Shown: one piece after another, positions 1 through 44,210 of the stretch
Layout of the letters: each line of letters opens with the position of its first letter
How positions within the stretch are numbered: position 1 is the first letter of the stretch
Source of the DNA: a virus
Virus record (IMG/VR): IMGVR_UViG_3300019888_000008
Span: 1 to 44,210 of that record
Direction: 5' to 3' (one strand)
Length of the DNA stretch: 44,210 nucleotides
The notes under the pieces: generated by a model
Databases searched by the model: none
What the model saw: the letters and a program-made list of their open reading frames with translations, nothing else
Told to the model about the DNA's origin: nothing
Program-made: the position numbers and the translations under genes

Positions 1-13
1 GTGCTGCAGATAG

Positions 14-139
14 CCGAGCCCCTGTCTTGGTTTCTAGCCGAAATATTCCCGTGATCTGGGATTAGTTTCGGTATAACTATTCACGGACTATTCATCGCGC
101 TATTCAGGACTATTCATCGCATGAATACAGTGAATAGTT
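14..139. repeat. Left copy of 126-bp terminal direct repeat
   Basis: Bases 14-139 recur without a difference at 44085-44210. The first 13 bases of the window do not match the bases before the second copy, so the identity starts at base 14 rather than at the very end. This fits a circular genome assembled with an overlap, or terminal redundancy. The physical ends cannot be told from sequence alone. Confidence 0.9.
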
Positions 140-144
140 ATACC
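71..144. repeat. Iteron-like CTATTCA array inside an inverted repeat
   Basis: CTATTCA occurs four times in direct orientation at 77, 88, 100 and 110, about one helical turn apart, and once inverted (TGAATAG) at 131-137. A 14-base segment, GGACTATTCATCGC, is repeated at 85-98 and 107-120. The array is bounded by a perfect 14-bp inverted repeat, GGTATAACTATTCA (70-83) with its complement (131-144). It lies just upstream of the holin gene and within the terminal repeat. Candidate roles are a replication or packaging site or an operator of the late region. Confidence 0.7.
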
Positions 145-158
145 GAGAGGTTGAGCCA

Positions 159-431
159 TTGTTCACCAAGGGGTTTTGGCGCGACACGTTAGAGCGAATG
201 GCGCGTACGTTTGCGCAAACAATGGTGGCCACTCTCGGCGCAACCACATTTAACGCATTTCATGTGTCGTGGCCGGTACCTTTAGGCATTTCGGTAGGTG
301 CGGCCTTTCTGTGTTTCCTTACCTGCGTAATTGCGGCGCCGAAGGGTGACAAGAATTCGGCGAGTTTCCTCACTCCGACCACCAATAGCGAGCCTGCGAG
401 CTCGCATAAGCACGAGAGGCTCGAGTTATGA
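159..431 (+). CDS. Holin, r1t-type
   Basis: A 90-residue protein whose opening, FWRDTLERMARTFAQTMVA, resembles the start of r1t-family phage holins, which form lesions in the inner membrane so that endolysin can reach the wall. Hydrophobic stretches at about residues 20-35 and 40-60 give two membrane segments, and the tail is hydrophilic and charged. The start is TTG at 159, chosen because GAGAGG (145-150) sits 8 bases upstream and no earlier in-frame start fits. The endolysin partner is separated from it, at 4271-5050. Its stop overlaps the next start as ATGA. Family assignment is from recognised sequence pattern only. Confidence 0.72.
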   Translation: MFTKGFWRDTLERMARTFAQTMVATLGATTFNAFHVSWPVPLGISVGAAFLCFLTCVIAAPKGDKNSASFLTPTTNSEPASSHKHERLEL

Positions 432-745
432 GTTCGCTTGAGGCAATCGACGCTGCATCCGAGGCGGTTCGTACTGGATTCAGGATCACTCTCGCCGATA
501 TGAAGGCGAGAGTTGCGAGTGTTGAATACATTGTGCGCGAATGTTTGACCATTGCGGTGATACAGCTCGATAATGGCTGGTATCTGGTCGGTTATTCAGC
601 GCCGGTCGACCCTGATAATTTCAACGCCGAGCACGGCCAGCGACTCGCTTATGACCAGGCACTCGGTCACGCATGGCCGTTGCTGGCGTTCACGCACCTT
701 GAAGGGCGAAGGGGTTTCAGGGGTAATCTCAGTGACAATGCGTGA
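428..745 (+). CDS. N4 gp49 / Sf6 gp66 family protein
   Basis: A 105-residue protein matching the phage family typified by N4 gp49 and Sf6 gp66. The recognisable core is a strand with TIAVIQLDNGWYLVGYSAPVD, then PDNFNAEHGQRLAYDQAL and GHAWPLLAF near residues 70-90. The family is widespread in tailed phages, often near lysis or packaging genes; its molecular function is unknown to me. The ATG at 428 overlaps the holin stop (ATGA), so it is probably translationally coupled. The end overlaps the following gene by 8 bases. Confidence 0.75.
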   Translation: MSSLEAIDAASEAVRTGFRITLADMKARVASVEYIVRECLTIAVIQLDNGWYLVGYSAPVDPDNFNAEHGQRLAYDQALGHAWPLLAFTHLEGRRGFRGNLSDNA

Positions 746-1115
746 CGAAATCGGGAAAACACTGGACGCATTGGAGCTGGATACTGTCTATTCGGCGGCG
801 GCGGAGTTGGCATTGACGTATGCGCGTCAGCTCGACCAGGCCGCCGCCGTTCGAGCCCAGGCCGATAAGGCGCTGAGAACGGCGTATGAGACCGGCGACG
901 AGGCGATGGTTGAGCAGGTGACAGCACTGCGGGCCAAATTGAGTGAGCGTGACTGTGTGGACCGTATAGGGCGCGACATGGCGGCGTTGTTGGACCAGTT
1001 GCATGCGACGCCTAAAGCGCGGGCCGCCGTGGATAAGGACAAGGCCAAGGGGCATGGTGGGCGTCAGGCACCGCCGAGCAGTGGCGCGCTGGCCCGGCTG
1101 CGGTCTGTCCAGTGA
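738..1115 (+). CDS. Probable terminase small subunit
   Basis: A 125-residue, mostly helical and charged protein. Near the C-terminus it has LHATPKARAAVDK, resembling the LGLTPxxRA signature at the end of actinophage terminase small subunits. It sits two genes before the large terminase in the same operon, the usual place for the DNA-recognition subunit. ATG at 738 was chosen over longer in-frame extensions because it overlaps the preceding stop only slightly. No helix-turn-helix is obvious to the eye. An alternative is an unrelated coiled-coil accessory protein. Confidence 0.5.
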   Translation: MRDEIGKTLDALELDTVYSAAAELALTYARQLDQAAAVRAQADKALRTAYETGDEAMVEQVTALRAKLSERDCVDRIGRDMAALLDQLHATPKARAAVDKDKAKGHGGRQAPPSSGALARLRSVQ

Positions 1116-1306
1116 GCGAGCTGGCGGAGCGTTTAGCGGCGGATAATCAGCGCTTGTGCGCCGAGATGGCCTGTTTACGTGTCGCACTGGCCGACGCTAT
1201 CGAGGATATGGAGGGCATGGTCGGCTATATCCCTGACTATTTCGTGGAGAAATGGGGATATAGGCAGGCGATTCAGGCCGCAAAAGACGCATTAAAGGTG
1301 AGTTAA
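1112..1306 (+). CDS. Small helical protein of unknown function
   Basis: A 64-residue protein starting with GTG that overlaps the preceding stop (GTGA) and ending in an ATGA overlap with the large terminase. The first 35 residues form a heptad-like, leucine-rich helix; the rest contains aromatic residues (GYIPDYFVEKWGYRQ). It is not recognised. Its tight position between the terminase subunits suggests a packaging or regulatory accessory, which is inference from context. Confidence 0.6.
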   Translation: MSELAERLAADNQRLCAEMACLRVALADAIEDMEGMVGYIPDYFVEKWGYRQAIQAAKDALKVS

Positions 1307-2823
1307 TGACCACTATGGTGGACCGGTCCACCGTTTTAGGTGTAACTGAGCCCCGTTTGTGGACGAAACCGCTACGGGAGCTGACCCCGGAGACGTCCGC
1401 AGGCTTCGCTGCCATCGAATTCGCCACGCAGGTTATCGGTATGCGCCTATTGCCGTGGCAGGAATGGTGGCTGATCCACGCATTAGAGCTGCGTGAGGAT
1501 GGTCGATTTCGGTTTAGCGTAGTCCTGACATTAGTGAGTCGTCAGAACGGCAAAACACGCCTATTAGGCGTAGTGGTTATGTGGTTCCTTTACGTGCGAG
1601 CGCGGACGCTGCCTCATCCCGGCCTCGTGGTGTCCAGTGCGCAGGATCTGCGGATTGCTAGGGAATTCTGGCAAGCCAACGTCGACATTGCGCAGGGTAA
1701 CGATGACTTGAACTCTGAGATCGTGTCGATTCGCTACGGGAACGGCGATCAGTGCCTCACTGTGAATACCGGCGCCCGCTACAAGCTCACAGCGGCCACT
1801 AGAGGCGCGGGACGTGGACTGTCGACCGACTGCTTAGTGCTCGACGAACTGCGTGAACAGCGCACTCGGGCACCGTGGGCCGCACTGCAAAACACCACCG
1901 CGGCCCGTTCTGGCGCGATTACGTTTGCGATTTCGAACCAGGGCGATGACGAATCCGTCGTGCTCAACGATTTACGGTCCGCCGCTCTGAGTGAGACCGA
2001 TCCTTCGGTGGGCATTTTCGAGTGGTCCGCGCCGAACAGTTGCGATCCTAACGACATTCAGGCGTGGGCGCAGGCTAATCCGGCGCTGGGGCGGACCCTC
2101 ACAGAGGAGAAACTCCGCAGTATTAGGGCGACCTCCAGCGATTCGGACTGGCGGACCGAGAATCTATGCCAGCGGGTCGACACCCTGGACGCGGCCATCG
2201 ATCCGGAGGCGTGGCGGGATTGCGGGGTGGCCGGCCTGTCGTTGGCGGCCCACCGTGAACAGCTGGTCGCCTGCGTGGACGTCGGGGTGGACTCGGGGCA
2301 CGTCACGCTGGCGCTGGCGGCCGTCGTGGGCGACCCGGGACCCATCGTCCATGGTGAGGTGGCGGGTACGTGGACGGATGCGCAGTCGGCCCGCCGCGAC
2401 TTCCCTCGGATGCTGGCCAGGATTCGGCCACGAGCCCTCGGGTGGTATCCCGGTGGTGTCGCGGGGATGCTGGGCGTGGAGATCGCGGCGGCCCACGGCA
2501 CCACGTGCGGCAGCAAGACATACGACGGCGAGTTCCGAGCCCACTCCCCCGGAGTGGTCGACATTACGGGTAGTAATGTGACGTCCGCGTGCATGGCATT
2601 CGCGGATCTAGTGCAGCATTACCGGTTCAGACATCGTCAGTCACCGCTGCTTGACGACCACATTGCGAGTTGTGCAAGGTATGACGCGGGTGAGACCGGA
2701 GCGTGGCGTTTCGCGCGTAAAGGTAAGAAGCCGATCGATGCGGCGTATGCGATGGCCGGTGCGGTACATCTGGCCCGATCGCTACCCCCGTTCAAGCCCG
2801 TTCCGAAATCAAGGATTTTTTAA
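1306..2823 (+). CDS. terL: Terminase large subunit
   Basis: The 505-residue DNA-packaging motor: an ATPase that drives DNA into the prohead, plus a nuclease that cuts genome ends. SRQNGKTRLL around residues 78-87 is the Walker A variant common in actinophage large terminases. CLVLDEL (about 176-182) gives the Walker B aspartate and catalytic glutamate. VACVDVGVDSGH, past the middle, begins the RNase H-like nuclease with its first acidic metal ligand, and PIDAAYAMAGA near the C-terminus carries a late aspartate. Length is typical. The HNH nuclease at 42858-43469 lies upstream on the circular map, as in many cos-type phages. Confidence 0.95.
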   Translation: MTTMVDRSTVLGVTEPRLWTKPLRELTPETSAGFAAIEFATQVIGMRLLPWQEWWLIHALELREDGRFRFSVVLTLVSRQNGKTRLLGVVVMWFLYVRARTLPHPGLVVSSAQDLRIAREFWQANVDIAQGNDDLNSEIVSIRYGNGDQCLTVNTGARYKLTAATRGAGRGLSTDCLVLDELREQRTRAPWAALQNTTAARSGAITFAISNQGDDESVVLNDLRSAALSETDPSVGIFEWSAPNSCDPNDIQAWAQANPALGRTLTEEKLRSIRATSSDSDWRTENLCQRVDTLDAAIDPEAWRDCGVAGLSLAAHREQLVACVDVGVDSGHVTLALAAVVGDPGPIVHGEVAGTWTDAQSARRDFPRMLARIRPRALGWYPGGVAGMLGVEIAAAHGTTCGSKTYDGEFRAHSPGVVDITGSNVTSACMAFADLVQHYRFRHRQSPLLDDHIASCARYDAGETGAWRFARKGKKPIDAAYAMAGAVHLARSLPPFKPVPKSRIF

Positions 2824-3017
2824 TGCGCAGTGCGCACACATGGATCCAGGTGGCGACCATGCTGGTTATAGCGTGGTCTATATGGTCGCTGTCCGACAAT
2901 GTGGCGTGGGGTGCGCTATTCCTGGGTGTCGTGGTGTGCACGTGGTCGATTTTGACCGAATTCACTAAGCCTACTATTCGGCGAGTGGCCGAGCCTGATC
3001 TACGTGAGGTGCCCTAA
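2823..3017 (+). CDS. Small membrane protein
   Basis: A 64-residue protein with two adjacent hydrophobic stretches (about residues 8-24 and 28-46) and a polar tail. ATG overlaps the terminase stop (TAATG) and its own stop overlaps the portal start the same way, so it is firmly within the head operon. Small membrane proteins between terminase and portal are seen in several actinophages. A role in lysis or superinfection is possible, but nothing in the sequence decides it. Confidence 0.65.
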   Translation: MRSAHTWIQVATMLVIAWSIWSLSDNVAWGALFLGVVVCTWSILTEFTKPTIRRVAEPDLREVP

Positions 3018-4267
3018 TGGGATTCGGCCAGCTACTGCGGAACATCACCGTGACGCAGACGGATTCGGTGAGCGGTCAGACGCTCATGGAGACCATCGTG
3101 ACTGGCCCCGGCGCGTATTACGAGTCGGGCGGCGGCGCGCGCGAGTTTCGGGGCCTACTGGGCGTACCGGCCGCGTGGCGTGCCACTCAGCTCATCACGG
3201 ACGTCATCGGGGGGATTCCGTGGCACGCGTACGAGGAGGAGCCCAGCGGTTTGGCGTTGCGCCGTTACCCGACACCACGCTTGCTGGTTGATCCGGCGGG
3301 CGTAGACACGCGGGTAACCACCTATTCGAGCTGGGCCATGGATTTGATCTGGCACGGCAACGCCATTGCCATCATATGGTCGCGGGATGCCGAGGGTGAG
3401 CCGGACATCGTCATTCCGGTGCCCGCCGAGTACGCATTCGTCAAGCGTGTGGGCATTAACGACAACCTTCCGGCGTTCGTACCGGGCGAGATCATCTACT
3501 TGATCGGCCAGGAAGCCTACGCGGCGCGGGACATTCTGCACATTAAAGGGCTCTGTCGGCCCGGGGCAACGCGTGGTTTGGGCGTGTTAGAGCAGCATTT
3601 TGACACACTGTCACTCGATATTGAGCAGCGTAAGCAGGCACGGGCCGCCACTGGCGCGGGTATTCCCCTCGGTGTCCTCAAATCCGAGGACCCTGACCTC
3701 ACTCAGACCGACGCGGATGAGTTGTCTACCGTGTGGGCGAGCAGGCAGGCCACCCGCAGGGTCGCGGTACTGAATGCATCCACCACATTCACACCGCTCG
3801 CCTGGAATCCGACCGAATCGCAGCTACTGGACGCACGGAAGTTCGGGCATGTGGAGATGGCCCTGGTTTTCGGCGTGGATCCGGAGTGGCTGGGGTCCGG
3901 TCAGTCGACAGAGACATATCGCAATATCGAGCAGTCTGGTATCGAGCTGATCAGGCGGTCATCACTGCACGGTCATCTCGCACGATTCGAGGCGACCCTG
4001 TCCGCTCAGCTGCGGCCCGGCAGTGTCGCGCGCGCGAATCTGGATTCGGTACAGCGGGCCGACACGCACGGCCGGTACGAGTCCCACAAGCTCGGTATCG
4101 ACAGTGGTTTTCTCACTGATGATGAGGCGCGGGCCATCGAGAATATGCCACCACTCACCCCGGAGCAGCGGAAGTTGATTAAGGCCAACCGTCCCGCTCC
4201 CCCCGCGCCGTTCGGCGGGTCGACTCCCGCGAAACCGGCGCCCGGCGACCTGAAGGGAAAGGTGTAG
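3017..4267 (+). CDS. Portal protein, HK97 type
   Basis: A 416-residue protein matching the HK97-type portal family, the dodecameric ring at one capsid vertex through which DNA enters and leaves. Visible family features are the early VPAAWRATQLITDVIGGIPW segment, a mid-protein stretch with HIKGLCRPGATRGLGVLEQH, and NIEQSGIELIRRSSL in the C-terminal half, leading into the crown. The tail is proline- and alanine-rich. It lies directly after the terminase and before the protease and capsid genes, but is separated from the protease by an endolysin gene. Confidence 0.93.
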   Translation: MGFGQLLRNITVTQTDSVSGQTLMETIVTGPGAYYESGGGAREFRGLLGVPAAWRATQLITDVIGGIPWHAYEEEPSGLALRRYPTPRLLVDPAGVDTRVTTYSSWAMDLIWHGNAIAIIWSRDAEGEPDIVIPVPAEYAFVKRVGINDNLPAFVPGEIIYLIGQEAYAARDILHIKGLCRPGATRGLGVLEQHFDTLSLDIEQRKQARAATGAGIPLGVLKSEDPDLTQTDADELSTVWASRQATRRVAVLNASTTFTPLAWNPTESQLLDARKFGHVEMALVFGVDPEWLGSGQSTETYRNIEQSGIELIRRSSLHGHLARFEATLSAQLRPGSVARANLDSVQRADTHGRYESHKLGIDSGFLTDDEARAIENMPPLTPEQRKLIKANRPAPPAPFGGSTPAKPAPGDLKGKV

Positions 4268-4270
4268 GCC

Positions 4271-5050
4271 ATGATTCCGTCTCCCAGTCACTCTAGTCGT
4301 GGCGGTAGATCGGTGCGTTTGGTGGTGATTCACACCGCCGAGGGTGCACGCACGGTCGAGGAGTTGGGTAATTACTTCGCGCGAGCCGCCGTGAACGCGT
4401 CCAGCCACGTCGGTATCGACAACGAGCGGATCGAGACCTACGTCCCTTACGACCGCGAGGCGTGGACGATTCGGTCTGGTAACGCGATTTCAGACAATGC
4501 TGAGCTGTGTGGTTTCGCCCGCTGGACCCGTGAGGAGTGGCTGAGGGAGCATCCCTCGATGCTCGTCCTGGCCGCTCGGTGGATAGCGGAGCGGTGCAAA
4601 GCACGGGGCATCCCCATCAAAAAGCTCACACCGGCCGAGGTCCGCGCTGGCCAGTCGGGGGTAATCGGGCATGTCGATTGGACGTTAGGGATGCAAGACG
4701 GCACCCATGTCGACCCTGGTGCGGGCTTTCCGTGGGATGTGGTGATTCAAGCGGCGAACGAGCTGAGTTTGGAGGGTGATATGCAACTGCCAACATTGCG
4801 TGAGGGCGACGGCGTCAAAGGCGCGGGCGACCGTGGGCGTGTGCACTGGTATGTGATGAGCCTGCAAGCCCTGCTGAATGTGCGTGGTCTGCCTAAAACG
4901 GGGGGTCTGACGTGCGACGGCGTTTTCGGTCCGGCCACCACGGCGGCGGTGAAGGCATTGCAGGGCCGATGGAAACTCACGCAGGACGGCGTGGTTGGGC
5001 CTGAAACGTGGCGTTGGGCTATCGGCAACGATGCCCCGGATTATGTCTGA
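4271..5050 (+). CDS. Endolysin: amidase plus peptidoglycan-binding domain
   Basis: A 259-residue two-domain lysin. Residues 1-160 form an Amidase_2 (N-acetylmuramoyl-L-alanine amidase) domain with likely zinc ligands in VVIHTAEG (His21), GHVDWT (His134) and THVDPGAGFPWD (Asp148). Residues 172-255 form a PG_binding_1 domain, with VMSLQALLNVRG, CDGVFGPATTAAVKALQ and GVVGPETW. There is no signal peptide, so release depends on a holin such as that at 159-431. The gene lies between portal and protease, an unusual place for a lysin in a siphophage. GGGAAAGGTG upstream of ATG 4271 is the ribosome site. Confidence 0.92.
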   Translation: MIPSPSHSSRGGRSVRLVVIHTAEGARTVEELGNYFARAAVNASSHVGIDNERIETYVPYDREAWTIRSGNAISDNAELCGFARWTREEWLREHPSMLVLAARWIAERCKARGIPIKKLTPAEVRAGQSGVIGHVDWTLGMQDGTHVDPGAGFPWDVVIQAANELSLEGDMQLPTLREGDGVKGAGDRGRVHWYVMSLQALLNVRGLPKTGGLTCDGVFGPATTAAVKALQGRWKLTQDGVVGPETWRWAIGNDAPDYV

Positions 5051-5065
5051 ACGGAGGATGAAACC

Positions 5066-5683
5066 ATGGCGATGACAGTCGACCCGGACGCCGTTCAACT
5101 GCGGACTTACAGTTTTGAGATCGAGGGCGTAGAGCTGGTCCGCACTCCGGGCGGTGACGGCCGAGAGGTTACGGGGATTGCGGTCCCCTACGGCGTGGAC
5201 CAGCTGATTTATCCTGGTCTTGTGGAGCGGTTCGAGATGGGTTCATTTGCACATCAGATCCGGGCGATGTTCCGCGTTCCCTTTGTGCGCAATCATATGA
5301 TGATGGGCGGAACACTGATCGGTCGGATTCACCAGGCCGAGGAGGCGGCGGCGGGTTTACGCGTCAAGATGCGGGTCTCCCAGCTGCGTGATCCGCTCGC
5401 TGACGACACTCTGACGCTCATCGACGACGGAGTTTTGGAGGAGCTATCGATTGGGTTTATCCCGCTGAGTAAGGATGCGCCCAATAAGGACGGTGTCACG
5501 ATCCGGAAAAAGGCACAACTCACCGAGGTCGCCATCGTGCGCGCGGGCGCATACGGGCAGAAGGCCAAGGTGACGGCGGTGCGCAGTGACGAGGGCGCGA
5601 GCCCCGCGAGTGTCGCGGTGACGAATCGCAATGCGGCTGTGCAACTACTGGCCCGACTGCCATTGCCTGATATGATCGGCTGA
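5066..5683 (+). CDS. Prohead protease, HK97 (S78) family
   Basis: A 205-residue prohead maturation protease that removes the N-terminal scaffold domain of the capsid protein. GREVTGIAVPYGV opens the domain; VRNHM (His77) and LEELSIGF (Ser128) match the catalytic histidine and serine of the HK97 protease family. AGLRVKMRVSQ lies between. The substrate is probably the major capsid protein next door, which has a coiled-coil N-terminal region. AACGGAGG lies a suitable distance before ATG 5066. Confidence 0.92.
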   Translation: MAMTVDPDAVQLRTYSFEIEGVELVRTPGGDGREVTGIAVPYGVDQLIYPGLVERFEMGSFAHQIRAMFRVPFVRNHMMMGGTLIGRIHQAEEAAAGLRVKMRVSQLRDPLADDTLTLIDDGVLEELSIGFIPLSKDAPNKDGVTIRKKAQLTEVAIVRAGAYGQKAKVTAVRSDEGASPASVAVTNRNAAVQLLARLPLPDMIG

Positions 5684-5770
5684 GCTTTAGTACGGATTCA
5701 GGTCGAGGCACCCCGCTACTGTTCGGCGATACCCCCGGAGAAACAGACCGGGCATCTCGCCGAAAACGGA

Positions 5771-5827
5771 CGGCACCCCTACGAAAACGAATCACCACTG
5801 TCGTTTTCTTCCATCGTAGGGATGCCG
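5771..5827 (+). promoter_or_regulatory. Long hairpin over the capsid gene's ribosome site
   Basis: In the 146-base gap before the capsid gene, 5771-5783 pairs with 5815-5827 (12 of 13 positions) and 5784-5790 pairs with 5801-5807 (7 of 7), leaving a 10-base loop and a 7-base bulge. The right arm holds CGTAGGG, the probable ribosome-binding region, ending a few bases before ATG 5830. Folded, it would mask that site. No U-run follows, so a translational switch or RNA processing site is likelier than a terminator. Confidence 0.6.
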
Positions 5828-5829
5828 TA

Positions 5830-7239
5830 ATGACGTTTCTTGAAATGCTGCGTGCCAGGTACGCGGCTATTCGTGCTCAGATCGAGGAAGTCCAGAGTCG
5901 CGCGGTCGCTGACAACCAGCGCGACTTCACCGAGGACGAGCTTCGCCAGGTCAACGAGCTGGGCGAGCAGGCCGCCGCGCTGGTCCCCCGCATCGAGGCC
6001 GCCGCCGCCGAGCAGACCCGCAACGCGGCCGTGGACGCCGCCGCCGGGGCCGTGGCCGCCAGCGTGGCCGCCGCCGCCGCCGCCGGTACCGATGCAGGCC
6101 CGGGGCATTCGGTCGGGCAGGCAGCCGCCGCTGGCGCCCCAGGATCACCGCAGAACCGCTCGGAGGGCGCCGGGGCTCTCGGTAGCGGCACCCCCCAGGG
6201 TCTCGGCGGATTCAGCGCCCAGGATCGCGACCCCGGTCACTACATTCGCAACAGCCAGTACGCGTTCTTTACCGATTTGGTCAACGCCGGCATGGGCGAT
6301 CCCGATGCCCGCCAGCGACTCAACGAACACCAGCGAGCGCTGTCCACCGGGGTCGCGGGCGCCGGCCTGGTTCCGCCGATCTGGCTCACCCAGGAATACG
6401 AGTCGATCGCCCGTCAGGGCCGTGTGGTGGCTCAGGGTGTGCGGCACTTCCCCATCGGTATGAATCCGTCGCCGCTGACCCTGCCGAGGCAGACGACCGG
6501 CACCGATGCGGTGGTGGCCGAGCAGTCCTCGGAGAATACCGGTGTCACCGGTACGGATGCCTATGCGTCCACGAGCGACGTGGTGACTCCGAAGCCGACC
6601 GCTGGGGCGCAGACATTCTCGCGGCAGATGCTGGACATGTCCGACCCGCGTATCGACGGTCTGATTTTCGCTGACCTCACCGCCGTATATAATCGCAAGG
6701 TTGAGGACAAGGTCACCGCCGCACTGGTCGCCGCTGCCGGGGCCGCCGTTACCACGCTGGCCACGGAAGCCGCATTTATGGGTACTCCTCCGGCGATGCC
6801 CGCCGCTGACGCGATCACCGATGCGGCGGTCGCGCTGTGGAATGCGCGGAAGCTGCCCGCCACCGAGATCGCAATGCGTGTTTCCCGTTGGGGGAGGTTC
6901 TCGAAGGTCCGAGACACCACCGGTCGCAAGCTTTTCCCGCTCAGCGACGCCGGTCCCGTCAACGTCGACGGCGTCGGTTCGGTGGTTGCGTCCGGCAATA
7001 TCGAGGGTCTCCCGGTGCTCGCAACGGATGGTTTGGGTATCGGTGGCGCCACCTACCCGGAGAATATCCTGGTTTACCGCGCGTCGGACACCATCCTTTT
7101 CGAGGGTGATATGCTGCGTTTTCAGTACGAGCAGCCGACCGGCCCCGAATCCATCCGGATCGGCATTTGGGCGTACACCGCTGTGATCGTTCGGCAGGCC
7201 GCCAACAGCGTCCGCCGTATCCAGATCACCGCTGCCTGA
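5830..7239 (+). CDS. Major capsid protein with N-terminal scaffold region
   Basis: A 469-residue HK97-fold capsid protein. Residues 1-60 are a charged coiled coil like the HK97 delta/scaffold domain. Residues 60-130 are an Ala/Gly/Pro-rich linker, a plausible protease cleavage region. The rest is the shell domain, with LVPPIWLTQEYES, a segment around AGAQTFSRQMLDMSD, LWNARKLPATEIAM, and GIWAYTAVIVRQ near the end. It lies right after the matching protease. Its expression may be tuned by the hairpin at 5771-5827. No separate scaffold gene is seen. Confidence 0.93.
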   Translation: MTFLEMLRARYAAIRAQIEEVQSRAVADNQRDFTEDELRQVNELGEQAAALVPRIEAAAAEQTRNAAVDAAAGAVAASVAAAAAAGTDAGPGHSVGQAAAAGAPGSPQNRSEGAGALGSGTPQGLGGFSAQDRDPGHYIRNSQYAFFTDLVNAGMGDPDARQRLNEHQRALSTGVAGAGLVPPIWLTQEYESIARQGRVVAQGVRHFPIGMNPSPLTLPRQTTGTDAVVAEQSSENTGVTGTDAYASTSDVVTPKPTAGAQTFSRQMLDMSDPRIDGLIFADLTAVYNRKVEDKVTAALVAAAGAAVTTLATEAAFMGTPPAMPAADAITDAAVALWNARKLPATEIAMRVSRWGRFSKVRDTTGRKLFPLSDAGPVNVDGVGSVVASGNIEGLPVLATDGLGIGGATYPENILVYRASDTILFEGDMLRFQYEQPTGPESIRIGIWAYTAVIVRQAANSVRRIQITAA

Positions 7240-7244
7240 GTTCG

Positions 7245-7604
7245 ATGGCGACTGCGTGGCCGCCTGGCCTAGATGAGTTGCGCCGTGAGTTGCGTCGTGT
7301 CGATGGTGCGGACACCACCGACGACCAACTACTCACGGACGCTGTTGACGCCGCCGTCGCGTTTGTGGTGCGAATCCACGGCACGCGTTACAACCTGGAC
7401 GGTTTGAGTGTAGGTCTGCCGGACCCCCCGGCCGATCTGCGGCTCGGAACCGTTTACCTGGCCCGACGGCTGCACAGTCGCCGCAGCTCTCCCGATGGTG
7501 TTATCAACCTGGGGGAGCTCGGCTCGTCCCGCATTCCGTCATTCGACCCTGATATCGATCGAATGTTGCGTATCGGTCGGTACCGGGGTCCGGTGATCGC
7601 GTGA
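7245..7604 (+). CDS. Head-tail connector, gp6-like
   Basis: A 119-residue protein directly after the capsid gene. The helical N-terminal half with DDQLLTDAVDAAVAFVVRIHG, followed by PADLRLGTVYLARRLHSRR, resembles the gp6/gp15-type adaptor proteins that bind the portal ring. ATG at 7245 was preferred over longer in-frame extensions into the capsid gene because it begins right after the capsid stop. The family call rests on position and general pattern. Confidence 0.68.
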   Translation: MATAWPPGLDELRRELRRVDGADTTDDQLLTDAVDAAVAFVVRIHGTRYNLDGLSVGLPDPPADLRLGTVYLARRLHSRRSSPDGVINLGELGSSRIPSFDPDIDRMLRIGRYRGPVIA

Positions 7605-7954
7605 AAACGAGGGGTGCGGCGGAGGCGATTCGAGCAGCGCTCACCGCCGCCGATATCCGCGTGTTTTACCTCGGGCAGTCGGTGGACCCTCCGGCGGTGG
7701 TTATCGTTCCACCGCTAGTGACGTGGAATCTACCGATGTCAGACCCGAGCGAGGCGCAATTCGGATTGGCTTTGGTTGTGCCGGATGACGAGCAGATGGT
7801 TCTTACTCTGATCGATTACATTCAGCGCGTCGGTGAGGCATTGGACGCGTCGGAACACGAATTCAGCATGAAACAGGCTGCGCCGGGCGTGTTTCCCGGC
7901 AATCCGGGCGAACTACCCGCCTATCGTATCCAGATTGAGGTTGCATTGACATGA
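7601..7954 (+). CDS. Neck / tail terminator-like protein
   Basis: A 117-residue protein starting with GTG that overlaps the previous stop (GTGA). An N-terminal helix (AAEAIRAALTAADIRVFYLG) is followed by strands and a long helix, ending with PAYRIQIEVALT, a layout like the tail-terminator or neck proteins that close the tail tube at the head. The slot between connector and tube protein also fits. Function is inferred from order rather than from a clear motif. Confidence 0.6.
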   Translation: MKTRGAAEAIRAALTAADIRVFYLGQSVDPPAVVIVPPLVTWNLPMSDPSEAQFGLALVVPDDEQMVLTLIDYIQRVGEALDASEHEFSMKQAAPGVFPGNPGELPAYRIQIEVALT

Positions 7955-8364
7955 CGGTAAACCACCGCAAGCTGAAGGAAATCGTTTTCGAGCTGGCTGG
8001 CACTGAATACCAGGTGCAGTTGCACGATTGGAAGGTTAATAACGACACGGCTGACCCGAAGATCTTCAACACCTACGGCGGAGATAACGAGAGTTTCGCC
8101 GAGGATGAGGACCCGAAGTATTCGATCGACCTTAAGTTCTACGCGGACTGGCGCAACGGTGGTATTTCAGACTTCCTGACCGCGCACGACGGCGAAACCG
8201 TCGCGTTCACGCTGACCCATCACCCCGGAATCGTGGGGGAGGCTCACCAGTACGTGGGCACGGTGCAGATTAAGGCTCCGTCTGTCGGTGGCGAGATCCG
8301 CACCACGGAGGTCACTGAGACCACCCTGCAATGTGTCGGTAAGCCCACCTACGTGCGACTTTAA
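7951..8364 (+). CDS. Major tail protein (tail tube)
   Basis: A 137-residue, beta-rich protein. It shows alternating strands such as YSIDLKFYADW, ETVAFTLTHHP and QYVGTVQIKAP, and ends in TTLQCVGKPTYVRL, a pattern typical of siphophage tube monomers, which stack as hexamers to form the DNA conduit. It begins with an ATGA overlap and precedes the chaperone and tape-measure genes, where a tube gene is expected. Confidence 0.75.
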   Translation: MTVNHRKLKEIVFELAGTEYQVQLHDWKVNNDTADPKIFNTYGGDNESFAEDEDPKYSIDLKFYADWRNGGISDFLTAHDGETVAFTLTHHPGIVGEAHQYVGTVQIKAPSVGGEIRTTEVTETTLQCVGKPTYVRL

Positions 8365-8389
8365 CGTCTCTCAGCAAAGGAATTAAGTC

Positions 8390-8899
8390 ATGTCTCTGTC
8401 TAGCAAACTAGACGTTTCGTTCGCTGGCAAGCTGTCAAGCGTCATCGATTTAGGTGTGTCCGAGGCGAGTCTGTCCACGTATATGAGCGCGAGCCTGGCC
8501 GATGGCACGGGAGCGGGTCAGGCTAACCGCTTGTGGTGTGATTCCATCACGCTGGCCGCGTCCGCGACTCAGGATATCGACCTGGCGGGCTCCCTGCTCG
8601 ATGCGATCGGCGGACCGGCCGTATTCGCCCGCGTCAAGGGTTTGTTCGTTGCTGCCGATGCGGCGAACACGAACAACGTCATCGTCGGTGCTGCCGCTAC
8701 GAATCCGTTTGTCGGACTACTGGGTGCTACGCACACTGTGACGTTGCGGCCCGGCGCTGTGTTCGCCGTGTTTGCGGGAGTCGCCGACGCGACGGGTTAT
8801 CCGGTGGTCGCCACCACGGGCGACCTGCTGCGGGTGGCCAACAGTGCTGCCGGCAGTACGGTGTCTCTGAATATCGCGGTAATTGGGTGTTCCGCCTGA
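8390..8899 (+). CDS. Virion structural protein (tube or decoration-like)
   Basis: A 169-residue Ala/Gly/Val-rich beta protein of a kind I recognise from actinophage structural regions, with ADGTGAGQANRLW, TLAASATQDIDLAGSL and RVKGLFVAADAANTNNVIVG. It has its own ribosome site (AAAGGA) before ATG 8390 and a 25-base gap from the tube gene. Decoration or an alternative tube protein are possible roles; the sequence alone does not separate them. Confidence 0.65.
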   Translation: MSLSSKLDVSFAGKLSSVIDLGVSEASLSTYMSASLADGTGAGQANRLWCDSITLAASATQDIDLAGSLLDAIGGPAVFARVKGLFVAADAANTNNVIVGAAATNPFVGLLGATHTVTLRPGAVFAVFAGVADATGYPVVATTGDLLRVANSAAGSTVSLNIAVIGCSA

Positions 8900-9174
8900 T
8901 GATGCGATTTAAGATCATGCCGGACGGGGCCGAGGCTTTCGAAGTCGAGGCCACGTCGCGCGACCTGTCGTTTTGGGAGCGGACCGTTAAGGGCGCGAGT
9001 CTCGGCTCCATTAGCGAGAACCCGCGCATGTGCGACCTCGAACACATCGCCTATATCGCCTGCAAGCGTCGGGCCGGTTACAGCGGGACGCTCGATGACT
9101 TCCGCGCGAGTGCTGATGTCAAGCCGCTCGATGACGACGAATCCGAGGCGGGGCCTACCCAAACGGCTCCCTGA
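8899..9174 (+). CDS. Tail assembly chaperone (G-like)
   Basis: A 91-residue protein between tube and tape-measure genes. It contains SFWERTVKGASLGSISENP and LEHIAYIACKRRAG, then an acidic tail, as in actinophage tail assembly chaperones that coat the tape measure during assembly. ATG 8899 overlaps the preceding stop (TGATG). The gene ends in TGATG with the next small gene, which lies in the -1 frame, the usual G/G-T arrangement. Confidence 0.75.
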   Translation: MMRFKIMPDGAEAFEVEATSRDLSFWERTVKGASLGSISENPRMCDLEHIAYIACKRRAGYSGTLDDFRASADVKPLDDDESEAGPTQTAP

Positions 9175-9305
9175 TGAGGGCCGTGGTTGCGCTGGCAATG
9201 GCGACAGGAATAAGCGTTGATACCTGGTTGGCCGGCAGTGACCAGGACCTTGATACGGCCCTAGAGCTCATGGCGGAGCAGGCTGAGCAGGCGCGAAAGA
9301 GGTGA
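9174..9305 (+). CDS. Second tail chaperone segment (T-like), 43 aa
   Basis: ATG 9174 overlaps the stop of the first chaperone and opens a 43-codon frame, beginning MRAVVALAMATGISVDTW and ending EQAEQARKR. Its character and place match the downstream half of the lambda G-T pair. The -1 frame is open upstream to 9135. A GGGG at 9150-9153 is the only weak slip candidate; no canonical XXXYYYZ heptamer is in the right phase. Coupled re-initiation is therefore as likely as frameshifting. Confidence 0.65.
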   Translation: MRAVVALAMATGISVDTWLAGSDQDLDTALELMAEQAEQARKR

Positions 9306-9312
9306 TTTAGTC

Positions 9313-9774
9313 GTGGTTCTGCGCATGAGAGTCCGTATAGAGGGGATTAGGGAGGTTTTGGCAGCGTTTTCGAAACTTCCGAAGGATGCGCAGGACACGG
9401 TGAGGGATCGGTCGTTCGAGTTGGCCGCGTCCCTGGTCGGTCCCGTGCAGGCCGCCGCCGCCGGCCGGGGCAGGCAGGCAGCACGGGCCGCGACTTCCGT
9501 CAAGGCCGTTCGAGATCGCGTACCCGTGCTTCAGGCCGGGACCGGTGCGGGGAAGCTCGCTAAAGCCCTACTGTTCGGTAGCGAGTTCGGGGCAACCGCG
9601 CATTTCGGTTGGTATCGGAAAGGCCGTTACGCGCGCTCGGCTGGCAAGCAGTTTCCGCCACATCTGGGTGCTCAGTCCTACTGGTTTTTCCGCACGGTGG
9701 AGCACGAGGGTCCGCGAATCTCTAAGGCGTACCTGGATATGGCCCAGGAGATGTGTGACAGGTGGGGCCGATGA
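9313..9774 (+). CDS. HK97 gp10-like neck/tail protein
   Basis: A 153-residue protein with an amphipathic N-terminus (RVRIEGIREVLAAFSKLP), a basic middle, and AHFGWYRKGRYARSAGKQFP leading to FRTVEHEGPRISKAYLDMA, a pattern of the HK97 gp10-like neck or minor tail family. Such genes normally sit before the tube gene; here it lies after the chaperones and just before the tape measure. The GTG at 9313 has AAAGAGGTGA 7 bases upstream, which supports that start. Confidence 0.65.
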   Translation: MVLRMRVRIEGIREVLAAFSKLPKDAQDTVRDRSFELAASLVGPVQAAAAGRGRQAARAATSVKAVRDRVPVLQAGTGAGKLAKALLFGSEFGATAHFGWYRKGRYARSAGKQFPPHLGAQSYWFFRTVEHEGPRISKAYLDMAQEMCDRWGR

Positions 9775-12750
9775 ATGGCTGACACGTCCAGGACGATTAA
9801 GGTCATTTTCGATGGCAGCGTCGCGGGTGTTGTGGCCGCCGCTGCCATCGCCCGTAAGGCTATTAGCGCCGTCAACGATGACAACACGAAGTTTGGTAAG
9901 AAATTCGAGGAAGTCTCTAGTAAGTTTGCCAACTTTACTGGTCAGTTTCTGAAGTTCGCCGGCATTGCGGGAGCGGGGTCGTCCGCCATCCTCACCGCCG
10001 CATCCGCAACAAGCGTGCTGGTTACTACCGTGGCCGCGCTGGCGCCCGGTGTTTTGGCGCTGCCGGGATTACTGCTAGGCGCTGGGGCCGCATATGGAGT
10101 ATTTAAGCTTGCCACGGATGGGGTAAGTAAGGCACTCAGCGGGAATCAAAAGGCGTATGAGAAGCTTTTGCCTGCCGCTAAGGCGTTTGTTGACACTGTT
10201 CGAAGTTTTAAGCCAGCGTTTGACGACATACGCAACGCGGTTCAGCAGGAGTTTTTCAAGGGGTTTAACGAACAGCTCAAACTAACGGGTAGTGTGCTGC
10301 TGCCCGTTCTGCGCGAACAGCTCCCTGTAATCGCGCAAGGGTTTAATGGTATTGGCATCGAGGCGATCAAGGCTGCCGGTACGCCGTTCTTTACTGGTGC
10401 GGTTAAGAGCATTCTGGCCAATACCGGCACCGCGATGGGCAACCTGCGTAACACGCTAGCCAACGTGATGACCGGTTTCGTTGGTCTCGGTACCGTGGGC
10501 GCCCAATACCTCCCGCGTATCGCCACGGCGATCGATCATGTCGCCGAACGGTTCAAAAACTGGGTGACAACCGGTTTAGAGACCGGCACGATTAAGGCAT
10601 TTGTTGATAAGGCTATCGCCACATTCAAGCAACTCGAAGAGGTCGTTAAGAATGTTGGCAGCATTCTGGTTGAGATCTTCAAGGGGCTTAATTCCGGTTT
10701 AGGCGCGGGTGGGGCGCTTGACGGCGTCGTCAAAACCACAGCCGCCATTAAGGAATTTCTTAAGACTGCTGCCGCACAGTCAGCATTAAAGTCGCTCGGC
10801 GAGACCGTGCGAGCACTCGCGGATGCGTTCCGTGGCGTGCTCATGGAGGCGCTCAAGCAGATTGCGGGCATTATCCCGCAGCTACTGCCGTTTTTGAAGC
10901 AATTCGCCACTGCACTCGGCGGGGACCTGATTACGGCGCTGAAAATCGCCGGACCGGTGCTGCAAACCCTCGCCGGAATCATGAGCGCATTCCCGGGGAT
11001 CTCGTCTCAGGTGGTTATTGGCCTGCTGGCGATTGGTCCGGTAACAAAGGTTTTCGGGTTACTTTTCGGTGCGATTGGCAAGACTGGGAAGGCTCTGGGA
11101 TCCCTTGCCCGGTTCGCCGGACATGTGGGCGACGCTTTCCATATTCTGCTGTCAGTGTTCGGCGGACTCTCCGGTATCGCAGCCAGCGTCGGTGGATTCT
11201 TTAGTGGCATCGGTGAGGCCATTGCGGCTGTCATCGGCGTGATGGGTGGTTTCTCAGGGATTTTCAGTGGCCTGGTTACCGTCGTTGAGACCGCCGCCGT
11301 TGCTATCGGCGGAGCACTGAGCTCCCCGGTGGTTATCGTTGCCGCTGTCATCGCGGCGGTGGTCGGACTGTTCACCCTCGCTTACAATAAGATCGCCGGA
11401 TTCAAGAGTTTCGTTGATAGCGCTGTCAGTGGTATCGGCTCGTTCTTTTCTACCGCGTTCAGTGCGGTGGTCGACTTTTTTGCGAATTTCGGTACGAACC
11501 TTAGTAAGATTAGTAGCTCGATAGGCACATTCTTTAGTGAGCTACCGAGTAAAATCGGTAGCGCGCTTAGCGGCGGCTCGTCCGCCGTCCTCGAGTTTTT
11601 CAACACTCTGCCCGACCGGATCGTTATTGCCCTGTTCACGCTGATTGGCCACATAGCGGGGATCGCCTGGGCCGCGTGGAACGGTTTCTACAACTTCACC
11701 GTTACCGGCTGGCAGACGATTATTACGTTCGTCACTGGCCTACCCGCGCAAATCGGTGCGGCACTCTCTACGTTCGGTTCGTTTCTGGCCACCACCGCGA
11801 CCACCGCGTGGAACGCGTTCTATACCGCCACAGTTTCAGTGGTTACCACTGTGGTGGCTTTCGTGCAGGCGCTACCGGGCCGGATCATCGCGTTCCTGTC
11901 CGCGTTGCCTGGTCAGCTCACCACGCTGGCGACCAATGCGTGGAACGCGTTCAAGACCGCGACCACGAACGTGGTCAGCGCGGTTATCGCATTCGTTCAA
12001 ACAGTGCCGGGTAAGGCGACCAGCGCCCTGTCCAGCCTGGTATCCCAGCTGGGCTCGATAGCGACGAACGCGTGGAATTCGTTTAAGACCGCCACCCAGA
12101 ACGGCATTAACGCCGTACTGACATTCTTCCGGAACCTCCCGGGGCAGATCGTTTCGGCACTGTCCGGGCTCGCCGGACAAATGTTGACGATCGGTCGCAA
12201 TATCGTCAACGGCATCATCAGCGGTATTACGGGCGCGGCTAGCGCGCTGATGGCCCGTATCCGCAACCTGGCTTCCGAAGCGCTCAGCGCGGCCACGTCA
12301 GCGTTTCAGCAACATTCCCCGTCCCGTCTGTTCATCCCGGTCGGTTTCAACGTCGGGGCTGGCATCGGTGTCGGTGTGGACAACTCGGTGCGCCTCATCG
12401 CTGAGCGCATCCGGGCCATGGCAACGGCGGCCCTGGCCGCCGCTAAGGGTTCCGGGCTCGCCCGCCTGGCCGACATGTTCACCGGCAATTCGGCGTTGAG
12501 TGTCACCAGCTCGAACATCGCCAGCATCGTGCCGGGTGTCGCCGACAGTGCCCCCGCGAAGCCGGACCTGCACACCACCCTGGCGGATGCGATTAAGGCC
12601 GCGTTTGCGGCACTACCGCCGATCGTCAACCACCTGAATTTGAACACGAATGATAAAGCGCTGCGCGACTTCATTCAGCTTGAGACCGACAAAATTCACG
12701 ATGAGGTCGCACGGCGCGTCGGTGCCGGTGCCGGCGTTTCATTCGGCTAA
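9775..12750 (+). CDS. Tape measure protein
   Basis: A 991-residue protein that sets tail length and is ejected during infection. The N-terminal 250 residues are helical, with FEEVSSKFANFTGQFLKFAG and several hydrophobic stretches. A large glycine-rich hydrophobic zone (about residues 430-560) follows. Then come four repeats of roughly 44-46 residues, each opening with AWN followed by G, A or S and then F (near residues 633, 679, 722 and 766). The C-terminus carries FQQHSPSRLFIPVGFNVGAGIGVG, a stretch common at the end of siphophage tape measures. Confidence 0.95.
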   Translation: MADTSRTIKVIFDGSVAGVVAAAAIARKAISAVNDDNTKFGKKFEEVSSKFANFTGQFLKFAGIAGAGSSAILTAASATSVLVTTVAALAPGVLALPGLLLGAGAAYGVFKLATDGVSKALSGNQKAYEKLLPAAKAFVDTVRSFKPAFDDIRNAVQQEFFKGFNEQLKLTGSVLLPVLREQLPVIAQGFNGIGIEAIKAAGTPFFTGAVKSILANTGTAMGNLRNTLANVMTGFVGLGTVGAQYLPRIATAIDHVAERFKNWVTTGLETGTIKAFVDKAIATFKQLEEVVKNVGSILVEIFKGLNSGLGAGGALDGVVKTTAAIKEFLKTAAAQSALKSLGETVRALADAFRGVLMEALKQIAGIIPQLLPFLKQFATALGGDLITALKIAGPVLQTLAGIMSAFPGISSQVVIGLLAIGPVTKVFGLLFGAIGKTGKALGSLARFAGHVGDAFHILLSVFGGLSGIAASVGGFFSGIGEAIAAVIGVMGGFSGIFSGLVTVVETAAVAIGGALSSPVVIVAAVIAAVVGLFTLAYNKIAGFKSFVDSAVSGIGSFFSTAFSAVVDFFANFGTNLSKISSSIGTFFSELPSKIGSALSGGSSAVLEFFNTLPDRIVIALFTLIGHIAGIAWAAWNGFYNFTVTGWQTIITFVTGLPAQIGAALSTFGSFLATTATTAWNAFYTATVSVVTTVVAFVQALPGRIIAFLSALPGQLTTLATNAWNAFKTATTNVVSAVIAFVQTVPGKATSALSSLVSQLGSIATNAWNSFKTATQNGINAVLTFFRNLPGQIVSALSGLAGQMLTIGRNIVNGIISGITGAASALMARIRNLASEALSAATSAFQQHSPSRLFIPVGFNVGAGIGVGVDNSVRLIAERIRAMATAALAAAKGSGLARLADMFTGNSALSVTSSNIASIVPGVADSAPAKPDLHTTLADAIKAAFAALPPIVNHLNLNTNDKALRDFIQLETDKIHDEVARRVGAGAGVSFG

Positions 12751-12761
12751 GGAGACACACC

Positions 12762-13232
12762 ATGCTTTCAGGCGATGCAATTAACTGGTTCGGTGAGGTT
12801 CGCCTCGATAAGTACCGCGACGAGGAGGCCGAGTCGCCGTTCGAGGTCATTCACGCACTGAATCTGCTACTCACCGCTGGGGCCACTAGCGTGTGGCAAA
12901 AGCTCGCGGGTCAAGGCTCGGTCACCACGTTCGACGGAACGAACACCTATATCTGCGCGGGTACGGGCAACGCGGCGCCCGCCGTAGGGCAGACAGACCT
13001 TCAGGGCGCCACGAAGTTCCGAAAGATCGTGGATTCGGCCCCTACCATCTCCGGTAACTCGTTCGTGGTGGTGTCCACATTCGGGGCGACCGAGGCGAAT
13101 TTCGCATGGGAGGAGGTTGGTATCGCCAACCACGCGACCGCTGGGATTCTACTCAACCGGGTAGCGCAGAGTTTCGGTACAAAGGCTGCTGGGATGCAGT
13201 GGGTACTGACCGGCACGATAACCCTACTGTAG
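12762..13232 (+). CDS. Tail-associated structural protein
   Basis: A 156-residue protein of a recurrent phage structural family, recognisable by ALNLLLTAGATSVWQKLAG, TYICAGTGNAAPAVGQTDLQ, ANFAWEEVGIANHAT and SFGTKAAGMQWVLTGTITL. It follows the tape measure with its own AAGGAG site before ATG 12762. A tail-tip or fibre-base role is likely from position. The exact location in the virion is unknown. Confidence 0.65.
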   Translation: MLSGDAINWFGEVRLDKYRDEEAESPFEVIHALNLLLTAGATSVWQKLAGQGSVTTFDGTNTYICAGTGNAAPAVGQTDLQGATKFRKIVDSAPTISGNSFVVVSTFGATEANFAWEEVGIANHATAGILLNRVAQSFGTKAAGMQWVLTGTITLL

Positions 13233-13265
13233 TGAGCTTTGTCCTTGATCTGAGGAGGTGACGAC

Positions 13266-14735
13266 GTGACGGTTGCGCAGAACCTTTGCCCTAACCCGGC
13301 ATTGGCCAATAATGACACCGGATGGGTGCCCACTCCGGCGGGTAGCTATGCCCGTGCGACAGCCGTCGATGCGTCGCTTCCGCGCACCACCGGGTACGCC
13401 GGAAGCGCGATTGCAGATATCAATAGTCCGAGATATCAGACCACGCCCGGTCAGCAGTACGTCATCTCCGTCAGTATGCACGCTATCGCCGCACAGAGTT
13501 TCGGACTGCTGAGCAACTGGTATAACGCGTCAAGCGGCGGGTCGTTTGTCAGCGCCACGGGCAATGTTTCCGTCAGTCTCGCGGCGGGGGCTACCACGCG
13601 AGTTGTGCTGGGCCCCTACACGGCGCCCGCAGGGTCGGTGTCGGGGCACCTGAAGTTTAACGACATCGACGCTGGCGGCATCGAGATAACGGCATTTCGG
13701 TGTGCCCCGTACACGGGCGACCTCACCGCCGATGGGGCGTATCTGGACGGCAACTCACCAGGAGCCCAGTGGGATGGCACCGCCGGTAGTTCCACATCCG
13801 CAATTCGTAGCTTTACTGACACCGCTACCTTCGCCAGTACCTGGGGTAACGTGTCGACCGTCGTGGCCGGATACACACCGGTCACGGATAGCGTGGCAGC
13901 CGGTGACTCGTTTGCGGCCGTGGCAACCGGCCCGATTACGGACGGTCTCTACTTTGTTGACGGCTTCCTGGTCGCCTCGCTCAGTTTCGATGCAAAGCGT
14001 GGTCGAGTCAGGATCGATGCGTTCACGTTCGCGCCCGGGGTGACCCATGCGGTCGTGTCCCGACGGGACGCCAGCGGCAAATACCAGTTGATCCGGGGTG
14101 GCAACGTGCCCACCATCGCCGGACGATTCTCCCGTACCGTGGACGATTACGAGTACGCGGCCGGCGAGGACGCTGAGTACCTCATCGAGGGGCGGACCGA
14201 TACCGAGTTGACAGTGCAGCGGGCAACGCTGAAGCGACTCGGCGCCGGCGATAAGACGTGGCTCAAGTTCGTCGCGGCCCCGCGCTACAACCGGCGGATC
14301 AACCTGGTCGGGTGGAGCAAGATCAGGCGCCGCGCGCGTGCGGGGCATTTTGACGTCAAAGGCCGTTCCGCCCCGGTTGTCACCTCTGATGTGCATGCCT
14401 CCCGCTTGGTTACGGTGCAATTCATCACGCGGGACCAGGGCGACACCGACGCATTAGATCTCGCGCTGGGCAGTGGTATCCCGATCTACCTTCAGGTACC
14501 TAAAGGTGTCCAGCTCCCCACGCTGTACGCATCCGTGGGGGACTATGAATTCGGCGAGCCGAGCAAGCTGGATTCCGGCCACGCACTGTTTTCGGTGCCA
14601 CTCACTGAGATCTCGGCCCCGTCCGCCGCAGTACTGGGCAGCCTTAACAGCTACCTGTCGGTTGCCACTGACAATCGCACCTATGACGAGCTACTGAGCA
14701 CTTACGATACGTATGAGCGATTGGCGGCCAGCTGA
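13266..14735 (+). CDS. Minor tail protein with carbohydrate-binding-like N-terminus
   Basis: A 489-residue protein. It opens with AQNLCPNPALANNDTGWVP, the usual start of carbohydrate-binding-module-like jelly rolls in phage tail proteins, covering about residues 1-170. The middle (about 180-330) is beta-rich. The C-terminal part (GSGIPIYLQVPKGVQLPTLY and TYDELLSTYDTYERL) resembles distal-tail-associated proteins. GAGGAGG stands 9 bases before GTG 13266. It probably belongs to the tail tip, touching host surface glycans. Its stop overlaps the next gene's ATG. Confidence 0.75.
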   Translation: MTVAQNLCPNPALANNDTGWVPTPAGSYARATAVDASLPRTTGYAGSAIADINSPRYQTTPGQQYVISVSMHAIAAQSFGLLSNWYNASSGGSFVSATGNVSVSLAAGATTRVVLGPYTAPAGSVSGHLKFNDIDAGGIEITAFRCAPYTGDLTADGAYLDGNSPGAQWDGTAGSSTSAIRSFTDTATFASTWGNVSTVVAGYTPVTDSVAAGDSFAAVATGPITDGLYFVDGFLVASLSFDAKRGRVRIDAFTFAPGVTHAVVSRRDASGKYQLIRGGNVPTIAGRFSRTVDDYEYAAGEDAEYLIEGRTDTELTVQRATLKRLGAGDKTWLKFVAAPRYNRRINLVGWSKIRRRARAGHFDVKGRSAPVVTSDVHASRLVTVQFITRDQGDTDALDLALGSGIPIYLQVPKGVQLPTLYASVGDYEFGEPSKLDSGHALFSVPLTEISAPSAAVLGSLNSYLSVATDNRTYDELLSTYDTYERLAAS

Positions 14736-17700
14736 TGTACACCATGTCCGCGCGGTGGCAAGAGGTGATTCTGGACAGCCATTCACCGATTGCGCGCGTG
14801 AGGGCGATGCCGTCCATTCAGTTCGGCCCCGCGCCAGACGGCGGACTAGAGTTAGAGATCGTCGCCGGTAACGTCCGGCTCAGCTCCACCGCCGATATCC
14901 GGGGCACGCTTGACCTCACGGTGCCGGGACATTTCTGGGACAGTCTCGAACCACGTGGTGTGGAGCTTTTCGTAGAGCGCGGTATCGACTACGGCGACGG
15001 CACGCAGGAATACTGTCCGTGTGGTTACTACCGAGTGCAGCGCATTAAGCAGGAGGACGCGCCGGATGGTCCGATTAAGGTTTCGGCCAGCGACCGTGGC
15101 GTACGGCTCCGCGAGCATCGCGTTGTGTTCCCGTTCAGCTACCCGGTGGGGACCACCCACACGGAGTTATTTGAGAAGCTGATTAACGGGCATACCCTGG
15201 GGCCGGGCCCACTCGATCGCGTCACCTACCCGCTGTACAACGGGAAAACGGTGCCGATTACGTTCCTCGGTTACGATGGGGATAACGCACTATTGCCAGC
15301 CGGGGTAGTCGAGGACTTTGTTTACGACCATCTCAGTAAGATCGTGGATTCACGCAACTGCGCTATCCAGTTCGATCGTACCGGCGGGTGCGTCGTCACC
15401 TTGCGCGACCGGCCACCATCGGACCCCAGTGTTTACACCATAGCCCCGGGCGGGCACGGCAACCTGATTAAGGTCGGCCGTGAGCTGACCCGCGAGGCCA
15501 CATACAACATCGTGGTTGCGCGGGGCTCCGATCCGGCATATCCAACCGGTTTCGGTGAGACGTACATCGACGATCCGAATTCACCACTGACGTATCAGGG
15601 ACCTTTCGAGGCCGTGATACGAAAATATGCCTCACCGTTCATTCACACGCTCGACCAGGCCGCCGGCGCCTCGATCCGTCTGGTCAACCGGTACAAGGGC
15701 CTCCCGTCCGGGCTGTCGGTGATCACCCTGCCGGACCCATCCATCGACCCCCTGGACCCCATCACCCTGGCCCCGGCAGGCATCCCCACCACCGACGCAC
15801 TGTCCGACGAGGTGTTGATCCCCCTCGACGTCGAGACGGCGGTCACGGTGACCACCAGGGCCCGCAATGAGGTCACCGACGAGCCCGACTACGTCTCGGG
15901 CGACGGCGGCGCCGGCTCCCCAGGCGGCCCCCCGGTGTTCCCCGCCGCGTTCCGCGACTCGCGCGCGTACCCGGCCATCACAGGTGACGGCGCGGCCACC
16001 GTGGTCAACGTCAGCACTTCCGCGCAGCTGACGGCCGCGCTGGCGGCGGCTGTCGCCGGCCAGGTCATCAGGTTGGCCAACGGCACCTATTCGGGCGTGT
16101 TCACAGTCAACGCCAAGGGCACGCAATCCAAGCCGATTGTGATCAGAGCGGCCATACAGTCGGGCCCGGTGTTCGCCACCGGTAGCAAGTTCATTGCGGA
16201 CAGCGCCGAGTGGGTACTGATTAAGGGCCTGGCATTTCCGTACGATCAGGAGGGCGACACCCTTACCGTTAAGGGTGCGTCAAGGTTTGTGCGGGTTACG
16301 CGATGCCTGATCGGCCCTGTCACGCCGAATGCGGAGGTCACTACCGCGTCGGTCCCCCAGGGTCATTACATTCACGTCACCGGTCAAGCTCAGGATTGCG
16401 TCGTCGACTATAACGAGCTGCGCAATAAGGCGCGCCCTGGTAACGGTATCGTGGTCGACGGCGATACGTCGGTATCCACTTACACCGGTGGCTGTAAGCA
16501 CATCCTGGTCGCCCACAACGATATCCATGATTTCGGCACCGAAGTCGCCAATGGTTTCGAGGCTATCCGGTGTGGCGCTAGCACGGTGTCCCGCACTGAG
16601 TCGTGTTCGGCGATCATCCGTAACGTGCTGCTCAACATCAGGTGCGAGCCTGAGGTTATCTCCGTCAAGATGGCGAAGGTTGACGTATGGGGCAACGCAC
16701 TAAAACTGTGCGTAGGCAGTATCTGCTATCGGCATGGCACGGACGGCTATGTAGGGCACAATTACATTCGCGGAGCACTACCCGCAAACACGCCTATCGT
16801 CGGAAGCGCAGGCACAAAAACGGGCGGTATTCGTGGGTATGACACCGGCCATGACTGGTCGGAAAACTACCTAGACGATATCAACGGCGACAGTTACGAG
16901 GCCGCGCTGGTTATCGATGGTGGCGAGACGGCTCCGGCGATCAACGGTCACTGGCCGCTCAAGAACATCAAGGTTCGCAAGAACCTTCTGGTCGGTTGTC
17001 AGACCGGTATTTTAATGGCGCCGCACTACACGGTTCCACCGGATAGCGTCATCGTGACCGATAACGTCGTGGTCGCGCCTAAAGGTCAGACCACCGCGAT
17101 TAAGACCACGAAAGCGCCGACCGGCACCAACGTGCTGGCCCCGAACACGTATTTTGCGGATATCGCGTCGGCCGGTCTCACCATCGATGTCGACGACGTC
17201 TACCGTAAAGACGGGGTAGGCCCCCGGCTGACCTACCTGCACCGCTCCGATGTCGGTATTACGGGCGATCTGGCGGAGACAGACGGTACCGGCCGGTCAA
17301 TCGGCGGGGCGAGTGGTGGCACGCCCACGGGCGGTGGCACGCCCGGAGGCGGTGGCACACCCCCCGGCACTCCGGCCAGCTCGATCGCCGATCTGCTGAA
17401 ACTCGGTAAAGCCGACGGGTATTCGAAGTGCAATATCGGTATCGGTTACACGTCAGGGCACAAGGATCACACTCTGGCGGAACTCGAGAATGGATTCTCC
17501 GAGCCCGGGTATTTCGAGCTCACCTCGGACAAGCTGCGTGCGAAACTGTCTGTCCCACTCAACGGCGGAACGACGAGTAGTAACACGAAATATCCGCGTG
17601 TGGAGTTCCGCCAACTGAACTCGGATGGCACCACCAAGACGTCGTTCAACCCGAACGAGAATAAGACGCGGGTCGTGGGCGCACTGTCGCGCGTCACCAG

Positions 17701-18118
17701 GATGCCTCCGAGTAAGCCGCAGTTGTGCCTATTGCAGTCGCATGATGCCAGCGATGACACCGCGATGATTTACATGAACAGCAAGACGGTGGTTCAGGCC
17801 AAGCTGGGCGACACCGTCATGGGTACGCTGACGAGCAGTTTCGTGTTCGGCACCGATTATTACATGAAGATCACCATCGTGGGCGATGGCAGCAAGTCGG
17901 TGGTCAAGTGGTATTGGGGTACAACTCCCGCTGACATGACCACACCGAAGTTCACGTCTAGTTCCGCCACACGCAGCACCACCTGGTATCTGAAGGGTGG
18001 GAACTACGCCCAGTCGAACACGACGTATGACTCCCTCTCGGATGGGCCATTCATCGTCGAGATGACGAAGTTTGTACTCTGGGAGACCGGCATGCCCTTG
18101 CCGGTTGGGTGGATCTGA
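14735..18118 (+). CDS. Tail protein with two polysaccharide-lyase folds
   Basis: A 1127-residue composite. Residues 1 to about 390 are a virion-attachment part like DUF5047 minor tail proteins (TADIRGTLDLTVPGHFW, YYRVQRIKQEDAPDGPIKVS). From about 400, GQVIRLANGTYSGVF, GTQSKPIVIRAA and EWVLIKGLAF mark a chondroitinase B/PL6-type beta-helix running to about 800. A Gly/Thr/Pro linker (859-880) leads to a C-terminal alginate-lyase-2/PL7-like jelly roll with YPRVEFRQL (about 952), QSH (about 1001) and YLKGGNYAQS (about 1084), matching that family's three active-site motifs. It probably degrades host or biofilm polyuronate during adsorption. Substrate is unknown. Confidence 0.85.
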   Translation: MYTMSARWQEVILDSHSPIARVRAMPSIQFGPAPDGGLELEIVAGNVRLSSTADIRGTLDLTVPGHFWDSLEPRGVELFVERGIDYGDGTQEYCPCGYYRVQRIKQEDAPDGPIKVSASDRGVRLREHRVVFPFSYPVGTTHTELFEKLINGHTLGPGPLDRVTYPLYNGKTVPITFLGYDGDNALLPAGVVEDFVYDHLSKIVDSRNCAIQFDRTGGCVVTLRDRPPSDPSVYTIAPGGHGNLIKVGRELTREATYNIVVARGSDPAYPTGFGETYIDDPNSPLTYQGPFEAVIRKYASPFIHTLDQAAGASIRLVNRYKGLPSGLSVITLPDPSIDPLDPITLAPAGIPTTDALSDEVLIPLDVETAVTVTTRARNEVTDEPDYVSGDGGAGSPGGPPVFPAAFRDSRAYPAITGDGAATVVNVSTSAQLTAALAAAVAGQVIRLANGTYSGVFTVNAKGTQSKPIVIRAAIQSGPVFATGSKFIADSAEWVLIKGLAFPYDQEGDTLTVKGASRFVRVTRCLIGPVTPNAEVTTASVPQGHYIHVTGQAQDCVVDYNELRNKARPGNGIVVDGDTSVSTYTGGCKHILVAHNDIHDFGTEVANGFEAIRCGASTVSRTESCSAIIRNVLLNIRCEPEVISVKMAKVDVWGNALKLCVGSICYRHGTDGYVGHNYIRGALPANTPIVGSAGTKTGGIRGYDTGHDWSENYLDDINGDSYEAALVIDGGETAPAINGHWPLKNIKVRKNLLVGCQTGILMAPHYTVPPDSVIVTDNVVVAPKGQTTAIKTTKAPTGTNVLAPNTYFADIASAGLTIDVDDVYRKDGVGPRLTYLHRSDVGITGDLAETDGTGRSIGGASGGTPTGGGTPGGGGTPPGTPASSIADLLKLGKADGYSKCNIGIGYTSGHKDHTLAELENGFSEPGYFELTSDKLRAKLSVPLNGGTTSSNTKYPRVEFRQLNSDGTTKTSFNPNENKTRVVGALSRVTRMPPSKPQLCLLQSHDASDDTAMIYMNSKTVVQAKLGDTVMGTLTSSFVFGTDYYMKITIVGDGSKSVVKWYWGTTPADMTTPKFTSSSATRSTTWYLKGGNYAQSNTTYDSLSDGPFIVEMTKFVLWETGMPLPVGWI

Positions 18119-18372
18119 TGAGTGACCGCCTGGCGGGCCTGTTTTTCGGTGGTGACCCCGGTACGCCACAACTACAGGGCGGAACATGCACGAAATGGAA
18201 CGCGACCACCTACGAGAACACGGTGATTTTCGGTCGTGCGACGTATCAAAATTTGGCCGTGGTAAATCCGGCGGCCATGGCGCTAGGCGACGTACTGCTG
18301 ATTAAGACATCAGGCCAGCCGATCATTCTGGGCAGACTGGTCCGCGCTAGCGTCGAAATTCCTATCGGCTGA
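18118..18372 (+). CDS. Small tail-associated protein
   Basis: An 84-residue beta-rich protein with LQGGTCTKWNATTYENTVIF and a mid-segment ALGDVLLIKTSGQPIILGRL, a pattern seen in short actinophage tail-region proteins predicted to be OB-like. ATG 18118 overlaps the previous stop (TGATG) and was preferred to the in-frame GTG nine bases earlier. A structural role is inferred from position. Confidence 0.65.
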   Translation: MSDRLAGLFFGGDPGTPQLQGGTCTKWNATTYENTVIFGRATYQNLAVVNPAAMALGDVLLIKTSGQPIILGRLVRASVEIPIG

Positions 18373-18382
18373 GGGTGACATC

Positions 18383-19096
18383 ATGGGCAACACGACTATT
18401 GCGAGTTTGACGTACCCGGAACTGAACGACGGCCCGAATGTCCCGCGTGATCTGCAGGAATTGGCCGAGGATGTGGACCGGGAGCTGTATCGACCGTTCC
18501 CGTGTCTCAGTACCGCGCGCCCCGCCAACTCCCCCGTACCGCTGCGGCTCGGTTTCACGATCCGCGAAACCGACACTGGCGACGTTCACATGTGGACAGG
18601 TACCGGATACAAGTTCCTTTACAACACGTCGGACGGCAGCAGCGGCGGTATCGGCGGCGGTGGCGGCGGGGCAGGCGGCGCGGCCGGTGCCTGGCACAGC
18701 GGCACAACTCAGAGCGTCGGTACAAGTAATACAATTTTGTCGTGGCCTACCGAGGACACCGCACCGGGATCCGCCATCACTCGGTCCACACAGAGCGCGG
18801 GACATAAATTCACGCTGAATGAGGCTGGTCTGTATGCGATCAGCGCCAACGTGTATTTTCCGGTGGGTTCAGCCGGTCAGCGCTACCTTCAGATCATGGA
18901 TGTCGCTGGCACCATCTCGTATGACGCGATGGTGCAATACGTACCGACCGCCAGCAATAATGCGGTGATTAACAAACTGGCACTGACGAAGCGTTTCACC
19001 GCCGGTACCGCGCTCGCCATCATGGGCGCGCAGAGCGGGCAAACCACGTTGACGGTGCAGTCGTTGCGTCTGGACATAGCGAAAGTCGCGGCCTAG
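18383..19096 (+). CDS. Tail protein with glycine linker and C1q-like head
   Basis: A 237-residue protein. The N-terminal part contains NVPRDLQELAEDVDREL, a short tail-attachment motif frequent in phage fibre proteins, followed by a beta segment (GDVHMWTGTGYKFLY). A glycine-rich linker at about residues 88-104 joins a C-terminal domain with FTLNEAGLYAISANVYFP and RYLQIM, the strand pattern of C1q/TNF-like jelly rolls. Such trimeric heads often bind receptors. It overlaps the next gene by one base. Confidence 0.72.
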   Translation: MGNTTIASLTYPELNDGPNVPRDLQELAEDVDRELYRPFPCLSTARPANSPVPLRLGFTIRETDTGDVHMWTGTGYKFLYNTSDGSSGGIGGGGGGAGGAAGAWHSGTTQSVGTSNTILSWPTEDTAPGSAITRSTQSAGHKFTLNEAGLYAISANVYFPVGSAGQRYLQIMDVAGTISYDAMVQYVPTASNNAVINKLALTKRFTAGTALAIMGAQSGQTTLTVQSLRLDIAKVAA

Positions 19097-19386
19097 TGAC
19101 ACCAGATCCGTCCGTGTGGGCGCAATACGGTCCAGCGACGGTCAGCGCGAGCGTGTTTGCGGCGGTCGCGTGGTATCTGCTCAAAATGGTGATGAAGTCG
19201 CTGGACATAGAGCGGACATTGAATGACGAATACCGCACAGAGATCCGCGAGTTGAACAAGTCGATTCATGACAAGTACATTCCGGCGCTGACCAAAATCA
19301 TGGGCGAGTCCGCTCAGCTCACGCAGGCGACAGCGGAGATCACTCGGGCGCTACAGGATGCGATCAGAAGGGATCGGGAGCGATGA
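19096..19386 (+). CDS. Membrane protein with coiled coil
   Basis: A 96-residue protein starting with GTG in a TAGTG overlap. One membrane segment (VSASVFAAVAWYLLKMVM, about residues 15-33) is followed by a long charged helix with heptad character to the end. It is the first of three consecutive small genes with coiled-coil or membrane features after the tail tip genes. A lysis-accessory role is possible, but no family is recognised. Confidence 0.6.
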   Translation: MTPDPSVWAQYGPATVSASVFAAVAWYLLKMVMKSLDIERTLNDEYRTEIRELNKSIHDKYIPALTKIMGESAQLTQATAEITRALQDAIRRDRER

Positions 19387-19574
19387 AATTGTCATGGTGC
19401 AGGCGCCCCGAATCCGCACCACGACTACTGGCGAGCTCGAAAGCAAGCCGGGCGGACCTAGCTGCCGTGGTGGCCAAGCTTGACGCGCAGGTCGCCGAGC
19501 TGAGAACGGTCACCGCTGAGTTGCGAGCACTGACCGCCGAGGCGGTACGGAAGGACGGTCTCGATGGCCAGTGA
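19383..19574 (+). CDS. Small coiled-coil protein
   Basis: A 63-residue protein with a basic N-terminus and a leucine/alanine heptad helix (DLAAVVAKLDAQVAELRTVT). ATG overlaps the upstream stop (ATGA), and the end overlaps the next gene by 11 bases. It may act with the membrane proteins on either side. Not recognised. Confidence 0.5.
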   Translation: MKLSWCRRPESAPRLLASSKASRADLAAVVAKLDAQVAELRTVTAELRALTAEAVRKDGLDGQ

Positions 19575-19968
19575 TGCGGTGGACCGGGCGAGCATGCCCG
19601 TCACCATCACGCGGGAACTGCTGGACAGGCTGCTGGATAAGCTCGGACAGGTCGAGATTTTAGCGGGAGAGGTTTCCGAGTTAAAGGTATCGGTCGATAT
19701 CACGAATGAGGCCACGCGACGTAAGATTAATTGGACGCGCGCAATCGCCGGCTTGGATCTGACCCTGACGATCGCATTCGGATACTTGATTCACCGCGAC
19801 AACGTTCTCCGCACTCAGGTGTTATGCCCCCTGTATCAAATCTTCGTGAATAGCTATAACCCCGACTCGTTGGCCGCGAAAGCCCAGGGTATCGACACCT
19901 ATAATCGGAACTTTGCACTGATCCGCGCTCAGTACGATGTACTGGGCTGCGTTCCGCCACCGAAATAA
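19564..19968 (+). CDS. Membrane protein with N-terminal coiled coil
   Basis: A 134-residue protein. Residues 15-55 form a coiled coil, residues about 60-80 (AIAGLDLTLTIAFGYLIH) a membrane segment, and the rest an outer or cytoplasmic domain with two cysteines and VLCPLYQIFVNSYNP. Similar small proteins occur after tail genes in actinophages and are often called membrane proteins without known function. ATG 19564 overlaps the previous gene. Confidence 0.6.
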   Translation: MASDAVDRASMPVTITRELLDRLLDKLGQVEILAGEVSELKVSVDITNEATRRKINWTRAIAGLDLTLTIAFGYLIHRDNVLRTQVLCPLYQIFVNSYNPDSLAAKAQGIDTYNRNFALIRAQYDVLGCVPPPK

Positions 19969-19977
19969 GGACAGCTC

Positions 19978-20370
19978 ATGACTACGCTATCCCCCCTAGT
20001 CCAGGGTGATACCTGGGAGATCCAGGTAGCTAAATACAACCCTCTACCCAACGGGAAACCGGACGTCAACAGTCCAGTGGACTTCACCGGATATGAGGCG
20101 AAGCTGCAACTCAAAACGGCTGCGTACGCCACCGTGCTGACGTTGACGTCGAATCCGGCAGCCGGTCTCGTTGTCAACGACAATACGAGTGGCTCGGACG
20201 GCCCACTCGGTACGATCGACGTGCACGCGACACCTGCGCAGACCGAACTTTTCGAGCCCGGGTCGCTGCTCTGGGAGATCGAGGTCACGAAAACGGTGTC
20301 GAGTGTCATCGTCGACCGGCGGACCCTGGCCGGTGGAATCCTGCCTGTCGTCAAGCAGATCACGTCATGA
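19978..20370 (+). CDS. Baseplate/tail accessory beta protein
   Basis: A 130-residue beta-sandwich-like protein with LVQGDTWEIQVAKYNPLPNG, GYEAKLQLKTAAYATVLTL and a final strand RRTLAGGILPVVKQITS. The layout is close to BppU-like N-terminal domains of phage baseplate and fibre proteins. It directly precedes the repetitive fibre with an ATGA overlap, so it may join that fibre to the tail. ATG 19978 follows AAGGACAG. Confidence 0.6.
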   Translation: MTTLSPLVQGDTWEIQVAKYNPLPNGKPDVNSPVDFTGYEAKLQLKTAAYATVLTLTSNPAAGLVVNDNTSGSDGPLGTIDVHATPAQTELFEPGSLLWEIEVTKTVSSVIVDRRTLAGGILPVVKQITS

Positions 20371-21998
20371 CTGTGGTATTCGGTGACGACCGAGTAGTGG
20401 TGGTGACACAGAAAGACACCGTCGTCGTCACCGAATTTGTCGGCCCTGCCGTAGTGGTCGCCGACCGGGGCGTTCAGGGACCGAAAGGTGATACCGGGGC
20501 TGGCAGCGTGGTCAGCGTCGGCGCCACGGATTCCACCATTACGGTCAGTGGAACGGCAACGGCACCCACGGTCGCCGTAAATGCCATTGCGGAATCGCAG
20601 GTCACTGGACTACCGGCGGACCTCACGGGTATCGCCACTAGTCTCACCACTAAAGTGGCCAGTTCTGACTCGCGGCTATCGGACGCTCGCACGCCGACCG
20701 CCCACAAGACCACCCACGCTACCGGCGGTACGGATGCGCTGAGTCCGAGCGATATCGGGGCCGCTACCACCGCCCATAATCATGCCGGTACCGATGTCAC
20801 TACCGGTACCGTGGCCTACGCGAGGCTGCCGGTTGGTACCGCCGCTAGTACGGTGGCTGCTGGCGACGACTCGCGGATGACGAATGCTCGCACCCCGACC
20901 GCCCACAAGACCACCCACGCTGCCGGCGGTACGGATGCGCTGAGTCCGAGCGATATCGGGGCCGCTACCACCGCCCACAGCCACGCTGGCGCGGACGTCA
21001 CTAGCGGTACGGTGGGCTACGCTCGATTGCCAGTCGGCGCTACCGCGAGCACTGTGGCCGCTGGCGACGACTCGCGGCTATCGGACGCTCGCACGCCGAC
21101 CGCTCACAGCCACGCTGGCGCGGACGTCACCTCGGGCACCGTCGCGTACGCGAGGCTGCCGGTTGGTACCGCCGCTAGTACGGTGGCTGCCGGCGACGAC
21201 TCGCGGCTATCGGACGCTCGCACGCCGACCGCTCACAAGTCGACCCACGCTACCGGCGGTACGGATGCGCTTACCCCCGCCGATATTGGGGCTCAATCAC
21301 TCGACTCCGATCTCACCGCAATCGCGGCAGAGACGGCGACGACGGATAACATCCTCCAGTCGGTGGCTGGCGCGTGGAAGTCCCGTACACCGACGCAGGT
21401 GAAGGCCGCGCTGGCCATCGCGGAATCCGATGTGTCGGGGCTGGTGGCGGACCTCGGCATCCTGCTGCGACAGATGGCGAGCGGGCTCTACTACTACACC
21501 GCATCGCAACACACATCGACCACCAACGCCACGGGTGGTAACGGCACACTAAGGCTTGTGCCGTGGATCGTGCCTAAAGCAATCACCATCACCAAACTCG
21601 GTGCCGAGGTAACGGTCGTCGGTGAGTCCGGCTCAAAGGTCCGGCTCGGAATCTACAACGATAACGGCTCGTGCTATCCCGGGACGCTGCTATTGGACGC
21701 CGGTCAGATCGCCGGTGATTCCGCCACGGTTCAGGAGCTGACGGTAAGCCAGGCTATCCCCGCCGGTATCTACTGGGTGGGTGGCGCGATCCAGTCGGCG
21801 CCGACTACGTCGCCCACGCTCCGCGTAACCAGCAACTGGAATCCGCCAGTACTAGTGGCGATCGGGTCGAGTATCCCCGCTGGCGGCGGTAGTTCGGTGG
21901 GTTACAGTCAGACCGGTGTGACAGCGGCACTGCCCGGTACTTTCAGTGCGACCGTGGCCAACGTCGGTAACGCAGTCCGCACATTCGTCAAGGCGTGA
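20367..21998 (+). CDS. Tail fibre with tandem repeats
   Basis: A 543-residue fibre protein. The N-terminal 45 residues are a beta segment ending in GVQGPKGDTGAG, a short collagen-like stretch. Next come phage fibre repeats built from LSDARTPTAHKTTHATGGTD, SPSDIGAATTAHNHAG and RLPVGTAASTVAAGDDSRL. After ADLGILLRQMASGLYYYT comes a C-terminal beta domain of about 180 residues, a likely receptor-binding head. Repeat spacing at DNA level shows recombination within the shaft. It probably forms a trimeric adhesin. Confidence 0.85.
   Translation: MTVVFGDDRVVVVTQKDTVVVTEFVGPAVVVADRGVQGPKGDTGAGSVVSVGATDSTITVSGTATAPTVAVNAIAESQVTGLPADLTGIATSLTTKVASSDSRLSDARTPTAHKTTHATGGTDALSPSDIGAATTAHNHAGTDVTTGTVAYARLPVGTAASTVAAGDDSRMTNARTPTAHKTTHAAGGTDALSPSDIGAATTAHSHAGADVTSGTVGYARLPVGATASTVAAGDDSRLSDARTPTAHSHAGADVTSGTVAYARLPVGTAASTVAAGDDSRLSDARTPTAHKSTHATGGTDALTPADIGAQSLDSDLTAIAAETATTDNILQSVAGAWKSRTPTQVKAALAIAESDVSGLVADLGILLRQMASGLYYYTASQHTSTTNATGGNGTLRLVPWIVPKAITITKLGAEVTVVGESGSKVRLGIYNDNGSCYPGTLLLDAGQIAGDSATVQELTVSQAIPAGIYWVGGAIQSAPTTSPTLRVTSNWNPPVLVAIGSSIPAGGGSSVGYSQTGVTAALPGTFSATVANVGNAVRTFVKA
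20685..21231 (+). repeat. Tandem repeats in the fibre gene, 201, 201 and 129 bp
   Basis: The marker GCTCGCACSCCGACCG (S is C or G) begins at 20685, 20886, 21087 and 21216. The spacings are 201, 201 and 129 bases, or 67, 67 and 43 residues. The short unit lacks 24 residues running from KTTHA to TTAH, in frame. This is the trace of unequal recombination that changes shaft length while keeping the frame. Confidence 0.85.
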
Positions 21999-22021
21999 CC
22001 TACAGAAAGGACGATTAGACT

Positions 22022-22387
22022 ATGTCCACGGTGCAGTGGTTGCGACCTGTCACGCAACGCAAATTCGACTTCCATATCCGTCGGATCTGGAAAAAGTTAC
22101 AAGAATTGGAGACCCGTATGTCAAGCGCGGAACAGGACCAGTATGACCGTGGGGCCGCACTCGTCGGTTTGTTGAAGGCGGAGTTTGCGAGTCTGCACGA
22201 GCAGCTCACCGCCGCACTCGCCGATCAGGGTGCAGTGGTTGCGGCAGCGCTCGGTGAGGATTCGGCGGCCGACGCGGAGCGGATCAAGGGGCTCCTCGAC
22301 GAGCTGGCCACCGTGCTGCCCGCTGTGCCCGACGTCCCGGTGCCCCTGCCGGGTGAACCGGCCCAGGTGCCCGCAGACGGTTCATAG
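22022..22387 (+). CDS. Helical protein at end of late operon
   Basis: A 121-residue protein. A basic N-terminus (VTQRKFDFHIRRIWKKLQEL) leads into a coiled coil to about residue 85, then a Pro/Val-rich tail. AGAAAGGACG lies before ATG 22022. It is the last gene before the terminator hairpins. A structural or chaperone role for the preceding fibre is possible, but nothing shows it directly. Confidence 0.6.
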   Translation: MSTVQWLRPVTQRKFDFHIRRIWKKLQELETRMSSAEQDQYDRGAALVGLLKAEFASLHEQLTAALADQGAVVAAALGEDSAADAERIKGLLDELATVLPAVPDVPVPLPGEPAQVPADGS

Positions 22388-22444
22388 GCGCAGGTCAGCG
22401 CTGCGGGCGCCCTGAGCGCCCGTGTAACAAGATCAACCAGTTTC

Positions 22445-22505
22445 CGAGGGTGGTAGGGACCCTCGAAAACGCGAAACGGCCCGGCATCATGACGATGCCG
22501 GGCCG
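22445..22505. terminator. Two tandem hairpins closing the late region
   Basis: A 7-bp stem (22445-22451 with 22459-22465) is followed by a perfect 12-bp GC-rich stem (22477-22488 with 22494-22505) with a 5-base loop. Leftward reading gives a T-rich run (GTTTCGCGTTTTC) after the big stem, so it may work in both directions between the convergent operons. The rest of 22388-22681 holds one dispersed repeat and no gene I can support. Confidence 0.75.
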
Positions 22506-22554
22506 CTTCCGAGAGGTGCAGACGCGACGGGCGTGAGCGTTCAGGCCGTCGCCT

Positions 22555-22580
22555 TACCGAGATCCTTCCGAGGTCGGATA
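22555..22580 (-). repeat. Dispersed GACCTCGGA repeat, copy a
   Basis: This 26-base element is identical to the reverse complement of 37466-37491. Read on the minus strand it follows CGACCTCGGA-N5-CTCGGTA. It lies in the convergent gap between the late operon and the leftward operon, just past the terminator hairpins. Confidence 0.8.
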
Positions 22581-22681
22581 TCCGCTGTGTTTCCGTCTAG
22601 CATTGCCTGCACCTCAAACCCCGCGAGCCTCTACTGAGCACGACGTCTCGTAACCTCGTCGCGGGTGGTCGTATTACTCTA

Positions 22682-22897
22682 CTAGTCGGGCGGTTCCTCG
22701 CACGAGCACCATGTGGTTGCGTCTTGTGGCTCGCCGCATAGTGGACATGTGTCCATTGTTTCACCTCCCGCTTGTCTCGGGCCGCCGCAGACTCCACAGC
22801 CGACCCGAGTGCAAGGGCCGAGTGCGTTATGGTCGCGCACCGTAAGCGCCGGTATCTCCGCATTGGTGGGTATGTCATGGCCGCATGTTTCAGTCAT
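22682..22897 (-). CDS. Small cysteine-rich (zinc-binding) protein
   Basis: A 71-residue protein with eight or more cysteines, including ETCGHDI, CTRVGCGVCGGP and CPLCGEPQDATTWCSC, the look of two small zinc ribbons. ATG 22897 was chosen because GGGAGAG lies 8 bases upstream; longer in-frame forms run into the preceding gene. Residues 1-40 are close to a segment of the protein at 23374-23802 (ALTVRDHNALGPCTR in both), so the two share ancestry. It is the last gene of the leftward operon. Function unknown. Confidence 0.65.
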   Translation of the reverse strand: MTETCGHDIPTNAEIPALTVRDHNALGPCTRVGCGVCGGPRQAGGETMDTCPLCGEPQDATTWCSCEEPPD

Positions 22898-22922
22898 CTC
22901 AGTACTCTCCCGTGCACTGTCG

Positions 22923-23210
22923 TCACGTAACCTCGTCGCGGGTGGTCTGCGTGAAGCATACACGTGCGCGGTACTCGTCGGCCCAATACTTGAAATCGTA
23001 CGGCGGATCAATCTCGGCCGCTTTTAAGTATCGGATTGCCTCGTTCGCCAGGGCGTCAATGACCTCTCGCGGATTTTGACCGGGCGCAATCGGTCGCCTC
23101 CACTCCAAATCGCCGTAATGCCATGAGCCGTCCGCGTGCGTGTACCGCACGTAATCGTCAGTCGCGTCTACGCTCACCATCGGCTCGCCGTCAATCGGAC
23201 ACGTCCTCAC
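22923..23210 (-). CDS. Hypothetical protein with N-terminal Cys motif
   Basis: A 95-residue protein starting with GTG at 23210, with GGAGGA 8 bases upstream. It opens RTCPIDGEPMVSVDATDDYV, contains WHYGDLEWRRPIAPGQ and a helical segment (REVIDALANEAIRYLKAAE), and ends with aromatic and charged residues. Its start overlaps the stop of the small gene before it (GTGA). Not recognised. Confidence 0.7.
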   Translation of the reverse strand: MRTCPIDGEPMVSVDATDDYVRYTHADGSWHYGDLEWRRPIAPGQNPREVIDALANEAIRYLKAAEIDPPYDFKYWADEYRARVCFTQTTRDEVT

Positions 23211-23380
23211 TTGCTATTCCTCCGTACTGGCCGCGTCCGCCGATACTGCGCTGGTCGCCGTGGCCGCCAGGTGCGCGACTGATCCTCTCGGTAAAGCCAC
23301 CAGCCGCAGTGTACCGGAATGGTGGGCTCACCACAGCCGTTATCTAGCATCCATATGGCTCGCTGATAGTGGTTCAACAT
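23207..23380 (-). CDS. Small basic protein, 57 aa
   Basis: ATG 23380 overlaps the stop of the upstream gene and opens a 57-codon frame whose stop overlaps the GTG of the following gene, so it fits the operon exactly. The protein starts MLNHYQRAIWMLDNG, has TIPVHCGWWLYREDQ, and ends in an arginine-rich tail. The positive charge suggests nucleic-acid contact, but this is inference. No family recognised. Confidence 0.55.
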   Translation of the reverse strand: MLNHYQRAIWMLDNGCGEPTIPVHCGWWLYREDQSRTWRPRRPAQYRRTRPVRRNSK

Positions 23381-23802
23381 TCCCCCGTCCTGGCCGCCTC
23401 ATCACGGGTGGCCAAACATCGTTTAATGAGGCATAGCGCGAGTACTGCGGCCTGCTCGCATGGGTCGGTCATTCTCTCATACCCCCAGTGCTCTTGATAC
23501 TCCCGCGCTAACTCATCGCGGCCGGGTAGTGTCGGGGCGCCGTAGTGCGGGCCGCCGCAGACTCCGCAGCCGATCCGAGTGCAAGGGCCAAGTGCGTTAT
23601 GGTCGCGCACCGTAAGCGCCGGTATCTCCCCGTTGATGGGCATGCTATAGCCACATGTTTCAGCCAGTTGCGTCAGCGTGACTGCCATGATCGGCCACTG
23701 TCTGTCGAGTTCTGCACGCGCTTCGGGCGCCCACGATGCCCACATTCGCGTGATTTTTTGAATGTAAAATTGCTGCATGCCCATCTTCCGTTTTTTACCC
23801 AT
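23374..23802 (-). CDS. Hypothetical protein with Cys-rich duplicated segment
   Basis: A 142-residue protein with a basic, helical N-terminus (MGKKRKMGMQQFYIQKITRM), a middle with ETCGYSMPINGEIPAL, LTVRDHNALGPCTRI and GCGVCGGP, and a helical C-terminus. The middle is nearly the same as residues 3-41 of the 22682-22897 product, and the DNA similarity (23551-23665 with 22782-22895) shows a recent copy event. Probably zinc-binding. Function unknown. Confidence 0.68.
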   Translation of the reverse strand: MGKKRKMGMQQFYIQKITRMWASWAPEARAELDRQWPIMAVTLTQLAETCGYSMPINGEIPALTVRDHNALGPCTRIGCGVCGGPHYGAPTLPGRDELAREYQEHWGYERMTDPCEQAAVLALCLIKRCLATRDEAARTGEC

Positions 23803-23803
23803 G

Positions 23804-24160
23804 TCAGTAACCGATCTCGGAGGTTCCTCGATACTCTCCCGTGCTGGCTGCGTCGGCTGCTCGCTGCGCTGCCGCTAGCCGTTCCTGCTCCGCATTATGA
23901 AGTGCGGCTGCCTCTATTAGCTTGTTGTTCTCCACTGTGTAGACACAGTAACCGGCGAACACAAGCAACTCCAACGGCACCATGATGAACGGAAAACTCA
24001 GAGTGAAGGAGATCGCCATAATGACGAGGAAGACCTTAATCGCCATCGCCCTACCCTCTGGGCCTAGTGGCTCACTCTTAACCCGGCGACGTCGTCCCCC
24101 GCCGATACGCTTGGAGTAAGAGAATGGCCCCGGTAGGCCAACGTGAAAATGAAACGCCAT
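23804..24160 (-). CDS. DUF4236-like membrane protein
   Basis: A 118-residue protein. Its start, MAFHFHVGLPGPFSYSKRIG, has the form of DUF4236-type N-termini found in many bacteria and actinophages. A basic stretch follows, then two adjacent membrane segments (IKVFLVIMAISFTLSFPFI, about 41-60, and MVPLELLVFAGYCVYTV, about 60-76). The C-terminal tail is charged, helical and alanine-rich. It is the only evident membrane protein of the leftward operon. Role unknown. Confidence 0.65.
   Translation of the reverse strand: MAFHFHVGLPGPFSYSKRIGGGRRRRVKSEPLGPEGRAMAIKVFLVIMAISFTLSFPFIMVPLELLVFAGYCVYTVENNKLIEAAALHNAEQERLAAAQRAADAASTGEYRGTSEIGY
23807..23830 (+). repeat. Dispersed GACCTCGGA repeat, degenerate copy f
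   Basis: This matches 21 of 24 bases of the unit at 41987-42010, reading GTAACCGATCTCGG followed by AGGTTCCTCG. It overlaps the last codons of the leftward gene 23804-24160, so it encodes the end of that protein. Confidence 0.6.
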
Positions 24161-24241
24161 GATGTAATCCTTCGGTTCGCGTGTCGGTTCTTGTAACCTA
24201 TATCGTGGTCAGTAGCAGTGCGGTGGCCGTACCGATAAGCA

Positions 24242-24511
24242 TCATCTCAGGGCCGCACCTGTGCCGTTGCAGTCAGCGCACTCTTCATAGCTGCACTCGA
24301 CACCGTAACCATTACATACGCGGCAGTCGTCATTTTCAGTGCCTCCGTCTCCGGTGTATCCGCTGCCGTCGCAGGCCACGCAATAGGTTTCGATCTCAAT
24401 CTCACGCTCCCCATCGCACGACTTGCATCTTCCGTGCCTCTCGATCAGGGCGATGCGGGCAGCCTCACGCTCGGCCAGCTTGGCCAGGATCTCTACCCTG
24501 GTCAGGGTCAT
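24242..24511 (-). CDS. DnaJ-type zinc-finger protein, copy 1
   Basis: An 89-residue protein. A helical N-terminus (LAKLAEREAARIALIERHG) leads to CKSCDGERE, CVACDGSGYTGDGG, CRVCNGYGVEC and CADCNGTG, which are CxxCxGxG knuckles like those of the DnaJ central domain, without any J domain. ATG 24511 follows GGAGGAACCGAAA. It is a tandem paralogue of the next gene (24574-24846). Likely zinc-binding; partner unknown. Confidence 0.75.
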   Translation of the reverse strand: MTLTRVEILAKLAEREAARIALIERHGRCKSCDGEREIEIETYCVACDGSGYTGDGGTENDDCRVCNGYGVECSYEECADCNGTGAALR

Positions 24512-24573
24512 TTTCGGTTCCTCCGGTTTCAGTGACGGATTCAGTAGCAGTGCGGTGGCCGTACCGATGAGGC

Positions 24574-24846
24574 TTATGACTTCACGCCCTGCCCGGCCGC
24601 GCCGGTACCGTCACATTCGTCGCATTCCACGAAACTGACCTGAACGCCCGCGCCGTCACACTCGTCGCAGTCGCCATCAGCATTTTCATGAGATCCATAG
24701 CCGTGGCACTCGTCGCACCGGGCCTCAACCTCAAGCTCGCGGGCACCATCGCACGACATGCATCTTCCGTACTGCTCGATCAGGGCGATGCGGGCGACTT
24801 CGCGGGCGGCCAACGCGGCCACAATTTCACGGTTAGTCATGGTCAT
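24574..24846 (-). CDS. DnaJ-type zinc-finger protein, copy 2
   Basis: A 90-residue paralogue of the previous entry: AALAAREVARIALIEQYG, then CMSCDGAREL, CDECHGYG, CDECDGAGVQV and CDECDGTG. ATG 24846 is the first of two close ATGs and has GGAGGA 7 bases upstream, identical to the leader of copy 1. The longer open frame upstream is rejected because it is antisense to the preceding gene's reading. Cysteine spacing is DnaJ-like. Confidence 0.75.
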   Translation of the reverse strand: MTMTNREIVAALAAREVARIALIEQYGRCMSCDGARELEVEARCDECHGYGSHENADGDCDECDGAGVQVSFVECDECDGTGAAGQGVKS

Positions 24847-24863
24847 TTTCGGTTCCTCCGGTT

Positions 24864-25322
24864 TCAGTGACGGACTTGTGACGGACTCGGAGAGATCACC
24901 TGCGCGCGGCGAAACCGCTCGTAGAGGGACCCCTTGCAGCCGTACTGCGGCAGGGTGCGCTCCGACTGGTGCGGCCTGATCGTCTCGCAGCGGTCGCACT
25001 GCATTACGTGCTCGCCCCGGTGCCAGCGATCGATCCAGCAGTGCCGCGTGTCGGTGTTTGTCATGCTGCGTTCCGCGCGGTAAACCGCGTCCACGTCCCA
25101 CTCGGCGCGCAGGGTGTCATACCGGCTGGACGATGATTGCAGCGCACTGATGGCGGACGTGAGCGCCCAGTGTGCAGCGTCCCGCGCAGTGCTGTCGGTA
25201 TATGCGCGCGGGAACGTGTAGGTAAGTGTGCGACCACCGGCGGAGATCGTGACACCGAAGCCCCCTGCGGGCTGTTCGACGGCCGTCACAGTGATGTCTT
25301 CGTGTTTGTGGGTGTAGGTCAT
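24864..25322 (-). CDS. First gene of leftward operon, Cys/His-containing
   Basis: A 152-residue protein. The N-terminal 65 residues form strands (ITVTAVEQPAGGFGVTISAG, RTLTYTFPRAYTD), followed by a helix and a C-terminal part with HCWIDRWHRGEHVMQCDRCE and YGCKGSLYERF, a likely zinc site. The ATG is at 25322, exactly where transcription from the promoter at 25329-25358 should begin, suggesting a leaderless mRNA. Not recognised. Confidence 0.7.
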   Translation of the reverse strand: MTYTHKHEDITVTAVEQPAGGFGVTISAGGRTLTYTFPRAYTDSTARDAAHWALTSAISALQSSSSRYDTLRAEWDVDAVYRAERSMTNTDTRHCWIDRWHRGEHVMQCDRCETIRPHQSERTLPQYGCKGSLYERFRRAQVISPSPSQVRH

Positions 25323-25328
25323 GAGGGA

Positions 25329-25358
25329 ATACTAGCGAGGTTTCGGCGTGGATGTCAA
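25329..25358 (-). promoter_or_regulatory. Sigma-70-type promoter, probably leaderless
   Basis: On the minus strand, TTGACA (25353-25358) is followed after 18 bases by TAGTAT (25329-25334). The start point expected 6-7 bases beyond is at about 25322, the A of the ATG of the first leftward gene. No ribosome site can fit, so the message would be leaderless, a common mode in actinobacteria. Confidence 0.75.
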
Positions 25359-25393
25359 TGATCGAGTGACAGTAGTTTCGGTGAGGTTTTAGT

Positions 25394-25549
25394 GTGGTCA
25401 GCGTGGAGGTCCGGCTGTTACGCTGGTCGCTTACCTCGCCCGCTACGCTGCCGGGCGTGCCGTCACATGATCAGTGGAAGCCGCTAGTAGCTAGTTGCAC
25501 AATGGCCGAACGTCAGCCATCCTTGCGGGTGCGACCGGTGACGACATGA
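25394..25549 (+). CDS. Possible small gene before the transfer module
   Basis: GTG 25394 opens 51 codons ending in TGA that overlaps the next ATG (ATGA), the coupling style of this genome. A TGACAG-N17-TAGTGT pair at about 25366-25394 could be its promoter, making it near-leaderless. The peptide (VEVRLLRWSLTSPATLPGV at its start) is not recognised, so the gene may be only a leader. The rest of 25323-25545 is promoter space. Confidence 0.3.
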   Translation: MVSVEVRLLRWSLTSPATLPGVPSHDQWKPLVASCTMAERQPSLRVRPVTT

Positions 25550-25791
25550 CAGAGCTGTGGTCCGTGCGCGACGTGGCCGACTGGGCGGACATCTCATACA
25601 ACGCCGCCTACAAAGCGTTGACGCGTTTGCGCGGAAGCCACGGGCTCACCCACGCCGAATACGGTCGGGCTGGCGCGCTGCTATATGACCCTGACGTGGT
25701 GCGCGCCGCATGGCCGCTGCTACCTGGGCGCGGAGCATGGAAACAGCGCCCGGGCGAACAGGAATCCAGTAGTGGAGACAAAACGACGTGA
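25546..25791 (+). CDS. Winged helix-turn-helix DNA-binding protein
   Basis: An 81-residue protein. WSVRDVADWADISYNAAYKAL is a typical helix-turn-helix, followed by a wing-like HAEYGRAGALLYDPDVVRAAW. The ATG at 25546 was preferred to the upstream in-frame start because homologous HTH proteins begin just before this helix. It leads the operon of transfer-like genes and may regulate it or act at a transfer locus. The C-terminal tail is polar. Confidence 0.65.
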   Translation: MTELWSVRDVADWADISYNAAYKALTRLRGSHGLTHAEYGRAGALLYDPDVVRAAWPLLPGRGAWKQRPGEQESSSGDKTT

Positions 25792-26410
25792 CGTCATCAC
25801 CTGGTGCGGGCTGGCCGTTGTAGGCGCGGCCGCCGCCGCGCTCAGCTTCACCGCGCTCGACGAGCTCGCACAACTGTGCGGCATCCGACTGCACTACCTC
25901 CTACCGGTCACCGTGGATGTTTTCGCGGCCACCGCCACCCGGATTTGGCTGCGCGCCCGCGCACACCCAGACGCCGTCGCCTACGCGCGCTCAGCGGCAT
26001 GGTGCGCCATCGTGGCCACCATCGCCGGTAACGCGCTGCACGGCCAGCTCACCAGTGCCCACCGGTTGCCGTCGTGGTGGCTGGTGGTCGCCGTCGCCGC
26101 GCTACCGGCCGTCGCGCTGGGTGCGCTCGTGCACCTGGCGGTGCTCGTCGGGCGGCCCGTGGCGGACGCCGGTCAGGCGGAGCTCCCACCGGTAGACCAC
26201 GAGCCGCCGCCGTTTATCCGCCGCCCGTTGGTGCTACCCGCCAGCGACGAGGTTCTCATCGCTGACCTGCGAGTGTGGGCGGTCGACCACGGTGGGATAC
26301 CGCCCGTTGATGCGATCAGATTGGGCTACGGAGTGGGCACCACACGGGCGTCGCGGCTGCGCGACATCGTCACCGCAACCCCTGTCAACGGAACGGTGGT
26401 GAACCGGTGA
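25772..26410 (+). CDS. DUF2637 membrane protein
   Basis: A 212-residue protein with four hydrophobic segments at about residues 12-30, 40-58, 70-85 and 100-125. The pattern AALSFTALDELAQLCGI and then LLPVTVDVFAATATRIWL is that of DUF2637, a family common beside FtsK-like genes on actinobacterial plasmids and AICEs. The cytoplasmic C-terminus has SDEVLIADLRVWAVDHGGIP and GVGTTRASRLRDIV, a likely HTH. The GTG at 25772 has AGGA upstream and overlaps the previous gene by 20 bases. Its stop overlaps the next gene (GTGA). Confidence 0.75.
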   Translation: METKRRDVITWCGLAVVGAAAAALSFTALDELAQLCGIRLHYLLPVTVDVFAATATRIWLRARAHPDAVAYARSAAWCAIVATIAGNALHGQLTSAHRLPSWWLVVAVAALPAVALGALVHLAVLVGRPVADAGQAELPPVDHEPPPFIRRPLVLPASDEVLIADLRVWAVDHGGIPPVDAIRLGYGVGTTRASRLRDIVTATPVNGTVVNR

Positions 26411-26577
26411 GCGACTGGTTGGAGTGGCTGATAGCGCTGGGCATCACGCTGGCCGTGGGTGCCCTGATCTGTGGTGGCGCACTGGTGTGGATGGAGGTGA
26501 CGCTGCGGTGGGGCCGTAGCCGTCCACTACCGCCGATGATCAACACTCTCGAGCGCGAGAGGGGTGGCGCACGATGA
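26407..26577 (+). CDS. Small single-pass membrane protein, 56 aa
   Basis: GTG 26407 overlaps the DUF2637 stop (GTGA) and the end overlaps the FtsK start (ATGA), so the 56-codon frame fits the operon. SDWLEWLIALGITLAVGALI followed by CGGALVWMEV forms one membrane segment; the tail is basic with PPMINTLERER. Small membrane proteins in this position are typical of actinobacterial transfer operons. Confidence 0.65.
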   Translation: MSDWLEWLIALGITLAVGALICGGALVWMEVTLRWGRSRPLPPMINTLERERGGAR

Positions 26578-28643
26578 CCATCGCACTGCCCGACGAGGGC
26601 GACGACGAGGTTTACGACGCCGAGATCGTGGAGCTGCCCGACCGGCCGCCACTCCCGATCGCCACCGGCACCGAGCTGTCGGTGCTGCCCTGGCAGGCCG
26701 ACCTGCCGCAGCGTCGGCCCGTGGTGGCCCCGTGGCTGCGGCAGAGCGATCAGCGGGTGGCCGCTGTCCGCCACGTCGTCGGCCACGGCATCCACGTGGC
26801 GAAATACCACGTGGTCCGTGCCCCGCTGTACACCGCGCGCACCGCCGCCATGGCACCGCGCGGCCTACTGCGGGTGGTCGTGACCGCCGGCCGCTGGGCC
26901 TGGGATGTGGAGCAGGCCCCGTTGCGGGCGCAGGCCGGTCAGCGCGGCGACGTGACCGCGTACCGGGCGCTACGCAAAGACCGAGTGAACCGGGCCCGCA
27001 CAGCGGCCATCCTCGCCGCTGGCGGCCTGCTGCTGGCGGCCTGCGTCGTGCTGCTCGCCCCGCCCTGGCTGCGGTGGGCGCTGCTGGCGGTGCTGCTCGG
27101 CGTGCTGGGCAAGCTCGGCGCCCGACCCGACCGACCACTGATCACACCCGCCGTGGTGCCCAACGGCAAACGCAAACTCAGCTATGGGATCGTCACCGAC
27201 GCGTTTTTGGACGCCAAACTGTGCACAACAGATCGGCCGATCACCTTCGCCACACCCATTCACCGCGACTCCAACGGATACACGGTCATCATCGATCTGC
27301 CGGGAGGTCGCACCGCCGACAAAGCGATCAGCATGCGCGACGAGATCGCCTCCGGACTCGACGTGGACGAACGGCAGGTGTTCCTCTCCCGCGTGCGGGG
27401 CGCGTCCGGTTCCGCCCGTCGAGTGGACTTGTGGGTGTGCGATGTCGACCCGCTGACCATCCCCGCCGGACACACCGCACTGTTGGACATGGAGCGGGTG
27501 AATTTCTGGCAGCCGTGGCCTTTCGGTAAGAACGAGCGGGGCGCTGATGTCGAACTGTGCATTCTGTGGGCCGCAATGCTGATCGGCGCGATCCCGCGCC
27601 GTGGCAAGACGTTCGTGGCACGGCTGGTCGCCCTCGCAGCCAGCTTGGATCCCCACGTTGACCTCTACATATTCGACTTCAAGGGCTCCCCGGACTGGGT
27701 GCCTTTCCGTCAGGTCGCACACCGGATCTTCCACGGTGACCGGCCCGATCCGGACACCGGAATACACCCGGTGGGCGCGCTGTTGGACACGGTCAATGAG
27801 TTGTTGGAGGAGGTTGACCGGCGCAACCGGCTCATGCGCACGCTGCCCGCTGACATCTGCCCCGAGGGAAAGCTGACCGAGGAATTGTCGCGCGCGAAAG
27901 GCTATGACCTACACCTGAAAGTGCTGGTGATAGACGAGGTTCAGCGCGGTTTCACCAACCGCGACTACGGCGACGAACTAGAGATCGCCCTGACCGATCT
28001 GGTCAAAGCCGGTCCGAGTGCGGGAATCATCACGGTGGCCGCCACCCAGAAACCGGACGCGAAGTCGACACCTACAGGTTTCAGGGACCAATTCGGGGTG
28101 CGGTTCGCGCTCTACGTCACCACGCGGGACGCCAGCGAGGCCGTGCTCGGCGCCGGCGCGGGCGGTGAAGGTCTGCACGCGCACCGACTGCCACCCAACG
28201 CCCCAGGTGCCGGACTGCTGCGCGGAACCGGTGACGCGGCCATCGCGGGCGGCATCGTGCGCACCGGGCTGGCCAACCAAATCCACGCCGAACAGATCTG
28301 CGCGCGGGCGCGGGTGCTGCGCGAAGGCGCCGGGACGCTGGCCGAGATGGCACTCGGCGTGCAGGTGTCCGCCACACCGGCCACCTACAGCGTCGGCGCC
28401 GACCTGCTCATGGTGCTGGCCGAAGACAAGGCACACAGCGACGTGCTGTGCTCGCGGCTGGCGGAACGTTGGCCGGACCGATACGCCGGTTGGCAAATCT
28501 CGCAACTACACGCGGCACTGAAACCGTTCGGTCTGCGTCCGCGCCAGGTTTGGGCGGACTCCATTGATGGCGGCCAGAAAAATCGCATGGGCATTTTGAG
28601 AAGTGAACTAGTCGAGAGGTTGGACGCTCCACATGGACCGTGA
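26574..28643 (+). CDS. FtsK/SpoIIIE (TraB/TraSA-like) DNA translocase
   Basis: A 689-residue translocase. Residues 143-181 hold two hydrophobic stretches (membrane anchor). The motor spans about 205-590: Walker A GAIPRRGKTF (338-347), YIFDFKG (365-371), Walker B VLVIDEV (450-456), and TVAATQKPDA, typical of FtsK/TraSA. Residues 608-685 form a winged helix like FtsK gamma. In Streptomyces plasmids and AICEs such proteins move double-stranded DNA between mycelial cells after binding short repeats. Its company (HTH, DUF2637, small membrane protein) is that of a conjugative element, not of a phage. A partition or packaging role is the alternative. Confidence 0.9.
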   Translation: MTIALPDEGDDEVYDAEIVELPDRPPLPIATGTELSVLPWQADLPQRRPVVAPWLRQSDQRVAAVRHVVGHGIHVAKYHVVRAPLYTARTAAMAPRGLLRVVVTAGRWAWDVEQAPLRAQAGQRGDVTAYRALRKDRVNRARTAAILAAGGLLLAACVVLLAPPWLRWALLAVLLGVLGKLGARPDRPLITPAVVPNGKRKLSYGIVTDAFLDAKLCTTDRPITFATPIHRDSNGYTVIIDLPGGRTADKAISMRDEIASGLDVDERQVFLSRVRGASGSARRVDLWVCDVDPLTIPAGHTALLDMERVNFWQPWPFGKNERGADVELCILWAAMLIGAIPRRGKTFVARLVALAASLDPHVDLYIFDFKGSPDWVPFRQVAHRIFHGDRPDPDTGIHPVGALLDTVNELLEEVDRRNRLMRTLPADICPEGKLTEELSRAKGYDLHLKVLVIDEVQRGFTNRDYGDELEIALTDLVKAGPSAGIITVAATQKPDAKSTPTGFRDQFGVRFALYVTTRDASEAVLGAGAGGEGLHAHRLPPNAPGAGLLRGTGDAAIAGGIVRTGLANQIHAEQICARARVLREGAGTLAEMALGVQVSATPATYSVGADLLMVLAEDKAHSDVLCSRLAERWPDRYAGWQISQLHAALKPFGLRPRQVWADSIDGGQKNRMGILRSELVERLDAPHGP

Positions 28644-28995
28644 AGTTTTTATCTACATTAAAATTCGAGACGTTAACAGCGAACCGGAAACCACGACGCC
28701 CGCACGCGATCTGATTGCAGACACGCTTGCCGCAATGGGAAGCGATCAGCAATGTCACTCCGACGCGCTCTGCGCACGGTTGAGCATGATCTCGCCGCAA
28801 TACGCAGGCTGGTATCCGCGTTCGTTCGCTGGCGCGCTCGCAGCGCACGGCGTGGTGACGCGCCAGATTTGGGGACCGTGCATCGAGAGCGGAACCATGA
28901 AAAATCGGTACGGAGTGACCCGTCAATCCCTAGAGGCGGCGCTGCGTGAGCGACCACGCGCCTCTAATCTTAGAGATCACTCTAGAGCGGGCTGA
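28633..28995 (+). CDS. Stand-alone winged-helix copy of the translocase C-terminus
   Basis: A 120-residue protein whose residues 25-105 align with residues 608-685 of the translocase: HSDALCARL against HSDVLCSRL, YAGW in both, RQIWG against RQVWA, and KNRYGVTRQSL against KNRMGILRSEL. It therefore looks like a duplicated, separate DNA-binding domain. ATG 28633 lies 11 bases inside the end of the translocase gene. It may compete for, or extend, the recognition of the same DNA repeats. Confidence 0.75.
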   Translation: MDREVFIYIKIRDVNSEPETTTPARDLIADTLAAMGSDQQCHSDALCARLSMISPQYAGWYPRSFAGALAAHGVVTRQIWGPCIESGTMKNRYGVTRQSLEAALRERPRASNLRDHSRAG

Positions 28996-28998
28996 ACC

Positions 28999-29073
28999 AT
29001 GGATGACCTGCGCAAACGTGTTGCCATAGAGCTTAGGGCGACGAGCACTCAGCAGGCCCGGGGACGCCCGTGA
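28999..29073 (+). CDS. Possible 24-aa minigene
   Basis: ATG 28999 follows the previous stop by 3 bases and opens 24 codons, MDDLRKRVAIELRATSTQQA and a short end, ending in a GTGA overlap with the next gene. Spacing suggests translation as a coupling leader. No family. Confidence 0.3.
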   Translation: MDDLRKRVAIELRATSTQQARGRP

Positions 29074-29330
29074 CCACGTTAATGCCGTTCCTGGCCGTAC
29101 TAGCGTCCCCAGACGGTTCTGGCCAGCAGGTCGAAACCGACGCCACGAGCGGTCTGACGACGCTGGCGCTGATCGCGCTGGCACTAGTCGCCTGGTGGGT
29201 CGTCAAGCGTGTGCTCTGGCCGGAGCGGCCGTGCCGGAGCCCGAAATGCAAGGGTGGGAGGATCTACGCACCCGACGGAAAGTCGTGGAGACGGCACGGT
29301 AAGTGCAACGGAAAGGGCTACATCGACTGA
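29070..29330 (+). CDS. Membrane-anchored zinc-knuckle protein
   Basis: An 86-residue protein. The N-terminal segment (TTLMPFLAVLAS) may be a weak signal or second helix, and residues about 28-48 (LTTLALIALALVAWWVVKRV) form a membrane anchor. The cytoplasmic end has CRSPKCKGGRIY and RRHGKCNGKGYID, a degenerate DnaJ-type zinc knuckle common in small proteins of actinobacterial mobile elements. It closes the transfer-like operon. Confidence 0.65.
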   Translation: MTTLMPFLAVLASPDGSGQQVETDATSGLTTLALIALALVAWWVVKRVLWPERPCRSPKCKGGRIYAPDGKSWRRHGKCNGKGYID

Positions 29331-29452
29331 CGCACACCCTGTCGGAAACCGAAATTGTGGCCACCGAACGCGCCGTCAATGGCCGTTCGTGTGGCCACAT
29401 CGGATTCCGGCCACAGATGCCCGTAGGTGTCCATCGTCTCGGCGATCGACGC
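29318..29452 (-). pseudogene. C-terminal remnant of a tyrosine integrase
   Basis: On the minus strand the frame after the stop at 29453 reads ASIAETMDTYGHLWPES and then DVATRTAIDGAFGG. This is the end of actinobacterial tyrosine recombinases, including the nucleophile in DTYGHLWP. The rest of the domain (RHRH residues and the N-terminal arm-binding part) is absent. The fragment begins right after the stop codon of the leftward gene 29453-29665, in the same frame, marking a recombination junction. It carries no start of its own. Confidence 0.75.
29349..29403. terminator. Long hairpin inside the integrase remnant
   Basis: TGTGGCCAC (29356-29364) pairs with 29391-29399, and CGAACG (29365-29370) with CGTTCG (29384-29389), with a one-base bulge. 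CCGA (29349-29352) with TCGG (29400-29403) extends it past a bulge. It lies between the end of the rightward transfer operon and the leftward gene, so it may end both. No U-run is present. Confidence 0.45.
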
Positions 29453-29665
29453 CTACGCCTCTCGCGGTGCGTTGAACATGCGCGCACCGTGTCCGGTGGG
29501 GATCGAGACGAATAAATCGGCCGCATCGTCAACCAGGCCCAGTAGGTGATCCGCAAGGAAGTTACGCACCATTAAATCCAGCTGATCATTGATCAGAATC
29601 ACGTAACTCCGTGCGCCGTAAACGGCTACCGCGTCCGCGTGCAAATACCGTGCAGCCGCGAGCAT
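29453..29665 (-). CDS. Unknown 70-aa protein with strong ribosome site
   Basis: A 70-residue protein whose ATG (29665) is preceded by AGGAGG at 6 bases, one of the best ribosome sites in the window. It begins MLAAARYLHADAVAVYG, then RSYVILINDQLDLMVRNF, and ends PTGHGARMFNAPREA. No family recognised. It is transcribed alone and leftward, and the integrase remnant follows in the same frame, so a recombination event joined it there. Confidence 0.65.
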   Translation of the reverse strand: MLAAARYLHADAVAVYGARSYVILINDQLDLMVRNFLADHLLGLVDDAADLFVSIPTGHGARMFNAPREA

Positions 29666-29700
29666 GAATTTCCTCCTGAGTGTTCTGAAACGTTTACATG

Positions 29701-29775
29701 GTGGCCTAGCGCCACGTGACACTTTCAGCTACCGCTCAGTAGCTCACACCATACGTACCGAATTCACACGTATGG
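29701..29775. promoter_or_regulatory. Three tandem inverted repeats, possible attP or operator region
   Basis: Three perfect inverted repeats lie in a row: GTGGC-N5-GCCAC (29701-29715), AGCTAC-N6-GTAGCT (29728-29745) and CCATACGT-N11-ACGTATGG (29749-29775). They lie upstream of the leftward gene at 29453-29665 and near the integrase remnant. They could be protein-binding sites of a former attachment region or a promoter control. The rest of 29666-29820 shows no gene. Confidence 0.5.
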
Positions 29776-29820
29776 GCTAGTTTACGTAACACACTGAGCT
29801 GCCCCGTCGATGCATATGGC

Positions 29821-30240
29821 CTAACCTGCGTCACCCTTGGTATCACGTAGTGCCACCCGCTGCGCTAACCACGCTAAAATCTGGACCTGCTCGGACTCGT
29901 CGCGGTTGCCGAGATACTCATACAGATCCGCCATGTCGTCACCGGTACCGGCCAGCATCACGCCGTTATCCCGCATGGCCGCGATACCTAACGCTCGCCG
30001 GTCCACCCCTAAACCGTGCGCTACCCGGTCCAGTGTCCACGGGTCGTAACGGCGCCCCTGTGGCCCCACTGGTTTGAGGTACATGCTCAGCGTCTGGCGC
30101 GACACGCCCGTCTTACGTTCCGCGTCCCTAATCCCCACGGTGTCAACGTCGGACCGACGCGAACCTGGCTGTAGGCCCGCCGCACGCAGTAGAGCTCCGA
30201 CCGCTGACGGGCGCGTGGTCCGACCTGGCGGTTCAGTCAT
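29821..30240 (-). CDS. Repressor-like helix-turn-helix protein
   Basis: A 139-residue protein. IRDAERKTGVSRQTLSMYLK is a clear helix-turn-helix, followed by WTLDRVAHGLGVDRRALGIA, and an acidic C-terminal part (DDMADLYEYLGNRDESEQVQ) that could dimerise. It is divergent from the excisionase-like gene, the classic place of a phage or plasmid repressor. The ATG at 30240 was chosen over the earlier in-frame start because it begins nearer the conserved part and has GGGAG upstream. The operator-like repeats lie between the two genes. Confidence 0.72.
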   Translation of the reverse strand: MTEPPGRTTRPSAVGALLRAAGLQPGSRRSDVDTVGIRDAERKTGVSRQTLSMYLKPVGPQGRRYDPWTLDRVAHGLGVDRRALGIAAMRDNGVMLAGTGDDMADLYEYLGNRDESEQVQILAWLAQRVALRDTKGDAG

Positions 30241-30290
30241 GGTGTGGCTCCCGGTTCGAGGAGTCGAGGCATGCCGGTCAGGTCGCATCA

Positions 30291-30352
30291 TTGTCGCAGG
30301 ACGTCAATTTGTCACTCAAACCTTGACTTTTTGTCGCAGGATGGTGCAGTGT
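30291..30352. promoter_or_regulatory. Divergent promoters with paired operators
   Basis: TTGTCGCAGGA occurs at 30291-30301 and 30331-30341, 40 bases apart (about four turns). A rightward promoter TTGACT (30323-30328), N18, CAGTGT (30347-30352) holds copy 2 in its spacer. A leftward TTGAGT-N18-GACAAT candidate has its -10 overlapping copy 1. Each copy would block one promoter, consistent with control by the adjacent repressor-like protein. Confidence 0.6.
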
Positions 30353-30409
30353 GAGCGCTCATTCATACGTACTGCCCCTTTCTCCGATCATGAAGCGAGG
30401 CCCACGTAA

Positions 30410-30616
30410 GTGACCGAAATGTCAGTGGATCACGAGCCACTGCTGCATCCTGACGATGTGGCGGTGATGCTCAGCGTCAACCGCGCCACCCTGTATCGGT
30501 GGTGGAGACAGGGGACTGGTCCTCCGTACGTCCAGCTCCCCGGAAAGGTGCGTCGATGCAGACTGACCGACGTGCGGCAGTACATCGAAAATCAAACCGA
30601 GAGGTCTCCCTCATGA
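30410..30616 (+). CDS. Excisionase / AlpA-like HTH protein
   Basis: A 68-residue protein of the HTH_17/excisionase type: LLHPDDVAVMLSVNRATLYR, then WWRQGTGPPYVQLPGKVRRC and RLTDVRQYIE. Such proteins act as excisionases or as regulators in actinobacterial mobile elements. The GTG at 30410 has GCGAGG 9 bases upstream. With the integrase reduced to a remnant, the gene may now act only as a regulator or replication accessory. It starts the rightward early operon. Confidence 0.75.
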   Translation: MTEMSVDHEPLLHPDDVAVMLSVNRATLYRWWRQGTGPPYVQLPGKVRRCRLTDVRQYIENQTERSPS

Positions 30617-31140
30617 CAGCGCCACGTCGATCGCGGGTCAAATCGTCACTCGACTTTGTACCGAAAGCTCTAGCCAGAGACGAGCGACTGCTTCGGCTGA
30701 TTGAGGAGCTCTACACCTATGCCCGTGATCTAAATCACACCCTGGTGGCGCTGTTGAATACGCACGGCGGTTTCGCGGCCACCCCGGAACCGCGCCGGAT
30801 CTGGGTGGACCTCGATCGCGGTGCGTGGCGGGCCGTGCTCGACATGGTCGAGCAGCGCCCATCCCTGATCAGACTTGAGCACGACGCGACCGGCGACCCC
30901 GACCCGCTGCGCTCTTTCCTCGAATCCGGTGACGACCTCATGGTGGCCCCACCCACCGAGCTCCACCGCTGCACCCACCCGGCCGGTAGCGCACTCACCA
31001 TCGGAGCGTGGGAGAAACAGCATGCCGCTGGCCTCGCGGACATCCGCCAAGGACTGCACGTGGTAAAGGACCTCGGAACCGCCTCGGTAAAGGACCTCGG
31101 AACCGCCTCGGTAAAAGAGGTGAGCCCCGATGCTGGGTGA
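30613..31140 (+). CDS. Hypothetical early protein ending in VKDLGTAS repeats
   Basis: A 175-residue protein starting at ATG 30613 (ATGA overlap). It is basic at the start, then helical (LLRLIEELYTYARDLNHTLV), with a central segment around EPRRIWVDLDRGAWRAVLDM. The end is unusual: two 24-base tandem repeats encode VKDLGTAS twice, then VKEV. The repeats belong to the dispersed GACCTCGGA family. No family recognised for the main domain. Confidence 0.65.
   Translation: MTAPRRSRVKSSLDFVPKALARDERLLRLIEELYTYARDLNHTLVALLNTHGGFAATPEPRRIWVDLDRGAWRAVLDMVEQRPSLIRLEHDATGDPDPLRSFLESGDDLMVAPPTELHRCTHPAGSALTIGAWEKQHAAGLADIRQGLHVVKDLGTASVKDLGTASVKEVSPDAG
31063..31110 (+). repeat. Tandem GACCTCGGA repeats, two 24-bp copies (d)
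   Basis: The unit GTAAAGGACCTCGGAACCG plus CCTCG occurs at 31063-31086 and 31087-31110 with no difference, and a third begins (GTAAAAGAGG). Unit length is 8 codons, so the frame of the host gene is kept. Confidence 0.85.
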
Positions 31141-31366
31141 TCTGGTGACCGCCTACCTGATCGGCGTGGCGGTGTGTTGGGTGCCGCTCACCGTGCTCTG
31201 CGTCGACACCCAACGACGAGCTCATTGCGAGCTGGGTGCACCCCCCACCGCGTTTGAGACCGTGTGCGCGGTGGTGGTCGCGTCGGCTGCCGCGCTCACC
31301 TGGGTGTCGACGCTCGCCGCGCTGGCCGCAGCCGCTCTACTGGCTCGGCGGGGGGTGCGGCGGTGA
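31130..31366 (+). CDS. Two-pass membrane protein
   Basis: A 78-residue protein with two membrane segments (LVTAYLIGVAVCWVPLTVL, about 5-23, and VCAVVVASAAALTWVSTLAA, about 46-66) and a basic end. ATG 31130 overlaps the previous gene by 11 bases. The stop overlaps the next GTG. Not recognised. Confidence 0.6.
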   Translation: MLGDLVTAYLIGVAVCWVPLTVLCVDTQRRAHCELGAPPTAFETVCAVVVASAAALTWVSTLAALAAAALLARRGVRR

Positions 31367-31641
31367 GGCTGGTCCGCATCTACCGCCACCGTGGCCGTCA
31401 CCGACTGGTCGCCCCAACCCGGGTGCGCCTGACCCGGCGTGCGTGCGGGTGGGTGGAGCTGCCCCGGCGTCGGATCGCACCGCCAGTGCTGGCGGCGGCG
31501 GTCGCGGTCGCCCTGACCGCCGTACTGGTCACCACCGGACCCGCGACCACATCCCAGGTCGAGGACACCCACCGGTCAGCGCAGGTGGCCCTGGTGGTGC
31601 CCCGGCCGCCGCACCCGGCCGGCTGCGAGGTCGGGCGGTGA
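31363..31641 (+). CDS. Single-pass membrane protein with basic N-terminus
   Basis: A 92-residue protein starting with GTG (GTGA overlap). The first 45 residues are strongly basic (LVRIYRHRGRHRLVAPTRV), followed by one membrane segment (IAPPVLAAAVAVALTAVLVT, about 47-66) and a polar tail. The charge pattern places the N-terminus inside the cell. Function unknown. Confidence 0.55.
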   Translation: MRLVRIYRHRGRHRLVAPTRVRLTRRACGWVELPRRRIAPPVLAAAVAVALTAVLVTTGPATTSQVEDTHRSAQVALVVPRPPHPAGCEVGR

Positions 31642-31901
31642 ACGCCCGTGAGCTGCCCAACGGAGCCTCCATGATAAAGGTGGACCAGAGTGGGGGGCAT
31701 GTGTACGTCACCGCCGCCAATGGGCATTTTCCGCCACGGGTCGAATACAGCTCGCCGCGACGCTGGACCGCGCTCGTGCCGTTGGACCGAATTCGACAGT
31801 TTGCGGACACCCGATTGGACGCGCCGGACCGTGCCGCACTGCTCGCCCTTCTGGACGTGTTGGCACCGTGGCGTCAGCCACGCGATAAGGGGGTGACGTG
31901 A
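31638..31901 (+). CDS. Hypothetical early protein, 87 aa
   Basis: GTG 31638 overlaps the previous stop, and the stop overlaps the next GTG. The protein has strands (HVYVTAANGHFPPRVEYSS) and a C-terminal helix (DAPDRAALLALLDVLAPWRQ). A later in-frame ATG is possible, but coupling favours the GTG. No family recognised. Confidence 0.6.
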   Translation: MNARELPNGASMIKVDQSGGHVYVTAANGHFPPRVEYSSPRRWTALVPLDRIRQFADTRLDAPDRAALLALLDVLAPWRQPRDKGVT

Positions 31902-32104
31902 ACGTGGTGTGTTTCGGTGGACCGCTCGATGGTGGTTACGTCGATGTGGCGATGCCACCGCCGCCAGTGTGGCGCCACCCGATCGAGGCGCCACCAATCG
32001 CGTTCCGCCAGATCGGTGCGCGATACCCACGATGGTGCTGGCTATACGAGTACAGCCCGGCCCGCAACGCGTATGTGGTGAGGGCTGGGCACCATGACTA
32101 CTGA
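31898..32104 (+). CDS. CFGGPLDG-family small protein
   Basis: A 68-residue protein beginning VVCFGGPLDGGYVDV and ending YEYSPARNAYVVRAGHHDY. The opening and the YEYS segment recur in the protein at 42326-42547 (CFGGPLNG, HYEYSTVSRSYIW), so the two are paralogues of a small actinophage family. GTG start coupled to the previous stop. Function unknown. Confidence 0.65.
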   Translation: MNVVCFGGPLDGGYVDVAMPPPPVWRHPIEAPPIAFRQIGARYPRWCWLYEYSPARNAYVVRAGHHDY

Positions 32105-32390
32105 GATCCTTCCGAAGTCGGATACTGATGGAGCGTGCACGGTGAGCAACGACAGTCGAAAGCGGGGCGTGGTGCACGAGCCGCGTTATCTCGCGCCCGA
32201 TGTGAAGCCGGATCCTGCTGCGTGGTATTACGCCGGATGGCTCGTCAAGGCTGACGGTTGGGAAAACACCCAGAATCGGCGTTCGATTCCGGTATTTCGT
32301 TGCGCGAGCATATCGTGCTGTGCTTTAGTAGAGGGACACCCGACGCTGCTGCTACAGCATGAGTCGACCCACCGAGAGGAATTATCATGA
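32094..32390 (+). CDS. Hypothetical protein, uncertain start
   Basis: A 98-residue protein if it starts at ATG 32094, overlapping the previous gene by 11 bases; an in-frame GTG at 32142 with GGAG upstream would give 82 residues and leave the dispersed repeat between genes. It contains AAWYYAGWLVKADGWENT, then RSIPVFRCASISCC and a polar end. Two adjacent cysteines stand out. Not recognised. The stop overlaps the next ATG. Confidence 0.55.
   Translation: MTTEILPKSDTDGACTVSNDSRKRGVVHEPRYLAPDVKPDPAAWYYAGWLVKADGWENTQNRRSIPVFRCASISCCALVEGHPTLLLQHESTHREELS
32099..32124 (-). repeat. Dispersed GACCTCGGA repeat, copy c
   Basis: This matches 24 of 26 bases of copy a (22555-22580), in the same orientation. 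It starts at the stop codon of the gene at 31898-32104 and lies at the 5-prime end of the following gene. Confidence 0.75.
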
Positions 32391-32863
32391 GCGTCAATCT
32401 GGGCATCGAGTTTGTGGATGCGCCGCCGGTCAAGCCCAGGAGCGTAAGCGGCTCTCCTGGCCGTCCGAGCATTTTCGGTCCGATTTTGGAGCAGCTTCGC
32501 GCCTATCCGGGCCGGTGGGCGCGGATCACGAAGACCTCACTGGACGTGGGTTCCAACGCGAAGACCAGTCGTGCGGCCTCGGTCGCCAGCAAGATCCGTA
32601 ACGGGCTCGGAAGCTCGTTCGCGGCGGGCGAGTTTGAAGCCACCGACCAGGACGGCCACGTTTACGTCAGCTACGTCGGGGAGGCTGGTATCGCTAAGGC
32701 TACTGAGGCCGCCGCCGCACGCGCGGAGGCTAAGGCCAAGCGGGACGCGGCCACGGCGGCGAAGGGGATTCCGGCCGTAGAGGATGCGGGTGATGAAGAC
32801 GAGTCCGAGGCAGCCCACTCAGCGGTGCTGAGCCCTCAACTCAGCGCGCCTAGCGGCTGGTGA
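32387..32863 (+). CDS. Conserved actinophage early protein
   Basis: A 158-residue protein. The core GPILEQLRAYPGRWARITKT, then SRAASVASKIRNGLG and VYVSYVGEA, resembles a common actinophage early protein found near replication genes. A long alanine- and lysine-rich helix (about 100-125) and an acidic tail follow. A nucleic-acid-binding role is plausible from charge and context. It ends before a strong terminator. Confidence 0.65.
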   Translation: MSVNLGIEFVDAPPVKPRSVSGSPGRPSIFGPILEQLRAYPGRWARITKTSLDVGSNAKTSRAASVASKIRNGLGSSFAAGEFEATDQDGHVYVSYVGEAGIAKATEAAAARAEAKAKRDAATAAKGIPAVEDAGDEDESEAAHSAVLSPQLSAPSGW

Positions 32864-32874
32864 GATAAGAGCAG

Positions 32875-32921
32875 CCAACGGCCCCGAGTTTGCTATCCCC
32901 CCGGCAATTCGGGGCCGTTGG
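32875..32921 (+). terminator. Rho-independent-like terminator
   Basis: A perfect 13-bp stem, CCAACGGCCCCGA (32875-32887) with its complement (32909-32921), and a 21-base loop rich in C. It follows the end of the early gene block directly. No long U-run, as usual for actinobacteria. Confidence 0.75.
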
Positions 32922-32967
32922 TGTCACCTGATCATTAACATCGAACCGAACCGTAGGGATTTACAGC

Positions 32968-33072
32968 GTGAACAAACCGGACAGTTTGCGAGACAGGCTC
33001 ACCATCTATCTGGCCCTCGTCATTTTCATAGTCGGTATCGCCGATCATGATCCGCGTCTACACCCGCAATAA
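32968..33072 (+). CDS. Possible 34-aa membrane peptide
   Basis: GTG 32968 with GTAGGGA upstream opens 34 codons: a charged start (NKPDSLRDR) and a hydrophobic stretch (LTIYLALVIFIVGI). It overlaps the next gene by 26 bases. It could be a small membrane protein or just the leader of the new operon. Confidence 0.4.
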   Translation: MNKPDSLRDRLTIYLALVIFIVGIADHDPRLHPQ

Positions 33073-33352
33073 GGCGACAGCTAAGGCGCTGCGGGACGCT
33101 TTCACCGCCGAACCGGTGGGCGGTTTCCACCACGAGTCACCCGAGTGGCAAGCTCGGCCCCGCCGAGCGGATTACGTGGTGTCCAAGGGCGGACTGTCCA
33201 GTCAGTTAGAGCGTTACGCCGCATATCTGTGGGCGACACCGATCGTGCTACCAGAGGCGATTACGTGGCTGGTGGAGCAGGCGAAAAGGCGTTACCAGGA
33301 GGGGAACGACACCGTGATTGTCGGACGGGATTACATGGAGCCACCGAAATGA
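33047..33352 (+). CDS. Hypothetical protein, 101 aa
   Basis: It starts MIRVYTRNKATAKALRDAFT, then has RADYVVSKGGLSSQLERYAA and EAITWLVEQAKRRYQEGNDT. Mixed strand and helix, with no known motif. It ends by overlapping the next ATG. First substantial gene after the terminator at 32875-32921. Confidence 0.65.
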   Translation: MIRVYTRNKATAKALRDAFTAEPVGGFHHESPEWQARPRRADYVVSKGGLSSQLERYAAYLWATPIVLPEAITWLVEQAKRRYQEGNDTVIVGRDYMEPPK

Positions 33353-33624
33353 CCAACGAGGAGAACCTAGAGCGGTATGCCGCCGCGCTGCACGCCATGC
33401 AGTCGGGCGTAGCGATGGCGATGGCATTGAGCGACACGGCAGAGACCGAACCGAAACACCTGCGTGTCGGTGTCAACTCGTCCCTGCTCAACGATGCCGC
33501 GATCGCCAGACTCCTGATCGACCGTGGCATTTTCACCGAGGAGGAGTACGTAGGGGCATTGGCGGATCAAATGGAATTCGAGCAGCAGCGGTATGAGCGG
33601 CGGCTGGGGGTGAAACTCGCGTGA
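33349..33624 (+). CDS. Hypothetical protein, 91 aa
   Basis: ATG 33349 overlaps the previous stop (ATGA) and was chosen over a longer antiphase extension. The protein is helical, with LERYAAALHAMQSGVAMAMA and SLLNDAAIARLLIDRGIFTE, ending EEYVGALADQMEFEQQRYER. Similar helical proteins occur in actinophage early regions; function unknown. Confidence 0.65.
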   Translation: MTNEENLERYAAALHAMQSGVAMAMALSDTAETEPKHLRVGVNSSLLNDAAIARLLIDRGIFTEEEYVGALADQMEFEQQRYERRLGVKLA

Positions 33625-33926
33625 AAGACAAGATGCACAGCTCCTACTGTACGGCCCTTTCCGCGCGTGTAGCGAAAGTACTGCATGGGGATTCCGACCT
33701 ACTTAAGGCGATTATTGCTGCGGGGGTGATTCTGTGGAGGGCGAAATCTGGCCTGTGTCCGGGTGACGAGCACGCATGGCGGGCCGAGTTCCGAGTGTGC
33801 CGCAAGCGCCACCGTGATTTTGCTGACCACGAAGCGTGGGACCCCGAAGCTCGGCCGCCACCTAAAGATTGCGAGAGGGCATATCTGTACATTCAGCCGG
33901 TCGACTGCGCGGAGCCACTGACATGA
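33621..33926 (+). CDS. Hypothetical protein with Cys/His residues
   Basis: A 101-residue protein, GTG start overlapping the previous stop. The first half is helical (DLLKAIIAAGVILWRAKSG), then CPGDEHAWRAEFRVCRKRH and KDCERAYLYIQPVDCAE supply cysteines and histidines that could bind a metal. Not recognised. Confidence 0.6.
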   Translation: MKDKMHSSYCTALSARVAKVLHGDSDLLKAIIAAGVILWRAKSGLCPGDEHAWRAEFRVCRKRHRDFADHEAWDPEARPPPKDCERAYLYIQPVDCAEPLT

Positions 33927-34174
33927 GTGAAACCGTGTGTGAGCTGACCGAGCTGCCCGTATCGATGTGCAGCCACTGTCGACCGAAACTACCGCCGGTG
34001 CCTGAACGCACGGCAATAGTTGGCCAACTGATCGCGGCGAGATACGCCGGACACTGCGGCGAATGCTCAGAGCTGATCGTGGAGGGCGACCTTATCGGCT
34101 GCACCGAAGACGGCTACTGGATATGCGAGCACTGTGCCGAACCGGAGATCGATTTAAGGGATTTGATTCCGTGA
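33923..34174 (+). CDS. Zinc-ribbon-like small protein
   Basis: An 83-residue protein with CSHCRPK near residue 14 and a C-terminal ribbon: ARYAGHCGECSELIVEGD, then DGYWICEHC. The two CxxC pairs about 25 residues apart suggest a single zinc site. ATG 33923 overlaps the previous stop. Such ribbons are frequent in actinophage early regions. Confidence 0.7.
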   Translation: MSETVCELTELPVSMCSHCRPKLPPVPERTAIVGQLIAARYAGHCGECSELIVEGDLIGCTEDGYWICEHCAEPEIDLRDLIP

Positions 34175-34437
34175 GCGAATCCGACACCCGACTCATCGAT
34201 GCCGCACTCAGAACGGTTCGTACCGAGTTGATCGCGGCGACCGCCGCATTCGAGCCGTTCACGTCACCGCGCGAAGGCTGGACCATGATTATGGAGGAAT
34301 TAGACGAGATGTGGGTTGAAGTAAAGGGCAACCATCTCACCCATGCCCGTCGCCAGGCGGTGCGGGTCGCGGCCATGGCCACCAGGTTTCTCGTGGACAT
34401 GGCCCCGATCCTCACTGCTGAGGGCGACCTGCGATGA
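34171..34437 (+). CDS. MazG-like helical protein
   Basis: An 88-residue protein with EGWTMIMEELDEMWVEVKGN and ARRQAVRVAAMATRFLVDMA. The ExxxE(L)DE helix followed by an alanine-rich helix matches the layout of MazG-like nucleotide pyrophosphohydrolases seen in phages, which act as nucleotide-pool or ppGpp modifiers. It is shorter than a full MazG. GTG 34171 overlaps the previous stop (GTGA). Confidence 0.5.
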   Translation: MSESDTRLIDAALRTVRTELIAATAAFEPFTSPREGWTMIMEELDEMWVEVKGNHLTHARRQAVRVAAMATRFLVDMAPILTAEGDLR

Positions 34438-35660
34438 CTGAATCCGACACCGTGAGGCGCCTACACGTACCGCTATTAGAGCAAGACCAGGATGGGAGTT
34501 GGTTCTCGTTCTGTCATGCCTGCTCCCATGAGGTGGGCCATCACGTCCCGCGCTGCATTCAGCTCGCCGACGACCAGCCGTGGCCGCCGTACAACCTCAC
34601 CGAAGACATCAGGCCGCCGCTCATCACCCCGGATTACGTGGCCGACCTGAACGCGCTGCACAACCCGGACTCAACACCGGATGATTTGCGCGACGACATC
34701 ACCCGCATCATCGAACGGCACATCCTCAAGCGGCCGAGATCATTGCAAAAGGCGATCGGACCGTCCGAGATCGGCCACGAATGCGGGCGGTACATCGCCT
34801 ACAAGTTGGCACAAGTCGACACGGTGAATTCGAAGGCCCAACAGGCGGCCTGGCGACCCCAGATCGGGGTATGGGCCCACAATGGGCTTGCGGACGTTTT
34901 CGAGGAGGCCAACCGGGGGTTTTTGGAGGCTGAGCGGTTTCTGGTTGAGCGACTGGTCAAGGTGGCCAGCCTGCCCGCGTTGGACGATTTCGATGAGGAT
35001 GTCAGCGGTACCGGGGACCTTTACGACGCGGTCACTGCCAGCGTCGTGGACTGGAAAATCGTCGGACCGACCACGCTCAAAAACGTCCGGGCGCGTGTAC
35101 GGGTATGCCATGAGATCGAATGCGCGGAACTCATGGAGTGCCCTCATAAGGGTTTACCGCGTGGCGCGTCGCTGCAATACCGCAAACAAGGCCAGACCTA
35201 CGGTAAGGGTTACGCCGCGTTGGGCCTCAACGTCAAGTGGATCGTCATCGCATTCCTACCGGCAGCCGGTGAGCTATTCGGCGACAAACCCGACGCATAT
35301 TTTCATGTGGAACGGTTCAGCCCGGCACTGGCCGATGAGGGTATCGACCGGATGATCGGTACAAAGAGTCTGCTGAACGCTCTCCCGCTGGATACGGTGT
35401 TGGGGATGATGCCCACGGCGGACGTTTACTGCAACACCTGCCCGTACTTCAACCGTGAGGCGGAAGTAGTCGAACCTCGCGAGCCTCGGTCACTGGCCGA
35501 GGGGTGTCCGGGCCACGCGGGACGCAAGCAGCGAACCGACCCGCTGCTTAGCTTGATCCCACCGCCCGAAATCGACGACGGATCGGTGTGGACGGCACCC
35601 ACGGCACGTTATGACGTCACTCAGCTCAACAAGATTCCGATTGAGGATTTGGTGAACTAG
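34434..35660 (+). CDS. Cas4/RecB-like PD-(D/E)XK exonuclease
   Basis: A 408-residue nuclease. An N-terminal zinc knuckle (FCHACSHEVGHHVPRC, residues 26-41) precedes the nuclease core: GPSEIGHECGRYIAYKL (109-125), a histidine in VWAHN (149), SGTGDLYDAV (Asp195) and VVDWKIV (Asp206, Lys208). The latter two are the GxxD and DxK of RecB-type nucleases. YCNTCPYFN near 325 may join the first cysteine in an iron-sulphur cluster, as in Cas4. It probably processes DNA ends in recombination with the SSB-like protein that follows. No CRISPR genes are near. Confidence 0.78.
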   Translation: MTESDTVRRLHVPLLEQDQDGSWFSFCHACSHEVGHHVPRCIQLADDQPWPPYNLTEDIRPPLITPDYVADLNALHNPDSTPDDLRDDITRIIERHILKRPRSLQKAIGPSEIGHECGRYIAYKLAQVDTVNSKAQQAAWRPQIGVWAHNGLADVFEEANRGFLEAERFLVERLVKVASLPALDDFDEDVSGTGDLYDAVTASVVDWKIVGPTTLKNVRARVRVCHEIECAELMECPHKGLPRGASLQYRKQGQTYGKGYAALGLNVKWIVIAFLPAAGELFGDKPDAYFHVERFSPALADEGIDRMIGTKSLLNALPLDTVLGMMPTADVYCNTCPYFNREAEVVEPREPRSLAEGCPGHAGRKQRTDPLLSLIPPPEIDDGSVWTAPTARYDVTQLNKIPIEDLVN

Positions 35661-35715
35661 AAACGTCACTCGATCATGCACAGCCAGCAGTCGAGGATTT
35701 AGGGAGATAGAACGA

Positions 35716-36504
35716 ATGAGCACGGCAATCGATCCGGCCCAGGCATTCCTGATGGGCGGAGGCGGTGGACCCCCATCCATTTTTAATAAGGCGGACGGGA
35801 TCGGCACGATCCGCCGGATCACCATCGAATCCTGGGAATACCGCGCGCAGAGAGATGACGACGGCAAGGGCAACTACAAGATTAAGACGTGGGATAGCAC
35901 CGGTGAGCCGATGATGGAGCTCGTTGTTACCGGTCAGACCGATCTGCGCGACCCGAGTAACGAGGACGATGACGGTAAGCGGCGGGTTTTTATCAAGGGG
36001 GACATGAAAAAGGCCGTGGGTGCGGCGGTTGCGGCTGCGGAGTGCGATTTCATCGGGCGCGGCGGAGTACTCACCGTGGCCCGCATCGACAAGCTCCCCG
36101 ACGAAGGGAAGAAGTCGGGCGCCTGGATCCACCAGGCGCGCTACGTCCCGCCCGCCGCCAGCTTCCTCACCGCGAGCGCCCCGGTGACCGGCACCCCCGC
36201 CACGCCCGGCGCCGAGCTGGACCTGTCCGGCCCTGTCACCGCCGCTGCTCCGGTCGCGCCAGCGGTCAACACAGCGCCAGCCCAGGTCACGCCCAGCGTC
36301 GCGGAGGCACTGGACGCGGCCATCCCCGCCGCGCAGGCCAACCTGGTCGCGGCGGGGATGGTGGCCCCGGCGGCGGCTCCGGTGACGACCATCCTGCCCG
36401 CTACCCCGTACGGACCCGTGGACCCGGCCGTCATGGCAGCGCTCGCCGCGCTACCCGAGGCGCAACGACTGGCCGCGCTCAAGGCTATGGGGGTGAGCGT
36501 GTGA
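35716..36504 (+). CDS. Single-stranded DNA-binding-like protein
   Basis: A 262-residue protein. The N-terminal 150 residues have an OB-fold-like layout: GIGTIRRITIESWEYRAQRD, KTWDSTGEPMMELVVTGQTD, RRVFIKGDMKKAVGAAVAA and GGVLTVARIDK. The rest is a flexible Ala/Pro/Val-rich tail. This matches actinophage proteins annotated as ssDNA binding. GGGAGA lies 9 bases before ATG 35716. It lies between a nuclease and the replication genes. Confidence 0.68.
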   Translation: MSTAIDPAQAFLMGGGGGPPSIFNKADGIGTIRRITIESWEYRAQRDDDGKGNYKIKTWDSTGEPMMELVVTGQTDLRDPSNEDDDGKRRVFIKGDMKKAVGAAVAAAECDFIGRGGVLTVARIDKLPDEGKKSGAWIHQARYVPPAASFLTASAPVTGTPATPGAELDLSGPVTAAAPVAPAVNTAPAQVTPSVAEALDAAIPAAQANLVAAGMVAPAAAPVTTILPATPYGPVDPAVMAALAALPEAQRLAALKAMGVSV

Positions 36505-36944
36505 GCGAAAAGCTGGCGTCGCCTCTGCCAGGAAACCGGCTAATGCATGTGGCATTCGCGCAGGCATACAGCGACGAGGGAAAACGTGCCTACGTCGACC
36601 ATATCGATGATGCGAATGCCGTGTCATCAGAGATGTCGCAGTGGACATTCAGAGATCCGGTGACGAGGGAGGTGCGCAGCGCTGTTCACCGTCCGGTCCT
36701 CGATCTCGATCTACCGGTAGCTGTGCATCCATCGTCAACGCCGGGTCACCATCACCTTTACATCGACTGTCCGATGCCATGGGAGCGATACCAGGCGCTG
36801 CTCAGCGTGTTGGCGGAGGTCGGCCTCCTAGAGCAAAGCTTCGTAAACGCCAGCATTAAGCGGGGGTATACGACCGTCCGACTGCCGTGGGTGAAAAAGG
36901 AGCTGCCAGAGCTGCAATCCGTCGAAGATATATCGGCATTCTAA
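36501..36944 (+). CDS. Conserved early protein, 147 aa
   Basis: A GTG start overlaps the previous stop. A central segment HPSSTPGHHHLYIDCPMPWE, then YQALLSVLAEVGLLEQSF and IKRGYTTVRLPWVKKE. The His-rich strand and the following helix recur in actinophage early proteins next to SSB-like genes. Function unknown. Confidence 0.65.
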   Translation: MSEKLASPLPGNRLMHVAFAQAYSDEGKRAYVDHIDDANAVSSEMSQWTFRDPVTREVRSAVHRPVLDLDLPVAVHPSSTPGHHHLYIDCPMPWERYQALLSVLAEVGLLEQSFVNASIKRGYTTVRLPWVKKELPELQSVEDISAF

Positions 36945-37162
36945 TGAGCGAGTCGACACTCGACGACCACGAGTTGAAATACCGGCCACGCACGAGCGGT
37001 CTCGCACACCTAGACATACCGGATAACCTACGTGCCCGCTGGGTTTGCAGCTGCGGTCAGTGGGAGATTCTCCGCGAGCTCTCCGGCTGTCCATTCCGCG
37101 AAACGGCGGTCAAGCGACACCGTGAACACGTCAACGGGGTGCACGACAATGCCAACTACTGA
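36944..37162 (+). CDS. Small Cys/His protein
   Basis: A 72-residue protein whose ATG (36944) overlaps the previous stop (TAATG). WVCSCGQWEIL, then CPFRETAVKRHREHVNGVH gives a C-x-C ... C ... HxxxH arrangement, a possible C2H2-like zinc site. It overlaps the next gene by 14 bases. Not recognised further. Confidence 0.65.
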   Translation: MSESTLDDHELKYRPRTSGLAHLDIPDNLRARWVCSCGQWEILRELSGCPFRETAVKRHREHVNGVHDNANY

Positions 37163-37463
37163 CAACCCCGACGATCCGCGTCTCACTCACGGCGCGGATG
37201 AGGCACCGGCCCCGCAGGCTGATGTGTACCTAGTTTTGAGTGAGGCGGAACGGGATGAGTATGGATTTGTTCGTCCGTTCTGGGGGGTTTACCGTCACAT
37301 TACGTGCGGCACCACTACGCGCATGTCACCAGACATCGCGGCCACCTATGCGAGTCGCCCGCATTTCTACGGGGCGACGTACTGCGCGACTTGCGGTATG
37401 CACCGACCAGTGGGCGAGGATGGTGAATTCGTGTGGCCGGATGGCGTAAAGGTAGGCACGTAA
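37149..37463 (+). CDS. Zinc-binding early protein
   Basis: A 104-residue protein containing WGVYRHITCGTTTRMSPDIA, then RPHFYGATYCATCGMHRPVG and GEFVWPDGVKVG. The YCATCGMH motif with an earlier HITC suggests one zinc site; this HxTC/CxxC form recurs in actinophage genomes. ATG 37149 lies inside the end of the previous gene. A dispersed repeat begins 3 bases after the stop. Confidence 0.68.
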   Translation: MPTTDNPDDPRLTHGADEAPAPQADVYLVLSEAERDEYGFVRPFWGVYRHITCGTTTRMSPDIAATYASRPHFYGATYCATCGMHRPVGEDGEFVWPDGVKVGT

Positions 37464-37465
37464 TT

Positions 37466-37491
37466 TATCCGACCTCGGAAGGATCTCGGTA
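37466..37491 (+). repeat. Dispersed GACCTCGGA repeat, copy b
   Basis: Reads TATCCGACCTCGGAAGGATC and then TCGGTA; it is the exact reverse complement of 22555-22580, about 15 kb away. It lies between the stop at 37463 and the terminator at 37498. Confidence 0.85.
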
Positions 37492-37497
37492 GGGCGT

Positions 37498-37535
37498 GAA
37501 TCCCCGTAAACGGCCCATTCCGCTTACGGGGATTC
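37498..37535 (+). terminator. Rho-independent-like terminator
   Basis: A perfect 12-bp stem, GAATCCCCGTAA (37498-37509) with its complement (37524-37535), and a 14-base loop. It ends the early block before the replication operon that starts at 37576. Confidence 0.75.
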
Positions 37536-37575
37536 GCCATCTCCTCACAACGGCACGATTGAACGGTAGGAACCG

Positions 37576-37809
37576 ATGGAGCATGACCCGATCAATTCAC
37601 CGTCCCATTATACCAGCCATCCCAGCGGCGTCGAATGCATCACCATTACGGAGTGGATGGGGTTTAATTTAGGCAATGCTATCAAGTATATCTGGCGTGC
37701 TGATCACAAGGATGGCGCCATCGAGGATTTGCGTAAGGCAGCGCGATACATTGAACTTGAGATACTACGACGCCAACGCGCGTTCACCGACGACGATTCG
37801 CCTATGTGA
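37576..37809 (+). CDS. DUF3310 protein
   Basis: A 77-residue protein matching DUF3310: NSPSHYTSHPSGVECITITE, then GFNLGNAIKYIWRADHK and DLRKAARYIELEI. The family is widespread in phages, often beside nucleotide-metabolism or replication genes; it has been called a nucleotide-kinase-like protein, but its reaction is not established. It starts the replication operon. The end overlaps the methyltransferase. Confidence 0.85.
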   Translation: MEHDPINSPSHYTSHPSGVECITITEWMGFNLGNAIKYIWRADHKDGAIEDLRKAARYIELEILRRQRAFTDDDSPM

Positions 37810-38480
37810 TGAGTCGGCCGAGGTTACTGGATTGCTACTCGGGCGCAGGTGGTGCCGCGATGGGCTACCACCGTGCGGGATTCGACGTGTACGGGGTCGA
37901 CATCGCACCACAGCCCAATTACCCGTTCCCGTTCCGCCAGGGCGACGCGATAGAGACATTACGCGACCACTGGCACGAATTCGATGCATACCATTTCAGT
38001 CCACCCTGCCAATCTCATAGCTCCCTTACGAGCGGTACGAATCGGTATCTCAATAATGAGTACCCGGACCTGATCGCATTGACACGGCTCGCGGCGAGGA
38101 TCACCCGAGGTCGCCCCTGGGTGATCGAGAACGTGCAAGGTGCGCCGATACGCAGCGACATAACGCTGTGCGGTGAGATGTTCGGGTTAGAGGTGATCCG
38201 TCACCGACTGTTCGAGTGCCATGGCTTCACCCCGATACGGCCGGTACATAAACCGCATCGTGGTCGCGTTGCCGGTATGCGCCACGGGGAGTGGTTCACC
38301 GGACCGTACTTTCAGGTTTACGGCGACGGCGGCGGTAAGGGCAGCGTCGCCGAATGGCAGCGGGCCATGGGGATCACCTGGACCGGTGTACGTAAAGAGA
38401 TAGCCGAGGCGATACCGCCCGCGTACACCGAATACATCGGTGGCCTGGTCATGACGGCGATCATGGAGCGTGCGGCATGA
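37809..38480 (+). CDS. DNA cytosine-5 methyltransferase
   Basis: A 223-residue C5-type methyltransferase. Motif I is LLDCYSGAGGAAMGYHRAGF (SAM binding), motif II GVDI, motif IV SPPCQSHSS with the catalytic cysteine at 67, motif VI IENVQGAP (107-109 ENV), and motif VIII RHRLFE (131-136). It is shorter than full restriction methylases, as usual for phage orphan enzymes, so it has a small target-recognition part. The likely role is to shield phage DNA from host restriction. ATG 37809 or the GTG just before it are both possible starts. No restriction enzyme is adjacent. Confidence 0.88.
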   Translation: MSRPRLLDCYSGAGGAAMGYHRAGFDVYGVDIAPQPNYPFPFRQGDAIETLRDHWHEFDAYHFSPPCQSHSSLTSGTNRYLNNEYPDLIALTRLAARITRGRPWVIENVQGAPIRSDITLCGEMFGLEVIRHRLFECHGFTPIRPVHKPHRGRVAGMRHGEWFTGPYFQVYGDGGGKGSVAEWQRAMGITWTGVRKEIAEAIPPAYTEYIGGLVMTAIMERAA

Positions 38481-40729
38481 GCGACCAACCCTACGGGGAT
38501 AGTGCCGCGCTCTACTGGGCACACGGGTGGCGGGGAATACTGCCCATCCCGCCGAAATCGAAAAAGCTGACGCTACCGGGATGGACCGGTCACCAGGGCG
38601 CCGTACCGAGTTACGCGGACATTCAAGCATGGATCGACGGCCCTGAAGGTCGGGGGAATGTGGCGATCCGCCTGCCCGACAACGTCATCGGTGTCGACGT
38701 GGACGCGTACAACGGCAAAACGGGCGCCGAAACACTGGCCGGTTGCGAGGCGCGGTGGGGGCCCCTGCCGGCGACCTGGCGGAGTTCCGCGCGCGACTGG
38801 CCGTCCGGGATCCGCTTCTACCGGATACCGCCTGGCCTCAACTGGCCAGGCGAGCTCGGGCCGAACGTGGAAATCGTGCAGTGGGCTCACCGGTACGCCG
38901 TGGTGTGGCCGTCACTGCATCCCGACACCGGGACCCGATACCAGTGGTTCGCACCGGACGGGCAGCCCATGCCGTACGTGGTGCCGTCACCGGAGGATCT
39001 CGCCGAGCTCCCGGTGCGCTGGGTGGAAGGGCTGTCCCGGGGGCAGTACGCGCCGGAGTTGAAGGCCGCCGTGCCGTGGGGAGCAGTCGCCGAGTGGATT
39101 CAAGCGCATGACCATGTTGGTAGTTGTTGCATCGTTCAACATGCGATAACGGATATTTCAACACGCTTCCAACATGGTGCGCGGCATGAGGTTTTGACCG
39201 GTCCACTACTGAATTTGATCAGACTCGGTGAGCTGGGCCACAGAGGACTAGGGGAAGGGCTCGTCGATGTTCGGCGTGAGTTCGAACAGGTGGCCAGTGA
39301 TCCAACACGGGGGGCACAACGATCCGCCGTGGGGTTGGGCCGGGAGTGGGATCGGGCCATCGGGGGAGCAGTGGGAATGGTGATCGCGCAACCCACCAGG
39401 GGCCCGGATTCACTACCCGCCACGCCGTGCGCATGTGATTTCGACCTGAGCTCGATCCTGCCACCTGACGATGACGGTCGACCCCGGCCCGCTCCGGCGG
39501 CGACTGAGAGGCCCGCTCCGGCGTTCGACTGGCTGGCCAGCGCGCCCACCTCCCCGGTGGACGATGAGCCCGTGGCGGCCCGCGTGGCGCCGGAGCCGCT
39601 GGACCTCGGGCCGGACACACCGGAGACGCCGCTCGTATCGCTGCTGGACATCGAGGTCCGCAAGCTTGAGCTCCGCCGTGCCGCACTGCGGATAGTCGAG
39701 CAGCGCGAGCAGGAGGCAGCGTTCGTCTGGCCGGAGGGCGGGTGGTCGGCCCGGGACGAGCTCGCCCTGCCCGACGAGCCAGTGACCTACACGGTGGCGC
39801 ACGTAATGCCAACCGGCACTAACGTACTGTTAACCGCTGGGTACAAATCCGGTAAAACTACGATGGTCAACAATCTGGCACGCTCCCTAGTGGACGGTAC
39901 CCGCTTCCTCGGTCGGTTCGATATCGCCGCGATGCCTGGCAACGTGGCGATCTGGAATTACGAAGTGGACGGCCCGATGTACCGCAGGTGGCTGCGCAGC
40001 ATGAAAATACAGGAGCTCGATAAGCTCTATCCATTCAATTTACGCGGTTACCGGATGCCACTACTCGTCAAACACGTTGAGGATCGTGTGGTGGCGTGGC
40101 TAGCGGAACGCGACATTAAGTTCTGGGTAGTGGACCCGTTCGCTCGCGCGTTCGTCGGTTCCGGTGAGGAAAACAGTAACGATCAGGTCGGTAAGTTCCT
40201 CGACACCCTTGACGTAATCAAGCGCCGGGCTGGCGTGCGAGACCTAGTGCTACCCACACACACTGGCCGTGCTGAAATGTCCGCCGGACAGGAACATGCG
40301 CGGGGAGCGACCCGCCTTGACGACTGGGCTGACGTCCGCTGGATCCTCACACGCGAAAATTCAGACAGTCCGGCGTACTTTCGAGCGAGCGGACGCGACG
40401 TTACGTGGTCGGAATCTCAGCTGAGCTATGACGAGGAAACCAGGACGCTGACCATGGGAGCAAAGGGAAACAGGTCTCGCGCTGAAAACAAGAGAGACCT
40501 AATCATGACCGCGATATTACAGGCGGTGCGTGAGAGTCCTGGTATTAATACGAGCGATCTGCGCAATATCGTGAAGGAAAATCTAGGCACCATGGACGTG
40601 AAGCTGTACGGCGAGGCTATCGGTATTCTCAAACGTTCGTACCGAATCCGTACCGAAAAGGAGGGTGTAACCACGCGTCACTACAACGATCAGCCTGGCG
40701 AGCTGCTGCTCCCTCAAGATCCATCGTAG
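38477..40729 (+). CDS. Primase-polymerase / RepA-like helicase
   Basis: A 750-residue two-part replication protein. Residues 1-190 form a prim-pol domain (archaeo-eukaryotic primase type) with VIGVDVDAY (Asp74, Asp76) and EIVQW (Glu131) as likely metal ligands, and GIRFYRIP between. A Pro/Ala-rich linker (about 300-390) leads to a RecA-fold helicase of the RepA type: Walker A GYKSGKTT (454-461), WVVDPFARAF (Walker B, 549-558) and LVLPTHTGR. The end (about 660-740) looks like a winged helix. Such proteins replicate AICEs, plasmids and some phages with host polymerase. No phage DNA polymerase is seen. Confidence 0.88.
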   Translation: MSDQPYGDSAALYWAHGWRGILPIPPKSKKLTLPGWTGHQGAVPSYADIQAWIDGPEGRGNVAIRLPDNVIGVDVDAYNGKTGAETLAGCEARWGPLPATWRSSARDWPSGIRFYRIPPGLNWPGELGPNVEIVQWAHRYAVVWPSLHPDTGTRYQWFAPDGQPMPYVVPSPEDLAELPVRWVEGLSRGQYAPELKAAVPWGAVAEWIQAHDHVGSCCIVQHAITDISTRFQHGARHEVLTGPLLNLIRLGELGHRGLGEGLVDVRREFEQVASDPTRGAQRSAVGLGREWDRAIGGAVGMVIAQPTRGPDSLPATPCACDFDLSSILPPDDDGRPRPAPAATERPAPAFDWLASAPTSPVDDEPVAARVAPEPLDLGPDTPETPLVSLLDIEVRKLELRRAALRIVEQREQEAAFVWPEGGWSARDELALPDEPVTYTVAHVMPTGTNVLLTAGYKSGKTTMVNNLARSLVDGTRFLGRFDIAAMPGNVAIWNYEVDGPMYRRWLRSMKIQELDKLYPFNLRGYRMPLLVKHVEDRVVAWLAERDIKFWVVDPFARAFVGSGEENSNDQVGKFLDTLDVIKRRAGVRDLVLPTHTGRAEMSAGQEHARGATRLDDWADVRWILTRENSDSPAYFRASGRDVTWSESQLSYDEETRTLTMGAKGNRSRAENKRDLIMTAILQAVRESPGINTSDLRNIVKENLGTMDVKLYGEAIGILKRSYRIRTEKEGVTTRHYNDQPGELLLPQDPS
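39111..39178. repeat. Inverted CAACATG repeats inside the primase gene
   Basis: ACCATGTTGG (39111-39120) and CCAACATGGT (39169-39178) are perfect inverted arms. A further CAACATG lies at 39138-39144. The stretch between (GCGATAACGGATATTTCAAC) is A/T-rich for this genome. The segment codes for about residues 212-234, between the primase and the linker. A replication origin within the initiator gene is a possible reading. Confidence 0.5.
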
Positions 40730-40780
40730 GGCCATGTTGTTGAGATGTTGCTTGTTGTTGCTTGTTGTTGTTGGGCAGAT

Positions 40781-40829
40781 ATTGGTGTTGTTGTTGGTAC
40801 CCCTTTAGGGGGACCAACAACATACCAAT
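40781..40829. terminator. Long hairpin after the primase gene
   Basis: About 20 pairs: CCCC (40800-40803) with GGGG (40808-40811), then 40789-40798 with 40813-40822 (10 of 10), then ATTGGT (40781-40786) with 40824-40829, with one mismatch and a small internal loop. It lies in 40730-40898, a gene-free gap otherwise filled by TTG-rich repeats. Terminator is likeliest; origin hairpin is the alternative. Confidence 0.6.
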
Positions 40830-40898
40830 CACAAGATCGAATAGATGAAGATCGACAACAACACAACGACGACGCAGGGGCGAGAGGCGAGGACCGGG

Positions 40899-41282
40899 AT
40901 GATTCCCCAGTGGCTGCGTAAACGTCTCGCCGGTAAGGGGCGTGGTGCCAGAGGCGGAACGTGTCCGCGCTGCAAGTGCTACGTAATCACCGGCCTGGAT
41001 CACGACGACTGCGCACTGCCCGCCGTGGTGGATGACACCGAAATCAACCACATGAGCGAACTGCTGGCGAGGCTGCGGGGCGTGGCGACGTTCGACTTCA
41101 CCCAGTACGGCGGAACGTGGGAGCTGCGATATCGCTACCCGGTGCACATTAAGGCGGAACGTGAATTCCCCGTACTGGTCGCCCACGTCTGCGGCATCCG
41201 GTGGCCGGCAACGGCGGAACCCCACCTATCGCTGACTCGTTCCGCCCCGCCAGCCACCACGCTCGAATCCCCGCCGTTCTAA
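40899..41282 (+). CDS. Hypothetical protein with zinc motif
   Basis: A 127-residue protein starting at ATG 40899 with GCGAGG upstream; an in-frame ATG at 40845 has no ribosome site. A basic start (IPQWLRKRLAGKGRGARGG) is followed by CPRCKCYVITGLDHDDCALP, a probable zinc site, then strands (GTWELRYRYPVHIKAE). It lies between the primase and the RuvC-like gene, so a DNA-related role is likely from context. Confidence 0.65.
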   Translation: MIPQWLRKRLAGKGRGARGGTCPRCKCYVITGLDHDDCALPAVVDDTEINHMSELLARLRGVATFDFTQYGGTWELRYRYPVHIKAEREFPVLVAHVCGIRWPATAEPHLSLTRSAPPATTLESPPF

Positions 41283-41290
41283 GGACCACG

Positions 41291-42088
41291 ATGAAAATCT
41301 ATGGTATCGACCAGTCCTATCAGCGTACCGGAATCTCCCGTATCGCATTCGGTATTGACGGCGATGTCAACGCGGTATCTCGCTCAGTATCGCCGTGGAA
41401 AGCGATAGATAATCCATACAGTGCGCGTCATGTTGCGATGCACGACCATGCCTATAACATCACCAATATGGTGGGTGACGACGCGGTATTGGCCGTCATG
41501 GAGGGGCCATCGTATGGTTCGAAAGGTAAAGCAGTGTGGCAGCTGTCTGTGTTACTGGACACCGTATTCGGCTACCTGGTGGAGCGCGGCATTCCCGTCG
41601 CGGTATGTCCTCCAACTACGCGCGCTAAGTGGGCTACCGGTAAGGGGAATGCCGCTAAGGATCTGGTCTGTATCCACGTTGATAGACTGTGGCCGAATGT
41701 GGGTAAAAACAACGATGAATTGGACTCGTTGGCGTTCGCTACAATGGGTGCGCAGTGGATGCGATGGAATGTGCCGTCGCTGGCCCGACACCGCGCCGCG
41801 CTGGCTGGTGTCGAGTGGCCGGACATGAAGACGCTGAGAGGTTCTGTGCGGCCGTCAGGGGCCGTCCCCGGTGTCATTACCCTCGGAGCCGGTGACAATC
41901 GGCTGGCGACCCCAATGAGCCCGTGCGGCACAGTCCCGGCGGGCAGGCTTCCCAGCACGGAAGTAAGTGACCTCGGAGCTTCCTCGGTAAGCGACCTCGG
42001 AGCTTCCTCGGTAAGCGACCTCGGAGCTTCCTCGGTAAGCGAGCTCCGGAGTCTCCGCTACGAGATGCGGGCCGAGCCAGTCAATTGA
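41291..42088 (+). CDS. RuvC-like Holliday junction resolvase
   Basis: A 265-residue protein. MKIYGIDQSYQRTGIS (Asp7), VLAVMEGPSYG (Glu71), CPPTTRAKWATGKGNAAKDL and NNDELDSLAFA (Asp142, Asp145) give the four acidic residues of the RuvC/RNase H fold. It resolves recombination junctions before packaging. Residues beyond 165 are variable, and the end holds three VSDLGASS repeats encoded by tandem DNA repeats of the GACCTCGGA family. ATG 41291 follows AAGGACCACG. Confidence 0.82.
   Translation: MKIYGIDQSYQRTGISRIAFGIDGDVNAVSRSVSPWKAIDNPYSARHVAMHDHAYNITNMVGDDAVLAVMEGPSYGSKGKAVWQLSVLLDTVFGYLVERGIPVAVCPPTTRAKWATGKGNAAKDLVCIHVDRLWPNVGKNNDELDSLAFATMGAQWMRWNVPSLARHRAALAGVEWPDMKTLRGSVRPSGAVPGVITLGAGDNRLATPMSPCGTVPAGRLPSTEVSDLGASSVSDLGASSVSDLGASSVSELRSLRYEMRAEPVN
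41963..42034 (+). repeat. Tandem GACCTCGGA repeats, three 24-bp copies (e)
   Basis: The unit GTAAGCGACCTCGGAGCTTC plus CTCG occurs at 41963-41986 (one change), 41987-42010 and 42011-42034, followed by a degenerate fourth (GTAAGCGAGCTCCGGAG). It is in frame with the resolvase gene, 8 codons per unit. Confidence 0.88.
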
Positions 42089-42212
42089 CCGTTTCAGTGA
42101 GAACGTGTGATGATTACGGGTGTCGAGGCGCACGTGATTGCGACGTGGGTAGATCGGACGTGGTTCACCCGGTTTACCGCGTGGTGATGGTGTGGTCGGG
42201 TCGTCTCGACAC

Positions 42213-42293
42213 GGTGAGGCACGCGGGGTTGATCGCGTCACCATGACTGCGAATGAGGCGCGGTCATGGTGACTGCACCCTCGCGTGCCTCAC
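42213..42293. repeat. Nested inverted repeats in a gene-free gap
   Basis: An outer perfect 12-bp pair, GTGAGGCACGCG (42213-42224) with CGCGTGCCTCAC (42282-42293), encloses a perfect 11-bp pair, GTCACCATGAC with GTCATGGTGAC (42263-42273). GGGT and ACCC between them may extend the stem. The gap 42089-42325 has no gene I can support. A terminator, a structured RNA, or a replication or transfer site are possible. Confidence 0.65.
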
Positions 42294-42325
42294 GTATTTG
42301 TGGAGGCGGTGGGTATCCTCGCTGC

Positions 42326-42547
42326 ATGGAGAGTGTGGGGTGTTTCGGTGGGCCGCTAAACGGACTGTTCCTCAAGATGGGTACACACCGTGGCGTAATC
42401 ACTGTGGGTAATGAACAGGCCGAGGCTGGCCATTACGAATACTCCACGGTTAGTCGCTCCTATATTTGGCACGCCGACATCGAAACCGAGCAAGTACATA
42501 TCAGGCCGAAAGTGCGATCTGTAACCACGCGAGAGGGAGTGCTGTAA
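42326..42547 (+). CDS. CFGGPLNG-family small protein
   Basis: A 73-residue protein with VGCFGGPLNGLFLKMG and AGHYEYSTVSRSYIWHADIE. It is the second member of the family found at 31898-32104. ATG 42326 was chosen because the conserved part begins there and GGAGG lies upstream. Function unknown. Confidence 0.65.
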   Translation: MESVGCFGGPLNGLFLKMGTHRGVITVGNEQAEAGHYEYSTVSRSYIWHADIETEQVHIRPKVRSVTTREGVL

Positions 42548-42829
42548 ATGCCCACGATCCCAGGTGATGTTCGTACCGAGCCGGTGGCGACCGCCGCCGA
42601 GAGCGCCCGGGCCGGCGGTAACCGTGTCGGCCCGCCGAGCGTCGCCCAGGACGCCACCGCCGATTACTACGTGCCCGAGGGTGTGCCCCAGCTCGACCCG
42701 GGCGAGGAATACCCGGCGGACACCCCGCCTGTCGGTGGCGCGATCGAGCTGGGAACCGTGCTGGACGAGTACGGCCATGACGTGTCGGAGCACAAGAGCG
42801 CTGGCACGAAGATGGCCGAGCGCGAGTAA
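42548..42829 (+). CDS. Hypothetical acidic protein, 93 aa
   Basis: ATG 42548 follows the previous stop directly. The protein is hydrophilic and largely disordered in look, with SVAQDATADYYVPEGVPQLD and an acidic middle, ending DVSEHKSAGTKMAERE. Not recognised. Confidence 0.6.
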   Translation: MPTIPGDVRTEPVATAAESARAGGNRVGPPSVAQDATADYYVPEGVPQLDPGEEYPADTPPVGGAIELGTVLDEYGHDVSEHKSAGTKMAERE

Positions 42830-42857
42830 TTGAACCTCGTGAGATTCGGTTAGCGAT

Positions 42858-43469
42858 ATGAGCGTGACGATTGACAGCGCTGTCTCGGAGATTCAGGGAC
42901 AGCGCTGCCCTCGTTGCGAGCAGACATTACCGCTTGAGGCATTCCCGGAGCGTTACCGTGGCAAGCCAGGGAATTACTGCACGAATTGTAGTCGTGAGTA
43001 TAAGAGCGAATACGACTGCAATCATATTCCGCCTGAGAAGCCGTGGAATCCATTCGTGAACAGGTTGATAATCATCTGCGCGAAAGAGGGCTGCAAGCGT
43101 GGAATATCGTTGGAGCGGCTGGCGCGGGGAGCCGATCGGTGCAAAATGCATAAGCCTAAGAGAATACCGGACGAGGACCGTAAGATCCGACCGGCCATTC
43201 CAGGTGGTAGGCCGGGCGGTACTACCGCAAAGGGTTATGGCTCGCATCATCAGAGGATTAAAGAGCAGTGGCGGCCACGGGTTGAGGCTGGAATCGTGGA
43301 TTGCTGGCGCTGTGGCGAGCGCATACCACCGCGTACACAGTGGGACCTGGGGCACAAGGATGGCAGCCGTACCGAGTACCGAGGACCGGAGCACAGGGCA
43401 TGTAACCGGGCGACCAAGAGATTAGATCGTGTTGAGCAGCCCCTCAAGGCGTCGGGCTGGTGGGAGTAG
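42858..43469 (+). CDS. HNH endonuclease
   Basis: A 203-residue nuclease with three cysteine knuckles. CPRC (17-20) with CTNC (41-44) and CAKEGC (74-79) with CKMH (95-98) precede the HNH core: CWRCGERIPP (149-158), WDLGHKDGS (about 162-170) and GPEHRACNRA (176-185). The DLGH and HRxCN residues are the metal and catalytic parts. On the circular map it lies just before the terminase operon; HNH partners of the large terminase are required for end cutting in several cos phages. Confidence 0.88.
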   Translation: MSVTIDSAVSEIQGQRCPRCEQTLPLEAFPERYRGKPGNYCTNCSREYKSEYDCNHIPPEKPWNPFVNRLIIICAKEGCKRGISLERLARGADRCKMHKPKRIPDEDRKIRPAIPGGRPGGTTAKGYGSHHQRIKEQWRPRVEAGIVDCWRCGERIPPRTQWDLGHKDGSRTEYRGPEHRACNRATKRLDRVEQPLKASGWWE

Positions 43470-43888
43470 TGCGATCGGTAGTGCTCGTGTGTGGGCCACC
43501 GTGTGCGGGTAAGACTACGTATGTGGCAGAGCACGCAAGTCGGTCAGACCTGATCGTGGATTACGATGTGATTGGCGCGACCGAATATCGGCGTGTAATC
43601 AGGAGGCTACCTACGTACGGTGGTTGTGCGTGGGTGATTAAGTGTCTGCCAGGCAGGACTAAGCGAGAGCAATTCGCCGATAGGATTAAGGCGACGAAGA
43701 CGGTATTACTGTTACCCACCGCGAGCACGCTATTAGATAGGGCTGCATTACGGAGTGAACCATACAAGAATAAGGCAGCCGTATTGGATTGGTTGAAGCG
43801 TGAGCGCGAGGACTCGTCACGCTTGGTTACCGCATCGGCCAGCAGTGTGGATGCCAACGTGTCGGGGTGGTGGGAATACGGTGAATAA
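43469..43888 (+). CDS. P-loop kinase-like protein
   Basis: A 139-residue protein starting RSVVLVCGPPCAGKTTYVAE, with a clear Walker A (residues 9-17), then DLIVDYDVIGATEY, resembling the Asp-containing strand of polynucleotide- or nucleotide-kinase-like P-loop proteins. There is no phosphatase domain. The GTG at 43469 overlaps the HNH stop (TAGTG) and was preferred to one 9 bases earlier. The substrate (nucleotide or DNA end) is unknown. Confidence 0.75.
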   Translation: MRSVVLVCGPPCAGKTTYVAEHASRSDLIVDYDVIGATEYRRVIRRLPTYGGCAWVIKCLPGRTKREQFADRIKATKTVLLLPTASTLLDRAALRSEPYKNKAAVLDWLKREREDSSRLVTASASSVDANVSGWWEYGE

Positions 43889-44108
43889 TTATGCAGTGTA
43901 TATACAGCATGGTTATACAGTGCGATGCATAGCGGCCTGCATGATCATGTTGAGCATGATCATGATGTACGTATATGCAGGTCAAACCTATCAGACAGTG
44001 ACATCGATCATGAGCATAAGCGCAGGTCAAAGGCTTGTGATCACAGACAGTGAGTTTTTCGGGGATTACAGGATATCCACAGGCCCGAGCCCCTGTCTTG
44101 GTTTCTAG
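43881..44108 (+). CDS. Met-rich membrane protein at the junction
   Basis: A 75-residue protein. GTG 43881 overlaps the previous gene by 8 bases. It has one membrane segment (CIAACMIMLSMIMMYVYAG, about 16-34) with an unusual run of methionines, partly because the DNA carries two CATGATCATG palindromes. The stop (44106-44108) lies inside the terminal repeat. Base composition is A/T-richer than its neighbours. Function unknown. Confidence 0.5.
   Translation: MNNYAVYIQHGYTVRCIAACMIMLSMIMMYVYAGQTYQTVTSIMSISAGQRLVITDSEFFGDYRISTGPSPCLGF
43940..43964. repeat. Two CATGATCATG palindromes
   Basis: The 10-bp perfect palindrome CATGATCATG occurs at 43940-43949 and 43955-43964, 15 bases apart, near the genome junction. 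It may be a protein-binding site for packaging or regulation, though it also encodes part of a membrane segment. Confidence 0.5.
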
Positions 44109-44210
44109 CCGAAATATTCCCGTGATCTGGGATTAGTTTCGGTATAACTATTCACGGACTATTCATCGCGCTATTCAGGACTATTCATCGCATGAATACA
44201 GTGAATAGTT
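44085..44210. repeat. Right copy of 126-bp terminal direct repeat
   Basis: Identical to 14-139, including the CTATTCA array and the first part of the holin leader. On a circle the membrane-protein gene would end here and the holin operon would follow. Confidence 0.9.

Follow-up and report, generated by a model that had tools for sequence, protein, structure and literature searches.

TraB of the Streptomyces venezuelae plasmid pSVH1 has an established transfer function. According to PMC3583192 and PMC3218068, its winged helix recognises 8-bp repeats, and hexameric rings and membrane pores have been reported. The kind of module that such proteins form is already known from AICEs and from plasmids of mycelial bacteria, where it serves to move dsDNA between cells. 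An earlier conjugating plasmid-phage is pZL12 (NC_013420) of Streptomyces, for which PMC3583192 gives conjugation as shown, a precedent for the case described here. FtsK-like translocases also occur in cultured actinophages, namely gp203 of the cluster J mycobacteriophage Omega and ORF63 of the Thermobifida phage P1312, the latter by description only. The Omega-type FtsK has no membrane domain and resembles mycobacterial FtsK (PMC3706429). In extrachromosomal mycobacteriophages, parABS replaces the integrase at the genome centre (PMC7157519).

We analysed the whole of IMG/VR record IMGVR_UViG_3300019888_000008 (44,210 bp; hereafter the window). On balance, we favour the reading that an operon in this record is a TraB-type dsDNA-transfer module, of the AICE and Streptomyces-plasmid kind, belonging to temperate actinobacterial siphophages that would spread by virions and by a conjugation-like route.

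The record is that of a tailed phage, as TerL, an HK97-type portal and capsid, and minor tail proteins were found; an earlier note on this DNA was right to call it a siphophage genome. TerL has its best match, at 37% identity, in Arthrobacter phages and is also related to terminases of Curtobacterium and mycobacterial phages. An exonuclease gene is present as well. The tail protein encoded at 14735-18118 combines a DUF5047 tail domain with two polysaccharide-lyase domains, a chondroitinase B domain (6e-22) and an alginate lyase domain (3e-12), and is likely a virion depolymerase. An endolysin-like amidase with a peptidoglycan-binding domain (4271-5050) is encoded between the genes for the portal and the next structural protein, not in a lysis cassette. 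Two CxxC-rich zinc-finger proteins, tandem paralogues (182-nt repeat, 76%) with weak similarity to Q-like antiterminators, are encoded on the minus strand at 24242-25101. Scans of the window for tRNA, tmRNA and Rfam families gave no match. The nearest relatives suggest a host in the Pseudonocardiaceae; the GC content of the window, 61%, is well below that of the Pseudonocardia plasmids pPoc2 and pPaSha2 (71-73%).

The operon consists of six genes, all on the plus strand between 25.5 and 29.3 kb, encoding an HTH protein, a DUF2637 protein, a 56-aa transmembrane protein, an FtsK-type translocase, a winged-helix protein and a zinc-knuckle protein. All of the genes that the earlier note had described as joined by start/stop overlaps were found, with a 24-codon ORF bridging the only gap. 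The HTH gene (ORF 25495-25791, probable start ATG at 25546, 81 aa) has a product with nothing above cut-off in Pfam and 50% identity over 60 aa to a counterpart encoded upstream of DUF2637-FtsK in a Pseudonocardiaceae prophage, G243. By 20 nt it overlaps the gene for the DUF2637 membrane protein (25772-26410, 212 aa, probable start GTG at 25772, longest ORF from 25685), which matches PF10935 at 3.3e-9 (37 bits vs a cut-off of 22.8), is 49% identical to its pPoc2 counterpart and has two hydrophobic segments over the hydropathy threshold. The gene for the 56-aa single-span membrane protein (26407-26577; hydrophobic segment at residues 9-27; no family match) is linked to its neighbours by a GTGA overlap at 26407 on the upstream side and an ATGA overlap at 26574 on the downstream side. 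The translocase gene (26574-28643, 689 aa) then overlaps the free-standing winged-helix gene (28633-28995) by 11 nt, at 28633-28643. Next, after a gap of 74 nt, comes the gene for the zinc-knuckle-like single-span membrane protein (29070-29330, 86 aa); the gap is occupied by the 24-codon ORF (28999-29073, plus strand, read from the sequence), which ends with GTGA on the zinc-knuckle start and which we infer keeps the operon translationally coupled.

Minus-strand genes flank the operon on both sides, making it a transcription unit of its own. Downstream is a repressor-like HTH gene in the lysogeny region (29821-30291, minus strand; HTH_31 at 0.001, below cut-off) and beyond it an excisionase-like HTH_17 gene (30410-30616, plus strand; PF12728 at 1.7e-10, phrog_66 at 1.4e-9), which is present without any integrase gene in the record. 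GC content is 0.70 in the DUF2637 gene and 0.67 in the translocase gene (GC3 0.81); most phage genes measured lie at 0.58-0.63, and the capsid gene is also at 0.67. Flanking the operon are the two arms of an inverted repeat of 25 bp (88%). One, at 25534-25558, is close to where the HTH gene starts and the other, at 29922-29946, to where the repressor-like gene ends, and both code similar peptides (LAGxTGDDM). About one inverted match of 15 bp is expected by chance; the placing of this 25-bp pair is striking.

The translocase matches the Pfam FtsK family (PF01580) weakly, at 17.5 bits and under the cut-off of 24, and phrog_1358 at 2.5e-20. Profile searching identified FtsK of P. aeruginosa (7e-13) and TcpA (2e-11), a conjugative coupling protein, and a high-confidence AlphaFold model (pLDDT 87) matched the folds of the FtsK motor (7e-14) and TcpA (4e-13). 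A Walker A motif, GAIPRRGKT, occupies residues 338-346, and residues G338, G344-K345 and E455 are invariant across 39 homologues. Hydrophobic segments within residues 144-176 mark an N-terminal membrane anchor, which the model renders as helices 127-161 and 164-182, and a C-terminal winged helix spans approximately residues 606-684 (model elements 607-684). As modelled, the protein thus has the TraB architecture, with two TM helices, an FtsK motor and a winged helix at the C-terminus. Its identity to pSVH1 TraB is 34% over 363 aa, and its best named matches are on plasmids, in 44 records that are nearly all actinobacterial, 35 of them from Streptomyces. On the NCBIfam model NF041214 (plasmid_TraB), it scores 17.6 bits, far below the cut-off of 800, and the plasmid_TraB equivalog name is therefore not applied.

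A quick maximum-likelihood tree of 82 rows with SH-aLRT supports placed the translocase as sister of the pPoc2 protein (support 100). The sequences with which it grouped were pSVH1 TraB, proteins of Streptomyces plasmids, AICE-like and genome-encoded proteins and phage-borne proteins, the rows for pSVH1, pIJ101 and pZL12 being long-branched and unsure in their exact places. Pseudonocardia chromosomal FtsK and EccC stood apart from this group with support 100, which rules out an origin from chromosomal FtsK. Sequence comparison thereby demonstrates membership of the TraB-like group. The assignment of the module to the kind found on actinobacterial plasmids and AICEs, as first made on gene content, is borne out by tree, architecture and plasmid matches alike, and the tree proposed as a check sets the protein outside the chromosomal FtsK/EccC group. 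Changes between phage and plasmid state were also counted on the tree, but with only four plasmid rows the count was not relied on.

A relationship absent from the earlier note concerns the winged-helix gene. Its product is 41% identical over 73 aa to the C-terminus of the translocase (E 3e-15), and by this similarity the gene is a copy of the DNA-binding domain that the translocase itself carries. The model of the free protein (pLDDT 83) has the order of elements of a winged helix, and a structure search with it returned generic, weak winged-helix matches in the PDB only. No second free winged-helix gene was seen in the loci examined, where the query met the translocase itself and two weak partial matches. 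The domain is also similar to the C-terminus of DUF3631, which 8 of 26 aligned domains match (best 1.9e-5); DUF3631 is the family of the RepAM replication initiators of AICEs (PMC3218068). Homologues of the zinc-knuckle protein (26-41%) are encoded approximately 70-120 bp 3' of the translocase ORF at six other loci, and judged by this recurrence the protein is a genuine member of the module. On pPaSha2 and on an 18-kb Streptomyces plasmid, too, DUF2637 is encoded next to FtsK. SpdB2 of pSVH1 and SpdB of pIJ101 gave no match to any Pfam family, so that a spread function for DUF2637 is by analogy only.

Single-protein scans of viral contigs with the FtsK or Prim-Pol protein returned nothing, and a profile scan was needed. 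This yielded 79 loci in viral contigs and 537 matches in genomes, of which the best 80 were kept. The translocase was accompanied by a terminase in at least 23 of 50 IMG/VR records, as counted with one TerL profile. In a set of 29 records, nearly all TerL-bearing, DUF2637 occurred in 16, a tyrosine recombinase in 18 and a serine recombinase in 10. Among the best 80 of the 537 genome loci, nine had phage structural genes within approximately 10 kb, given the probes used, and 46 had AICE-type replication genes. Recurrence of the translocase beside phage structural genes is demonstrated at the sequence level by these loci. None of four translocase queries found a full-length relative in 50,697 phage records. 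A temperate phage class bearing such translocases appears to occur widely but to be all but missing from records of cultured phages. A literature search, with most subscription journals outside its reach, found no paper on FtsK/TraB-bearing actinobacterial phage-plasmids as a class.

Related prophages show where the module sits. In G243, TerL, portal and capsid are 48-49% identical to those of the window, and HTH-DUF2637-FtsK follows the tail genes and lies against tRNA-Met, with an integrase gene approximately 40 kb off at the other end. DUF2637-FtsK is in the corresponding place in prophage G265, downstream of the capsid gene as in G243 (capsid genes 44-49% identical to that of the window), and FtsK is in a like place in G085; no module was seen in the other three relatives examined. 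The FtsK proteins of the capsid-related prophages are only 29-33% identical to that of the window. The phage genes of pPoc2, conversely, are 23-32% identical to those of the window, yet its FtsK reaches 62%. Module and virion genes have different nearest relatives, and by this comparison the module has therefore been exchanged between phages.

The two ends of the window carry exact copies of a 126-bp repeat (14-139 and 44085-44210), which, when joined, give a circle of 44,071 bp. De Bruijn assembly of a circle at k = 127 is expected to yield a lasso-shaped output, and the window has the shape that we would infer for a 44,071-bp circle with a stray tip of 13 nt. Neither PF00589 nor PF00239 matched anywhere in the record, and ParA had no match among the proteins searched, every likely-gene ORF of more than 200 aa being otherwise accounted for. 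Because integrase and ParA are absent and the repeat joins the ends, the prophage is likely circular and extrachromosomal. A candidate replicon is the Prim-Pol and AAA_25 replication protein encoded at 38477-40729 on the plus strand (PF09250, 6.7e-18; PF13481, 1.4e-22), whose N-terminal half resembles proteins of Gordonia and Rhodococcus phages. The earlier proposal that the phage is a phage-plasmid is favoured, short of proof, by the missing integrase, the end repeat and the two phage-plasmid relatives pPaSha2 and pPoc2, on both of which the module is present as sought in plasmid-prophage records.

Candidate recognition sites were considered throughout the window. Its strongest non-coding repeat cluster, distant from the operon, is a palindrome at 67-146, mostly within the first copy of the end repeat, with 15-bp arms (CGGTATAACTATTCA) and several CTATTCA iterons between them (DNA fold z -6.5). 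It could equally be an origin, an operator, a clt or a packaging site. Repeat scans of the window gave no convincing candidate for an overrepresented 8-bp recognition motif or clt as in pSVH1, and a TGTGGCC cluster at 29.3 kb is weak. Two CTCGG boxes 11 bp apart (CTCGG-N6-CTCGG) have 15 near-matches vs approximately 6 in shuffles, dispersed at 22557, 23816, 31072, 31096, 37474 and 41972-42035. This arrangement was not adopted as a recognition motif, being partly coding tandem repeats (SVSDLGAS).

In the mechanism that we propose for the transfer module, expression of the operon in the prophage, which here is probably a circle outside the chromosome, would be separate from that of the lytic genes. 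Translocase subunits would form a hexameric pump anchored in the membrane. Through its winged helix, this pump would bind repeats of clt type on the circular phage DNA and would drive the dsDNA into an adjacent cell or compartment of the mycelium. Accessory, spread-type functions may fall to DUF2637 and the two small membrane proteins, and the HTH gene may be the regulator of the operon. The free winged-helix copy might compete for the translocase's sites or help at them. Two routes would then be open to the phage, one by virions and the other by conjugation-like or intramycelial spread; conjugation-like transfer by the phage is what homology with TraB would imply.

Partition had been offered in the earlier note as the alternative. 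The translocase might clear or distribute an extrachromosomal prophage through septa in place of parABS, with no intercellular transfer. The window, having no integrase and no ORF remaining for ParA, agrees with such a role, as does the central position of the module beside a repressor-like gene, like that of parABS in extrachromosomal mycobacteriophages; the FtsK-like protein of the T. fusca phage P1312 was also read by its authors as a segregation factor (PMC4569894). Integrated prophages, however, need no plasmid partition and keep the module, as seen in G243 with its integrase and tRNA-Met flank and in the tyrosine-recombinase records (18 of 29); this tells against a role in partition alone. 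As the tree and gene set also match transfer elements, we regard this alternative, now weakened, as unlikely.

Somewhat less probable still is that the operon is a lysogeny moron of another kind, with a pump directed at host DNA (chromosome mobilisation) or at incoming phages (exclusion) and not serving phage spread. phrog_1358 is filed as a moron, the operon forms a transcription unit of its own between two minus-strand groups, pSVH1 TraB binds clt-like chromosomal sites (PMC3218068), and a free winged-helix copy could compete for binding sites. However, no exclusion, toxin or cargo genes were recognised in the operon, and the DUF2637 and zinc-knuckle partners recur with the translocases of plasmids, genomes and phages alike. 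That the operon is a decayed passenger, a captured AICE or plasmid module no longer working, would accord with the sparse phylogenetic distribution and high exchange of the module and with a clear clt not having been found. We consider this very improbable, as all ORFs are intact and coupled, the Walker motifs are intact, identity to the pPoc2 protein is 62% along the full length, and the module recurs in many phages. A virion DNA packaging protein or a chimeric-contig artefact, for which nothing speaks beyond the oddness of the gene combination, has a negligible probability, since the phage has its own TerL, the tree excludes chromosomal FtsK, and prophages with homologous capsid genes have the module in the matching place, so that it is not a chimera.

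If our preferred reading of a phage-borne transfer module is true, these phages are transmitted in two ways, and the border between actinobacterial phages, plasmids and AICEs is a matter of module exchange. Collections of cultured phages would miss the class, which has relatives in scores of metagenomic virus contigs and in genomes. A testable question is raised, that of whether prophages move between hyphae without virions. More tentatively, with odds that we would put a little short of even, a broad and overlooked class of temperate actinophages may use TraB-type pumps for dsDNA spread in lysogeny, by way of mycelial or cell contacts, beside virions, the present phage being an integrase-less plasmid prophage in which a free copy of the recognition domain regulates or broadens transfer.

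Compared with known systems, the window's translocase shares with pSVH1 TraB the membrane anchor, the FtsK motor and the C-terminal winged helix, whereas pSVH1 is a plasmid without phage genes and has SpdB-type partners, not DUF2637. With AICEs, the window shares an FtsK/SpoIIIE-type Tra protein, a Prim-Pol-type replication protein and an excisionase-like HTH; AICEs have an integrase, whereas the window has none and has a full set of virion genes. The window's Prim-Pol, while of the AICE replication type, is of a kind found also in Gordonia and Rhodococcus phages. Like the window, pZL12 is a phage genome with an FtsK-like gene, although it is twice the size and has parAB, and its FtsK-like gp071 has no detectable similarity to the window's translocase. 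The circular pPaSha2 of Pseudonocardia alni (41,938 bp) carries a small ORF-DUF2637-FtsK operon near an HTH regulator, with terminase, portal, protease and capsid genes on the same circle; it differs in a translocase of 35% identity and a short tyrosine recombinase gene. Closest is pPoc2 of Pseudonocardia oceani KRD185 (61,150 bp), with a translocase of 62% identity over 690 aa, a DUF2637 protein of 49% identity, and homologues of TerL, portal and tape-measure proteins; it is a plasmid by record label and, as read from its phage homologues, a phage-plasmid. It differs from the window in encoding a large serine integrase and in having an identical chromosomal copy, and the free winged-helix gene was not found in it. 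In KRD185, the element exists as a plasmid and also within the chromosome, and one of its junctions adjoins the serine integrase gene. P. oceani KRD185 with pPoc2 is a ready model of a phage-plasmid bearing this module.

Follow-up and report, generated by a model that had tools for sequence, protein, structure and literature searches.

The closest described counterparts of the locus analysed here are the TraB and TraA translocases of Streptomyces plasmids and AICEs (PMC3583192, PMC3218068, PMC4170104), which are of the same general kind as the translocase of this locus (hereafter F). For pWTY27, the docking site of the translocase, clt, is reported to consist of 16 bp of the traA 3′ end plus the 159 bp behind it, to be needed for transfer and to be bound by TraA, and TraB from pSVH1 is described as recognising 8-bp repeats with helix 3 of the winged helix at its C-terminus (PMC3583192). 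Another relevant family is DUF3631 (PF12307), to which RepAM, a replication protein of AICEs, belongs (PMC3218068). In phages, single FtsK_gamma genes are already in print, and a small terminase carrying FtsK_gamma at its N-terminus has been described, a fusion thought to serve packaging (PMC8190038).

An earlier note on this DNA had pointed to a free-standing ORF behind F (hereafter S) that resembles the C-terminal domain of F, and knew of no described case. The phage FtsK_gamma genes, as described in PMC8190038, are such a case in another family: there too, a winged-helix domain with which a translocase reads DNA occurs outside the translocase and in a phage. Those genes, of the PF09397 family, are thought to have been acquired from the host and are not coupled to a translocase of the element, and S differs from them in both family and coupling. 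Unlike the TraB/TraA systems, the locus has a translocase that scores far under the plasmid_TraB cut-off and no CTAG array of the kind that we describe below, and it has S instead.

A short tra module in a phage-like genome

The window, by which we mean the whole stretch of 44,210 bases (an IMG/VR virus record), is a phage-like genome from an actinobacterium. It encodes a terminase, a portal, a major head (capsid) protein, a tape measure protein, tail proteins and an endolysin, and its early region encodes a Prim-Pol/AAA protein, an exonuclease and a RuvC-like resolvase. Between the structural and early genes lies a short tra module that runs from a DUF2637 gene through a 56-residue ORF, F and S to a gene for a Cys-rich protein (Table 1). 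F was classed as an FtsK/SpoIIIE ATPase by its match to PHROG 1358 and by the FtsK/SpoIIIE annotation of its plasmid relatives; it scored 17.5 bits against PF01580, below the cut-off of 24. Against the NCBIfam model plasmid_TraB it reached 17.6 bits where the cut-off is 800, and a PDB sequence search with F returned no match. The 11-nt overlap between the F stop and the S start likely reflects translational coupling.

Table 1. Features of the tra module and its surroundings (positions in the window)
Feature	Position	Strand	Basis or remark
DUF2637 membrane protein, upstream tra partner	25772..26410	+	PF10935, E 3.3e-9 on 25685-26407; start 25772 is the analyst's choice
Small ORF of 56 aa between DUF2637 and F	26407..26577	+	
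F, FtsK/SpoIIIE-like (TraB-like) translocase, 689 aa	26574..28643	+	Walker A GAIPRRGKTF; PHROG 1358, E 2.5e-20
C-terminal domain of F, DUF3631-C-like winged helix	28383..28634	+	'VW' wing type
S, 120 aa, free-standing copy of the translocase C-terminal winged-helix domain	28633..28995	+	ATG start; domain at about residues 24-107
Overlap of S start and F stop, 11 nt	28633..28643	+	ATGGACCGTGA
Candidate degenerate remnant of the CTAG-array core (CTAA-TC-TTAG-N8-CTAG) over the S 3′ end	28964..28985	+	Matrices from relatives only
Small membrane/Cys-rich protein, next gene of the module	29070..29330	+	Zinc-ribbon-like by eye
Separate HTH protein	29821..30291	-	

S resembles the C-terminal domain of F

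The resemblance between S and F was confirmed. Residues 20-100 of S align with residues 599-679 of F with 30 of 82 positions identical (37% over 82 aa; blastp E 1e-13 with F alone as subject), and the Smith-Waterman score of 129 lies far above those of 2000 shuffles of S (mean 33, maximum 56). The motifs that the earlier note had listed as common to both proteins, HSDxLCxRL, YAGW, RQ(V/I)W and KNRxG, are all present in this alignment. Compared with a profile of 34 rows of the domain family that excluded S, S gave an hhalign probability of 99.2 (E 1.1e-19, 84 columns); an hmmsearch E of 2.5e-22 came from a profile that included S. The note had also proposed comparing predicted structures, and the AlphaFold models (pLDDT 84.2 for S and 87.0 for the F C-terminus) show a winged helix with an identical order of helices and strands in both, an agreement that is not independent proof because the two predictions share alignment rows. 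The helix residues that would face DNA read SQLHAALKPFG in F and RSFAGALAAHG in S, and because these differ the two proteins may have different DNA targets.

What did not stand was the description of the domain as gamma-like. None of 35 domain sequences matched PF09397 (FtsK_gamma) at E<=0.1, and the window gave no match to this model, which found its domain in 8 of 14 control genomes. Against seven actinobacterial gamma domains, hhalign returned a probability of 0.1 for the family and 0.2 for S. We therefore rejected FtsK_gamma as the identity of the S domain on the basis of both the PF09397 searches and the profile-profile comparison. Fold searches of the PDB gave only generic winged-helix matches, such as PadR and MarR regulators, all of them weak (Z under 7), and an FtsK gamma entry did not stand out among the matches listed. 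Rather, the domain family, by profile comparison, appears related to the C-terminal part of DUF3631: its 34 rows without S matched seven DUF3631 C-termini with an hhalign probability of 95.7 (E 8.7e-9), the C-terminal module of the RepAM family aligning over 78 columns, and 11 of the 35 members matched PF12307, the best at 4.8e-7. S differs from DUF3631 proteins in lacking the ATPase part, and it did not itself match DUF3631 (hhalign probability 0.2) or any Pfam, PHROG or NCBIfam family.

Translocase relatives and stand-alone copies

Relatives of F were found in 44 of 72,556 plasmid records, nearly all actinobacterial, and in none of 50,697 phage records. Matches were also found in 466 stretches of genome contigs and 88 stretches of viral contigs, and the best 80 of each were taken on. 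The closest relative among the matches listed is 62% identical to F and occurs on the Pseudonocardia oceani plasmid pPoc2 and the chromosome (L010, L011). The earlier note had suggested looking for conservation of the F-S pair in related genomes, and here the result is negative: the nearest relatives, which form a clade with the signature AHSDV(L/I)C (L010/L011, L204, L205 and L090), have ftsK and lack S. The Cys-rich gene begins 111-136 bp past the ftsK stop in L010, L204 and L205, and in L090 an unrelated 289-aa ORF stands between the two. The Pseudonocardia alni plasmid pPaSha2 (L005) likewise carries DUF2637, ftsK and the Cys-rich gene without S, the Cys-rich gene coming straight after ftsK as it does in L010, L204 and L205.

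With S as the query, 68 of 386 Pseudonocardiaceae genomes matched at E<=1e-5, and every match listed lay in an open frame of 580 aa or more, save one in a frame of 266 aa (G123:C113); at class level 28 of 394 genomes matched, with a single short frame (G466). We thus found no intact stand-alone ortholog of S among the matches listed from these 386 and 394 genomes. The domain profile was positive in 215 of 390 Pseudonocardiaceae genomes, and among the best matches listed (about 155) there was one internal short frame, a C-terminal frame of 109 aa with no FtsK nearby (G228, locus L170), which reads as a remnant. Several further candidates were rejected. Three were frames of 317-336 aa (G083, G017 and G303, the last with FtsK sequence), and the 192-aa frame of G466 runs off the contig end. 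From coordinates alone, G123:C113 and G255:C45, whose matches lie 527 and 10 bases from the contig start, were judged to be cut at contig edges. Two weak tblastn matches were also set aside, one in Mycobacterium phage Tote (H1, E 0.5) and one to a sigma-like protein of a Streptomyces plasmid (H3, E 0.2) that scored as a sigma-70 factor.

Two other loci (L132 and L167) do have second copies of the domain. Like S they are encoded directly behind ftsK; they differ from it in being fused to a T5orf172/MUG113 domain, and their domains are distant from that of S (20-24% identity).

Descent and constraint of S

The earlier note took the F domain to be the parent of S, and the trees neither show nor reject this descent. 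S scored 163 against the F homologue of L204, 160 against L085 and 125 against the domain of its own neighbour F, so by alignment score its nearest match is a domain other than that of F. In the domain trees S sits on a long branch. The best free topology of the 55-row tree pairs it with a Kribbella domain (L085; support 89/84), a grouping that we consider weakly supported across the free trees. Placing S inside the clade of F, L010 and L090 gave a higher likelihood than the free tree (+3.10, AU p 0.567), and once L204 and L205 were added the placement of S with that clade was 4.45 lower and not rejected (AU p 0.311). Forcing S together with F alone was not rejected either (AU p 0.494 with 55 rows; 0.225, 6.60 lower, with L204 and L205). 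A recent tandem duplication of F's own domain is thus unsupported, S and F being neither joined nor rejected as a pair, and because of this S is best described as coming from the translocase C-terminal domain family, possibly from the AHSDV(L/I)C clade, and not demonstrably from F itself. Its divergence may have occurred while it was still part of a full-length gene.

Of the 21 columns conserved at 90% or more among array-bearing relatives, S retains 14, F 18, and L010 and L090 16 each; of the 10 columns conserved at 75-90%, S retains 5. The open frame itself is weak evidence of function, because simulated neutral decay to 40% identity left no stop codon in 14-24% of runs (three F-type domains, 500 runs each). 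GC3 is 0.674 in the domain part of S, 0.681 in the F domain and 0.45 in the first 20 codons of S, which are atypical in composition and for which no similarity was detected.

A candidate clt behind related ftsK genes

The earlier note proposed a repeat, GACCTCGGA, as the target of both proteins. For the family as a whole, the candidate target is a different one, an array of CTAG tetramers at the ftsK stop. We counted CTAG in the 230 bp from -30 to +200 of the stop and called an array at five or more. Among 166 rows with the domain, 100 have at least five CTAG in this interval and 62 have none or one; with two duplicates removed (L011 and L137), 99 of 164 loci have the array, where 0.1 per locus is expected from the rest of the locus. 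Of nine other palindromic tetramers only CGCG ever reaches five in the same interval, doing so in 13, and a second CTAG interval of this kind elsewhere in the locus was found in 3 of 164. The spacing is fixed at 6, 16, 6, 12, 31 and 7 bp, with CTAGGTCTAG and CTAGACCTAG pairs, and the inner triad of the array lies a median of 36 bp from the stop. The close relatives of F have six (L010), nine (L204), seven (L205) and seven (L090) CTAG in the interval.

The array goes with a particular type of C-terminal domain. In 162 FtsK loci, the VW wing occurs with the array in 93 and without it in two, namely F of the window and L139, the latter probably because the text pattern hit another place; other wings occur with the array in six (one of them, L059, reads TWG) and without it in 60, and one locus was unclassed. 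FastTree trees require five changes of array state for the domain and 13 for the ATPase part. Judged from these trees, the array follows the C-terminal domain better than the ATPase body. The tree counts weigh more than the raw counts, since the array loci were drawn through protein searches with the F family and many are near-identical.

A search that started from the array gave a wider picture. As a 14-base pattern was not specific enough across 2.9 million contigs, we used a 20-base pattern (CTAG-2-CTAG-12-CTAG-2-CTAG-8-CTAG), which matched 73 places in 45 of 390 Pseudonocardiaceae genomes and 0 as a reversed control. Of these places 42 lie within about 50 bp of a listed domain match on the same strand, as read from coordinates. 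In viral contigs 19 of 21 matches fall between 4 bp before and 17 bp behind the stop of a domain-bearing ORF, the other two (L328 and L336) lying away from one. The remaining 31 of the 73 places have no listed C-terminal-domain match alongside, and none of the 26 inspected has the domain or an FtsK ATPase next to the array. Downstream of the array, 12 of 27 loci (25 domain-less places plus L328 and L336) carry a related ORF, and the two of these 12 that were examined are both phage integrases. Other arrays without FtsK adjoin an HTH_17 protein or a DUF3987 protein.

By analogy with pWTY27, where clt sits in the same place (PMC3583192), we consider the CTAG array the probable clt of this translocase family: it resembles a clt in position, size and repeat structure, and it goes with the domain and not with the motor. 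The main confounder is that array and domain-coding 3′ end are adjacent, so that recombination would move both together even without recognition. The 31 places without a listed domain match also count against the clt reading. The array may instead serve as an origin or as a site for an integrase or its partner. It is not simply the origin of a DUF3631 replication protein, since P. oceani and the L077 genome have the array and no DUF3631 match. If the clt reading holds, the arrays without FtsK would mark mobilizable elements. In a limited search of the literature on AICEs, clt and Streptomyces we found no mention of CTAG, and the array may have been published before.

The place of the array in the window

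At the F stop of the window the -30 to +200 interval holds no CTAG, and hence no clt of the CTAG form. F is thus a VW-type translocase without an array, and S sits at the array's usual place. The best array-like site of the window overlaps the last codons of S (position 28964), ranking 1 of 88,302 with a 60-mer, 6 of 88,212 with a 105-mer and 3 of 88,378 with a 22-mer matrix, and its score of -1.9 compares with a minimum of 29.7 for real arrays. It is suggestive of a degenerate array remnant at most. The matrices were built from relatives only and scored a place that had already been noticed, and an earlier degenerate pattern had been written after the site was seen. An nhmmer model of the array did not find the site; the alignment behind that model was poor, and anchored matrices were therefore used instead. 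An array-like site at the 3′ end of S would be consistent with S having formed the C-terminus of an older translocase gene, in front of which F now stands.

The proposed GACCTCGGA target fared less well. The repeat has seven exact copies in the window and 25 with one mismatch, where 15.2 would be expected and two of 100 shuffles gave as many as 25. Its copies include two tandem arrays (31062-31115 and 41963-42051) far from the tra genes and inside other ORFs, and paired sites at 22555 and 37474. The relatives lack such arrays, pPoc2 having three single copies and L090 and L005 none. These repeats may be operators or the sites of another system, and we saw nothing that connects them with F or S.

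Discussion

Our preferred reading, which we hold tentatively, is that S is a DNA-binding partner of F that acts in trans and was born from a translocase 3′ end. S would derive from the 3′ end of an F-family translocase gene, would be translated together with F through the 11-nt overlap, and would act in trans on the DNA sites read by F-type C-terminal domains, tuning where or when F loads, either as a helper or as a competitor. This reading builds on the homology, the winged-helix model, the retention of most invariant residues (14 of 21 columns), the matching GC3 and the start/stop overlap, and on the second domain proteins of L132 and L167 that likewise lie directly downstream of ftsK. Two published parallels also speak for it: TraA binds a clt beside its own gene, and pSVH1 TraB is said to recognise repeats with its winged helix (PMC3583192). 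The usual CTAG array is lost at this locus, and S is absent from relatives. The reading supposes further that the CTAG array is what the domain reads, that S binds DNA and acts on F, and that the coupling matters. Against it stand the lack of an S ortholog in the searched genomes, the atypical first 20 codons, the difference between F and S in the helix predicted to face DNA, and an open frame that is weak evidence (P 0.14-0.24).

The same absence of orthologs, long branch and atypical N-terminus are what a leftover stub, the main rival reading, would look like. Here the 3′ end of ftsK would have undergone recombination or partial duplication, setting a complete F before the C-terminal end of an older translocase and leaving S and the degenerate CTAG core behind it as decaying, functionless remains. 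In relatives the array sits right behind the domain-coding 3′ end, and the window's best array-like site falls where S, not F, ends; the 109-aa C-terminal remnant without FtsK nearby (L170) offers a comparable case. A frame that is intact, with its start codon exactly at the F stop and most invariant residues kept, argues the other way, and we regard a stub as possible but on balance unlikely.

A role for S in autoregulating transcription of the tra operon, as a winged-helix repressor recruited from the translocase domain, seems improbable to us. The weak, generic fold matches to PadR and MarR regulators (Z under 7) would suit such a role, as would the repressors reported to control tra genes of Streptomyces plasmids, such as KorA and KorB of pIJ101 (PMC4170104). 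However, S lies near the end of the tra run and is coupled to F, the HTH protein on the minus strand (Table 1) is a likelier repressor, and no operator was identified.

An extension of the preferred partner reading, in which this lineage gave up the CTAG array and replaced it with a co-translated free recognition domain that shares site recognition with F and has its own, changed target, strikes us as slightly more improbable again. A role of S in phage DNA packaging, like that of the FtsK_gamma fused to a small terminase, is highly improbable: the element does carry terminase, portal, capsid and tail genes, but the terminase gene is about 26 kb away from S, which is coupled to F, and the S domain does not belong to FtsK_gamma.

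If S does act in trans as a partner of F, the reading of DNA sites has been separated in this element from the DNA pump, and a protein of 120 residues would offer a handle on the loading of TraB-like pumps, which is little understood beyond a few Streptomyces plasmids. The fixed-spacing CTAG array, present in 99 of 164 loci, is a testable candidate clt for a large family of actinobacterial translocases and may matter more than S itself. Its occurrence in integrase-bearing elements without a translocase gene alongside suggests that such elements borrow a pump in trans. Should the array have been replaced by S in this lineage, then, taken with the arrays that lack FtsK, the domain and the array would form an exchangeable address code for the transfer of double-stranded DNA.

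A CTAG array behind the translocase gene

A CTAG array lies immediately 3′ of the ftsK stop codon in 99 of 164 related loci, with a constant spacing of 6/16/6/12/31/7 bp (examples in the table). Its presence tracks the type of the translocase C-terminal domain, and we regard the array as a candidate clt, the locus bound by TraA in pWTY27, for the family of F, the FtsK/TraB-like translocase of the window. Another 26 array places in Pseudonocardiaceae genomes (L348-L372) adjoin neither FtsK nor the C-terminal domain, and several of them adjoin a phage-type integrase, an HTH_17 protein or a DUF3987 protein. These FtsK-less loci may be mobilizable elements served by a translocase acting in trans.

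At loci L132 and L167, the protein encoded directly behind ftsK carries the C-terminal domain of the translocase a second time, fused to a T5orf172/MUG113 domain. In the window, the two ORFs that contain GACCTCGGA/CTCGGTA arrays encode 8-aa VxDLGxxS repeats.

Locations of repeats, arrays and associated genes
Feature	Locus	Position
CTAG array behind ftsK stop	L010 (Pseudonocardia oceani pPoc2)	9074-9184
CTAG array behind ftsK stop	L204	2343-2478
CTAG array behind ftsK stop	L205	2913-3048
CTAG array behind ftsK stop	L090	8960-9130
T5orf172/MUG113 + C-terminal domain protein, directly behind ftsK	L132	9066-9821
Same	L167	8238-9371
GACCTCGGA/CTCGGTA array within ORF	Window	31062-31115
GACCTCGGA/CTCGGTA array within ORF	Window	41963-42051
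Single paired GACCTCGGA/CTCGGTA sites, intergenic	Window	22555; 37474
Exact 126-bp direct repeat, both record ends	Window	14-139; 44085-44210
Conjugation-type module (DUF2637, FtsK/TraB-like)	Window	25772-29330
Full virion genes	Window	1306-21998

Virion genes and a conjugation-type module in one genome

The window combines a conjugation-type module with full virion genes in one genome which, given its end repeat, may be circular or terminally redundant. Relatives of F were found in 88 stretches of viral contigs, some of which may be mislabelled integrative elements, and in none of 50697 phage records. The same gene order, DUF2637-ftsK-Cys-rich (the last a small membrane-type protein gene), is found in pPaSha2 (L005, CP052773.1), a 41.9-kb circular plasmid of Pseudonocardia alni that also encodes a holin and is possibly a phage-plasmid.
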